64,000 nt of DNA from Antedon bifida (Eukaryota; Echinodermata; Crinoidea; Comatulida; Antedonidae): the NCBI GenBank assembly GCA_963402885.1, contig OY727095.1, forward strand, positions 18,419,001 through 18,483,000, read 5' to 3'. Below, piece by piece: positions 1 through 64,000 of this stretch. Numbering within the stretch: the first letter of the stretch is position 1; each line of letters opens with the position of its first letter. The notes under the pieces were generated by a model. It saw only the letters and a program-made list of their open reading frames with translations, did no database searches and was not told the DNA's origin. Both the position numbers and the translations under genes were made by a program.

Positions 1-32
1 AACAATTTTATGAATTTACAAAAAGTGCATAC

Positions 33-3000
33 ATACTTGATGAAGCTGTCGATGAATAGATGAAGGTTTTTGGCATTCATTCTCTTGTAAAGAGATTCCT
101 GATATTCATGTACAACATCCAACTTCTCTTTAGTGTGCTGGATTAATATAAAATGATTAGATCATCAAAAATGATTACTGTATATAAAGACCGGGTATAG
201 TCCCAGGGGGATCTGGGATTATACTCGAATTGTATTAACATTTAATAAAATTAGTCCTGTGTCCAGATTTAGCCTACAGGATTAGACTCCATCATATTCA
301 GTACTATTTTCTCCCTGCTTTCTCTTAAATTTACAGCTGATTTTATTATCACTGTGATTGTGAAAGATTTGTTTAGTTTGTATCGATAAATAAAAATAAA
401 TCACAGTGGAAACCCGTTTCATTGTAGAAGTGTATATAAAACAGTGTTTGCAATAAATAGTGCATATGATTACTCCACAAAAGGTTGCCAAATAATTGAA
501 TAAAGCGGAAATAAGAGTTGGAGTTACTGCAGTAGTACAATAATTTTGACATGGTCCCCTACAAATATCAATACAAGTTTACTTACATTACCAAGATGGT
601 GCCATAGGATGTAGTTCTCAACTTTCTTGTTCATTCCCTTGTCCATGTTCCATGCTGCAACCTGTATTAATAATTTATTAATTATTAGGTTATTATGATT
701 ATCAGTTTTAATGTACCCTTGTTGTCCTCTCCTTATATTATATATGAGCAAGTGAGTGGCCAAGTGGTTAAGTCATTGGAACGGTAATACCTAGCCATAA
801 CATCGGCAAGGGTTCGAGCCTAACTCACTCCATGGTTCTGGTGGTAGAACGAGTCTTCTCGGTTAAGGACTTTAAACCGTAGGTCGAATGTACACATCTG
901 TATTATGTGCACTTTAAAGAACCTAGTACATCATCATGAGGGCCTCTTGATTGCCAGCATATGCTGTTTAGAGTCACCCTCGATAAATAAGGTTGAATAA
1001 AAATTAGTATTTAGTTTGGTTCTTTTTGGCTCCTACCAAGTATCATCATCCATGTTTTTGCAGGTATGTGTTTAATGTGTATATTTTCAAAATTATTAAT
1101 AATTCAACACAAAATTACCTTTTCTTGTCCCCATTCAGCAAAACTAGCGGATGTTGCTGTGCATTCCAGGAGAACCAAGGCTTGCATACGTTCAGGATGG
1201 GTAATCTGTAAAAAAAAAATATTTAAATTCTACGATTAATAACACCCCCCATCCCCACTACACACATAGCAATTATGTTATCAAATATTAAATAAAGTAC
1301 ATAACCAGTACATACTGGTAAAATTTGGAGTATCCATTTAGTCACTCTCTGCCACACATCACACCTGTGCTTAGAAACTTTCATTGGCTTCCTGTTACAC
1401 AGAGAATCCATTTCAAAATGTTACTATCTATCTTCAAATCCCTTCAAATTCCTCGCCTGTTTTTATTGCGAATTTTATTCATCCATATTATTCCTTTTTG
1501 CGATCTAGTTCAGAGTCTCTACTCGCTCATTCCATCTTTCCACCACTCAACAAAGCATTATAGTTTTCGTTCCTATTCTTGGGCCGCTGTCGCCTTTTGA
1601 AACTTTTTATTTCTTTTGTTAAGCACATTGAGCCTTTGCATATGTGCTATATAAGTCCCATTTATTATTATTATTAAGTTGATACTGTGCATTTTAACAC
1701 CGAGCAGATGACATTCAAAGCGTTAACATCTCGTATTCGTTTTATAGTAGTAACTCATCTATAATTTAATAACACACTGTGTCTTTCACAGCCTGTGTTC
1801 AATTAGATGCTAATCACGGGTGGTAAAGCACAGGATCGTTTACATCATAAAATAGATAGCACACTTAATTTGGGATAGTTTGAGTTTGTAACTTGCACAA
1901 TTTCATCATAAAGGTTTTACAATTATCAACTTAATTAGTGGTAAAAATATCAGATTCTTTTTATTGACACATTTTCACATCATACAAGCCAATTTACACA
2001 GACGAGAGGTAACGGTAATAAAAATATACAATCTATGTTATTCTTTATGACCATTTAAACAAAGCGTAGAACGGACGGGCGGTTCCTGCTGATAGAGATT
2101 CTACGTTTCTATTATTGTGTGTAAATGAATTGTTTATGAATTATTAGCAGTTACTACTTATTCATGTCTACTTTAAACAGATCAATAAAATACTGATAAT
2201 AATTTCATAATGTATTCATATTTGAGTGTTAGTCACTGAATATCAAATGGCACTGTGGATTGGTAGTTGACATGCATGCTTACAAATCCTAGGGCCTTGG
2301 TTCAAATCCAATCCAGCACAACTACCCAATCCTCATGAGACCTGGTGTTTAGAAAGTATGTGTCTCTTATTTATAATTAGAAAATAATGTGGAAAAGCAA
2401 ACTTACAGCAAACCTTAAGAGAACATTAGAACCAGCCCCTTCACCAAGACCAATGATGTCATGTTTTTTATCTTGTTGGAATCTACAAGTAAAAATATCA
2501 TTATTAATGTGATATATTATATTGAGGTATTTAATTTGTTAACAAACTAAATACTAAACAAACAGCCTCCCCCAATTGCACTAAACATGCATGCATTTGT
2601 AGGATCCAGGCTTGAATACTGTAACACACTTTTCATTGGTCTTCTGAAAAATCGAATGAAGATTCTGCAAAACACATACGATAACATCTCCCCAGTGCTT
2701 GCAGATCTTCACTGGTTACCAGTGCAACAAAGAATACAGTACAAGGTCTTAATTTAAATTAATTTGGGGCCAGTCTGCCTATCTAAGCGTGTGCATATTT
2801 ACCAGCCTACTACTAGATTTCTTAGATCAGTTGGCCAATGTCTGATTGTAGTTCTTAAGACTAGGACAACTACATACAGTATGGTGGAAGAGCTTTTATT
2901 GCTGTGGCAGCTCGAACTCTGTGGAATTCCCTACCAATTTCTATCAGACAGTGTACTACTCTAACTCTTTCAAGACCCAGTTGAAGTCTTTCCTTTTCAA

Positions 3001-6000
3001 ACAAGTTTTTCATTAATTTAAATTATTGCCACTTCTCGTCTATTTTATTTATGTACAGCACATTGAGAGCTTGCTTATCTGCACTTATATAAGAATTAAC
3101 TATTATTAAACAGTTTTGTTTTCTCTTTTGTGGTGTAAAACGACATTTACTATTATTAAACAGTTATGCAAAGATGGGAAGCTCTATTAACAATCTCAAA
3201 GTGAACAAGAACAATTATTCCAATTTAATTATTCAAATTGTTGTATTATCATTTATCAGGTAAATCACCAGACCAAATAAATACCAGTAGATATCAAAAA
3301 TATAAAGTTTAAACACAGTTATGTATTCAGTTAATACTAATCTTGGCAAGTTTACAATAGACAGGTATCACATGAAACCAACTAAACAAAAGACAGCTTT
3401 TTGTTATGAACTGTAATTATAAATTATTATTATAATTGTATTATATAGGGCAACTATCATATCATTGCTGATGTTTAATTGCTAAATATTATTATCATAA
3501 TTAAACCTTTCAAACCAAAGGTGGTTTATAAGTCGAATTTTTAATTTTAGTAACATATTCGTTTACTCTGTTTGTAACTCATATTTGTCAGTTAAAAGTT
3601 TTATTAGTACAGTAACAAACATATTTGTTTACTCTGTTTGTAACTCATATTTGTCAGTTAAAAGTTTTATTAGTACAGAAACATTTGTTTTAAATATTAT
3701 TGTACTTTTACATACTGTAAAACTTCCATATACTAATAAAAAGTGTATATGATTTGAGTAATATCATAGGATATATATATATAGTTTTGCATTTTAAAGT
3801 CCCTGGATAAATGCTAAGGAACTGATTCATTCATATACAGGCAATGCAAGATTTAAAGTAAACACACTGAAACAATACAAAGGTTGTTTGTATGATCATA
3901 GAATGTCTTATTTGTGCGGCACATGATCAGCATATAGATACAAATAATGAATATTTATTAGTTGGATGGTGAGAATATTTTATGAGTTGAAAAATTGACT
4001 GCTCTTTTTTAAATAAGGCACAAGCCAAGTTGAAAATAGAGCAGTCAATTTTTGTTTTATAACACACCTACTTTTATTCAATTTATCCATGGTGAATTTT
4101 TTGGACGAATGCTATTGATAGGCTGAAAGCTAGGCCATTCAAATAGGCAGTGCTCCAATTTTAGACGCGGAGTAAAACAGTTATTGGTGGCACGCACAAC
4201 AAGTTGATTTCTGAACGCAATCGGTTAACAACGCGTGGCAAAAATCTCAAAGTGTTTACAGAAAGCTGAACATGCATTAGAGCATGTTCATTATCACCAT
4301 TAGATATCACTATTTCGTTCGATCGAATGACACGTGATGTGTAATTGACCAATCATATTGCAAGAATACAATCAGGTGTGCTAAAAAATACACTGAAAGA
4401 CCCAATTCTACTAATACATAAATTATAAATTGGTAAATTGAGACAGATGGATGTCACAGACAGAGAACTGAATATAAAAACAAGATATATGTTTTTTTCC
4501 TATAGATAATTCTAGTAAATTCCAAGGCCAGTAAAATGAGGAGGGACACTGGTCATTCAGCAATGTAATTGACACCAAGGATGGGGAGAAGGAAGAAGAA
4601 GATATGATCAGATAATATAATGAATCGCCAAGGTCTGGGGTAATGGTCAACATGTTAAAAATAGATTTGTAGATCTATAGTGTTATATTGATGGACAGAC
4701 AGTGTTGATATCCTGCGACATATCTGCTTAATTTCCTGTCAGTGTCAGAATAATGTTGCCCTTGCTGTCTCTTTAAAAAATGCACTAATAGAAAGTGGCT
4801 GGTTGTCAACAAGCCGGGGCATACCCATTTAATTTCAAATGTACTTTTAGTAAAGAAATGTAGAATACTATAAATAGAAATATATATGCATTAATTACAT
4901 TCAAAATTAATTAACTAGATTTGAACTCGTCACTATGATGAGTTTAGTTATCTGCACAACAAACACCAAGTGCAATACATTAGAAAATGAGCACATAAAG
5001 ACTCCTACAAAAGGTAATTGATTGAGCAAGAAAATATTAAAATATGGGAAAGATTGGGGTGCAAATAAGCGAGATACACTCTATCAAATTTAATTAACTA
5101 GCACAGAAGGGAAAATAACCTTATTTTTAAAATTCGTCTGCGCAACTCTAGACATCATTCAAAAATAGGATGTGCACGACTTCACGTGATGTACATAAGT
5201 TGAAAAAGTTACGAAATGATTATATGCTTTAGAGAGATGCAAAACGAGACGGGAGACACAAGAAAGGGCTAGAAAGAAGAATGCAGGGAAAAAAATGAAA
5301 TCACAAAGAGTTATCCGCCAAGCTGCGGATAACTAAAAAATAAGGGGGGGGGGGGAGAGAGGAGTAGGTTGTGGTGCAAGGGAATAACACTTATTTAAAA
5401 GTGTTTGGTATCTCATTGACAATGATTTAATGTTGATATCATCTCAGACAGATGTTCCAATAAAGCTGCTTCCTCCTCCTGATCTTGCATTCTTTCTTTT
5501 AATCTATTTAAACAAACGGCTGCACGATACATAATTTATTGCATTACGAGATAGCAGTGAACTTCGCTGTTATATATCCATTGTGTTAAACTAACATTAT
5601 TAACTATGATGGATGTTTGTTATGTCTGAAAAGTGAATTTTTTTTACAGTTCTTATTGATTTCTCGATTCTTTATTTGTCGTATATTAAATTTGATTTGC
5701 AGTATCAAACAATTAAAAATGTGTGTGCACTTTTGTAGAGTACTGCTTGCAATTTTAAAGCTGAATTGTGTTTGTATACAGTTGAATTTAATTTTATTAA
5801 ATCTATCATATAATGTATTGTACCCTATTTTTACAATACAAGACACCTAATTAAACTGTTAATATGAAATTGAATATTCCATTTGTCCAGTAGTCACTGC
5901 TAGCATTTACAAAATTCAATAATCTTGCTATCATCACAGCCTGATTAAATAGAGACAACAAGTGTAGTGAACCTTTAAAATAAACATGACCCATTAAATA

Positions 6001-9000
6001 TGAATAATATAGTTAACCACTAGGCAACAATTAGTGCATATTAATATGGCAAACAAATCACTGCAAGCTTCATGTACTGTACTGTCAGTCGGAGAGCCGC
6101 GTTGGGAAATATGACCGTTATCGCTGAATTTTCGACTTCGCATGACGTCATAAATTTTAGAAGCCCTCTCTCGGCACAGAAGCATCAACGTTTCGCGCGA
6201 AAACATAGCATAAAGTATACGTCATTTAATAGCTGTTTAATAAACATTAGTAGGCGAAAAATTAACCATATATGGTAAGATCAGTTCCTTATATGTTTAA
6301 GATGTCGCAGGTCACCTAATTTTCTGAATAATTTGTTGGATTTGTTGTCAGCGACAATTTCTTTCCAAAGTTCGTGTGCGTCCGTCAAAACTGAAGTTTT
6401 CTAACAGGTGTTTGTTTACAAATTTTCCATTAGTGGGATTTGCATCCCATACAGTGAATTACCAAAAAACCGACGTATATGGATAGAGTAAGTATCAATA
6501 GTCTGTTTTACGTTAAAATTGGCTTGAAACCCTATTTAAGCTTCCTATAGCGAACATTTTAAAAAAGGTCCTCATGTCATATATTGTTACGTCTCGCGGC
6601 ACTAGTTCCGTCGTGTGTGGTGCATGGTGTGTTGATTGTGGTTGTTGTAGGTGAGTATATGCACGACCTGGTGGATCGTTGTCGTATTATATCGGCCTAG
6701 GCCTAGTAACATGTTCTGTTAATAATTTAAATACTTTAGTTACAATTTAGTATTATTAAAGTATCGTTACAATCCTACTCTATATTGAAGATGCATTGGG
6801 AAGTTTTAAAAAGATAATTAAGCAAATCGCAGCCTGATACAGGTATAGGCCTACCTATTCTATATAGTTAAATATTTATTTATAGTAAAATTATTGACAA
6901 CTGAGGGGTACAATTTATTTATAATATTAATAATTATTACAATAAACAGACATAAGGAAATTTTGTATTTGCTGCTTTTTCATGGTAGGCCTATATCTGA
7001 AAATGTTTTCAGGTTGTTGAATAATTATACTGTATAACGATGCAATGTTTTGTTCATATCATAGTGACAATTATTTAAATAGTTTCATTCATTACATTTC
7101 AGCTATTCATTTTCATTTTAGGTTTTTTGTTGGTATCAAGACTCGACGATTTTCTGTCTCGTTCTTCAATATGAGGTTGGACGGTGGAAGCTGTAATGGT
7201 TTTCTCGATTTCAATATCATTTCATGCGCATTCAAGTTTTAGAAGCGTTTCAGATCAGTCAATGATAAGATATAAATTAAGTTGCAATTGATTGATTGAT
7301 TTACTTTATTAACCAGAGTCACACAGATACATACAATATAAACATATAAAACAATCATAAAATCAGTACAACCGTAAGACTCACGTAAGTTAATATGATA
7401 TAGGCCTAGCTAGTTTGTTATGTTTGATGAACAAGGTGCTATTTAAATAATATATACAGTAGTAGTATTTACTATTTATATCAGTATTGTTTGAAAGATA
7501 TTTGTATTAAAAACTGCTTTTTCACATTCTGTATACGTAAAAAAAAAATTGGTTGCTTGTGTGAAATGCAAGTTGTATCTAATAAAGTAATATTTATATA
7601 CAAGTAAATGATGGACTTATATTTTTATATCTTGGTTTCAGCTGGGCCCATAATTATCTTTTTTAAAAACATGACCATATAAAAATACACGTTTGAGTCT
7701 CTGAAACAAACATGCCCGATTTTATAAAACATTCCCCATATATAAATTGAAAATGGGTTATTTATTTTTATTTTTCCATTTATTGTTTTTTTAACAGTTT
7801 TTTATTTGTTCTGGGCCTAGTTTCTCCTTCAGGCTTCTTCTTGCTTGGTATATGAGCAGAGCTGGGATAGACCTACCACCAGCCTAGACTATAGAATACC
7901 CAGCTACTATTATTAACACTCACTAGGGTAGGCCTACCTATCTAATATTAGTATTATATCAGAATTACTCAGCCTAGCTAGGCCTAGAAAATACTATTTT
8001 TAGGCCTAGCTAGGCTAGAAATCAAGTAAGTAATTATAGTAGGTAGCCTTTCCTAGCTCAGAAACCAAATAGAACAATAATCGGGGAGCAAATTGAAATC
8101 TTAGGCCTATGACGTAATACGCCTGCATGAAAACCGTATTGAACACAGACACGATTCGGTCCGGGACGATTCGTACCAGCTTCGTAAAACGTAAACAAAG
8201 TTTCAAAATGGCGATTTTTCGATCGAAACAGAACAGAGAAATGTAGTAGGTTTGGTTTGATTAGTGGGAGTTGCATCCCAAGAAAGCTTAAAATTAGATT
8301 TTTATTTTAATAGATAGCTTAATAGTTTATCTTGAAAGGATTTTAAATTCGCTTTGAAACCTTATCTAGAAAATATGAAATTTAATGATTTTTTACCATC
8401 ATTTAAAAAAAAATTAAAGTAAAAAAGTTTATACATAAAATAATGATATTTCTTAAAACAAAAAATCTGTGGAATTTAGATCACAGTTTTTATCATTATT
8501 TACGCTTGTAGTTCAACTATTGAAATACGTTTATTGATTTCATTTAATATCAAAATTATACCATTTTCTAAGTGTACTAAAATAGCAAAAATTCCAACAT
8601 TTTCCACGAAGCGCGCCCTCACAATTAATGAAATCAGTGATGCGTTACCAACGCGGCTTTCCGACTGTGTAGCGTTAAAGACACTATCCCTACCATTTTG
8701 TAAAAATAATGCAGAGAGTATATTACTTTAAAAACATTTAACCAGGTCATTTCTTATCTTAAATGTATGTTTTAAGTAAGTAGGTTGCGATGAATGTCCT
8801 TGTGGACAGTCTTAGGCCTAGCTTAGCTAGGTTGAGTTTTGTAGGCCTAGCTGATAAATACTAGTGGTAACGTACGAACATCGTACGCTAGCTAAAGGTA
8901 TAGCCTGACGTTGTCTCGTTGGTGAAATAATTGTACTTCCTTTTTTTGGTAGAATCTGTTATACAAATTGAAGACCTGGTATTTTCATTGAAGTTACGTT

Positions 9001-12000
9001 TCTTTTACTTGTTTACCCTTTCACGATCGTAGGTGCATCACATATGAAAATATCAATCCTCGCACGATGCATTCGGGTATTTATAGAGGGCAGCTTAAAT
9101 TATTAGAATCGACTTATTTTTCACATTTTCAAGATCTAAATAAACATGATAATTTGTACATGGATACCTTTAACATGTTTCATACTAAACAATCATTGAC
9201 AAATTGCACCTTAGCAGGAGAAGGAATGATGACTTTAAATATTGGGAAACTGTCACAATTATTAGGAGACTTTGGAGGTACTGCTTTCATTATTTATGAT
9301 ACAAGGGTATTGATTTAAATAAAGTATGATACATGTACTAGCCTTCTAGTATTACCTACTGTACTTGCACATACAAATTTAGCATAAGAATAGCACATAC
9401 TGTATGCAAAAACTCTCAACATGTGTTACATTTAACTAAAAGAATATTAAAAAACTGTTGGTGTTAAATGGTAATTCATTAAATATAAGTGTCGCTAACT
9501 TTACTATTAAACAGTCCTAATATTTCAGACTGGGATTCACATCATATCTGTGTCACATACATGCAGAAACTCTTGAATGTATTACCAATGTGTGTGTTTC
9601 CAAATTCTATCACGTGAAATTGACAATGCAACATCTTTTTAGACATATCATTTATTTCAGAATATGATAATAAATATTTAATGGAGAGTTGAACAACAAA
9701 GTTTGACAATTAATTTATAATGCCAGCAAAAATGATAGGTAAACAGGATCTTAGCATATTTACAGTACTGTATATAAATTTTGATGAGTTAACATCTACT
9801 TTAAAACATTGACACAAGAATGTATTAAAAGGAATAGGCATTAGGGGAATGAATTATAAAATAGTTTTAAATTTTAATTGAAAATCTTCTTTTAACACTA
9901 ACAGAAGTAAGAATAGAATTTGCAAATTTAAAACCGAGGTGACAGAAGCCATCTACATCTGCCAACTCTTTACTGTTACCAAATAAGTTAACATTATTTT
10001 ATCATGGAAAATTGTTCCCACAATACAAAGAGTTTTACCAGTTCTAGTCTTTAGGAAGAAGATCGCTTTTTCAGATGAAAAGAAAACATGGCACTGATAA
10101 TTAAATCATTTAACAATATTACAACATATATTGTAGGGTTTATTACTTACCCTAGTTGCTCAAGTATATATGGGATCTCATCTGCAAGTTGCTGCATTGT
10201 GGGATACACATACCTGAATATGGTAATAAATAAAAAGATAAATAGTTTTTGATACATAAAATACAGACATAATATTAATTGACTTTGAAGATTTAAAAAA
10301 AACTCTGGATTTTAATATCCAAACATGATTTCAACTGCAAAAATCAAAATTAAATAGCCTCTTAACATTGTTTGCTGTTTTAAACTAATTTTTTATTTTA
10401 ATTGCATTGCAAATGCCAATGTAAATCCACTTTCATTAATTTTCATAGTTCATGGAGTTAGATGGAATGTGATTTTTTCCTCACACATAAATTTTACACG
10501 TATTTAACTTGAATTGTACAATCAATACACAGCATGCAGGTGTTTTTCACCTATTTGTATTTATATTACACAAAATAGCTGCTAATTCAATCTAGACCTT
10601 GAATATATTAAAGTATGTGGCAAATGAAGATTTATACCTCTTAATGCATAATGAAGTGGACTGGAAAAACACAAATAAATGCAGCATACATGATGTTGTA
10701 ATCTACAGTAACTCATAGATTGGATATTTTTTGTAATACGAAAAATTAAAGCCATTTATAAAAGGCTGTATGAAGTTTTATTTAAAGATGTATTGTCCCC
10801 CAAAAACATGAAAAATGAAGATTTTAAAAAATCAGACATTAAATAGTCCATTTTGCAGTTTTAATAAAGTTATTCACTTCTGTAAAAAAAACCAAAATAA
10901 TGATTTAACTTATAAAAAGACAAAGAAACGTTTAGAAAGAAATTTTAACCAAAAACCATTGTCTGACACAATTTAACTATTTTTTGCTTTCAATTACATT
11001 TTATTCAGGTAAATAATTTTTTCTCGATCCAGTTTTTGGTCAAAGTGAATAACTATTATGTTCATTCATTCATTTAAAAAAAAAATTGTTTAGTGGGACA
11101 ATATATATCTTTAATACAATTATCAATAATTGCCCAGTATGTAAATCATTTCAAAGGCATTATTTTCAACAAAGTTAATTCATATTCAAATTGATGTTAT
11201 TGATTTTAAAATTTGACAAATGTCCTGAGAAATGTCAATTTCATATTGTAGTAGTGCACATTGTTAAAAAGAGCACATTCACTCGAAAAATACAACAATA
11301 GGCTGAGGAACTAATGGGGTATTCGTGGAGTAAAGCTGCCGTGTAAGCTTGGTTCCCAGGATGTAACGATGTAAGCGCAACGCAAGTGAGTTGACAAATC
11401 GCAAGCCAGAGTTTGAATGGTCTATCACCTCCTGATTGGTCAATTGCGTTTCTCCTACATCCTTGCGTTACATCCTACTTGGGGACCACGCTTTAATGTA
11501 AAATATAAGTAATCAGCTAAATTTCATCACGAGGTTATTCAGCGTTCAAAACTAATTTCAAATGACAGTAGTCATGTCTGCTGGTTATTCAGTTGAAAAG
11601 GGACTAATTAAAAAAGTTTATTGTGTATACTATTAACATTCAACAAACATATGTATCGGAGAATAGTAGCAAGCATAGCAAAAAGCTATACAAAACAACC
11701 TTATTGCTACACATTTATAAAATTTAATTGTGTAGCAAAAAATACAATACAAAACTGTTTCTCGACTTAAAAATCAGTTTGATTAGCAATATTGCTATAA
11801 CAAATTTAAAATGAAATTTTCCCCTGTGTACAAACAATATCTACAGATTATATTATCTACAGAAGTACTGTACAGTACTTCAATTTAGATATTTAAAAAT
11901 AATATAAATTGACTGTATAAAAGATGCATGTGATACTATTTCAATACCATGTTCCTTATCTAATATAATGTAGGTCACATAACAGTCATACTGTATCCCC

Positions 12001-15000
12001 AGTAGGCCTGCTATGGTTTTATGATATAAAATATCATCTGCTCTAGTGCTAAATTTAAATTAAATATATATTTTGATTTCCAGAAGCAAGATAAAATTAG
12101 TTAAAATATTGTTAATTTTTTCGTTTAAAACGCATCAATCATCAGCTTCAACGCCATAAAACATCACTTATCACAGAGAGTGGTCTTCAGTTTCGGAATA
12201 AATCTAATGAGTATTTTGACTAAAAATAATAATTATAATAAATAATATATATATAATTCCGATTTAAAAATGTATAAAACGTACAATTTAATATTAAAAT
12301 AACATTAAATTAAATTATGATGTACTTAATAACATTTATATCATAAAACCTTACCGGATGTATCAGTAGATTACAGTAGTATGACTCCATATTAATATAA
12401 TACACATTAGACCTTTTATCACCTTCAATGTATTTTGTATTATTATCACTGGATAAAAGCATACAATTTTAGATGGTAGTATACTGGGATTAAACTAAAA
12501 ATATGCATTGAGTTTTACAGTTCAAAGTGCACACCAACTTCAAATAGTTTTATTACGTTATATAATATTATTATCATCAAGTGATCAATTTTTATTTTGC
12601 AAAATACATTATTATTTTGTGGTTTTATATTAAAATATTTTTTACCTACAGTTATTATCTCTTTACAGTTGGTAACTTACCCATCTTTTAAGTTTTCTGC
12701 ATTGTCTTGCTGTCCAGGAGCATTGATATGGACAAAGCACATTTTGGTTGCTAGTCCATGGGCTACAGGTTGGGATATCAATTTCAGATAGGCAGAATCT
12801 GAAACATAAAAATTAAAATTAATATAACACCAAGCTCTGTCTACACTATCAAACTAATTTGACAAAAAAGTGTGATGTGCCCAAATATGGTAGTGATATG
12901 ACATCATCGTGTAGATATACTGTATGGGCACATCACATTATTATTTTTGCATGATAGTGTAGACAGAGATTTTAATTGAACTACAGTATGCAATCATTTG
13001 ATGGAAAATCCCTCCAAAACATACCAGTAATTAAAATTAATTGTTTATTTCTATTATTTGTTAGTTAGAGGGATAACTTAGAAGTTTATTATTCGATTTT
13101 CATAAGATGTTAAAGGATTAAAGGTTTCATCATCTGTACATTGTATGGGAACATGTCATTAAATTTACATTTGCCTAGGCAGAGGCTTACGCTCTCTGAG
13201 TGCCCTTCTGGTTTAATTATGTAAACTTGTTGGTGTCAAGTGGTAGGCCAAAGATGTTGCAAAAATAGAAATGTCTCTAACTTTACTAAAGGCCATTAAA
13301 CAGTCCTACATTCAATAATGCTAGCCTGGATTCACAGCATCACATCTGTCAACATGCCTTCTGTAGCAAGACTCAAACTAATTTCTGATAATTACTCAGG
13401 GGCATGAGTAAGACAGCTCTATGTAAATATCTTTCTGTAATAAGGTTTCTTCTGGTGATACGAGTTAAAATAGTAGAATACAAGTAGTATAGGAAAGGAC
13501 ATTTTGTAAAATTGTACACAATATGAAAAAATGGGAATTCGTAAACTAGGACTGGGTATGCGCAAACCCCAAAGCCCGTCTGGGAGAAGAGAGTCTAAAT
13601 GAGATGTATGCAGACAGTAGGCTGTAAGACATGTTCAATAAACAATGTTTTCGTTTTGGTTTAACTGTTACATCCAAAAATTCGAGCCAAATATTTTGTA
13701 AGACATATTTTCTTGTTTAAACATAGTTGAAATAATGAAACTTACGATTTAGACCGATGTCATGAAATGTGACACACACCTTCTTATTTTTCTCTTTATC
13801 CCCCTTGAAAAAAAATATTAAAAACTACATTAAATACTGTACTGTACAAGACAACCTAAGTTAAATTAACAGTAACACACAAATTATTATTGACAATTAA
13901 TAACACTCACGAATTGTACAACAATTGTATATGTAATCCTCGGAATAAATACTAGATACTGAGAGAGCTCGGCCAGAGAGAGATTGCCATAGCAAAACTG
14001 GACTTGCCACAGTAGACTGTAACATGGCCTGGTATGGTATCAATTAATTACATATTTTTAATATAAACTATATAATATTGTAGTGTACACTTGTATTTTT
14101 CTACAAATGGAAGTTTTGGAGTACAGTACCACTTTCCTATGGCCTGGGGCACATATTGACTGTATACCTATATGTACACAGACACATAAATCCAACACTT
14201 AAAAGCGATTAACTTCTTTATCTTTACAGTTGCCTTAACAACTGTATCCTGTATAAACTTTTCTATGACCCATTCGATGACCTTTGGTTTCATTGCTTTG
14301 CTGCCTTGTACAGTACAATATCCCTCTGTGTGCAACAAGTAGATTCTGTTGAATGAAGTGATTCCAAGAGGGACACAAGCAGATCAGTAGGTAACTTAAT
14401 GTCATATTGAATTTGTAAAAGACTTACTCATTTATACCATAAAATATTTTTAAAACCTACCATATCAAATTTTAACATTAATATCAAGTTTAAATAAACA
14501 TTTAGTTGGCACTATATAAATCAGTCGACTTTAAAATGACCTTATAAGTCACTATAATAATATAATAATGAATAAATATGAATTTATAATACATGTTTTT
14601 AATTCTTCATTTTGGCATCCCAATATATTAAAGAAATGGTTTCACAATAATGCTACACGAGTAGGAAAAACCAGGTCACATAAGGCCAAATTGTATACCT
14701 ACATTTTCTGCAAATTGTAAAACGCTCATCATACTTCATTATTTGAAAACAATTTTTAAATTTTATTTTTAATATTCAGATTTAATGTAATTTTTTACAT
14801 TGGATAATTGCCTTAAAAGCATCAAATTCATGTAACAATTAAATGACAAGTATACACTTATCTAGAATAGTGTTAATGAACTAATTAATTGTTTTATTCC
14901 ACGAAAAGCTTTTATATTTGTTGAGTGCAAAAAGCATATGAAAAGACTTTAATTATAATACTAAAAAAATGTTTTGCTTTATCCACAGGTGAACCTTTGA

Positions 15001-17836
15001 CATACTTGTGGTAGAATTTAACTGTAGACAAACAGGATCAACGACCAATGACGCTTCCTTCATTGGCAAATATTTGAAGCAGATAGTTGTAAAGATATTA
15101 ACAATACACTAGCATAGACTATAGTACTCTAACTTTACTGTATAAATTACAACATATTGACCCAGCTAATATAGTTTTAAGAGCTAAAAACTTTCAACAA
15201 CTATCCAATGAATGCATTGCATCCAGTGGCCTACAATAACAATAATGTAATGGCATTAAGAAATAAAATATTGATTGGTCGTACAAAAATGTTTTGTGAA
15301 CTGCAAATAGCCTTTAACATTTACAGTACTTGTTGTTTTACTGCATACATTATATTATAAAACAAATTAGTAGTAGTGGCTAGTATGACAAAAACAATAA
15401 TAAATCTAGGTCTAATTTTTAATGTTTGTAGTAAATATAAGTGGAAATATGTGTTGACAGTTTATTAATTTTGTATACAATAATCTATTTTGTTCTTTGA
15501 TTTGTCTGCAAGCAACAAACCAGACATAATAGGCTTGTGAACCAGTTAACTATTTTATGCATAATGTTGATGTCAAGCACTCCATCACAGCATGACTGAA
15601 GGAATATTGGATCAAATAGTAATTGACATTTACTTTTAAAAGCATAGTTTAATCATATACAGTGAAAAACACCATGTAAATTCATATGTTGCACAAAACA
15701 CTCATATGAAACACCTCAGTCCAATAAATACTATTACTAAGGCCTTGTTTCCGCTACCAAGTAAATAATAATAAGTTATTACTGTATTTTTTAAATATCA
15801 TATACAGTATATTTTTGGCAGAGGAAACGGCGCTCATAAAAAATATACCATATTTTGTATACCATATTTTCCACACCAAATTTGTGGATAAAATACGGTA
15901 TTTATAAATTTATACCGTATTTTGGGTACCCTTTTCTGCTGCCAATAAAAAATGACAGTATATTTTGATTTTCTGTAAGCTTTTTACACATGGATGGATA
16001 ATCTATAGTCATGCAAATAACCTGTTGGGAAAACAAAGATTTCGGGAAAATTAAAAAGGAACAAACAGGACAGCCAGATTTACAGTAGAAAGATAATTTA
16101 GCAAAAATTAAAGGAGAGTATGGGGTGTGCGAACTTGTCGTTGAAACAAGTCAATAACAAAACAAACATACACTGTGAAAGCACAGGCTTATACAGTAAC
16201 ATCGCCAAAGATAACAAATTCCAATTCGGGCAACTTGTCCCCATTTTGGGGGATCGAAAGGCAGGTTGGGTATAAAAGATGAACTTTAACAAGACCACCA
16301 TAGATAGTACTTCTAGCAGAAGCGGGGTAATCAAATATACAATATAAAGTATACCATATATTTATATTTTGAGGATATGCAGCAGAAACACACCCTAAAA
16401 GCACCAAATTGAATTTTGTATAAAATAGATCTAATATTATTATTTAATAAACAATACAGATGGCATGATGAAAATTTAAATTGTTTGAAGATTTACATGT
16501 TAATGTTTTTAATAATATTTAATAACTATCAAATTTATGCATACTTTATTGTAATGGTGACATTCAATCAAGTTTTAAAAAGATAAATTCACCATCAAAA
16601 TGTTATGAATTCAGCTGAATTACCTAAATTATATTTTGTACTTTGTAATGTCTTCAGAAAAACTAGAAAAATGTAGAGTATCTTTTAATATATAATCATA
16701 TGTACCAAAAGATTAACCATTTGGAAATAACACACTATGCACTGAAAATAAAGTCTCTATTAAGCTAGATTTTGACTGGCCTTAATAAGTAATAGAATAC
16801 AAAATATTTTAATAACATTTACAGTACTTAATAATCCAAAATCAAACATCTTTTCTCATAAACAAAAAAAGTTAATAATTAATGGTAAAATGATATTCGA
16901 CAACACTTTCCAATTAATTATACATTTTGCTGACTAACCTGAACATAGCAATGGAACGCTCCCCATTTCTCAGTCCAAACTTCTTCAAGCTGAAAAATAC
17001 AAAATACAGGCTGTTACAATTTACTGTGGTTTTTTAGCGCATGGTATTTCTTTCAAAATGGTCAACACAGTACAATTTTGTTTTTTGTTGGGCATAAAGT
17101 TCAATCTATTCAGGCCTACTGTAGCAGTTGGATTTTGTCTTGCAAGAACGCCACCCTATACACATAAAACTAATCTACTGGTGGTGTAGCACCCCGACTA
17201 ATGACAAATTTATCTGTTTTTTAATTAAATGGTTGAAATGATGTTAGATTTTTCTATATGAATAATCAATAACACATTTCTTCAGCAGTTGTTAACTTTT
17301 AAAAAAAATTGCATAAATCAAACAAGTTATTTAATGACATGTTATTTCATAAAATTCTACTACTGGTCATAGGCTTAGTTAATAGTTAATGACTGAAAAT
17401 AGGCCTGGGTACTCATAGGCCTAGCAGTATTAGATTCAAATCATGTGAGGAGCCACAAGACAGCAGACCCTTTTTTTAAATTTTTTAAACAAAAATGTTT
17501 GCCCGCCACCCTATTTTACAGTGAGCTAGGCATGTATTAATAGTAAAGGTCCCTTTCTGACCTAGTAGGCCTACCTCTGCCTAATAACCACTAATAATTA
17601 ATGAGACAACAATGCAACTCAGTTGCAGAGAAGCACTACTGCATGTTGTAGCCCATTCCATCCAGGCACCTCCTATTACATCGCCGCGGATTAACTCCCT
17701 CTCCGAGAGTGAAGTTGAGTCAAGAAAGTAGGTACACTTCCTACAAACTTCAACAACTCAAGCCTAACGAAAATTAACAATATACATAAAATTTACGCAC
17801 CTTTGCTTCAGGAACGTCACTATGTTCTGCCGACAT
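33..17836 (-). CDS. NDRG: NDRG-family protein (alpha/beta-hydrolase fold, non-catalytic), 3' end outside window
   Basis: Nine minus-strand exons were read from splice sites with continuous phase: 17801-17836, 16939-16989, 13746-13803, 12681-12798, 10151-10213, 2407-2482, 1119-1205, 587-661 and about 33-137. The ATG at 17836 opens MSAEHSDVPEAK. The exons give about 223 residues; vertebrate NDRG proteins have about 375-394, so the C-terminal third lies beyond base 1. Family landmarks in order are TFHDIGLNH (about residues 41-49), HINAPGQQD, YPTMQQLADEIPYILEQLG, IIGLGEGAG (118-126) and ALVLLECTATSASFAEWG. The last exon may end at 33 or 37 because two donors overlap. At the hydrolase nucleophile elbow the serine is replaced (G-L-G-E-G), as expected for NDRG proteins, which keep the fold but lack the catalytic serine. 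Members act in stress response, differentiation and trafficking, mostly in the cytoplasm. Which vertebrate paralogue is closest cannot be decided here. Confidence 0.93.
745..1002 (+). repeat. tRNA-derived SINE, copy 1
   Basis: The head resembles a tRNA: box A-like GTGGCCAAGTGGTTAAG near 755, then box B GGTTCGAGCC near 811. A conserved body follows, including GTGCACTTTAAAGAACC, and an A-rich tail. Related copies lie at about 28690 (+), 37360 (-) and 50160 (-). It sits in the NDRG intron between exons 7 and 8, opposite to the gene. It is not a functional tRNA gene, because the body continues with no acceptor-stem closure. Confidence 0.75.
1330..1682 (+). mobile_element. L2/CR1-type LINE 3' end (5'-truncated)
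   Basis: One frame reads ITPVLRNFHWLPVTQRI then FKMLLSIFKSL, the conserved LHWLPV region near the C-terminus of L2/CR1 reverse transcriptases. The downstream untranslated tail has a CACATTGAGCC...TATATAAG segment ending in a TTATTATTATTATTA microsatellite, typical of 3' ends of these LINEs. It is a dead, 5'-truncated insertion in an NDRG intron. Confidence 0.75.
2250..2330 (+). repeat. Possible tRNA-like SINE head
   Basis: A segment with a degenerate box A (near 2250-2265) and a good box B (GGTTCAAATCC near 2301) resembles a tRNA-derived SINE head. No acceptor stem closes, so a real tRNA gene is unlikely. Its body differs from the SINE family seen at 745. Confidence 0.3.
2565..3110 (+). mobile_element. 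L2/CR1-type LINE 3' end, second copy
   Basis: Frames broken by indels read RLEYCNTLFIGLLKN, then SPVLADLHWLPVQQRIQYKV, and later an FKTQLKSFLFKQ-like end. This is the RT C-terminal region of L2/CR1 LINEs. The tail has CACATTGAGAGC and TATATAAGAATTAACTATTATTA, parallel to the copy at 1330. It lies in the NDRG intron between exons 5 and 6 and is not functional. Confidence 0.75.
3551..3684. repeat. Two-copy 66-bp tandem duplication
   Basis: A block starting ACATATT(C/T)GTTTACTCTG and ending TTATTAGTACAG occurs twice head to tail, starting near 3553 and 3619. The copies are almost identical, so the duplication is young. It is intronic. Confidence 0.85.
3990..4053. repeat. Foldback with 16-bp perfect arms
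   Basis: AAAAATTGACTGCTCT at 3990-4005 is the exact reverse complement of 4038-4053, with a 32-bp loop. It may be a short MITE or a hairpin-forming site. No function can be assigned. Confidence 0.8.
4140..4372 (+). repeat. Dispersed repeat, copy 1 (related to 31165-31395)
   Basis: The segment with GAACGCAATCGGTTAACAAC, a GCGTGGCAAAAAT stretch and ends near GCAAGAATACAA is matched in inverted orientation at 31165-31395. It carries several CpG-containing words in otherwise AT-rich DNA. Family unknown. Confidence 0.55.
4373..10150. other. Remainder of the NDRG intron between exons 5 and 6
   Basis: No exon with family support was found. It holds a homopolymer G tract near 5343-5353, short CpG-rich patches at 6090-6200, 6590-6660 and 8150-8225, and clusters of TAGGCCTAG words around 7920-8010. 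A related segment occurs twice at 6431-6540 and 8260-8375, starting ATTAGTGGGA(T/G)TTGCATCCCA. An 83-codon reading frame at 9067-9318 (+) resembles nothing recognised. A GTGAGTAT splice-donor-like site follows the CpG patch near 6650, so an unrecognised first exon on the plus strand cannot be excluded. Confidence 0.5.
10782..11114. mobile_element. TTAA-flanked MITE, copy 1 (most complete)
   Basis: The ends are AGATGTATTGTCCC at 10786 and, inverted, AGATATATATTGTCCC finishing at 11110. Each end is bordered by TTAA (10782-10785 and 11111-11114). The interior is AT-rich and non-coding. A TTAA target is typical of piggyBac-type transposition. Related copies lie near 24285, 26755, 35465 and 36790. 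Confidence 0.75.
11345..11496. mobile_element. Short MITE with imperfect terminal inverted repeats
   Basis: AAGCTTGGTTCCCAGGATGT at the left end pairs with the reverse complement of the right end (AGTAGGATGT and ACCACGCTTT region). A GTAACG...GCAACGCAA extension also pairs. It is non-coding and intronic. Superfamily undetermined. Confidence 0.65.
12835..12967. mobile_element. Palindromic MITE beginning CTCTGTCTACACTATCA
   Basis: The terminal 17 bases are matched in reverse complement at the right end. GTGATGTGCCCA near the left pairs with TGGGCACATCAC near the right, so the whole 133 bp can fold. It begins 36 bp from NDRG exon 4, on the acceptor side of that intron. Confidence 0.8.
13804..16938. 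other. NDRG intron between exons 2 and 3
   Basis: No coding signal was found. A segment at about 15739-15950 has GGCCTTGTTTCCGCTACCAA matched in inverted orientation near 15815-15833 and partly again near 15935-15955, with ATACCATATTTT/AAAATACGGTAT motifs inside. It looks like a foldback element. The rest is AT-rich and unremarkable. Confidence 0.45.
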
Positions 17837-18280
17837 ATTTGAGTTGATTAAAAATGAATGAATGGTAAAAAATCAAACAAATTTAGCTCTCTCACAACCG
17901 GCAAACTGGCCACAATATTTCGACTTGCACGTCCACCACCAACTCATACGCGACACGACCAGCTCAATCAAGAGAGGGACAAGCGAGTGTGGCACACCAC
18001 TCGTGTTGTTGAATATAGTATGGCGTTCCACCGAGGTCACACAACATTAGCTTCAATGACAAATTTTTACTTCATCAGAAAATTATAGGGATAGGCCTAG
18101 TGCTTTATTATATTAAGATTAGTGCCTCGATTATTTATTATCAGAACTGTGCATAGTTAAATCAACTAAATGAGCTCCAGATAAATTAAATATGTTAATT
18201 TACTGTATACAGTTTTCTGAATTGTTTGACTGTTCTTTTTGCCCCAGTTTGCAGTATCCGAGATGAATTTCATAATGTAA
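17837..18280. other. NDRG upstream region up to the MULE insertion
   Basis: These 444 bases should hold the NDRG 5' untranslated region and promoter. No convincing TATA box or initiator was identified. Two overlapping short reading frames on the plus strand start near 17858, have no family resemblance and are probably chance. Confidence 0.4.
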
Positions 18281-18289
18281 TGCCCGTCA

Positions 18290-18371
18290 GCGTATTTTTT
18301 TTTTCCAGGACGAACGTGGGCAATTTACATAAATGGGCGTGGCTTAACCTCCAAAATACTCTCGCGCATGC
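18290..18371 (+). repeat. MULE left terminal inverted repeat
   Basis: It begins GCGTATTTTTTTTTTCC and contains ACGAACGTGGGCAATTTAC, GGGCGTGGCTTAACC and CTCGCGCATGC. It matches the reverse complement of 25171-25253 except for one A in an A run. The transposase start codon lies 52 bp further in, so the repeat probably contains or adjoins the element's promoter. Confidence 0.93.
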
Positions 18372-18422
18372 GCGTATTGTCTAAAAAAAGTTTTACTTTC
18401 TAGAGAGAGTATATGCAGAGAG

Positions 18423-21400
18423 ATGGCGAGTTGTTTAGCTGGGAATGCTTGCCCTGATCTAAAACTCGATACATGTCCTCGATTGCAGGTAAATTTTATC
18501 TCATCTTGTTTGAATGATGCATTGTTTTTCATGGGAGCTTATTAAGTTATTTTTTGACCCAAAATGTTCAAAGAATTTCACAAAAAATGCAGTAGAATGG
18601 GTCTCACACAATCGATCGGTAGCCTAGTTCAGGTAGTGTGTGTAGGCTAGTGTTTGTTGTATACACAATAAATTACATGCGCGTGTACACTGTTACTTGT
18701 TGTACAACTACCTATATAGGCCTACTCTAGTTATACTCATACATATAGACGTTAATGTTGTGTAAATCTCATGGTATTAAAACAATCACCCCAGTGTGTC
18801 ATTCGGGCTGCAGCGTGGTCTGTGGCATACTGCAGGGATCAAAGGCAATGTGTGTAATGTAAAAAATGGTTCTGAAGCAGAAATAAACAAATGAGAACAG
18901 GGTACCATATGTATAATTACATGGTATATGTAGATCTGTCCATAACCTATGACATCTTTCCCAGCCCAGTAGAGCATAGCCCTACATATTAAAAGCAAGT
19001 CATTTGCTTTTAAAAAGGACAACGTTTGGCTTGATAATGGGTTAATTACTACAAGTACAACACTTAATTTCGTCATAAACACACCCCTTTTAATATTATT
19101 CTTTCTTTAGTTTTGGATTGCAACAACAGGGACAAACAAGTAAAATACATACATGTTTGTTTTCGTCATAAGATGTTGGTTGCTCTAGACCTCTTTTTGT
19201 TGAATGTTTTGAGGTCTGTCACATCACCAGCATACTGATTAAGGCCATTTTTATGCCATTAAAGCCATCTGATTATAAATTAATTTCTCTTACAGATAAT
19301 ACTTCCAGAATTGCAATCAGGTCACAAGTATAAAATTTGCCACTATGAAGAAAACGGAAATTCAATGCTATGTACCCTAAGGTTACCACTCACCTCTGCT
19401 GAAGAAACACTAAGGTGGCTTAAAGAGTTTGAAGGAACTTCTTACTCAACATGGAGGACAAACAAAACATATCCAAATAGCGGACAAAAAAATGTCTTCC
19501 GGGTATGTACAGAAATTTGTCTCGTATCGTGTGTGAAAGTTGTGACAGCTGTAAGGATATTATTTTAACTGTTGATAGTTGTCAGTATAAATTACTACTT
19601 GGGTTTTGTTTTTGTGTTTTTGGTTTTTTTTTATCTTTTGTGGTTAACCACCACCTTTATTCATTCAATGTTTGTAAACAACAATTACAGAATCTCTAAG
19701 AATTTTCTACATTTTTTTGCTATTTTCTTATTTTTATCCTCTTTAATATTAATAATAATTTTAATATTTTGACTTATACGTAGTACCCAATGTTTTCTTA
19801 ATGTATTAATTTGTTTTGTCTAAAATATATGTTTACATTATTTTCTGCATATTTTTTTATGTTATCTATTACAAAATATATTGCATTAATAAAAAGTTGT
19901 TTACTTATGAAACGTTTGTTAACTTATTTATTATAATTTGTGTGTCTTTTAGTTTATATATATAGTTGTGTTGTGTTTCGTTAACAGGAATTTATCACTA
20001 TCAGCTAATTTCCATAGTTTTGTTTTTGTTTTTATTAGAGGTTTTGAAGAATTATCATGAATTCGATAAAAGTTCACATTGCAGCAAGGAATTTTGTATG
20101 GTTTGATTTGGACAGGATAAAGATCTTTAATAAAATAGCTATGATAACAAGTTCTAAATCAGATGGGCACAAATGCTGTTTTGCAATATTGTACCAAATA
20201 CTCATCATCTGAAGTATGCTAACATTACTTTACGTAATAAATATTTTCTACATACAGTATCATCAGTTTGATAATTATTGTCCTGTTTTTAATGGATGGA
20301 ACCTGCCACCTCCTGATTGACATGATGTATGTTTTTTTATAACAGGTTGACTTGCACTGTCACCATAACACCCATCCACGATCCTCAACAGCTGACCTGA
20401 AGAAAGGTTCCAAAAACACCAACTGCCCGAGCACAATGTTTGTCATAGTGAAGAGGACAGCTGACTGTCGTGGTCGAAACAGGTAAGCATGATTGTTTTT
20501 AAAGAAATTTAAAAGACATGACGGTATAGAAACAATACATTGACGCAAATTTAAAAAATGTAAATGTTAGGCCTATTAATTTGGCACTGGTTCTAATCCT
20601 CCTGAGAAAAAGCTACCATCTGCAAGAAAATTGTGTTAACCACTTCATTTCTTTGAGTTGAAATATGTTGTACCAATTCAAATGACAAGGATTTATGTGT
20701 GTCTTAATATCAACACACACAGTTTACTTTTGTTTAAATTGTTTTCCCAAGTTCCTGTACTGTCTGTCTCTGATGATTCATTAAAGCCAATGCATCAGTT
20801 ACAGCTTAAATTTTTGTTTTAACTGTTCAGGTCTAAAGATAAACACATAGGGCAAGGTTATCCAACAATCATAACCTTGAAGTGGGATCACAACCATGAG
20901 GTGGCAAGTGCTGATGCCCTTCGAGAAAGGGATGTAAGTGATGATGCAACGGAGAAGCTTCTTGAGCTCTACAGATCAGGCCATTCACCATCATCTGCTC
21001 TGGATACCATCAAATATGATCTTCAAGAAGGCTGTACAGATGTTGAGTACACAAGAGTCTCTGCAGACAGAGCCCATTGCCCTGATTTGCAGTACTGTTA
21101 CAGGTAACATTCTGTCTATGCTTTTCAAAGTTCTACATTGCTCTTTTCAAAATTGTATACAGTTTGGGAACAGGATGTTTGATTGATCTTCAGGGTCTAT
21201 AGAAACAAGTAAAAATGCTTGAAGCATTCCAATTTGTCCGGGCTGCTTAGTGGACGAAAACAAAAAACTTTATCAAGTATTTATATAGTATGCAAGCGAC
21301 AAAAAATGTATACCTAATTTTTGGTATGTGTTCTCTTTTGTTGATTTTAGGGTATTTTACAAGGAATTCAGGACACACTATGGGGACACCGGTGGAGCAA

Positions 21401-23091
21401 AAATGATGCTATTCCTTGACAAAAAGGTTCAAGATTTTAATGAGAACCACAATGATGAATGTGTAAAGCTAGAGACAACCGGTGATGGCCAGACCGTCAT
21501 TGCTATTTGCACACCCCTTATGAAGCGAGTACACTCTATGTGGAAAATCAGTAAAGAGATGGTTTTTGTGGACTCCTCTGGCAACATGGATCGCCAGAAC
21601 TGCAGAGTCTTTTTATTGCTGACGCATAGCCCTGCTGGTGCTCTTCCACTTGGTGTTTTAATAACATCTTCTGAGTCCGAGTCCACTTTAACATCTGCCT
21701 TCAAGCTGCTTCATTCAATTTTACCAGAGAGTGCTTTCTTCAATGCAAGTAATGGTCCAGGTATATTTATGACAGATGATTGCACATCACTTCGATTGGC
21801 CCTGCATGAAGTTTATCCTAATTCTGTCTTGCTGCTGTGCCATTTCCACTTGCTTCAAGCCATGTGGAGATGGCTGTGGGACAGCAAGCACAAGATTGAT
21901 AAAAATGATCGACCCCATCTCCTTAACATCTTCAAAGCCATGGTGTATGCTGAGACTGAGGATGACCTACACAGCATGTTCAAAAGAACAACAGAAGCTG
22001 ATGCTACTTCCCTAAAGTATCCAGGCTTTGTAGCTCATGTGAATGAAATCTATGAGCGCAGAGTGACATGGTCACTAGCCCACAGGAAAGATCTGAGAAC
22101 AAGGGGCAACAACACTACAGCTTATTGTGAAGCTGCCATGAGAATTCTCAAAGACAAAATCTTCTACAGGCTGAAGGCATTCAATATCTGTCAACTTACT
22201 GATTTTGTTCTGACCCGGTTGGAAAATTATAATGTAAGAAAGCTGACAGACATCGCCAACAATCGCCTCAACAGCAACAACTTGATTTCTCGATTCTACC
22301 CTTGTCCGAAAGATGTTTCCCCGGATGCTGTCACCAAGCTAGGAAATTGTCAAGAGTACACAGTAAAAAGTGCCAGGGAAAACATTTATTACAATGTGAA
22401 CATGGACATTGGAATCTGCACATGCCCAATAGGTAGAACAGGTGCTCCATGCAAGCACCAAGCAGCTATTATGCACAAATACAGTATAGAATCAAGCAAC
22501 TTCCTCCCTGTTCAGTCTGTAGACATGAGAAAGCTTTTCTACACAATTGCTACTGGTGGAGATGCAATTGATGACCATTGGTTTCAGCCACTCAGGAGTG
22601 GTATATTGCAAACTGACAACTGCCGAAACATCAGTGTCTCCTCTTCAAAAGATGCCTCATCCACAGAAGAAGCTTCCTCCCTAGAAGGAACCCCCTCACT
22701 AGAAGGAACCGCCTCCCTAGAAGGAACCTCCTTTACAGAAGGAATAGCCTCCACAGAAGGAACAGCCTCCACAGAAGGGACGTCCTGTACAGCAGATGAT
22801 GATGCAACCCCAGCTAAAGGTGGTGCACACCATATGGGACAATTACAAGACCCCCAGATCCTCCGCATCCAATCGTTAAGATCACAGGCAACACTGATTA
22901 ATCAATTTGGCCAACCAAGCAAGCGTGTGCCACAGGTTGAAGAACAGTTAGAGTGTACATTTAATTCAATCCGACAAGAGCTGAGAAACGGGGATCATGA
23001 GTTTGAGAAGGCAGTTAAGCATTTCGTCTCAAACTATAACAAGCTCACTACACACAGTCACCTTGTCAGTGCTCTGCATACTTTTGGTTAA
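18423..23091 (+). CDS. MULE transposase with SWIM zinc finger, six exons
   Basis: Exons are 18423-18488, 19296-19502, 20346-20482, 20831-21103 and 21351-23091, with an 807-residue open product; phases agree at each junction. (Five coding blocks were resolved; an additional untranslated exon is possible.) The N-terminal part has Cys/His-rich segments (LHCHHNTH, then NTNCPS) resembling the FLYWCH/WRKY-GCM1-type DNA-binding module of MULE transposases. The catalytic region shows VDSSGNM (Asp about 302), FMTDDCTS (Asp about 370), the family's LCHFHLLQAMW segment, and AYCEAAMR (Glu about 488), a plausible DDE triad. A SWIM finger follows, CTC-x7-PCKH (Cys 584, 586, 595 and His 597). Residues about 660-705 are an acidic Ser/Thr-Glu-Gly repeat. 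It should excise and insert the surrounding element in the nucleus. Domestication is less likely given intact ends and target duplication. Confidence 0.9.
22671..22790 (+). repeat. Tandem minisatellite inside the transposase gene
   Basis: Repeats built on CC(C/A)(A/T)(A/C)-AGAAGGAACC, with 24-base spacing and half-units, encode runs of S-x-E-G-T. The frame stays open throughout, so repeat number can vary without breaking the protein. Low-complexity acidic linker expected. Confidence 0.8.
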
Positions 23092-23424
23092 GTACAGTGG
23101 GGCATCATTAGCATCGAGGTGTAAGGTCAAGGCAAGGGGACTTCAAACATCTAGCAAAATTGGAGTGCAGCCCACATCTGTTGCTAGGCGTAAGATGCCA
23201 CTGGGTGGGAGGAGGCGTTTGACCATCAAAGGCTGCATTCACCACCGAGCATGGCTATGCTGTTAAACGCAAAACCAACACACCAAATAGCATGCATGAC
23301 CTTCCAAGGAAGAAGCGATCGGCAGCCCCGCACAACCTTTCATTTTGTGTTTTACAAAATGCATCACTCGGCAAAAGCCACACTTCAAAGTAAATTCTCA
23401 TAGTACTGCTGTTTCACAGCCCAT

Positions 23425-23645
23425 TTTCATAATGAACACGTTGAGATTATTTAGAGGGTTAGATTTAGTTGATACAGTAGTTGACACTTTTTAGAGTGTT
23501 AGGTTTTTGTTGATAGTTGACATTATTTAGAGGATTAGGTTCAGTTCATAGCTGAGGTTATTTAGAGAGTTTGGTTTAGTTGATAGATGAGATTATTTAG
23601 AGGGTTAGGTTCAGTTCATAGTTGAGGTTATTTACAGGGTTAGGT
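23425..23645 (+). repeat. Short-period tandem repeat within the MULE
   Basis: About five imperfect units of roughly 40 bp share TTGAGATTATTTAGAGGGTT-like text followed by AGGTTCAGTT(G/C)ATAG. They lie in the transposase 3' untranslated region. Subterminal repeats in DNA transposons sometimes bind transposase, but these sit far from either end. Confidence 0.75.
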
Positions 23646-24284
23646 ACAAAGCCCTTAATAAAATGATATACCAAACCAAATACTCAAGCAAGAGATTATA
23701 TTTCGTCATATATGATAATATATAAATACAAATAGCAGTACTGTATGTACTGTATACATTGAATTCTGTAATGAAACAAAAGATACATTAGAAAATAGTA
23801 ATCGTAATATTTGTATTGTTTTATTTTAACATTTCTCTTTTTCTGGATTTATTAAATTATACTGTATTTACAATTTCTTTTAAAACAGTTATAATAAAGG
23901 ATGTGCAATTTGAATTTATGTGTATCTGGTTGAGTTAGTCTATTGCCATTATTAGTTAAGAATAACATAATGCCATTGAAACTACAAACATCACTTCATA
24001 AGGTATCATTAAATAGTCACCTATTTTTCCAATATTTTTTATTTTATACCCATAACACTTTGGCCAGGAACATTAATATTATTCTTGTAAACTGGTGGTT
24101 TACAAAACATCACCTAGTTGTAAGTACACATATTGATAAACATGAAGACATTGCAGACAGTGTGACTTTCTTAGATGTCATTAAAATAGGTAGTTATTAT
24201 TGCTTTGGAACAACGAAAATGAACATAACATCATGTACGATGACCACGATTATCTTAATACCAACAAATAATAATACCTAACCC

Positions 24285-24440
24285 TTAAAGATGTATTGTC
24301 CCCCAACAACATAAAAAAATGAAATGAATAAAATCAGCCTTTGAATAGCTCATTTTGCAGTTCTTAAATTATAGTTATTCACTTCTGTAGAAAAAAAAAC
24401 CAGCAAAAATAATTATTTTACTTATACATTTTTGACATTC
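24285..24440 (+). mobile_element. TTAA-flanked MITE, copy 2 (truncated, nested in the MULE)
   Basis: TTAA then AGATGTATTGTCCCCCAAC at 24289 matches the left end of the copy at 10786, and the following 150 bp share GTTATTCACTTCTGTA. No right end is seen, since LINE-like sequence follows. Confidence 0.7.
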
Positions 24441-24469
24441 CAGTTCTCGGCAAAATATTTTTAATAAAC

Positions 24470-24690
24470 CATACTGAAAACAATAACATTATTTATCAAA
24501 AACAATCAGGCTTTGCAAGGTATTCCGCACACTTAGATAATATTTTCATCCTAAACAGCACAATCCAAAAATATTTAAGTAAAACTTAAAAGAGGGATCG
24601 AGTATTCTGTTGTTTCGTTGATCTGAAACTTCCCTTTGACAGCATAAATCAAAATTGTTTATTAACAAAATTAAGATAAATAGGTTTAAG
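24470..24690 (+). mobile_element. Non-LTR reverse transcriptase fragment nested in the MULE
   Basis: Broken frames read SGFARYSAHLDNIFILNST then IQKYLSKT and a degraded catalytic strand. This matches the fingers region (QxGFRxGxST) of non-LTR RTs, with several stops. It is a dead fragment that must postdate, or have been carried with, the MULE. Confidence 0.6.
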
Positions 24691-25170
24691 CAATAATACA
24701 TTTCACGTAGCAACCACAACTGCTTTTCGAGCTATGTCAGAAATAGCTGCTATTATAGCAGTATTTAACCCTGGCCTTAGACTAAATACTAGCATCAGTA
24801 GCATGCTTTTCAAGTAACAGCTATAGTGTAATATAGTGTTATGAGGTTTCTGACTTGTAATGAAGACTCTTACTCGCTTGACTGCACGTAACACATATTG
24901 TTTATTCAATAATACTTGATACTATATTACAATAGGCCTAGCAGTAACACTTAACTCTCAGACCTGAGAGCATAACGACAGTCCCACTGTCTATTTTACC
25001 AATAATGGCACAACTAGCATTAACTAGCATGGTCATAGCACCAAATTAGTAAAAAAATCTGTATGTCTTAACGCAGAAAAAAGCAGATACAAACATTTGT
25101 TATTTTGTACGCGATTATTTAGATCCGTGAATGGCTTTCTGTCGCCTCACAACTATTTCAGTCCAAGTAC

Positions 25171-25253
25171 GCATGCGCGAGAGTATTTTTGGAGGTTAAG
25201 CCACGCCCATTTATGTAAATTGCCCACGTTCGTCCTGGAAAAAAAAAATACGC
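25171..25253 (-). repeat. MULE right terminal inverted repeat
   Basis: Reverse complement of the left repeat at 18290-18371; it ends AAAAAAAAAATACGC just before the right TGCCCGTCA target copy. Confidence 0.93.
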
Positions 25254-25633
25254 TGCCCGTCATTTTATTTATTTTTTTTATTTAGGACATGAACACAGGA
25301 CAACAAAAAGTATGAACAAATAAACATAAATAGTTTGTTTTTTTAATCCATCGACATACTAATTAAAACACATAATTCCTGATTGCACGCAAATTTCAAC
25401 CCACCAATTCAATACTGTTAAAAGATTGATCATGAAAGAATATCTTAAATAAGAACGAGGTGGAGCGGGTACATAACAAATTAGCACCCACAAAACACCG
25501 AGAACAAAAATTGTTATTCATAATTAGGCTCCCCTGGTAGGCAACCACTATTAACGGCAAGTACAACACACAGATCTGCCCTGTATTTCTCAATGGCTAT
25601 TTTCATATTTAATACATTTAATATATGTTTAAA

Positions 25634-25669
25634 CATAGAGATATTATAGTTCACTATAATATCTCTATG
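25634..25669. repeat. Perfect 16-bp-arm hairpin with TTCA loop
   Basis: CATAGAGATATTATAG, the loop TTCA, then the exact reverse complement. A further TTTAAA-type extension with one bulged base lengthens the stem to about 23 bp. Unlike a terminator, it has no U tract. It lies next to the LINE fragment starting near 25680. Confidence 0.85.
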
Positions 25670-25679
25670 GTTTAAATAA

Positions 25680-26275
25680 CTAAATAAAAAGTAAATTATC
25701 TATATCTTTTAAAAGAAAATTATTTGTAGATCCTTTAATTATTGGCTTATAGTAAAGAAACAAAATTGATAATGATTTTATTGGTATTAAAGAAATTCTA
25801 ACAAGCAAAAACTTATCACTAGAAGTAAAAATGAGACTATTCAATGTATACATCAGAAGCATATTCATGTACAACTCAGAATTATGGACAATAACCAAAA
25901 AACAAGAGGACGAAATTGACTGTTTTTTTTTTAAATTATAAAAATTAAGTGGCCGTACACAATCAGAAATATAGAACTATACAGCAGAATGAAAGAACTA
26001 AAATGGTTAAACATAATAAGGAAAAGAAAATACAAATAGACCGGACATATGCTAAGGCTTCCGATGGACACTCCAGCCAAATTAGCGTTGACAGAATCCA
26101 TTCGAAAAGTTGGCAGACCAAAACTACCTGGATAGGAAACATAAACAAAGAACTCAAAAAAGCAAATACATCGATCGCAAAGTTAATGACAGACCATCAG
26201 ACCACCAAAAGAGAGTCATGGAAACGATTAGCGTACGCAATGTCTACCCAAGACGAATAGTGTAACGAATGATGA
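25680..26275 (+). mobile_element. Non-LTR LINE 3' end (RT C-terminus), degraded
   Basis: One frame reads VKMRLFNVYIRSIFMYNSEL then WTITKKQEDEID. Another reads HMLRLPMDTPAK and RKVGRPKLPG, the usual GHxxRM...RGRPKxxW end region of endonuclease-RT LINEs. Frames are shifted and interrupted. The element ends near a GATGATGATG microsatellite typical of LINE 3' ends. Confidence 0.75.
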
Positions 26276-26754
26276 TGATGCCTTCAATTATTGCCTTATA
26301 AAGAAATCAAATTGACAAAAAATATCAATCAATAGATAATGATCGAAAGCTTCTTTTTTTAAATACAACTGAACAAATACTTCCACTATCTTAACCCCAA
26401 AAACATATGACATTAATACAATATTTATGATTACACAATTTTAAACTTAATTAAAAAATATAACAGAATAATTTACATAAACATATGGTTTAAAATAAAA
26501 TAGTATTTACTGAAAATATGTGCTTAGGCCTAACTATAATTGGATTTACAGTATAACAGATATATAATTTAGTGCATTAAACAAGTTTTATAATTATTGC
26601 TTATGCCACGTCATTCATCATTTGCATTTTCTTTAGTTTTTGCTCTTCTTTTTTCTGTTGATTGTTCAGCGCTTAGAAGCGTCCTGCATTTTGCGCTATA
26701 GTAAATTGAACATTATTATTATTATCATTGTTTAAAAATTAGTAAAATGTAAGA

Positions 26755-27080
26755 TAAAAGATATATTGTCCCCTAAACATTTTTTTTTTTCCACATTTTT
26801 TGTTGAATATGCCATTTTAATGTCACATATTAATAGTTATTCACTTTGACCAAAAGCTGGATTGAAAAAAATGTAAATTAAAAGCAAAACATACTTAAAT
26901 TGTCTGTCAGACAATGAATGGTATTTGGTTAAAATTAACCTTCTTTTGTCTTTTTATAAGTGAAATAATTTTTTGTTTTGGTTTTTTTTTACAGAAGAGA
27001 ATAACTTTATTAAAACTGCAAAATGGCCTATTTAAAGTCAGATTTTATTAATCTTCTTTTTTCATGTTTTTGGGGACATT
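26755..27080. mobile_element. TTAA-type MITE, copy 3
   Basis: AGATATATTGTCCCC at 26759 and, inverted, AATGTCCCC ending near 27078 bracket AT-rich DNA. The interior (GTTATTCACTTTGACC, TGTCTGTCAGACAATG) matches the copy at 10786-11110 read in the opposite orientation. Flanking TTAA is not preserved. Confidence 0.7.
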
Positions 27081-27400
27081 AAAATAGAACATAGATACAT
27101 AAATTACAGTTTGATTAATATGAATGTTTATTAAACTGGATACCAGCCAATTTAATACTGTATTTAACATTAACCTAACAAATTCTAAAAATAGAATTAC
27201 CATTGGGTTCCTCATTACTGGTAGCTTCATATTTAAATATACAAATCAAAATAGCTTTAATTCAGCATCAATATTGCGGTCATTTAAAAAATTTCTTTCT
27301 AAAAGTTAAAATTTAGAATAAAAATAGCTGATATGAACTTTTATTTTAAAATTGTGCATAATGTAGAATAAACGCTTTTGGATAAAAATATAGATGGATC

Positions 27401-30400
27401 TTAATCTTTGTGGTTGGCTTTGGCGCTTGCAATTATTTTGCTGTATTCTAGTTGTTCTTCTCGAATCAGTTCACTTTTTACTCTGGCTCTTTTCAGTTGA
27501 CCATCCCTAATAAACAAATGAAAAAAAATAATTAAACCATCAGATTTTATATAGTGATACATAATTTAGCTTAATTAGATTAGATCAATCAGATTTCACC
27601 GCAACCAGGTTGGGTGTGAGACGTCAGGTTTGAATTTTGAATTCCCTGATTTCAGCAGAAAGATTTTAAAGTGTTGATATAACATAACTTTAACTAACTT
27701 TTTTCTATTTGTTGACCTTTTTCTCCATTATCTGTCTCACCAACATTTTTTGCAGTTTACTACATGATTATGGTTTATGTACATTGTCCATTATTATAGT
27801 ACAATAAAGATAAAATAAAACACTTTTTTCATAAGATTTCAGTTAAAATTCTTAATCCTTCCCTCAAGAGTTTAAAATTAGGAGGTAAATTTCATACCAT
27901 ACAAGGTCAACAAGTCCTCCCTTTTTGGCAATCTCTGCTTTGACTCTATTTGCAAATTCTGCAGCTTCTTCACCATCCTGTTGAAAAATATAAAACATTA
28001 TATAACACCTAAATAAATTCCTGTCACTTAATTGGACGATTGTGGGTCACATGACATGCAAAAGTATGTATTATTTAACAATCGTGTAATAGTACATTTT
28101 ATGTAAAAAAAAAATATATTCTTATATTCTCGCATAAGAACAAAAAAATCTGCGTGAATTCTAATATCAGCACTGTCTGTTCTGCGAACGGAAGCAGCGA
28201 CACGATCTCTCAATGATAATGACAAGAAATGTTATACTGTATTAAACAAATAAGGATGTTCGATGGTACAAATAATTTAATTCGGTGATATAGAATTTCA
28301 CCTTATGAAATTAGTTTTCATAAACATTCATTATTTGTATATTAATTTATATCTGTAAAGCATTACTAAAGAAAATATTTTGTTCCGGCTGGTGATATAT
28401 TGATTGTCTTCCAATAAATATTAGAATATATCTGAACAATTGTTTTATACGTACTTGTCTATACATTGGTGGAAGATACCAGACATCAGCTACAACTGCC
28501 CAACTTGTCATCATCATCAAGAGGTAATGCATACCAGAGAAACGACTACTGTTCCAAAATGCATCACCAAATCTTGAATCATACTAAACAACAAAACATA
28601 TTGACAAAAAAAAAGCAAATTAAATTACGCTGTTATCCCTACCACATCATTACTGTATTACAATTATCAAACCTAAAGAGCCAACAATATTGGCATGGGT
28701 TCGAGGCCGACTCGCTACTAGTTCTGATGGTGTAACAAGTCTTGGATAAGGACTATCAACTTAGGTCTTAGTGTACACAGTTACTGTATAACCCGTGTGC
28801 ACTTTAAAGCACCCAGTTCATTATATGAGACAAGTAGGGGGTTACCCCAGTGAACTGGTTCACAAAATAGCCCCAGTTCAGGAGGATTACCACCTAAGAC
28901 CGTGATTAATTTACTATTGGTAATCCCTTGTCACATGAGCCTAAAGACATTAAACAAAAAAATAACCAAAGGCAAGAACATCATTCTAAACTTTGGTGGG
29001 AAGAAAGTAAGGAGCATTTGATTAGTGAAGACAGACAACCAAACTATGTAGTGTAAATTCATCTCAAGTTGGGTTGTGTTTCCTTGCTTTGAGAGTTTTG
29101 ATGGCTTCTATGTCCAAATGACGACCAACAACACATCAATTGAAATGACCTAACTTTGTCCATATTTAGTATTATAAAATAGAATAAAATTATTATGAAT
29201 AAACATTGTACAAGCAATGAATGTGTGCAATGACAAACCTTAACAGCAGCTGGATATATCACACCACCAACATCAAAACTTCCTTTCTTGAACATCATTA
29301 CTGATGTATTATTGATACATGTACCTTTGGAAATAATAACAATTCATTTTTTATCAAAAAGATATAAAAAATTAATCGAAAGGTTAGTTGTATACAACGG
29401 ACTACAGATTTCTTCATCTTTAACGTTTCAAATTAATTAATTAAATTTCAGTATATCACCGGGCAGTTGATAAATTAATATTTGACATGAGTAAACATAA
29501 TTTATTTATAGACGGGTATGTATAATAAAATGATGGGAAAAATTGTTTTCCGAGTAATAAATTAAAAGGAAATTTCGTCTTCAACTGAATTAGTTTAAAA
29601 AATGTTGGACGTGCATTTTTGTTGTGGTGTCCTGTTCCATTTTCCCCTTTCAATCCTGACTTTCAATCAACGAGATAACAGGCACAGATTGTGTTGAAAC
29701 AATTTAGTCAATTAACTGTCAAATGTTGTTTATGCCCCCACAAAATAAACTAGAGGGTACTCCGAGAGTACAAACCTCCGCCTACTGTAAAATTCCCCTA
29801 CATAAAATGCCCCCTGAATATTTTTTTTTTTACATTTTTTTTTATTAGTTCTAATTGTAAATATGTTAACTGCACACTACAAAGTTGTGGATGACAGTGT
29901 GGTGTAATGGTTATGTATCCAGCCTCTCACATTGTTTACTCTACTGACGCACTGCACGCACGAGGAAACTTTATTAAGGGTAAAATATGAAACTACATTA
30001 TTGGAGCCTAAAATGCATAACGCATAAATATTGATTTCGATAAGATCATTCATTGAAGATACTATGTTTTTTTTTAATCTGAAAAGAGCACCCTTATCGA
30101 AAAATAGACAATCCCGGTAAATAGCCGACCGTCGGTTGTCGAGTCGTCGATCGTTTGTGCAGCGCAACAAGTGATAGTTTAGGTAGACTCCATCATCCAT
30201 ATGTCGTGTAACGTCTGTCTCTCTGTGCAGTCTACCTCTGCTATCTCCATCATATTGAAATAACAAAGAGACGCCTGGTACAACGAAACAAGTTGACAAA
30301 AATGGAGCTTGAAGTAAACAACATGATAACGAACAAAATAAAATGCTTGAAGATCGACAAATGGACCTTTTAGTTGGACTTTATGCTTTCGCCAAAATGA

Positions 30401-33400
30401 TTATTTTATTATCTATTTTATCATATGTCATAGCCAAAATGGCTAAAGTAGCCGTTTTATTTTTCGCCAATCTGGAAACGTTTTCGCCCATGGCGACTTA
30501 GCGATCGGCCAGTGCGAGCCCAGACAAACATACAGGGGTGAAAATATAACCTCCTTGGCGGAGGTAATAATAAATGTAAATCTAGTCTGAAGAACAAAAT
30601 GTAAAAAAAAAAAAAAAATACCTTCGGGGAAAATTAACATTGGTAATTTTCTTGCATCTTCAACATGTTCTTTTAACCTGAAATAAAAAATGTACAATTT
30701 TACATTCGGCATCAGGAGGTTGTATTACATATTTGTCACAAGGACAACATGGCCCAGTGACAAGGATGGGTGTACAAGATTTTTTTTTTTCGCTACAGTA
30801 ATCAAAGCAATGTACTTTATATGACCCAATCTAAAAGGAGGCCTGGGTATGAAATTTTACAAAAACAAGGGACTTGATTGCATTAAACATTTACCAAAAA
30901 AATTGATTATGGAATAGCTCTCCAGTGAACTTAAAGAAAATAAAATAAAAGAAGTTGTCATTGTCATCTATGGGTTGAAATTATACTTGAGTACTTCAAG
31001 TTACATACCTTTGTGTAACACCCCTTCTGTCTTGAATTTCAAATCTTTCAAACCATATATGGTCAGTTCCTGACCTACTTAAAGCTCGTTGAATTACACC
31101 AAATAAACCACCATGACTTTGACCAATCTAAACAAATGTTTTGGGAATTATTTCATATTATAACACATTGTATTCTTGCAATTTGATTGGCTAATTACGC
31201 ATTAAATTAGCCTTAATGAAAAAGTTATATCTACTGGTGATAATTAACGCCCTCTAATGTACTTTCAGCTTTCTGTAAAGATTTCGATAATTTTTGCCAC
31301 GCGACGTTTTTGATTGATTGCGTTCGGAAATCAATGTGTGTGTGGGCTGTCTATAACTGTTCTACTCTGCCTCTAAAGTTGTAGTATTGCCTTTTTTAAT
31401 GGCCTAACTTCCAAGCCTAGCATTACGTGGTAGGGTGGCCAGTTCCTTTCCATTGAATAGAACCCAGGTCAACTTTCTGTATGATAGTCAAGTGTCCTAA
31501 CCACTCGGCTACTGCAACTCTCTTACAAATTATAATATGGTTTTACTTGTAGAAAGGTATACTAATAGAACCTGGATATACTATCTGTTTTGTGTCCTAA
31601 CCACTTGGTACTGCAACTCTCTTACAAAATATAATAAATGAATATAATTTATATAAATAACAAATTGACTTACAAATGCATAGCAATTATCACTGGCAAG
31701 TACTAAAACGTCTATTGGTGAAGTGTGATTAGCAACACAAATACCACCACCTACAGCCCGATTATCTCTGAATTACAAGAAAAATATTGTTAAACATTCT
31801 AACATGTCCCGAGACAAGTACACAAATGTTTTTTACAGATAGCTATAGTAAATTCCTACATAAAAAAACACTAGATTTTTGTATACTTACCGGCCATGGT
31901 AGGTGATCATAGCTGAGAAACAGCGGCATAATATCCTATAGACGGTTAAACTTACATATTTATTAAGTATTTGTTTGAGGCTGGAATGAAAAAAAAAATT
32001 ATTTCAAATTCAAATTTTATTTGTTTTACATTAATTTATAACTATAAATTAAAAAGGGTGAGTGAGTGCTATGCAAGGCATAACATAGTTTTGATGATGC
32101 AGAGCCCTCCTAAAAAAGACACAAACCAAATGCTTCTCATTGGACAACAAAAGACCTCCTATGGACAATGTACAGTGTACAATCATTGCCTGCAATCAAT
32201 GATTTCACCTGCAGAGAGCAAGAGCTGTAAACTTGCCTAGGTTGTCTTAGGCCAAATGTTTTGTAGTCAAACAATGACCTTTTGGATCAGACAAGCAATG
32301 AGGCATGACTGGAGGCCAAATTGCTGTGCATAATACAAATAGCTGCTTTGCAGCAACAATGAAGATGATGATAATGGTGATGATAAAAATGATTATGGCA
32401 AGATGATCACGATAATAATAATGGTAAATGGTAAAGTTAGGTTTGCGGTACACCATGTATTTCCAAAAGGAAATAAAGTATGGTTGAGAATGTCTCAACA
32501 TTTTAGTTCTATTGAAGACGGTTGTAGCATTACAACCAAAATTAAATTAAACAACATCTGTGGTTATCATAAGGAGATTTGTAAATGAACGCTTAAAATA
32601 ATAATTCTGAAACCTACTTTGAATCTGGCATACATCCCAGTAATGTGGTAGATGTTATTAGATAAGATAATGCAAATACAGTCACGGCTAACCTAATAAT
32701 AATATTTAAAAAAATGATTTAGAATGTTTCTCTTCCAATTTAATATTTCTTCTATGCCAACTTCAAGTCAATGGCTACCAGATGTCTCTGTGAGACGGTT
32801 ATTTGAACCAGTACCAGTACCAATCAATTATATGATAAAAAAAAAGGCCTGGTCATATATTTTGTTTTTTGATGCAGGGCTTTACCATTAGGTATTGTAA
32901 CAATACATACCAATTTAATGAGAATATTATAATTTATACTGTATAACACCTAAATAAATTCCTGTCATTTGCGTTTAATAGTACTTTTTTTTAAATTTCG
33001 TGGATGAAAAAAATCTAGTATACAAATTACTGTGATATACAACAGCGCCACCTGTCGTCTGGCCTCAGTTTTTCATTTGTAAACACCACTGGAGGCAGCA
33101 ACACGCATGACGCGATATGCTCACAGCAGACGATAAGTTAGCAAAATGGCCGACTGCAGATTCTGTCAACACGAAAAGACAAATTAAATATGCCATCTGA
33201 AGGCTAGAGGCATTTTCACAAGCTTCAGGCACAACATTGGCAGAAGTAGAAAGGTTAAGCACGACAGAATTTGATTGTTTTTTGAGTCGATTCGGGGGTC
33301 TACGAACAAATGAATTGTATATACAAAGAAATCGATGCATGCGATTCGATATGGCCTAGGCCGACACTTCCACGATAAAAACGATGTGGATATAACCGAC

Positions 33401-36400
33401 AGTAAGGTCCTCAAAGAAAGTAATAAAACATACAAAGCCATGCTTGTTAAGATGGTAAAGGTGTAGTGCAACACAAACAAGCAGTGAGTGAAGAAGACAT
33501 GGGGAAATACTTGACTTTTTGGATATTAGAGTACACCAGATGGACTTCAAAATAAATTGATATTGATTTTACTTTGCTAACCGTGGTAGAGAGAACCTTC
33601 AAGGTATGTCGATTTCCAAGTTGAAGTAGATGACAACAAGTAATAAAAAGAAAAGTCTATGAGCTGTACTTTGTCTACAAAAATGTGTGAAGTTTCAGAA
33701 GACCAATCAAATAATCTGCCTCAGACGTATTGGCTTATGCCTTTCCTCTAGTCAAGGTGGACACTGGACGAGAGAAGCCCTTGATCAATGTTAGGACCAA
33801 TCAAGGTGCTTTAAACAGTCCTGGCTTTGTTTGTATCAAACCTGTTAGTGGCGGTAATTATCGCTGTTGGTTTCGATTGAATAAAATAAAATAATGCCAT
33901 TTCAGAATCTGAAACAATCCATATCAAAATCTTAAACTCTTAGTAGTGAATCTAATTAAAAATCACAGCACTTCCACGGACCAGTTACCTTTTTAAACAA
34001 GTAAAAATGCAATTAAAATACAGTTTTCCAAATAAATCTATTTACAGTAGTATGTTATAATATATGAGTTTATATGCAATGTAAATAATATGCACATGTT
34101 TAAAAAGCAATAAATCTTACTATGTTTCAAACATTTTCTTCAATCTGATTCAAATGACAGGAATTTATTTAGATGTTATATAAAACAAATAATTAATGTT
34201 TTATATTCGTGTAATGGTACAAATAATGGCACTTGGTGAATGATGAAAGGTTATAATATATAATAAAGGCTGAAATATCATCATTCACCTCATGTCATTA
34301 TTTGTACCATTACACTCATAACATTCATTATTTGTATAATAGCATATACAACTTGGAACAGTTAAATTTAATTGTTTGAAGGGATGTAAAATCAAACATT
34401 TTATTTGGCCTATTTGTAAATGAAATGTCATTCAAAAAATAATTACATTAGATATTGAGAATCTACTCTACCTTATTGGTAATAAAATAAAATAACGAAT
34501 CATGAATCCCATAACCCAAAGGATGGTCAGTCGCATACTGCAAAAGAAAAGAGAGATTGAACTACAACTCGTCAAAACACAAACAGAAAAAACATGTTTG
34601 TTATTAGGAACATAGATATATCACGCCTTAACTCGACGCAGTGTTTTACCACTTTAACACTTGGGAAACCCCATACTACTGTATTTCTGAAAGATGTAAA
34701 TGGCTCTTTTAAAAGTCAGTCAGTTTTAAGTCCTTATTACAGAAGAGAGTGCAGGGGAAGATTCAAGTGGGCCCCAGTCAGCCCAGGCACCCTCTAAATT
34801 TTAAAATCCTGGATCCACCACTGAAGTTAATTTTCTTGCAAAATGCTCAATGAGGGGCATTTTGTCTCTAGTATTTAAACCATCTGGGCGAACATAGTCA
34901 AATCCATGAGTGTGGAAAAGGGCAATAACTGAGTGCCTTAATACCAATACCATTTTCAATGAGATAACTATTTTTAGAAATTTATTTTTTACAAAATGTG
35001 TCGGATCAAGTACCTTAAATATTGATAATTCATATTGGTTCTTGTTAAAAGATTCCATGATGGTAATTCTGTCAAAAAAAATATCTGAATTATAATTTTA
35101 TGGAATTAATTTTATAACAAATTATAAACTGGGATGCACAGTGTGGGAAAACTGGCGCGGGATGACCAATAAAAATGACGGTCGACTTGTTCTCTGTCGT
35201 CAAGCATCACTATAGACCTTTATGTTGTAGTTTGACTAACACAGATTAGAACACAATAGAATTGTTATCAGTATGTTACAAATCCACAATGTAGTCAGAT
35301 AACAAAGAAGAAAACATTGTGACATGATTTATCAAAGCCTGATCACATTATTTAATGTGGTGTCTAGACTAAAGATATGTAATTATCAAACTTGCTACAG
35401 TACATTAATGTAGACCTCTTTGAGTCACCTCATAGCAATAAAGAAAAATTTAAAATCGCATTTTTTAAAGATATATTGTCCCTTTTTTTTAAAAAGGTTT
35501 TTGTTGAATATGCCATTTTAATGTCACATAATACTAATAAGTAATAGTTCACTTTTACCAAAAATTGGATTGACAAAAAAAGTTTTTTTTCTATCGAAGT
35601 GATTAACTTTATTAAAACTTCAAAATGGCCTATTCAATCAAGGTCTTTTTTTTTTAAATTAATTTTAATTTTTCATTTTTTTAACAAAGATAAAGAAACT
35701 GCTTCTATTTAATGCTCTCCAAGGTCAATTCAAAATATTACTGTATCATTAGATGAAATAATTAATTGTAGATGATAACATATATAACAACAATTTGTCA
35801 AACTTTATCTTTATCATTCATAAAATTACGAGAGATTTTATTTTGTAGATCAAAATTAAAACTCTTGAATATTCAATGCACATTGATTTTTCTATTGTAT
35901 TTATTGACCTTGTGTCCTGTTCATAAAGCACAGCTGATAACATCTACAGTATTGTACAAACTATACTGTGATAATACATCCCCTGGATTAATTCTAAATA
36001 GTAATAGTTTGATAGTAGAGTGGCCTGTGAAACTCTTCTGTTGGTAGACCATTCCCACATACCATTCTTTCAATAAACAAGATATGTACCAGAAAGTCTA
36101 ATAAATAGTGTGTCTCTGTGTTGCAACAAAATTCTGGAATAATTCCACTATTTTTTAAAAAACCATTACAGTATTTTGAAGATAATGTATGCAGTAGAAA
36201 TGCACACTTTAGATTTTTTTCTTCAGAAATTCAACTTTTACTAAAGACTACAGAAATATTATTGAGAAACAAAATTTTAAATTTTTAAAAGCCTTACCCT
36301 CTGCTGAAAATCTTTTGGTAACGTCATCATCAATTATTGCCTAAAACCAAATGAAACACATTGAAACTAATCAGTATTTTCTTTTTGTCACCATCGTTAT

Positions 36401-38411
36401 GTCAGGTTAAATTTGGTTTTGAAATATGAAAATAATAATAATCTACCAAGGATGTAATTTCAGAGCTTTTCATCAAATCTAATTTGAAAACTGCACTTTC
36501 TTCCCCCTATACACCCTCCAGGTTTTCAAGTATCGTCAGCATAACTTACTTCCATAGCTTTTTTGCAAAAATATAATCCATCTGATAGTTCAAATTCTCT
36601 TTGTGTCTCACCAATACCATTTCTTGAATTACCCACAGATTTTTGGTGTTTGACACCCTGAGCAATATGCCTACCACTTCCTCCTCTGTCTCTCCCTAGA
36701 GTCAAATAGAGTACAAAACCCACTTTACTAGTACTATAGTCTATAAACTGAATTTACAATATAATCACCATATCAGAAGTATTAAAGCTATCAGAGGATA
36801 TTTTGCCCTGTACTCAAATTATCTGTCAGGCAATGGGGTTTTGGGTAAAATTAACAGTTTGTCATGTTTTTGGGAGACAATACATGTTCAATCTAAAAAA
36901 GCTGTCACATTAGTTATTACTTAATTCATATGAATTTTCCTCCTCTTCCTCTTCTTCATCATCATGATTTCTTTTTTTGTCTTCTAAAGCTAATCGTTGA
37001 CGCCCAAACTGAAAAATTTAAAACAACTTTTTTCCAAACATTATTCTTTGTTAGGATTACAGTATTTTAATATATTAAAATTTAAAAAGATATTTGTAGC
37101 TGCGAAAATGCAATACTGTAGCTGCTGGCTGGCATAATGCACTGTCAAATGTATTACCCACTATACGACCTCCAGGAGAGGTGCGTCATTTGTCGGATGT
37201 GCGTATGAATACCATACCCATCATGCATCAAAAATATGACTTGCCTTAGGTGACCATGACGCACCCATTTTGACACACTGTGACCATGTTGTTTATGTTA
37301 TGGTGGGCGGTGGTAAAGTGACAGACATTTGTTTTGTTTGTTTGTTTGTTTTATCTTTATACTGGGTGACCTCTTCAGTCAAAGACTGATCTCCCAGAGG
37401 GCCCAGTTGGTGATCAGTGGCTGTGATGTACTAATACACCGGGGTAACCCCCTACACGTCTCGAAAGATGTACTAGGTTCTTTAAAGTGCACACGAGCAA
37501 GTTGTGTACACTGGACCTACGGTTTATAGTCCTTATCCGAGAAGACTCGTTCTACCACCAGAACCATGGAGTGAGTGAGCCTCGAACCCCTGCCGATGTT
37601 ATGGCTACGTGATTACGGTTCCACTGTCTTAACCGCTCGGCCACTCACTCACTCATTAACACGCCATTGTTCATTGATGTGATGTATGTACCATCTAGGG
37701 TTTTTGACGCACTCCTGCTTCAATAATTTTTTTGTAAATGAGGCACCTACGACGCACCTCTCCCGGGAGTCGTATAGTGGGTATATCTATCTATCCCATG
37801 ATTTATGCTGCTGGCCTATAGAAAAAGGGGTAAAAACAGAGGCAATCATACAGACAGTACCAACTGAATAAGATGATCAGACCCAGATTCAACCTAACCT
37901 AACCTTATAAATAAACTTAGATACTTTAGGCCTACTAGCCTAGATGGCTTCCACAAAAAATATTCATGGTTGAATTTCAAATTGCGCAATAATATTTTTA
38001 AATGTCCTTGCACAAAGAAATCTTTCAAATTTCGCAAACAGTAGTAAGCTAGCTAGGCCTAGCTGGCTGTGGGCTCTCCTCAACCAACAAGAAGAATACA
38101 AATTAGTAGCGGAGGCCTAGTAAGGCTACCAAATTAGGTACAGGTACTAGCTAGGGCCTAGGCCCTAGGCTTACTACTAGGCCGGGGGTTCACCTGCCAG
38201 GCCGGGTAGCCTAGCTAGGCCTAGGCTAGCTAGTTAGGCCTAGGCTACAACTTTATATGAATGCACTTACCTCAAACAAACGAAGTAGAAACTGCATATA
38301 AAGCTTTCTAAGTCCTATGGAAACCCCAAAACATGCTGGGATAATAATCAGGCTTAATATAAGAATTAGCGGTGATAAGTATACACCAAGAAGAGTTAAA
38401 AAAAGCTGCAT
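27401..38411 (-). CDS. GPAT4: Glycerol-3-phosphate acyltransferase 3/4 (ER acyltransferase)
   Basis: Fifteen minus-strand exons in continuous phase: 38271-38411, 36921-37008, 36550-36695, 36299-36341, 35014-35068, 34472-34537, 32618-32692, 31891-31980, 31674-31767, 31009-31127, 30622-30677, 29239-29324, 28455-28583, 27898-27977 and 27401-27506. The product is 457 residues, matching the usual length (human GPAT4 456). It transfers an acyl chain from acyl-CoA to sn-glycerol-3-phosphate in ER membranes, starting triacylglycerol and phospholipid synthesis. Visible: an N-terminal hydrophobic segment, FGVSIGLRKLYM, VTKRFSAEELPSWNLLTRTN, two membrane segments about 160-200, motif I NHTSPID (His249, Asp254), motif II WFER (291-294), motif III FPEGT (322-326) and VIYPAAVK. 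An in-frame upstream ATG at 38501 would add 30 residues; 38411 was preferred on family length. GPAT3 and GPAT4 cannot be separated here. Confidence 0.95.
28003..28340. mobile_element. MITE-like insertion in a GPAT intron
   Basis: It starts ATAACACCTAAATAAATTCC, identical to the left end of the element at 32940. It closes with ACATTCATTATTTGTAT, which recurs near 34322. It is probably a related deleted element. No coding function is seen. Confidence 0.5.
28690..28945 (+). repeat. tRNA-derived SINE, copy 2 (head truncated)
   Basis: It begins around box B (GGGTTCGAGGCC at 28697), lacking box A. It continues with AACAAGTCTTGGATAAGGAC and GTGTGCACTTTAAAGCACC, the body shared with the other copies. 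Confidence 0.7.
29740..30570. repeat. Repeat element in the GPAT intron between exons 11 and 12
   Basis: The left end has ACAAACCTCCGCCTACTG and the right end, inverted, has CCTCCGCCAAGGAGGTTATA followed by TTTTCACCCCTGTATG. These ends suggest a composite element of about 800 bp. The inside has a 140-codon minus frame (29877-30299) with no recognised domain and a CpG-bearing stretch (CCGACCGTCGG). Its family was not identified. Confidence 0.45.
31165..31395 (-). repeat. Dispersed repeat, copy 2 (inverted relative to 4140-4372)
   Basis: Read on the minus strand it shares GAACGCAATCAATC, the GGCAAAAATTATCG region, TTTACAGAAAGCTGAAA and TTGCAAGAATACAATG with the segment at 4140. The copies have diverged substantially. 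Confidence 0.55.
31425..31625 (-). repeat. tRNA-like SINE fragment with a partial second copy
   Basis: On the minus strand, GCAGTAGCCGAGTGGTTAGG resembles a tRNA-Ser/Leu box A and GGGTTCTATTC a degenerate box B. A second partial copy of the head lies at about 31590-31625. The acceptor stem does not pair, so it is not a functional tRNA. Confidence 0.5.
32937..34187. mobile_element. 1.25-kb element with about 30-bp terminal inverted repeats
   Basis: TATAACACCTAAATAAATTC then CTGTCATTTG at 32941 is matched in reverse complement at about 34153-34184 with one mismatch. The inside has minus-strand frames (33065-33550) without recognised domains. A LINE-like tail (CGATTGAATAAAATAAAAT near 33876) is nested within it. 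The superfamily is undetermined. Confidence 0.6.
34209..34315. mobile_element. Hairpin MITE (38-bp arms)
   Basis: GTGTAATGGTACAAATAATG at the left is the reverse complement of the right end, and the pairing continues through CTTGGTGAATGATGA with few mismatches. The loop is about 31 bp. It abuts the right end of the 32937-34187 element, so the two may be nested. Confidence 0.8.
35465..35690. mobile_element. TTAA-type MITE, copy 4
   Basis: TTAA then AGATATATTGTCCC at 35469 matches the family end. The interior shares TGAATATGCCATTTTAATG and TTAAAACT(T/G)CAAAATGGCC with the copy at 26755. The right end is degraded. Confidence 0.65.
36785..36895. mobile_element. TTAA-type MITE, copy 5 (internal deletion)
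   Basis: It shares TGTCAGGCAATGGGGTTTTG and a GTTTTTGGGAGACAATACAT end with the other copies. It is short and eroded, lying between GPAT exons 2 and 3. Confidence 0.5.
37360..37660 (-). repeat. tRNA-derived SINE, copy 3
   Basis: On the minus strand, box A (TGAGTGGCCGAGCGGTTAAG) lies at 37628-37647 and box B (GGTTCGAGGC) at 37579-37588. They are followed by the shared body with TCGGATAAGGACTATAAACC and GTGCACTTTAAAGAACC. It lies in GPAT intron 1. Confidence 0.8.
37915..38262. repeat. AGGCCTAG-rich tract next to GPAT exon 1
   Basis: TAGGCCTAG and CTAGCTAGGCC recur many times, densest at 38100-38250. They form nested short palindromes immediately downstream of the exon 1 donor. Single copies recur across the window (for example 7925-8010 and 8815-8850). 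Confidence 0.7.
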
Positions 38412-38631
38412 TTTTTTGCCATTGATTGAATGCTCGCGAATCAACAAATACAGTAAAATTGCCAACCACCAAAATGGAAAAATCGAGTAGTGCGCCCTCA
38501 TGAAGTTTTAAAAACTTCTTGCTTCCTTCTGTAAAATCCATTAAAAAAACTATTTTAAAAGTTTCTGTAAAGTTAAATTATGCTCTGATTCGCCATTATG
38601 GGAGAGAAATAGTGGTTACTATACTACCCCG

Positions 38632-38990
38632 ATGAGACCGGATGTGTCTCAAAGCCTAGAAACTCCAGGCCAACCTCTGTTACCAAGACCAGTTCAGGGG
38701 TATAATACAGCGGTAAAACCATTATTACCGGTGCCAAAATCAGTACAAATTTACACCCCGGCACACCAACTAAAAGGAGTACCAATATTAAGTTGTAGCA
38801 ACATGCCTAGTCACCTACAGTTTTCAACAATAGTTAGAAATCTGGAAGGAACTGCACGGAAGCTGGTGTTGAACCTACCGAGAGAGTGTCAGACACCACA
38901 AAGAGCATTCAAAGAACTGAAAGAACAATTCGGAAATTTGTCCTCTGGTGACCCCTGGTTTTTATCAGAGAACACAAAGACAGGGTGAGT
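38632..38990 (+). mobile_element. Gag-like fragment of a Ty3/gypsy-type retroelement
   Basis: A 118-codon frame has a proline-rich start and a segment HLQFSTIVRNLEGTARKLVL followed by an LKEQFGNL-like stretch. It resembles the capsid region of Ty3/gypsy Gag, in which a region of this type precedes the zinc knuckle. It is broken before the knuckle. This is a decayed element, described only. Confidence 0.55.
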
Positions 38991-39288
38991 CTGTTTGTTT
39001 GTTAATGCGGGGGGAATGTACGACCAAGAAGTAGTTGGACGAATAGCACCCATGAGGCCGAGGTCTACGACATTTAGTTCTGTACTATCAGAGATAAGAC
39101 TACTGGAAAGGGAACGAAAGCAGCAACCGTGCGCACCACACCTAGCCCTCCCATAACGCCGACAAATGCCAAAGGTTCCGAGGAGGACACGTCGCTGCAC
39201 TGATTAGTTACGGATATGGAAAGAAAAATAAGTTTTCTTGAGGCAAAGGAAGCGGCGCAGCAACGGCCCAACACGACACAACCTAGGG

Positions 39289-39948
39289 GACTTGAATGCT
39301 ACGGCTGCGGCCAAATTGGACACATTCGACGATTTTGCCCAAATGCGTCGACGGGAAACGGCAGGTCACCACAACAGTAGGTGGGTTGATGGTGAAAAGC
39401 ACACACCCAAAGGACAGACATATCTTGTCGGGCCAACTAATCAAGCAGAAATATCAATTCATGGAGTAAAATGTAACGCCCTTATTGATTCAGGCTCACA
39501 GATATCAACTATAACTATTAAATTGTATAACAAAATTCCAGAATTAAAATCACAAGTTATGGAACGTTCACCAATAGAAGTTATAGCGGCAAATGGCCAG
39601 AGTGTCCCATACTATGGAATTATTAATAGCAACATCAATATACTCAATAAAACATACTTCGCTGTTACCGTGTTTGTAGTCTCAAACAGTAAATACCGCC
39701 AAACTATGCCCATACTGATTGGGACCAATGTTCTGCGTGCACAGAGAGACGACAAATGCAACATAAAAGACAAAGATGCAGCCTTTGAAGCAGCATTTGC
39801 GCAAATGGAGAAAAATATACAACCAGAAAATGTTGGCAGAGCTGTCTACTTTAATAGAGACCCTGCTCGCATAAACCCAAATCAATGTACTGCAGTGTGT
39901 TCTAAAGAAAAAATATCAACATGTGAAACGTGCGCCTCTCATGAATAA
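39289..39948 (+). mobile_element. Zinc knuckle and aspartic protease region of the retroelement
   Basis: A CCHC knuckle, CYGCGQIGHIRRFC, is read around 39298-39340 in one frame. The neighbouring frame (39238-39948) carries a retropepsin-like ALIDSGSQIST active-site segment and ends at a stop at 39948. The order of knuckle then protease fits Ty3/gypsy Pol. A frameshift separates the two parts. Confidence 0.7.
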
Positions 39949-40560
39949 TCACACTTACGAACCAATGGAACTACTATGCATCGACTTCCTTGGTCTGGAA
40001 CGGTCGAAAGGAGGCTATGAGAATGTTTTAGTTAGTTATCACCGATCATTTCACCCGATATGCCTTAGCGTACCCAACGAAAAACCAGACGGTTGAAACT
40101 GTTGCCAAGGTACTATTTCAGAACGTATCCACTCCGATCAAGGGCGTAATTTTAAAAGCACAATAATTAAATCTGTGTGCAAAGTCGCCGGAATAACAAA
40201 GTCGCGTACTACACCCTACCACCCAATGGGTAACGGAACTACGGAGAGATTTAATAGAACACTAATCAACATGCTGGCTACACTCCCACTTGATTGTAAA
40301 CAGGACTGGAAGGAATACGTTAGCGATATGGATTCTACAGGTTATGCACCATTTTACTTAATGTTCGGCCGTCATGCCAATCTACCAATTGATGTAATGT
40401 TTGGACTTGATAGCGATAATCATAATAGCGATGACGATGATTATGATGAGTTGGTCTTACAATTTCGCGAGCGATTAAAGCTGGTCTATGACCAAGCAGC
40501 CAAATCGTCCATGAAAGCCAAAGACAAACAGAAACGCGAGTATGACAAAAAGACAAGTCA
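39949..40560 (+). mobile_element. Integrase fragment of the retroelement
   Basis: Frames show an integrase core: LCIDFLGLERSKGGYENVLV, then ITDHFTRYALAYPTKNQ, and HPMGNGTTERFNRTL containing the conserved catalytic Glu, ending near YDKKTSQD. It follows the protease directly, so the reverse transcriptase and RNase H regions that normally lie between are absent. Frameshifts are present and no LTRs were found. Confidence 0.75.
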
Positions 40561-41125
40561 AGACAATGGCAGCAGGCAGTTCATCCGGATTGCATTCTGT
40601 GTCCTTGCATAGTTGATCTATGTAGGTTTTGTGGGGACGTCTAACCTTCTGACGACCATGTCTTGGATTCCATAGAAGTGTAGAGCTAAACAAGTTCTCT
40701 TTTCGATCTCCAACAATGTCCAGCAAAGCGAAGACGCCGTTGTCTGATTGTGGAGGAGATTGGAGGCATACTGTATTTCCGTATAACTGTGGTTTGGTTG
40801 GATGATCTCTCCAAGATATGTCCAGAACTACTCTTAGCATACGAGTGTATGTACCATCAAGTTTCGCTTCTAAAGCTTTCGTTAGTGTCCAGGTAGAGGA
40901 TACATACAGCAGCACCGATTCAACTGTGGCTTGAAAGAATTTTCTTTTGATATCCTGTGTTTTAGAGATAACCTTCAGTGAGTTGAGGGCAGTCCAGGCT
41001 TTAGCTATTCTTATTTCAACATCTTTTGATGACGACTCGATGTGACTTCCTAGGTCACCAAAGTGACCAATTGGATCCAATTTGAAATTGATATTGGTTC
41101 CTTCCAACCAAATATTTAAATTTCT
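40556..41125 (-). mobile_element. Endonuclease-RT LINE fragment (RT C-terminus), minus strand
   Basis: An open frame reads HIESSSKDVEIRIAKAWTAL, then VLLYVSSTWTLTKALEAKLD, RMLRVVLDISWRDH and a Cys-free end RPHKTYIDQLCKDT...DELPAA. This is the C-terminal region of animal endonuclease-RT LINEs. It abuts the integrase fragment tail to tail, and the end of the LINE frame is cut off there. Confidence 0.75.
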
Positions 41126-42214
41126 GTAACATAAAAATAAATCACAATGGCTTGGAATATTGTAATACATTAGTATGTATAGTTAACTATAACTATTTTG
41201 AAATATTTTTTGCTACGTTGAACATACTAAAATGTATATAATTCTAACTGCTATATCTTTAAATATTTGGCTCACTAGACTACTTTATAACAATGACTTA
41301 TTGCATCAGTCAGATTGGGTCTGTTAATTAAACATAACCAAAATTAATATGCAATCATTTTGAAAAATAATACAATCACCTACTAAAATCTATTTTATAA
41401 AAATAATAGATTATTAGATAAGTAAGTATTAAGCCGAACTAATTCGCTGGCAACTTTCGCAAGTTGGCAATCTTTTTGGTAATATACCGGTTCACTTTTG
41501 CCACCTCTGCATCTGCATATCTCGTTCGAACATGGTCTGAAAAACAATGATATTTTGCACATAAGCTTCTAGTAATGAAGATTAGTGTTTCTTGGTTGCC
41601 ACAAAACCTGGAATAGGATGTTCTTGTCAGAGTTTGCAACTGAGAAGCCAATACTATCTTAGAAAGGACTTTTTTTTTTAATCTTAAGAAGTCAATCTTT
41701 TAAAAATTAGCTTCTTTTCAAGAACTGGTGGTTCCAACGTATTTCACAAGAAAGTGTCCAACAATAATAGAATGTCTTGCTGCTCAAACGAGGACATTCT
41801 ACACCTTAAACAAAGCTGGTCAGTGGATGATCTCATCCATGGGGAGGGTGAGTCTGTTGAAGATGGTAAGGTTAAGGCTATAATGGATGCTACACTGTCT
41901 CGCGAACGAAAGATGGTCAGTATCAGTTTGGCCTCCTATGGAAGGACGTTAATTGTTCTCTACCCTCAAATAAGTTACTAGCAGACACTAGATTATCCAG
42001 CTTAAACTAAAGCTAAAGCTGGAAAAAAATGAAGACTTGCTACATGAATATGCCAAAGCAGTAGATGGATACTTATACTTATGTATAATTTAATTATATA
42101 TTAATTTTGCCTGTCCTAAATAATTATTTAATATTGTTGATGGAATGTTAAAAGCTGTATGGGACTGTGGTATAAGAGGTTGTATGATATATTCACTGTA
42201 TCATAAGTGTGAGG
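41126..42214. other. Unassigned stretch between the LINE and the RT modules
   Basis: Two short frames occur: 41439-41651 (-, 70 codons) and 41754-41981 (+, 75 codons, beginning MSNNNRMSCCSNEDILHLKQ). Neither shows a recognised motif. The second may be a decayed part of the neighbouring RT module. The remainder is AT-rich with nothing evident. Confidence 0.35.
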
Positions 42215-42724
42215 GTACAGTAATATTTGGAGATATTACAACAGAAGCTTTTGAAATTGAGGAATTGAGTTTGTAAAACTTTTAAAGTCACAAAACGTTG
42301 GTATTAGAATCCATGACATTTGGTAAGGAGCCCTATTTTGGGCAGATGATGTGGTACTGCTAGCAGACAGTGAACATGATTTAACTAAAATGCTTGATAT
42401 AGCTTCAAGTTTTGCCAGGAAATGGAAAATGCCAAATCAAAAGTGTTAGTTGTTGGAAAAAAAGGTAGACAAAAAAAAATTGGAAACTTGGTAATGAATA
42501 TATATTGGAAGATTATACATACCTTGGTGTTAACATACATGTAAATCATAATCTCAATGATCACAATCATATTGAGTACATTATAAATAAAGGGCAATCG
42601 CATTTGTGCATATATCAAATCAATACTTGAAAATGTTGATAGTTTTAATAGAATTTATTATGGGGATGTATTATGGCGCTCAATTGGGCTCACATCAATT
42701 AATTATAGTATAATTTTGTATTGT

Positions 42725-42840
42725 TTAGGTTTTAAGATTTTTATATATATATACTGTATGATATTGTTTATTCCATTCTGTAAGGGGCGGGTTTCCCGCT
42801 GTTGAATGAGTTTGAATAAAATAAAATAAATTATGGTTGT
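42725..42840 (+). mobile_element. Small LINE tail inserted in module A
   Basis: Relative to copy B there is extra sequence here. It includes GGGCGGGTTTCCCGCTGTTG and an AATAAAATAAAATAAA tail, bordered by similar AATTAT(A/G)G words. A related tail lies near 33850-33895. This looks like a short retroposed 3' end. Confidence 0.55.
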
Positions 42841-42854
42841 AAAGTTGTAATGGA

Positions 42855-44370
42855 AGTAAAGCAGATATTGAACAGTTAGAACATATACAAATTCAGATGG
42901 CCAAGTACCGGATAAAAGCAGGATCAGACGTGAATGTTGCAAGCGAGGTAAGTCATACAAACTTATATTTAGTGTCTCAAGTAATTGTATAATTTTAACA
43001 AAATATTTAACTTTTTTTCTAATTTAAAAAGTCTAGATTAATTTTTCATAAAGTCTACAAATTGGAGTAGTAAAGATCTTTAATGTAATAAAATAAATTG
43101 TTTCTTGACAAATGGCGTGAAGATATGAAAGCAAAATCCTCACTTACTCAATATGCTCAATTTAAGACTGCACCTTTTATAGAGGAATATCTCCTTGCTT
43201 AAAATTTAAGATACGCTCCAACACACTAGCTTTAGATGGTCGGACGTACTGTACAAGTGGGCCAATACTGCTATACCCATCAATTAATTATGGTTGTAGT
43301 ACTTGGTGTAATATAAGTAAAGCAGATATTGAACAGTTAGAACATAACAAATTCAGATGGCCAAGTACCTGATAAAAGCAGGATCAGACGTGAATGTTGC
43401 AAGCGAGGTAAGTCATACAAACTTATATTTAGTGTCTCAAGTAATTGTATAATTTTAACAAAATATTTAACTTTTTTTCCAATTTAAAAAGTCTAGATTA
43501 ATTTTTCATAAAGTCTACAAATTGGAGTAGTAAAGATCTTTAATGTAATAAAATAAATTGTTTCTAGACAAATGGCGTGAAGATATGAAAGCAAAATCCT
43601 CACTTACTCAATATGCTCAATTTAAGACTGCACCTTTTATAGAGGAATATCTCCTTGCTTAAAATTTAAGATACGCTCCAACACACTAGATTTAGATGGT
43701 CGGACGTACAAGTGGGCCAATACTGCTATACCCATCAATTAATTATGGTTGTAGTACTTGGTGTAATAGAAGTAAAGCAGATATTGAACAGTTAGAACAT
43801 ATACAAATTCAGATGGCCAAGTACCTGATAAAAGCAGGATCAGATGTGAATGTTGCAAGCGAGGTAAGTCATACAAACTTATATTTAGTGTCTCAAGTAA
43901 TTGTATAATTTTAACAAAATATTTAACTTTTTTTCCAATTTAAAAAGTCTAGATTAATTTTTCATAAAGTCTACAAATTGGAGTAGTAAAGATCTTTAAT
44001 GTAATAAAATAAATTGTTTCTTGACAAATGGCATGAAGATATGAAAGCAAAATCCTCACTTACTCAATATGCTCAATTTAAGACTGCACCTTTTATAGAG
44101 GAATATCTCCTTGCTTAAAATTTAAGATACGCTCCAACACACTAGATTTAGATGGTCGGACGTACTGTACAAGTGGGCCAATAACTGCTATACCCATCAA
44201 TTAATTATGGTTGTACAGTAGTACTTGGTGTAATAGAAGTAAAGCAGATATTGAACAGTTAGAACATATACAAATTCAGATGGCCAAGTACCTGATAAAA
44301 GCAGGATCAGACGTAAATGTTGCAAGCGAGGTAAGTCATACAAACTTATATTTAGTGTCTCAAGTAATCC
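42855..44370 (+). repeat. Tandem 461-bp repeat within module A
   Basis: Starts of AGTAAAGCAGATATTG fall at 42855, 43316, 43771 and 44238 (spacings 461, 455 and 467). Each unit carries the coding piece ADIEQLEHIQ...VASE followed by GAGGTAAGTC and an AT-rich spacer. Copies are more than 95 percent alike by eye, so amplification was recent. The fourth unit is cut short. Confidence 0.9.
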
Positions 44371-45173
44371 TCACTTACTCAATATGCTCAATTTAAGGCT
44401 GCACCTTTTATAGGAATATCTCCTTGCTTAAAATTTAAGATATGCTCCAACACACTAGCTTTAGATGGTCGGACGTACAAGTGGGCCAATACTGCTATAA
44501 ATGGTAATTGCACATTGTTCTCACTTAATGTCATTGAAGATAATATGCATTTCCTTTGATTGTGCAGCATACAATGATATAAGACAAACAGAAATGCAAA
44601 AGTTAAAAGAAGCTTTAATTTTAAATGGACAAGAAAAATCCTGGGAGATATTTTTCTCTATGTTATGAAGAGCAAACAAACCATTTCTTTGATAAATATT
44701 GAGATGTTCCAGACAATGTTAGTGCAGATAAAAGTATGCGGAAAAGGATCTGTGACACAAATAATAATACATAATAAGATATTAATCAATTAAAAAAAAT
44801 TATAAAATGAGATACACAAACAATACAGCAATGTAGATCTCCTATTCCATGCTTTACACACGTAAAAGATTCTCGAAAAACTTATTTATGATCGTACTTA
44901 TGATTTTATTAACAAGCATAATACTCTTTTTACTAATCAATTTGGTTTTAGAAAACATTATTCCACTTCTTTTCCTTTAATTGACATCAGTATTCAAATT
45001 ACGGATGCAATACAGAACAGAACATTCGCCTCTGGATTATTCATCGATCTTTCAAAGGCATTTGATACAATAGACCATTAATTTCTAAACTTTATAATTA
45101 TGGAATACGTGGTATTTGCTTTGATCTCTGAAAATTATCTTTCAAATATATTATAATGTTTTAATGAAATGAT

Positions 45174-45690
45174 GGGAATGGGGGCATGCAGTAGTAAGTA
45201 TAGTTGCAGGTGGTGCATTGGGAGCCAGAAATCCAGGAGATCTGCCTAGATCAAGACAACAGATATATGATGCTAAGTGTAAACGCAGAAAGACGCATGA
45301 CAGATGAATCGTTGCTGTATGTCAAACATGCAGAAGAAAGTTTTGTACTTGAACACCATGCTATGCCAGAAGACCTATGGACCTTATGTCCATTTTATTA
45401 TATAAAGTTGGCAAAATTGATCAAAGGTACTCCGTACAATATGTTCCAAAGCAGATTAGCAATGCTCTTCGAAACAAACTAAATGTCATATAAACCAACC
45501 ACAAAATGAAATACTGGATTATAAATGATTGATTTATAAAAAATGTAGTATAAGTAAAAAGTATTTATTTCAGAAAATAATAAAATTAGTAGCAAAAGAA
45601 TGCAATGCATACTATTTGTAAAGTCTGTAATAGAGAACCCCGGTTTGGGGAAAGATCCCTGAGGTGGTAGGCCTAAATACATTTTGAAGA
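45174..45690 (+). pseudogene. Transposase-like coding fragment, copy A
   Basis: One frame reads GALGARNPGDLPRSRQQIYD followed by AKCKRRKTHD, then stops. Another frame stays open at 45204-45482 and includes HHAMPEDLWTLCPFYYIKLA. The LPRSRQQ(I/V)YD word occurs in a large multi-copy, transposase-like metazoan protein family as I recall it. Copy B is at 47400-47930. Broken and probably not translated. Confidence 0.45.
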
Positions 45691-45764
45691 AAATGATTGT
45701 TTACCAAGTACAGTACCATGTACCATATAATAGGCCAAAGCCTCATATTATTAATATTAACAGT

Positions 45765-47960
45765 ACAGTAATATTTGGAGATATTACAACAGAAGCTTTA
45801 GAAATTGAGGAATTGAGTTTGTAAAACTTTTAAAGTCACAAAACGTTGGTATTAGAATCCATGACATTTGGTAAGGAGCCCTATTTTGGGCAGATGATGT
45901 GGTACTGCTAGTAGACAGTGAACATGATTTAACTAAAATGCTTGATATAGCTTCAAGTTTTGCCAGGAAATGGAAAATGCCAAATCAAAAGTGTTAGTTG
46001 TTGGAAAAAAGGTAGACAAAACAAAAAATTGGAAACTTGGTAATGAATATATATTGGAAGATTATAAATACCTTGGTGTTAACATACATGTAAATCATAA
46101 TCTCAATGATCACAATCATATTGAGTACATTATAAATAAAGGGCAATCGCATATGTGCATATATCAAATCAATACTTGAAAATGTTGATAGTTTTAATAG
46201 GGATGTATTATGGCGCTCAATTGGGCTCCCATCAATTAATTATGGTTGTAAGTTGTAATGGAAGTAAAGCAGATATTGAACAGTTAGAACATATACAAAT
46301 TCAGATGGCCAAGTACCTGATAAAGGCAGGATCAGATGTGAATGTTGCAAGCGAGGTAAGTCATACAAACTTATATTTAGTGTCTCAAGTAATTGTATAA
46401 TTTTAACAAAATATTTAACTTTTTTTCCAATTTAAAAAGTCTAGATTAATTTTTCATAAAGTCTACAAATTGGAGTAGTAAAGATCTTTAATGTAATAAA
46501 AGAAATTGTTTCTTGACAAATGGTGTGAAGATATGAAAGCAAAATCCTCACTTACTCAATATGCTGAATTTAAGACTGCACCTTTTATAGGAATATCTCC
46601 TTGCTTAAAATTTAAGATATGCTCCAACACACTAGCTTTAGATGGTCGGACGTACAAGTGGGCCAATAGTGCTATAAATGGTAATTGCACATTGTGCTCA
46701 CTTTGAATGTCATTGAAGATAATATGCATTTCCTTTGATTGTGCAGCATACAATGACATAAGACAAACAGAAATGCAAAAGTTAAAAGAAGCTTTAATTT
46801 TAAATGGACAAGAAAAATCCTGGGAGATATTTTTCTCTATGTTATGAAGAGCAAACAAACCATTTCTTTGATAAATATTGAGATGTTCCAGGCAATGTTA
46901 GTGCAGATAAAAGTATGCGGAAAAGGATCTGTGACACAAATAATAATACATAATAATAATAAGATATTAATCAATTAAAAAAAGTTATAAAATGAGATAC
47001 ACAAACAATACAGCAATGTAGATCTCCTATTCCATGCTTTACACACGTAAAAGATTTTCGAAAAACTTATTTATGATCGTACTTATGATTTTATTAACAA
47101 GCATACTATTTTTTTTACTAATCAATTTGGTTTTAGAAAACATTATTCCACCTCTTTTCAGTCTTTTCAATCAGTATTCAAATTACGGATGCAATACAGA
47201 ACAGAACATTCGCCTCTGGATTATTCATCGATCTTTCGTTGGTTGGGTTTGGAAATAATAAAAAAAAAAAAAGGCATTGGATACAATAGACCATTAATTT
47301 ATAAACTTTATAATTATGGAATACGTGGTATTTGCCTTGATCTCTGAAAATTATCTTTCAAATATACCATTATAATGTTTTAATGAAATGATGGGAATGG
47401 GGGCATGCAGTAGTAAGTATACTGTAGTTGCAGGTGGTGCATTGGGAGCCAGAAATCCAGGAGACCTGCCTAGATCAAGACAACAGATATATGATGCTAA
47501 GTGTAAACGCAGAAAGACGCATGACAGATGAATGGTTGCTGTATGTCAAACATGCAGAAGAAAGTTTTGTACTTGAACACCATGCTATGCCAGAAGACCT
47601 ATGGACCTTATGTCCATTTTATTATATAAAGTTGGCAAAATTGATCAAAGGTACTCCGTACAGTATGTTCCAAAGCAGATTAGCAATGCTCTTCAAAACA
47701 AATCAAATGTCATATAAACCAACCACAAAATGAAATACTGGTTTATAAATGATTGATTTATAAAAAATGTAGTATAAGTAAAAAGTATTTATTTCACAAA
47801 ATAATAAAATTAGTAGCAAGAGAAAATGCAATGCATACTATTTGTAAAGTCTGTAATAGAGGACCCCGGTTTGGGGCAAGATCCCTGAGGTGGTAGGCCT
47901 AAATACATTTTGAAGAAAATGATTGTTTACCAAGTACAGTACCATGTACCAAATTAGGCC
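45765..47960 (+). mobile_element. Non-LTR RT module, copy B
   Basis: It repeats copy A in the same order with one instance of the 461-bp-type unit: LWADDVVLLVDSEHD near 45890, an open stretch with YILEDYKYLGVNIHVNHNL at 45970-46179, SKADIEQLEHIQ at 46260, and NGNCTLCSL near 46680. An RT fingers/palm piece interrupted by a poly-A run follows at 47060-47296, then the LPRSRQQ piece at 47440. It most likely represents the original arrangement before amplification in copy A. Confidence 0.75.
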
Positions 47961-48423
47961 AAAGCCTCATATTATTAATATTACCATTTTTTTGTTTTGC
48001 AGGTCAAGAAATTTCATAAAAAGACGCTGTCGTCGATATGTTTCTGTTGCGGGAAAAAATTAAAGCTGAGGATGAAAGATATAATTTAGAACATATGAAA
48101 AACACACCACAATCATTTGATGTTGAAAATAATAATCATCCCAAAGCACTATACTCAACCTGCCATTCAAAATTTTGTAATGGACATATTCTGACACCAT
48201 TAAAAGTTTAAATCTCATAGCGAAAATTATGTAACTTGTTATTTGTATACCAAGCCGCTACAGTAAGACCTTCTACAGTAATCTATGAAGCAAGAGTGGT
48301 AGTTTTTTCAAAGATGTCATTCCACTTCCCGCAGTCAGTCAGCAGTTTGGAATTTTAAACAAAGTTGACTAAATTTATCAGTGCAATATTTGTAACAACC
48401 TTTTGTCACTTGTGATAGCATCC

Positions 48424-48630
48424 AGACAGTGATCAACCACATACACTGGAAATCCTCTTAACCACAAAGAATTGTATACCACAACCACAAGAATTAGCGC
48501 CAATATTGGGAAAAGACCAGAGTGAACAACACCTGGTGGACATTGGAATTGATGAACAAGATTACAAAAATGCACTGGAAAAACTAGAAGCACTTGGTAA
48601 GACATTTGTGATTGCAGATATGAAGTCTTG
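48424..48630 (+). pseudogene. Unrecognised coding fragment, copy 1
   Basis: A plus frame reads DQPHTLEILLTTKN, then QELAPILGKDQSEQHLVDIG and DEQDYKNALEKLEALGKTFV up to a stop. A second copy lies at 50933-51110. The shared, protein-like text suggests a duplicated exon of an unknown gene or element. No domain was recognised. Confidence 0.45.
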
Positions 48631-48639
48631 AAGATTGAA

Positions 48640-50150
48640 TCTACCGATGAAATAAGACATTTTATTTTAAAATCCTTTATAATATCTTTCTAAGAGAGAA
48701 ATATAGAACAATATCATAATGTTTAATCAAATCCACATTTTGTGGTACATCGTAAATAAGGTAGGTACTATATCTACAGTAAGTCGGAAATCTTTACAAA
48801 AGTTTTTCAATTGTGCTCGTGAACACTCTGATCATCAGGTCAACAACCCTTTTTCACTATTTCTCTCTATTCTGGTTATTAACAATCCTAGTGGTTACTT
48901 CCTGTCCCTAGGGGACTCCTTATTCACTTTCCTATAACCCACATCATTCATCAAAGAATGTTCCCTTTCCCAAATAGTCCCCTTCCAGTACATGCATATT
49001 AATTAGGACGGTTCCTTAAATATGGATGTACTGGCCAAGAGGAGGAGAGTTAACAAATTGATTTGAATTGAATAAAACAGAATAGATTTGTCACTTTTTA
49101 TGTCAAAACCCGATTTTATGCTGTCGTGTATTGAAGCTATATTTGGACAACTGTTTGACATCCTGCCACGAGACAATAGGGACAAGTAACGAATAAGGGG
49201 TAGATACCCTTAACCCCACATTACACTCGCCTATGTGGGGATTAAGTATAATTTATATATAGAAGACCAGTGAAGTGAAATACATAGGACATGTGCTATT
49301 GAGTGATCCTAGGACAGTGGAAGCGATTAATAAAATGCCATGACCTCGGGGCATGACCTCAAGGAAGGAACAATATTTCCTGTGTTTGATACCGTAGAAA
49401 TTAGCCGTAGCTACAGTGTGTGCAATATAAAAACCCACTTTCACTTTGTGAAAAATATTCAGAAAACCCAGCCGGACTGATTTTTGCTGTAATCAACGGC
49501 CAAAGCTGGTCCGGCCTTTAAAATCGCTTTTTATTCTTTAAAATGTCATAAGAAGCCTGGAAAAAGTCCAAAATGATTTAAATAAACAATGCTTAAAGTA
49601 AATACTAAATATTAACAGACAAACAAAAAGAAAATAAAAGAAGAAATCTAAATTCATATGGGGGAACTTGTATAGTGTGTGTCTTATCAAAGAAATATAT
49701 CAAAAGGCATAAGAGGTCCAAGTGTTCCCTGTATTCGGATAATCTTTAGTAGTTCAATTGATGTAACAGCAAAACAAAAATCATACATGAAGAATATGGA
49801 CAGGACTTTATAGATAACATACAACTGATGCTGCTTGTCAGCTTTGTATTACTGATAAATACCTGATAGAAATAGGCAGAAGAAAGAAAACTTAATAAGC
49901 ATTCAGAGGTCAGATTGATATGAGACGGTTGGCAGGATTGTATTGGAAATGACAGCTTCTGAATGTGTCTTGGGAATGCTACTAGTAAAGAAAGAAAACG
50001 TATCAGATGTCTCATAAAGACAACATTTTCTCCATTTAGAAGAGGCAAATCAACAAGCAAAATTTTAGAGGCCCTTTATCAGATTGATGATGAACTGTAA
50101 ATGTAAAATGAAATAACCTGTGACTTGTAGCCTACTGGGCTAAATTGCGC
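48640..50150. other. Stretch without recognised genes
   Basis: Short unsupported frames only. The segment at about 49790-50100 has protein-like plus-strand text in shifting frames (for example QLCITDKYLIEIGRRK and DMRRLAGLYWK-like words) with stops. It may be a decayed element of unknown family. Confidence 0.35.
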
Positions 50151-50159
50151 ACAGGTGTG

Positions 50160-50495
50160 AACGACACATACCACAACTTTCTTTTCCCCTAAGGGTCCCT
50201 TTGTGTCGAATGCTGCCACCAAATGGCACTAGTTCATCTGTCCACAATGACAGGCGCTGAATGGACCAGTACACTGGGGTAATCCCTTACTCTTCAGAAA
50301 GATGTACTGGGTTCTTTAAAGTGCACACGAGCCAGATGTGTACACTGGACATCTAGTTTTAAGTCCTTATCCGAGAAGACTTGTTCTACAACCAGAACAA
50401 TGGTCGAGGAGTGACTTGAACCTGTGCCGATTGTACTGTATAGCTATGGTTTGTGGCGGCGCCACTGCCTTAACCGCTCGGCCACTCAACTCGAC
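50160..50495 (-). repeat. tRNA-derived SINE, copy 4
   Basis: On the minus strand, box A (TGAGTGGCCGAGCGGTTAAG) is at 50469-50488, with a degraded box B near 50420. The body again has TCGGATAAGGACTTAAAAC and GTGCACTTTAAAGAACCC. The head is identical to copy 3 over 20 bases. Confidence 0.78.
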
Positions 50496-50932
50496 TGTAC
50501 TACTACTGTACCTGTAATGCTGGTCCAGTAGCAGACAAAATACCAGTACAAGAAATTGAGATGCTTAATATAATAGATGTAGAAAACACCGATCGATAAG
50601 AAGCAGTTATGCCAATTAGTTTGTGGCAAAAAGGGTGCAATGGCGGCAACAACCTCCTGCATAGGCACTTGTTGTTGTTGTTGACTTGTTGATTGTAAAC
50701 CGGACTTGTTGACCATGTGGAGGAACTTATCGTGGGATGAGGCAACCTTACATTAGTTTTCCGGCGGGAAATCTACTGTTAAGTGCAGCCATCACTTCCT
50801 AGCAAAGTAATGAAAGTTTTTCATTTCTTTAAAACAATGAAAAAGGCATACTTATTTTGTGGTACACACTATTTTTAAGGTGTGCAATTATTAATAACTC
50901 TGTTTAAGAACCAAAGTTCCTTATTACACAGT

Positions 50933-51110
50933 GATCAACCACATACACTGGAACTCCTCTTCAAATTTATGGAAAACCAAAAAGAATTGAATACCAAAAC
51001 CACAAGAATTAGCACCAATATTAGGAAAAGACCAGAGTGAACAACACCTGGTAGACATTATAATGAACAGGATTACAAAAATGCACTGGAAAAACTAGAA
51101 GATTGAAGAC
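50933..51110 (+). pseudogene. Unrecognised coding fragment, copy 2
   Basis: It matches the fragment at 48424 (DQPHTLELL, QELAPILGKDQSEQHLVDI and NEQDYKNALEKLE) but with frame breaks. Copy 2 has a FKFMENQKEL insertion relative to copy 1. Confidence 0.45.
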
Positions 51111-51114
51111 AATC

Positions 51115-52220
51115 TACTGATGAAATCAGTAGATTGTGGATTTGTCAGATGATTTTACAAATATGTTGCCAGTCCAATGTAAAATTTTAAAACGTAGGGC
51201 ATACCATCAATAAGTTCAATTGAACTGCTGTAAATGCTTGAAAAAAATATATAATTGTCCTATATCCATGTTATGTGGTTTTGTAAATGGTATAGTTGAA
51301 TACTAACCATGATGCCTTCATCAAAATATCACTATACTAGGCCATCAACTAACAATCATATTAGAGTTACGAATATTTACAATTTAAATTTATAAATACA
51401 GTATATGTATGATTTACATTTTAATGGCCAATTTGGTTTTTAGGCTAAACATGTAAACAAATAATGCACTGGTAAAGCAAATTAACATTTTTCAGTGTTC
51501 ATATAAAGGGTATTCAACACCATCGATAATTTTTTTTCACTTTGGAGGAACTGGAATTGGTTTAAAAGTTAATTCAATTCATTATGTTGTTTCAGATCCA
51601 AAGTACAAGGACTGTTAGTAGAATTGTGAGATTTCAGCAAGAAAATACACAATAGATTTCAAACTTTGTTTGTTTGATAAATTACATTAAAATGTAAATT
51701 GATTTAACATGTTAATAAATCATGAATTATTAAACTCAGAAGTTCCACAATAATATGTCACGTTTGTATAATAAATTGCAATCGTTTTGTTTGGAGATTT
51801 GCACTAGAAGGTTTACAGTACAAAATATCGCTACATGTGTGTCAACATTTCAAATACAGTTTTTCACAAGCTTTACTGACCAATATGTTCCAAAAGTATA
51901 CTTTACGGGTTTTTTTCCTATAGAAAACAGGTTATTATTATTAAACAGTTTATTCACATGAAACAATTTCTATGTGCATTGAAAATCAGCTTCAGTTTTT
52001 TTAATAAAATGGTCAATCTTCTCAAGATGTCAACAAATATTTCAGTTTTTATTTATGTAGTATTGTACATAGAACATCCTTTGATCACAAAATGATTCAT
52101 TATGAAATCAACTGCTTTATACCAGACCTCAATTATTCAGCTAAAATACACAGGTACAGTTTCTTCAACGGCTTGATAGAATCAATTCTTTGTGAAATTC
52201 TTCTGCATTTCAAAATTGTA
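51115..52220. other. AT-rich stretch with no gene found
   Basis: Only short chance frames were seen, such as 51755-51961 (+). No repeat structure was recognised before the satellite begins. Confidence 0.5.
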
Positions 52221-52224
52221 GCTA

Positions 52225-53818
52225 AAACACAAGCAAGTGAGATAACAGTTTCTTCAAGAATTTAGAGTGGTTTTCTACCAGTTTCTCTGTTTTAACTTAA
52301 ACTCACAGGTAAGTGAGATAAAGTATACAACAATCTTCAATGGTCCAATTATTTTCTTTGTAGCAATTTAAACTCACAGGTAAGTGAGATAAAGTATACA
52401 CCGATCATCAATGGTCCAATCATTTTCTTTGTTGGAATTTAAACTCACAAGCAAGTGAGATAAAGCATACAGCAATCTTCAATGATCCAATAAATTTATT
52501 TGTTGTGATTTAAGCTCACAGGTAAGTGAGATAAAGTATACAGCAATCTTCAATGATCCCATCAATGTCTTTGTAGCAATTTAAATTCACAGGCAAGTAA
52601 GATAAATTATACAGCAAACTTCAATGGTCCCATCAATTTCTTTGTTGTGATTTAAACTCACAAGCAAGTGAGATAAAGTATACAGCAATCTTCAATGGTC
52701 CAATCAATTTCTTTGTAGCAATTTAAACTCACAAGCAAGTGAGATAAAGTATACAGCAATCTTCAATGGTCCAATCAATTTCTTTGTAGCAATTTAAACT
52801 CACAAGCAAGTGAGATAAAGTATACAGCAATCTTCAATGATCCAATCAATGTCTTTGTTGTGATTTAAACTCACAAGCAAGTGAGATAAAGTATACAGCA
52901 ATCTTCAATGGTCCAATCAATTTCTTTGATGTGATTTAAACTCACAAGCAAGTGAGATAAAGTATACACCAATCTTCAATGATCCAATCAATGTCTTTGT
53001 TGTGATTTAAACTCACAAGCAAGTGAGATAAAGTATACAGCAATCTTCAATGGTCCAATCAATTTCTTTGTTGTGATTTAAACTCACAAGCAAGTGAGAT
53101 AAAGTATACAGCAATCTTCAATGGTCCAATCAATTTATTTGTTGTGATTTAAGCTCACACACAGGTAAGTGAGATAAAGTATACAGCAATCTTCAATGAT
53201 CCCATCAATGTCTTTGTAGCAATTTAAATTCACAGGCAAAGATAAATTATACAGCAAACTTCAATGGTCCCATCAATTTCTTTGTTGTGATTTAAACTCA
53301 CAAGCAAGTGAGATAAAGTATACAGCAATCTTCAATGGCCCAATCAATTTCTTTGTAGCAATTTAAACTCACAAGCAAGTGAGATAAAGTATACAGCAAT
53401 CTTCAATGGTCCAATCAATTTCTTTGTAGCAATTTAAACTCACAAGCAAGTGAGATAAAGTATACAGCAATCTTCAATGATCCAATCAATGTCTTTGTTG
53501 TGATTTAAACTCACAAGCAAGTGAGATAAAGTATACAGCAATCTTCAATGGTCCAATCAATTTCTTTGTTGTGATTTAAACTCACAAGCAAGTGAGATAA
53601 AGTATACACCAATCTTCAATGATCCAATCAATGTCTTTGTTGTGATTTAAACTCACAAGCAAGTGAGATAAAGTATACAGCAATCTTCAATGGTCCAATC
53701 AATTTCTTTGTTGTGATTTAAACTCACAAGCAAGTGAGATAAAGTATACAGCAATCTTCAATGGTCCAATCAATTTCTTTGTTGTGATTTAAACTCACAA
53801 GCATGTGAGATAAAGTCA
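52225..53818. repeat. 71-bp satellite array with higher-order duplication
   Basis: About 22 units share TTTAAACTCACAAGCAAGTG and AGATAAAGTATACAGCAATC, a TTCAATGGTCCAATCAATTT segment and a variable CTTTGT(TGTGA/AGCAA) junction. Period is 71 bp. Variant units recur in the same order: the pair with AAGCTCACAGGTAAGTG then AAATTCACAGGCAA occurs at about 52510-52610 and again at 53150-53240. That implies a later block duplication of about 640 bp (nine units). Outer units are more divergent. Each unit holds a small palindrome, CTCAC-x-AGC/GGT-AAGTGAG. Confidence 0.93.
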
Positions 53819-54440
53819 GTTTTATGGTTATCAAATAAATTTCTCTGATTTGTGATTTATACTCAAATGTGTTCATTCAAATGCCTTACAATAAAAAAAA
53901 ATAAATCTTCTGTGCAAATCTCCAAAGTATATTGAACAAGGAAGAGCCGAGTTCAATAGAATAGTTTATTTCACACGATATGAAATACACTTGGGTGTGT
54001 TATAAGTAAATATAAATACTGTGGTGAACTGCTGAGTTTTTCTGAATAAATTATTAGTTGTTAATGTAAAACATACAAAGTTTGAAATGGAATTAACATG
54101 GGATTTAGGATCTACTTTAATGAGTAAGCAACAGACATGGAAAGGAGTGTTTTTCTTCTCTTTTTTAATGTGAAAAACAGCATTAATTGTACTTTAAAAG
54201 AAGTTCCAAAGAATTAGGGGACCGATTAGGAGGCATTCAAAATAAAAAATTTATCTTAACAATTATTGAGAATTTTATTTTCACTGGAAATTACAGAAAC
54301 ACTGCTATCAAAAGATAGTACAGTTTCTTATGTCCAGGGTAAAAACATGTTGAAAGTGCCAATGAATGCACTATTACTGCATGCAAAGATGAAATAGGAC
54401 AAAAATTAAGATTAAAAACATCTAGTTACGTATCTACATG
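53819..54440. other. Spacer between the satellite and the GTPase-like array
   Basis: AT-rich DNA with no convincing frame. A GAATAGAATAGTTTATTTCA segment near 53955 may be a LINE remnant on the minus strand. Nothing else was seen. Confidence 0.4.
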
Positions 54441-57010
54441 ACAGGACTTTTTTAATGGTACAGTATTAAATCTATATTTTCGAACTTTATGTTCCTTTAA
54501 CATCAGTAATAAGTTCTTGCAGATACAGTTTTGCAACCCTAAGAAATCAGTTGCAGAAGAAAAAGGAAAACACCTTTAAAATATGGGAACATGGAGGACA
54601 ATTGATATACCTCGTATTTTGTCATGATATTACAAGAAGTTTACATTTGAGTGTTTAATCTGGTTGTAAACATTGATGATCATGCAATTGTAATAGATCC
54701 CAATGGGAAAAGCCATAAACAGGTGCTTCTTTAAGCACTATTTTCTAACTTTATGTTCCTCTAACACATAATCAGTTCTTGCAGATAGGTGATACAATTT
54801 TGCGACCCTAAGAAATCGGCTGCAGAAGAAAAAATTAAGGAAAACCCATTTAACAACATATGGGATTATGGAGGGCAACTAATATACCATGCTATACATC
54901 GTATCTGTCATGATATTATTACTAAGCAGTTTACATGGTTGTATTTGATATGAGTAAAAACCTTGATGATCATGCTATAGTTATTGATTCCAATGGGAAA
55001 AGCCATAAACAGGTGCTTCTTTAAGATGACCGGTCTGATTTAATGGTACAGTATTACATCTATATTTTCTAACTTTATGTTCCTCTAATCTAACACATAA
55101 TCAGTTCTTGCAGATAGGTGATACAATTTTGCAACCCCAAGAAATTGGCTGCAGAAGAAAAAATTAAGGAAAACCCATTTAAGAACATATGGGATTTTGG
55201 AGGACAACCAATATACCATGCTATACATTGTATCTGTCATGATATTATTACAAGCAGTTTACATTGTTGTCTTTGATATGAGTATAAACCTTGATGATTA
55301 TGCTATTGTAATTGATTCTAATGGGGAAAGGCATATACAGGTGTCTCTTTATGAGGGATTATGGAGGACAAATGATATAACATGCTAAACATCGAATCTG
55401 TCATGATATTACAAGAAGTTTACTTGGTTGTCTTTGAATCAGTATGAGTGTAAACATTGATGATCATGCTATAGTTATTGATTTCAATGGGAAAAGGCAT
55501 AAACAGGTGCTTCTTTAAGACGACCTGTCCGAATTAATGGTACAGTATTAAATCTATATTTTCTAACTTTATGTTCCTCTAATCTAACACATAATCAGTT
55601 CTTGCAGATAGGTGATACAATTTTGCGACTTTAAGAAATCGGCTTCAGAAGAACAAATTAAGGAAAACCCATTTAACAACATCTGGGATTTTGGAGGGCA
55701 ACCAATATACCATGCTATACATCGTATCAGTCTCGAAAATTACAAGCAGTTTACATTGTTGTTTTTGATACGAGTGTAAATATTGATGAACATGCTATTG
55801 TAATTGATTCTAATGGGGAAAGGCATAAACAGGTGCCTCTTCAAGACGACCAGTCTGATTTAATGGTACAGTATTAAATCTATATTTTCTAACTTTATGT
55901 TCCTCTAACACATAATCAGTTCTTGCAGATAGGTGATAGCATTTTGCGACTTTAAGAAATCGGCTGCAGAAGAAAAAATTAAGGAAAATCCATTTAACAA
56001 CATATGGGATTATGGAGGACAACCAATATACCATGCTATACATTGTATCTGTCATGATATTATTACTAAGCAGTTTACATTGTTGTCTTTGATATGAGTA
56101 TAAACCTTGATGATCATGCCATTGTAATTGATTCTAATGGGGAAAGGCATATACAGGTGCCTCTTTATGAGGGATTATGGAGGACAAATAATATACCATG
56201 CTATAAATCGTATCTGTCATGATATTACAAGAAGTTTACATTGTTGTCTTTGATATGAGTGTAAACATTGATGATCATTCTATAGTTATTGATTCCAATG
56301 GGAAAAGGCATAAACAGGTGCTTCTTTAAGATGACTGGTCTGATTTAATGGTACAATATTAAATCTATATTTTCTAACTTTATGTTCCTCTAATCTAACA
56401 CATAATCAGTTCTTGCAGATAGGTGATACAATTTTGCGACTTTAAGAAATTGGCTGCAGAAGAAAAAATTAAGGAAAACCCATTTAACAACATCTGGGAT
56501 TTTGGAGGGCAACCAATATACCATGCTATACATCGTATCAGTCATGAAAATTACAAGCAGTTTACATTGTTGTCTTTGATACGAGTGTAAATATTGATGA
56601 ACATGCTATTGTAATTGATTCTAATGGGGAAAGGCATATACAGGTTCCTCTTTAAGACGACCAGTCGATTTAATGGTACAGTATTAAATCTTTATTTTCT
56701 AACTTTATGTTCCTCTAACACATAATCAGTTCTTGCAGAAAGGTGATACAATTTTGCGACCATACGAAATCGGCTGCAGAAGAAAAAATTAAGGAAAATA
56801 CCTTTATATGGGATCATGGAGGACAATTGATATATTATGCTATACATCGTATCTGTCATGATATTACAAGACGTTTACATTTTAGTGTTTATTCTGGGTG
56901 TAAACAAAATTAAGGAACATACCATTAACATATGGGATCATGGAGGACAATTTGACCTGTATCATGCTATACATTGTATATATTTTCATTTTCAAGATAA
57001 ACTAAAAAGG
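54440..57010 (+). repeat. Tandem array of exon-like units with a GTPase-like switch II motif
   Basis: Seven units are aligned on (C)TAACTTTATGTTCCT at 54482, 54745, 55069, 55563, 55889, 56374 and 56699. Each has a plausible intron end (branch-like CTAAC, then CAGTTCTTGCAG) followed by protein-like text. That text is an AAEEKIKENPFNNIWDYGGQ segment, IYHAIHRI, then in a shifted frame AVYIVVFDMS and DDHAIVIDSNGKRHKQ, ending CAGGTGC like a donor. IWDxGGQ followed by a hydrophobic YIVVFDxS strand is the G3/switch II to beta-4 pattern of Ras-like and Roc (ROCO, MFHAS1-type) GTPases. All copies carry frameshifts, so this is an array of exon relics. No P-loop was found. Confidence 0.7.
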
Positions 57011-58045
57011 AATCAGTAATTTAAATGTGAAGCATATATGGCAAGGACTCTAATGTAGAACATTCCTTTAAGTGGAAAATTATAAGAAAATGTATGCTTT
57101 ATTCAAATGTTAGCAAACGTTGCAATTTATGTATGTATTAAAAATATATCATTATTTGCCATCCTGAGCTATGCTCACTTAACAGCAAAAATGAGCTACT
57201 GTAGTATCAACATGTAGGTGCAAAAATAAATATTTAATTAACAATAGGCAGCATATCCGTAAACAATAGACCTTTGAAAAACATAAACAACATAACTTCC
57301 TGGTCATTCATTAACTGTAGTCTTGTGGACAAATTGATTCACTCATGTTTTGTAATTCACCTGAAGAGTGTAACCAGCTTTGCTGGCCATACAAAACAAG
57401 CTTGTAGTGAATAAATATAAATTTCTGTATATCAATGGGCAGTTTAGAATTTATTCTGTGCCTGTGATGTTTATATTATATATATATATATATATTTAAT
57501 TAGACGATGCCAATTCCTTCTATTCTCGCCACGCATTCTCTCTTTTGGATTTGGTAAGTTTTGTATTTGTATTTCTCATCCAAGTGCAGATTTAGACCTT
57601 TTCATCATTCGCATTTTTAAAAAGTAAATAAAACATATGATATTGAACACAACACAATGCCAACCAAGTCTTTAGTCTTATCACGCAAAAAACATTTATC
57701 AGATTACAGTTGTGTGCCAGATTAGCAAATGATTTATAAGCTCATTGGAGTCAAAGAAAAGTTACGCAAAATATACATGCGATCTCGGCATGGTACGATG
57801 CATGTACATGTATTCAGTACATGTGTGCTGAATCGCTGTATCCGTCCCTGTCAATGTCATCACCTTTTTGGCCGACAGGCTGATACAAGATGGTTTAGAT
57901 TAAGCCTGGTTTCTATAAAATTGCTACACCGTTTCCATTAAAATCATTACACACGCTATGTCGCTGACGCGCAATCAAATCTACGTCATGTATCTGTTTT
58001 GGTCATGAGGTAATATAAATATTTATAAAATACCAAGCGATAAAA
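57011..58045. other. Spacer upstream of the MADF exon
   Basis: It contains a (TA)n run near 57478-57496 and short unsupported frames. From about 57820 the base composition becomes more balanced, with CpG words (CGCTGACGCGC), as might fit a promoter or an element end. TATAAATATTTATAAAA at 58014-58029 is only 17 bases from the ATG, so it is not a convincing TATA box. Confidence 0.4.
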
Positions 58046-58266
58046 ATGGCAACCCAAAACATGACCGATTTTGATAAACTGCTCTTGGTAGAAATAAGAA
58101 ATCATCGTTGTCTTCACAACAAAAGTTTAAAGCAGTTCAAAGATTTAAGAACAAAAAATAACGCTTGGAGCAAGGTGGCAGCCACCCTCGACTGGGGTAC
58201 CCTCCTCGACTGTGCTGTTACCAAGTGCGTACAACGGTATCAAAGTTTATGTACTACATTTTCAAG
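58046..58266 (+). CDS. MADF-domain protein, first exon
   Basis: The ATG at 58046 opens MATQNMTDFDKLLLVEIRNH, then CLHNKSLKQFKDLRTK, NNAWSKVAATLDW and a KCVQRYQSLCTTFSR end. The pattern (LL-E-R---CL--KS---FKD---K---W-K-A----------C---W/Q--L-----R) fits a MADF (Adf-1/Myb-like) DNA-binding domain, about 60 residues from residue 10. The exon stops at a donor AG|GTAGAT at 58266, as MADF exons often do before the last helix. No following exon could be attached with confidence. MADF proteins include transcription factors and accessory proteins of Harbinger transposons, and the transposon-like surroundings make the second option attractive. Confidence 0.65.
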
Positions 58267-58439
58267 GTAGATATTCTAGCCCTACTAGAAAGCTTTACTC
58301 CTACAGGCTTAAACTAGCTTTGGAGTAGGGTATGCCTATGTATATATGGCCTTCTAAAAAATGTGCGTCATCTTGAAAATTCCACCTTTCGGACTTGTGT
58401 TTACCGCTATTGAGGCTAAGTCAAATTGGGATCGCATAC

Positions 58440-59026
58440 TTTCCGAATTTTTAGAATGAAGATGTATCTAGAGTCACTACCAGATTGTCAATGGAAGGAT
58501 GAACAAAAACGGTCCGAACTTCACACATCAATGGATGCAGAACCATCTAAGACCGTATCGTCCTTTGACCTAGAGTCGCTTGAAGATTTCCAATAAAGCC
58601 ACAACCTCAACACATCATGTTAGTGTGCCATTGCTATCTGAAAGGGACCCATCTTTCCGAAAAAGGGTCACATGAATAGACAAACCTTTTCCAGGCGATT
58701 CAACTAATCTAGCACTAGTAGAATACTACAGTAGAGTAAATTTTAAAAAAACAAAGAGAAGTAATAACAGAAACAGAATAACAGCGGGAACAGAATATAT
58801 CAGAACTGCAAACAGTACAAAGATGGCAGCAAAACAGAGACTTGCCACACAAACCTCACATGCTGATCTCCTGTTAAATGGAAGGAACGCCAATCCTAGA
58901 GGCATGAAACAGATACAAAATATAAAGTATAGCATGAAAGAGAAAGAAAAGGGACATCCTGCAGGACAAAATACAGCAGACGAATTACAAGCGATTTTGA
59001 CGAAGCTTGCGACAATGAATTTGTAA
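58440..59026 (+). pseudogene. N-terminal half of an unrecognised multi-copy protein, copy 1
   Basis: Frames broken by indels carry CQWKDEQKRSELHTSMDAEP, a SSFDLESLEDFQ stop, then AAKQRLATQTSHADLLLNGR and a MKQIQNIKYSMKEKEKG stretch ending in TKLATMNL. The same text occurs with better continuity at 59515-60478, so this is a tandem, partial copy. It probably belongs with the downstream family members. Confidence 0.6.
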
Positions 59027-59514
59027 AGAAAAAGTAGATCAAAACGAAAACAGCTACTTATTTCTCAATATTTTGTTTACGATTTTTCACCCATTAAGAT
59101 TCTATTAAATGTGTTAGATCCCTATACTGTACCCCTGTGATTGATTGTTTATTACCTGTGAGTAAGCAGCACAGAAATTAGACCCCTACAAAATTTAGTT
59201 CAAGGACCTGTGGAGTATCACCTTTGCAGCTAAGGTTGGGTCTCTGGAATGTGACTTATCATCATTAAAAAGTCAGATACTGAGACACCAACACTTGCAT
59301 TTACGTTATGTGTATTATTTCACAGAGTATGATTTTGCACCTGTAACAAATGTTTTGCAAAAAAAGATTAGACGCCTACCTCAATTAATTAATAAAAAGT
59401 AGCAAATCTTAAAAAATTGACGAAATCTTTGAACTTGCTTAATCCATTTATTTTATTATAATAGGTGTACCATCATCTAATGCAAAACAACATAAATATG
59501 AAGATATATGTTCA

Positions 59515-60478
59515 TCGTCTGACCTAGATTCAGTGCCAGAATTTCACTGGAAGGATGAACAAAAATGGTCCAAAATTCCCACATCATTGGATGCTGAACC
59601 ATCTAGGACCGTATCGTCCTCTAACCTAGAGTTGCTTGAAGATTTCAAATGGAGGAATAAATTCTACACATCACATCCACCCTCGGTATCCCCGGACAGA
59701 AGTTGTACAACTATGTCAAGGACGGGGTATCAAATTGACAGGTAGATTTCTTGGAATCCGTCGCATGAGACAAATTTTGGTACACACCCCAATTAGTGAA
59801 GTTGTCAATGAGGTTCCTTGTGGCATAAAAGAAAATATTGCATTTGTTGTAGACAATGGAGAAAACTTTGCACTCAGGGCAGACAGTATTTTTTATGATG
59901 ACTGTGGTACTTGGCATTCATCTCAAACTACAACACCTCGGACAATAATTGCTATGAATGGCGTTATGATGACTGTGGCTAAACAGGATGGTGTGTACTG
60001 TACAAAGGTAAAAGGTGCCTGGAAACCAATGAACCCACAACCTTAACACACCATTTTAGTGTGCCGTTGCTTTCCGAAAAAGGGTCACATGGATTGACAA
60101 ACCTTTTCCAGACGAGTCAACTTATTTAGCGCTAGTAGAATACCTGGGTAAATTTCCAAAAACAAAGAGAAGTCACGGAAACAGAACAACAGCGGGAACC
60201 GAATATATCAGAACTGCAAACAGTACAATGATGGCAGCAAAATAGAGACTTTCTGCCACACAAGCTCCAAGAGACGTTCATGTTGATCTCCTGTTAAATG
60301 GAAGGAACGCCAATTCTAGAGACATGAAACAGATACGAAATATAAAGTATAGCATGAAGAAAAAAGAAAAGGGACATCCTGCAGGACAAAATACAGCAGA
60401 CGAATTACAAGCGATTTTGACAAAGCTTGCGACAATGAATTTCCCACGTAGAGGCATGATGGCACCACACATACTTTA
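59515..60478 (+). pseudogene. N-terminal half of the unrecognised protein, copy 2
   Basis: It contains VPEFHWKDEQKWSKIPTSLD, LLEDFKWRN and an open stretch at 59636-60046 with EVVQLCQGRGIKLTGRF, FYDDCGTWHSSQT and VAKQDGVYCTKVKGAWKPMN, ending DPQP-like (NPQP). After a stop come ALVEYLGKFPKTKRSHGN, EYIRTANSTMMAAK and SMKKKEKGHPAGQN. The protein-like text changes frame several times. I recall similar multi-copy proteins in invertebrates with a GLYC...PLDPQP segment but cannot name the family. Confidence 0.6.
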
Positions 60479-60479
60479 A

Positions 60480-61064
60480 ATGAGTAAACTGCGATACAAA
60501 GATGGAAAAGGTGATCCTGGAGGATTTACATTTCTAGACAGGAACAACATTCCACGAAATATTCTGCCAAGGTACCGAGGCAATCGGCTTCATATTTTGT
60601 TTGACAATGCAGGAATGCTCATTCAGCATCATGACCTTTTTATGGAACTAAGATCAGGTACTTCTCTTGGTGGATTATGTGCATCATTGATAAAAAATTT
60701 TGGTAGCAATGGCAAAGGCGGAGTTACAAGTATTGGGCCTCATAGGAAAACATTTAACTGGGTCATGGATGAGAAAATTAATCATATTGAAGACATTACA
60801 GTTGTAAAGGAATTAATAAAACGTTTAAAAGAAACTCGGACAAACCCAACAACCATCCTAAAGATGAAAAATGATTTCTTTGGCGAGGAGATAGTCGTTG
60901 ACAATGTATTAACGAAGCTTAGAGCAGTAAACACCTCTGACGAACAATTTAGCTCCCTAATAAAAGGCTGCATAGAGAGTGCCGTGCTTGTTTTAGAGAG
61001 GCAGTACGAAAAGTATTTCAACTTAAAGATTACGGAAACCTTTAAAAAAGAAAGACTTTTATGA
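60480..61064 (+). pseudogene. Conserved C-terminal region of the unrecognised family, copy 1 (open 194 codons)
   Basis: The frame begins MSKLRYKDGKGDPGGFTF and has PRYRGNRLHILFDNAG, SLGGLCASLIKNF, an NDFFGEEIV motif near residue 128, and ends FNLKITETFKKERLL. It continues directly from copy 2 of the N-terminal half, after a stop. The GNR-x-H-x-x-F-x-x-AG and D-x-FGE words recur in the neighbouring copy, which shows they are the conserved core. It stops before the ARVHNIEAE region seen downstream. Open but probably truncated; function unknown. Confidence 0.6.
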
Positions 61065-61182
61065 CCTTTTGACCTCATATGCAATCACCCTATAGGACCA
61101 TAATTTGACACAATATTTACATTATAAAGATTAATAACACTGTTAATATTGGCCGGAAGACATTGAATTTGGTATCATTTTA

Positions 61183-62775
61183 ATGCTAACTAATGTTAGT
61201 GCTCTTAGTAAAATAATTGCATTGGATGAACTGGCAGGTGGAACGCACGTAGATTATGCAGATCAAATTGATGAATGCATTTGTCATTTAGCCACAATTT
61301 ATAGTAAAATACATGATAAGGATGTTCAAGAAATTCAACATCAGTTAATTGATAAGATTAAATCAACAATGACAGACAGAGCGGCAGTTAATCATGCAAC
61401 GGTTGCTTTAATTGAGAAGATATGGAAGACGACTTTAACTGAACTAAACTGCCATCTTCACCCGTTGGAAACTATCGCAAGAGACTGTAACAGTGTTTTG
61501 AATAATTTGGAAAAGCAACAAAGTAATCAACACAAAGATTTGTATGGTCACGACTGTATCGCCCAACGCCTTGTACACAACATTAGTAAAATGCGATGGA
61601 AAGGGAGACCCCAAAGGTTTAAAAAATGCTTTACAAGGAGGAGGCTTCCAAAAAGGCTTTCTACCAAGATACCGGGGTAATCGATTGCATATAACGTTTC
61701 ACATTGCCGAGAAGCTTTTCACTGAAAAACCTTTTTTTCAAGAGTTACTCTTGAAGTCAAATTTAAGTTGCACTGCAATATGTCGTGCTATGGAACGGGT
61801 GTTTCTTACCAACTTCGCCCAGAGTGAACTGCAGGTGTTTGGCTTGGTTGGGAAATTGATATCTTCCCCTTGGATAAAAAGATTTTATGTAGCAAAGGAA
61901 TCAGAAATAAGCCACTTTGATGCATATGATGTTCAGTTCAAGAGAAGATTAAGAAGTACGCTGATAAGCCAGAGCTAACACTGTCGACCACAACCAACTG
62001 CTTTGGTGAAGTTTTAGCTGATGTCATTAAATTACAAGTCAAGCAAACCGACCCCAAGTTATTCGCTGACATGCCTAACTGCAACATTACAAGTGTTGAC
62101 TCGCCAATACGCGCATTATGAAAAATTCATAATAACGGAAGCTCTAAGGGAAAACACCTCATCTGCTCGTGTTCATAACATAGAGGCGGAGTAGATGATG
62201 GGAATGTTTTCAGCCAGACAATCTATGAAGCTAAATGCTACACTAGATTATCTTGCCTGTGGCATTATGGCTACCTGTAGAAAAAAACAAAAACAACCAC
62301 GTTTTTGCAAACATTGAATCAGCCACTAAAAATCAAATTGATGAAAACTGCTATTAAATTCGGAAGAGAGAAGAGAGAGGAGAGAAAGAAAACAGTGGTG
62401 GAAGTCGGAAAAGAAATATATAGAAGGATTAAAGACGAGAAGCAGAAAAAGAGTGATGTTGAAAGAAGAAAGTTGGAAAGAAACTTAAAATCAAAAGGAC
62501 TAACAGAAATGTTAAAGGAAAATCCAGATTGGAAAGCACAGAAAGATGAAATTAATATCATCTTGTCGGGAGAACTAAAAGGACTTATAAGTCATGCATG
62601 GTATGATGAGACAACGAAAGTAGACATTGTCTATTCTGGTAGAATAAAAAAATTCTCAAAAGGGATGTACCGTATTGAGTATTGGGGTGAGGAAGAAAGT
62701 TATGATGACGATGCCGAAAGTTACAATATTTCTATGTTTTCATTGGCAATCGATTTAACACATGGCAATAAGTAG
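61183..62775 (+). pseudogene. C-terminal region of the unrecognised family, copy 2, frame-broken
   Basis: Three frames in order: 61183-61610 (LDELAGGTHVDYADQ, HLHPLETIARDCNSVLNN and SKMR); after a shift near 61590, 61600-61975 (KCDGKGDPKGLKN, LPRYRGNRLHITFHIAE and QVFGLVGKLISSPW). After another shift, TTNCFGEVLADVIKLQVK and ENTSSARVHNIEAE, which meets an in-frame stop at 62192-62194 before MMGMFSARQ. The last part, 62305-62775, is open: a basic, coiled-coil-like segment (KREERKKTVVEVGKEIYRR) and a C-terminal acidic domain. It lies head to tail with copy 1. The linked order suggests one ancestral long protein, now dead. Confidence 0.65.
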
Positions 62776-62799
62776 TACTGTATATAATTATGTTTCCGG

Positions 62800-63205
62800 T
62801 CTCTTCTGGGAGGGGGATAAAGTTTTAAATCATTTATTTCTAATTCATCTTGATGTATAGTGTAGATACATGATCTTGCCATTCAACCTGTGTGAAAAAA
62901 AATTCATATGATTTTTATGTGTTCAAATATGCTATGTTTATGGTTCAAATATCTATTTTGGGGGGGGGGGGAGGGGGATAAAGTTTAAATATCATTTATT
63001 TCTAATTCATCTTAATGTACAGTGTAGATACACGATCTTGCCATTCAACCTGTGTGAAAAACAAATTTTAAATGATTTTATGTGTTAAAATATGTTATGT
63101 TTATGGTTCCAGTATCTCTATTATTGGGGAGGGGGGGGGGGGGGGGGTAAAGTTTAAATACATTTTCTTTCTAAATCATCTTGATATACAGATGAATGTA
63201 TTGTC
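62800..63205 (+). repeat. Tandem 165-bp repeat with G tracts
   Basis: Two full and one partial unit, each starting with a G-rich block (GGGAGGGGGATAAAG, then runs of 11-18 G around 62960 and 63130). Each continues TTTCTAATTCATCTTGATGT, ATGATCTTGCCATTCAACCT and GTTTATGGTTC. G-tract length differs between units. Confidence 0.88.
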
Positions 63206-64000
63206 TTTGATGTTATCAGTTTGATATTCAACAGGGGGAAAAAAGAATTGAAAAAGAATTACAAACAAAAAAGTTATGACTAATTATATTTTCAGAAGTA
63301 AAAAAAAGGTCACAAAATTTGATATATTTTGTATACACAATTTATCACCGAATTTGATTATTAAAATAAATCGTATAAAACAAAATAGTTGACTGATTTT
63401 GTTCATTTAAACTTTTGTTGAATTCCATTTTTTAAATAGAATTATAAAAAAATATGATTGATAGGGCCTAATATTATAGGCCTATGTTATGGCAATATAA
63501 AATTGCTTGAATATGAATTTTTTTGTCACGTACGTACCTAAATTCGATTTGTTTTTATTATACATTTTTTTTATAATTGCTATCACAGAAACTTTCGTCA
63601 AAAAATCTAAAGAGTTGTTGACTTGTCTGCTAGCGTTTGCGAATGTGCGACTGTGTAAGAGGCGACTTTAAAGTGCAACAGACCGGGCGCGCCTGGTTTG
63701 ACTAGCGAGACTCAGTCTGCTCGGCCTCTTTTTTGAACCTAGCCTAGCATACCAAAGCTTTAACTAGGACAGAACATTGTACAAACATGATGGTAAAACA
63801 TTAGCTTTTAGGTGGTGCTACTACCCTAGTCAGACCACATTCAATAACAAATATCACTTACAATCTCAGTCCAGATGTCCTTTTAGGGCGTTTTCTTTAT
63901 CAGTTGTGTGGCAAACACACATCAAGCTATCAAACGAAATTGAAAAGAACGCAAGCAAAGAACTTATAACACAAGAATCTCCTGTTCGTACGTCCGATGC
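63206..64000. other. Right-end stretch without an assigned gene
   Basis: AT-rich up to about 63590, then a more balanced segment with GGGCGCGCC near 63685. A donor-like site on the minus strand (GTAAGTGA, read from 63854-63861) follows a possible untranslated exon at about 63862-63915. That would be the 5' end of a minus-strand gene, but no coding sequence supports it. Confidence 0.3.

Follow-up and report, generated by a model that had tools for sequence, protein, structure and literature searches.

The 64-kb stretch of Antedon bifida DNA analysed here (hereafter the window) contains, at 18281-25262, a DNA transposon of the cut-and-paste type. In all likelihood it is a young element from a MULE family of few copies that was active recently and inserts at a symmetric CNG target, and the window copy has since been truncated.

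The perfect 9-bp TSD, TGCCCGTCA, described in the initial annotation was recovered on both sides (Table 1). Because it starts with TG and ends with CA, it can in the window alone also be read as 7 or 5 bp with longer ends; these shorter lengths were ruled out by the other genome copies, which show 9 bp and an element start of GCG. The inverted ends are as near-perfect as had been described, but their length was not the 82 bp given: the TIRs measure 83 and 84 bp, with no substitution and one 1-base indel inside an A/T run between them, and they are unequal because of an extra base at 25186. When up to three mismatches were allowed, a 48-base TIR piece matched the window at the two ends of the element and nowhere else. 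A search of the whole window for inverted ends of 14 bp, lying no more than 12 kb apart and bordered by a perfect TSD of 8-10 bp, found 18281-25262 only. A chance origin of the TSD and TIR ends and of the spliced frame is excluded. The joined flanks, used within the window as a probe for an empty site, matched their own places plus two short, weak matches (25.6 and 26.3 kb). The 2-kb tail of the element (23092-25260) is overlapped by 11 ORFs of at least 40 residues, and scans of the window with Rfam at the gathering cut-off and for tRNAs gave no matches. The initial annotation called most transposons elsewhere in the window decayed; among the nine other window ORFs of at least 120 residues, two have a Pfam match fitting a mobile element, an aspartyl protease above and an integrase below the cut-off, both in short pieces.

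Table 1. Positions of the element's features in the window.
Feature	Position	Strand	Remarks
Left TSD	18281..18289	.	perfect 9 bp
Left TIR	18290..18372	+	83 bp
TIR core CCAGGACGAACGTGGGCA	18305..18322	+	common to short relatives
Palindrome CGCGCATGCGCG	18363..18374	+	TIR inner edge, ~50 bp upstream of start codon
Transposase exon 1	18423..18488	+	ATG at 18423; start and splice sites kept in L011, L013
Transposase exon 2	19296..19502	+	splice sites kept in L011, L013
Transposase exon 3	20346..20482	+	splice sites kept in L011, L013
Transposase exon 4	20831..21103	+	splice sites kept in L011, L013
Transposase exon 5	21351..23091	+	DDE domain (Asp302, Asp370, Glu488), SWIM-like finger; stop 104 residues before L011/L013 stop
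Coding minisatellite	22660..22778	+	18-bp unit, 6.6 copies
Private one-base insertion (T)	23088	+	absent in 4/4 covering sisters (L010, L011, L013, L014)
Private 11-base deletion	23220..23221	+	bases present in 5/5 covering sisters (L010, L011, L013, L014, L015)
Noncoding minisatellite 3' of gene	23442..23645	+	35-bp unit, 5.7 copies; ~1.5 kb from TIR
MITE 5' piece, unrelated genomic MITE inside element	24285..24426	+	~81% to copies at 10782, 26955
Second palindrome copy	25168..25179	-	1 mismatch
Right TIR	25170..25253	-	84 bp; one private extra base
Right TSD	25254..25262	.	identical to left copy

Copies of the element were sought in its own genome (315.6 Mb in 27 contigs, the window lying on C8). 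The assembly search and copy comparison proposed in the initial annotation were carried out with the 83-bp TIR end, which yielded 65 candidates; 40 of these gave scored matches, and 14 matches were at 100% across all 83 bases. Of twenty regions inspected, seven hold long copies (L009-L015), and the remaining 13 contain only one end, short relatives or weakly matching pieces; with the window, the long copies number eight. Two are full length, L011 and L013, and each differs from the window by 3 substitutions, over 6,962 and 6,943 aligned bases respectively, in agreement with the young age that had been proposed for the element. L014 differs by 42 substitutions over 6,860 bases, and L015, L010, L009 and L012, which carry deletions or inserts, by 9, 21, 49 and 52 respectively. 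The perfect TSDs of the window, L009, L011 and L013, all with an element start of GCG, settle the 9-bp length and the GCG boundary. L015 has a TSD of 8/9 with the GCG start (a perfect 9-bp repeat in a register shifted by one base was dropped) and does not count among the perfect sites used below, and L010, L012 and L014 have none. The two ends of L010 have differing flanks, each of which fits the target rule described below; this suggests that L010 arose by recombination between two insertions. The family has thus been mobile in recent time.

The claim of an open, spliced transposase held: joined, the five exons give 807 open codons with GT-AG at all four introns (18488/19296, 19502/20346, 20482/20831 and 21103/21351). 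In 200,000 trials with random window stretches taken from outside the element and joined to match exons 1-4 in length, an open frame arose once. The gene is predicted to be spliced and expressed. Over the 807 residues the Pfam MULE model PF10551 matches above its cut-off (E 3.9e-7, 30.9 bits, cut-off 27.6); SWIM (16.8 bits, cut-off 19.6) and ZSWIM1-3 (17.5 bits, cut-off 27.2) remain below theirs. The DDE triad and SWIM finger of the initial annotation stand in part: Asp302, Asp370, Glu488 and a visible CxC...CxH SWIM-like motif are all present, but Glu488 is placed by spacing only (118 after Asp370 and 20 after Trp468, the latter also placed by spacing) and SWIM is under the Pfam cut-off. An N-terminal C-C-HxH pattern, absent from the Pfam matches, presumably resembles the FLYWCH/WRKY-GCM1 fingers, as judged by eye. 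No PHD finger was matched in Pfam up to E 10, either in the 807 residues or in the tail that sister copies add to them. The Asp302-Asp370 and Asp370-His394 spacings are 68 and 24, against 69 (D214-D283) and 24 (D283-H307) in Muta1, so that D302, D370 and H394 fit the Mutator spacing, and the W-E distance is 2 residues off the 18 of Muta1 (PMC5225508); a D-E spacing of 120-135, slightly more than the 118 here, is reported for eight of twelve arthropod families (PMC13359780).

A sequence search of PDB gave 0 matches at E up to 1, and an AlphaFold2 model of exon 5 alone reached a mean pLDDT of 35.9. Outside its own genome, the exon-5 protein had no homologue in the virus and prokaryote collections searched: viral_contigs gave 0 pattern matches, genome_contigs 10 of which 0 were confirmed, and the phage records no match for either the TIR DNA or the exon-5 protein.

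Membership of the MULEs, as initially annotated, is borne out by PF10551 above its cut-off, by long TIRs (83/84 bp, no substitution) and by a 9-bp TSD, which at the window, L009, L011, L013 and 16 more distinct sites falls in the MULE range of 8-11 bp. The weak match to the RNase H-like ZSWIM1-3 model could point instead to a host gene domesticated in the manner of ZSWIM1/3 that lies by chance between inverted repeats. We regard this as exceedingly improbable, as the genome has near-identical copies elsewhere, of which three are flanked by their own perfect TSD, and the MULE model outscores ZSWIM1-3 and passes its cut-off.

The annotation as an intact element was wrong and that as a competent one is not supported: compared with its sisters, the window copy has a frameshift close to where the gene ends. 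It carries six changes of its own that are absent from the sisters covering each place. Besides the two indels of Table 1 near the gene end they comprise substitutions at 18599 (against seven sisters) and 23016 (against four), a 2-base deletion near 18753 (against seven) and an added T at 25186 (against seven). The base added at 23088 brings about the stop at 23089-23091. L011 and L013 encode one identical protein of 911 residues, 104 beyond the 807 of the window, and are the two of the eight long copies that do so; L014 has neither the start codon nor the last splice acceptor, and L009, L010, L012 and L015 are without large parts of the gene. The last 105 residues of the longer protein (the shared Gly807 plus 104) contain 23 K+R vs 2 D+E and match nothing in Pfam; this basic tail, lost from the window copy, may serve nuclear localisation or DNA contact. 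The window copy is, judged by these comparisons, young but damaged.

Two other readings of this damage were weighed. The window copy could be competent and autonomous, with 807 residues as the native transposase and a functionless extension in the sisters, seeing that the frame is open and its stop lies downstream of both the SWIM-like finger and the catalytic residues, and that the additional tail has no Pfam match. This is unlikely, given that the base at 23088 is absent from four sisters, that the 11 missing bases are kept in all five covering ones, that L011 and L013 share the same longer protein, and that the tail has the strongly basic composition which we would expect of a nuclear-localisation or DNA-contact segment. 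Alternatively, the frame damage could be an error of the assembly and the window copy really be sister-like; two of its four private indels are indeed single added T's (23088 and 25186). To this we assign the same low likelihood, because the other two are deletions of 2 and 11 bases, less typical for consensus errors, and two private substitutions exist too. A truncation of the window copy by its own mutations is the reading retained here.

The target rule was derived from a wider set of insertions. The TIR core gave 47 + 56 genome matches with at most one mismatch, vs 0 + 0 for the reversed control, and many of these pair up 300-400 bp apart as short relatives. From the 103 TIR-core ends, a subset of 34 end pairs was scored (the window, 28 single loci and 5 pairs built from two loci), with termini picked by their GC ends and the smallest number of TSD mismatches and the target letters ignored. 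L035-L038, which duplicate the L023 site, were excluded, and loci repeating scored ends were counted once. A perfect 9-bp TSD was present in 21 of the 34 pairs and lacking in 13. Removal of L022, which shares a flank with L019, left 20 distinct sites, namely those of the window, L009, L011, L013 and 16 other elements, from 296 bp to ~4 kb in length. All 20 have C at TSD position 4 and G at position 6, and the middle base between them is C or G in 16/20. With a window GC of ~34% (0.335), the joint GC-matched chance of this pattern is ~10^-19.7 (9-mers of equal GC, window and loci L009-L028); the two positions were chosen after the first ten sites, for which the 576 possible two-position, two-letter choices require a small correction.

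The rule was also checked end by end, limited to ends with a clean GCGT terminus, which excluded nine end entries. C4/G6 was found in 37/37 ends of perfect-TSD loci and in 35/38 ends of other loci, counts that include both ends of some insertions and are hence partly non-independent; without the window's own two ends and three of one duplicated site the latter become 30/33. The rule-breaking ends are one each in L012, L014 and L073. The near-absolute CNG core (NNNCNGNNN) is what would set this family apart within the MULEs, its anatomy being ordinary.

Such a pattern could in principle reflect survival of insertions or GC-rich open chromatin and not sequence reading by the transposase. MULEs elsewhere are described as preferring genic or GC-rich regions (PMC2774946, PMC5225508), and GC outside the TSD, at single flank positions mostly 0.2-0.6, is overall somewhat above that of the window. 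A constraint at exactly two dyad-symmetric positions, without exception among the distinct sites and far beyond the GC-matched chance, argues against this explanation, which we hold to be very improbable. We keep to a target that is probably read by the transposase.

MULEs are reported from many arthropods and molluscs (PMC13359780, PMC10294476). The element shares several traits with Muta1 of Aedes aegypti, of the Phantom group: a TSD of 8 or 9 bp, long TIRs, a spliced transposase, near-equal D-D and D-H spacing and short nonautonomous relatives (PMC5225508). Muta1 differs in its 3.2 kb, its 145-bp TIRs made of subterminal repeats, its FLYWCH finger and its 504 residues, and is described as having little or no target preference over 171 genomic sites and the insertion sites in yeast (PMC5225508), in contrast to the CNG core found here. 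Maize Mu/MuDR also combines a 9-bp TSD with a dyad-symmetric target pattern, but its consensus SW::SWNNNNNWS::WS is weak (exact SWSW in 61/2,127 sites) and leaves the five central bases free (PMC2774946), whereas here the two bases flanking the centre are fixed. The TSDs of Tm1 from root-knot nematodes are reported to show no clear consensus (PMC3169594), Hop is cited as having no apparent target specificity (PMC2725143), and Hvu_Abermu has TA-rich targets (PMC9168764). MuTAnT of Medicago resembles the present family in a marked target preference common to its short relatives; it targets TA microsatellites instead of a CNG core (PMC4486113). MULEs with target preferences are thus already known, and the CNG core appears new among those compared: no CNG rule for any MULE was seen among the literature matches listed.

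For the animal groups Ghost, Spectre, Phantom and Rehavkus, TSDs of 8-10 bp and, for the majority of arthropod species, TIRs of 20-95 bp are described, ranges that include the lengths observed here; SWIM, which stays below the Pfam cut-off in the present protein, occurs in some of the groups (PMC6446971, PMC13359780). The minisatellite 3' of the transposase gene recalls aphid Phantom, and a minisatellite before the 3' TIR is a feature of Rehavkus (PMC6446971), to which the 35-bp repeat corresponds, though at ~1.5 kb from the TIR. The PHD finger of Rehavkus (PMC6446971, PMC13359780) was not among the Pfam matches, and on that feature alone the family would not be assigned to Rehavkus.

The following mechanism would account for these observations. 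The spliced gene would give rise to a DDE transposase whose SWIM-type finger binds the TIR core; the 911-residue form of the sister copies is the likelier acting protein. The transposase would excise the element and insert it elsewhere through cuts staggered by 9 bp, reading the target symmetrically, with C directly left and G directly right of the middle base. Such symmetry fits two transposase subunits that each touch one C.G pair beside the dyad, as might be expected of a two-fold symmetric strand-transfer complex. Trans-mobilisation presumably accounts for the short relatives (~300-400 bp), which have the same ends and target rule. The window copy is a recent insertion that subsequently acquired private mutations truncating its protein; sister copies encode the 911 residues.

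A further lead concerns the TIR inner edge. The palindrome CGCGCATGCGCG fits what we take to be an NRF1-type consensus, YGCGCAYGCGCR. Its two copies are the only window matches to the motif with at most one mismatch, against 0.04 expected from window shuffles, a figure that overstates the case in view of the post hoc choice of the motif; likewise, the figure for the left TIR, where the exact motif turned up in 13 of 20,000 dinucleotide-shuffled versions, overstates its rarity, the motif having been spotted by eye first. CpG observed/expected is ~1.7 in the TIRs, compared with 0.30 for exon 5 and 0.55 for sequence outside the element. In mouse germ cells NRF1 activates unmethylated IAP elements (PMC12420836); the literature matches listed included these retrotransposons and no NRF1 site in a DNA transposon. 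Transcription might start from the left TIR with an NRF1-like promoter site, or the palindrome may equally be a site for the transposase. That the transposase needs C.G pairs on both sides of the dyad (CNG, mostly the CpG-bearing CCG/CGG) while the promoter lies in CpG-rich, NRF1-type TIRs is a quite improbable combination in our estimate; if true, the expression and target choice of the family would both be tied to unmethylated CpG DNA.

The window copy presents a transposase gene damaged soon after insertion, with longer sisters persisting. Target choice of Mutator elements is otherwise described, in the reports compared, as weak, absent or AT-biased. A two-base rule together with dozens of natural insertions could reveal what portion of the transposase is responsible for recognising the target.

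Loci elsewhere in the same genome include short relatives of 296-394 bp (L018, L019, L020, L023, L025, L027, L029, L030, L044, L048, L069, L071 and L072), which share the ends of the MULE and have 9-bp target site duplications. In L023, 8/9 bases of the duplication agree; its site recurs at loci L035-L038, which have apparently spread through duplication of the DNA around them.

Within the MULE (18290-25253), exon 5 of the transposase gene shows strong CpG depletion (observed/expected 0.30), but the terminal inverted repeats retain CpG (approximately 1.7); the value outside the element is 0.55.

Pieces of a retroelement are found at 39238-40612, with an aspartyl protease match above the Pfam family threshold and a weak integrase match below it. 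The stretch 58400-62800, which contains internal duplications, is perhaps a degraded mobile element; its ORFs at 59636, 60480, 61183, 61544 and 62305 have no Pfam family reaching its cut-off. Satellite-like arrays are also present in the window, as are members of a MITE family whose ends are close to AAAGATGTATTGTCCC / GGGACAATATATCTTT.

MITE family members and satellite-like arrays in the window
Feature	Position	Unit	Copies
MITE family, 5' piece within MULE	24285-24426		
MITE family member	10782-11130		
MITE family member	26760-27081		
MITE family member	35583-35666		
Satellite-like array	52282-53816	71 bp	21.6
Satellite-like array	42846-44368	456 bp	3.3
Satellite-like array	54600-56900	160/321 bp, alternating	

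The MITE 5' piece within the MULE is approximately 81% identical to two window copies, suggesting that the MULE lineage acquired it long before the present insertion.
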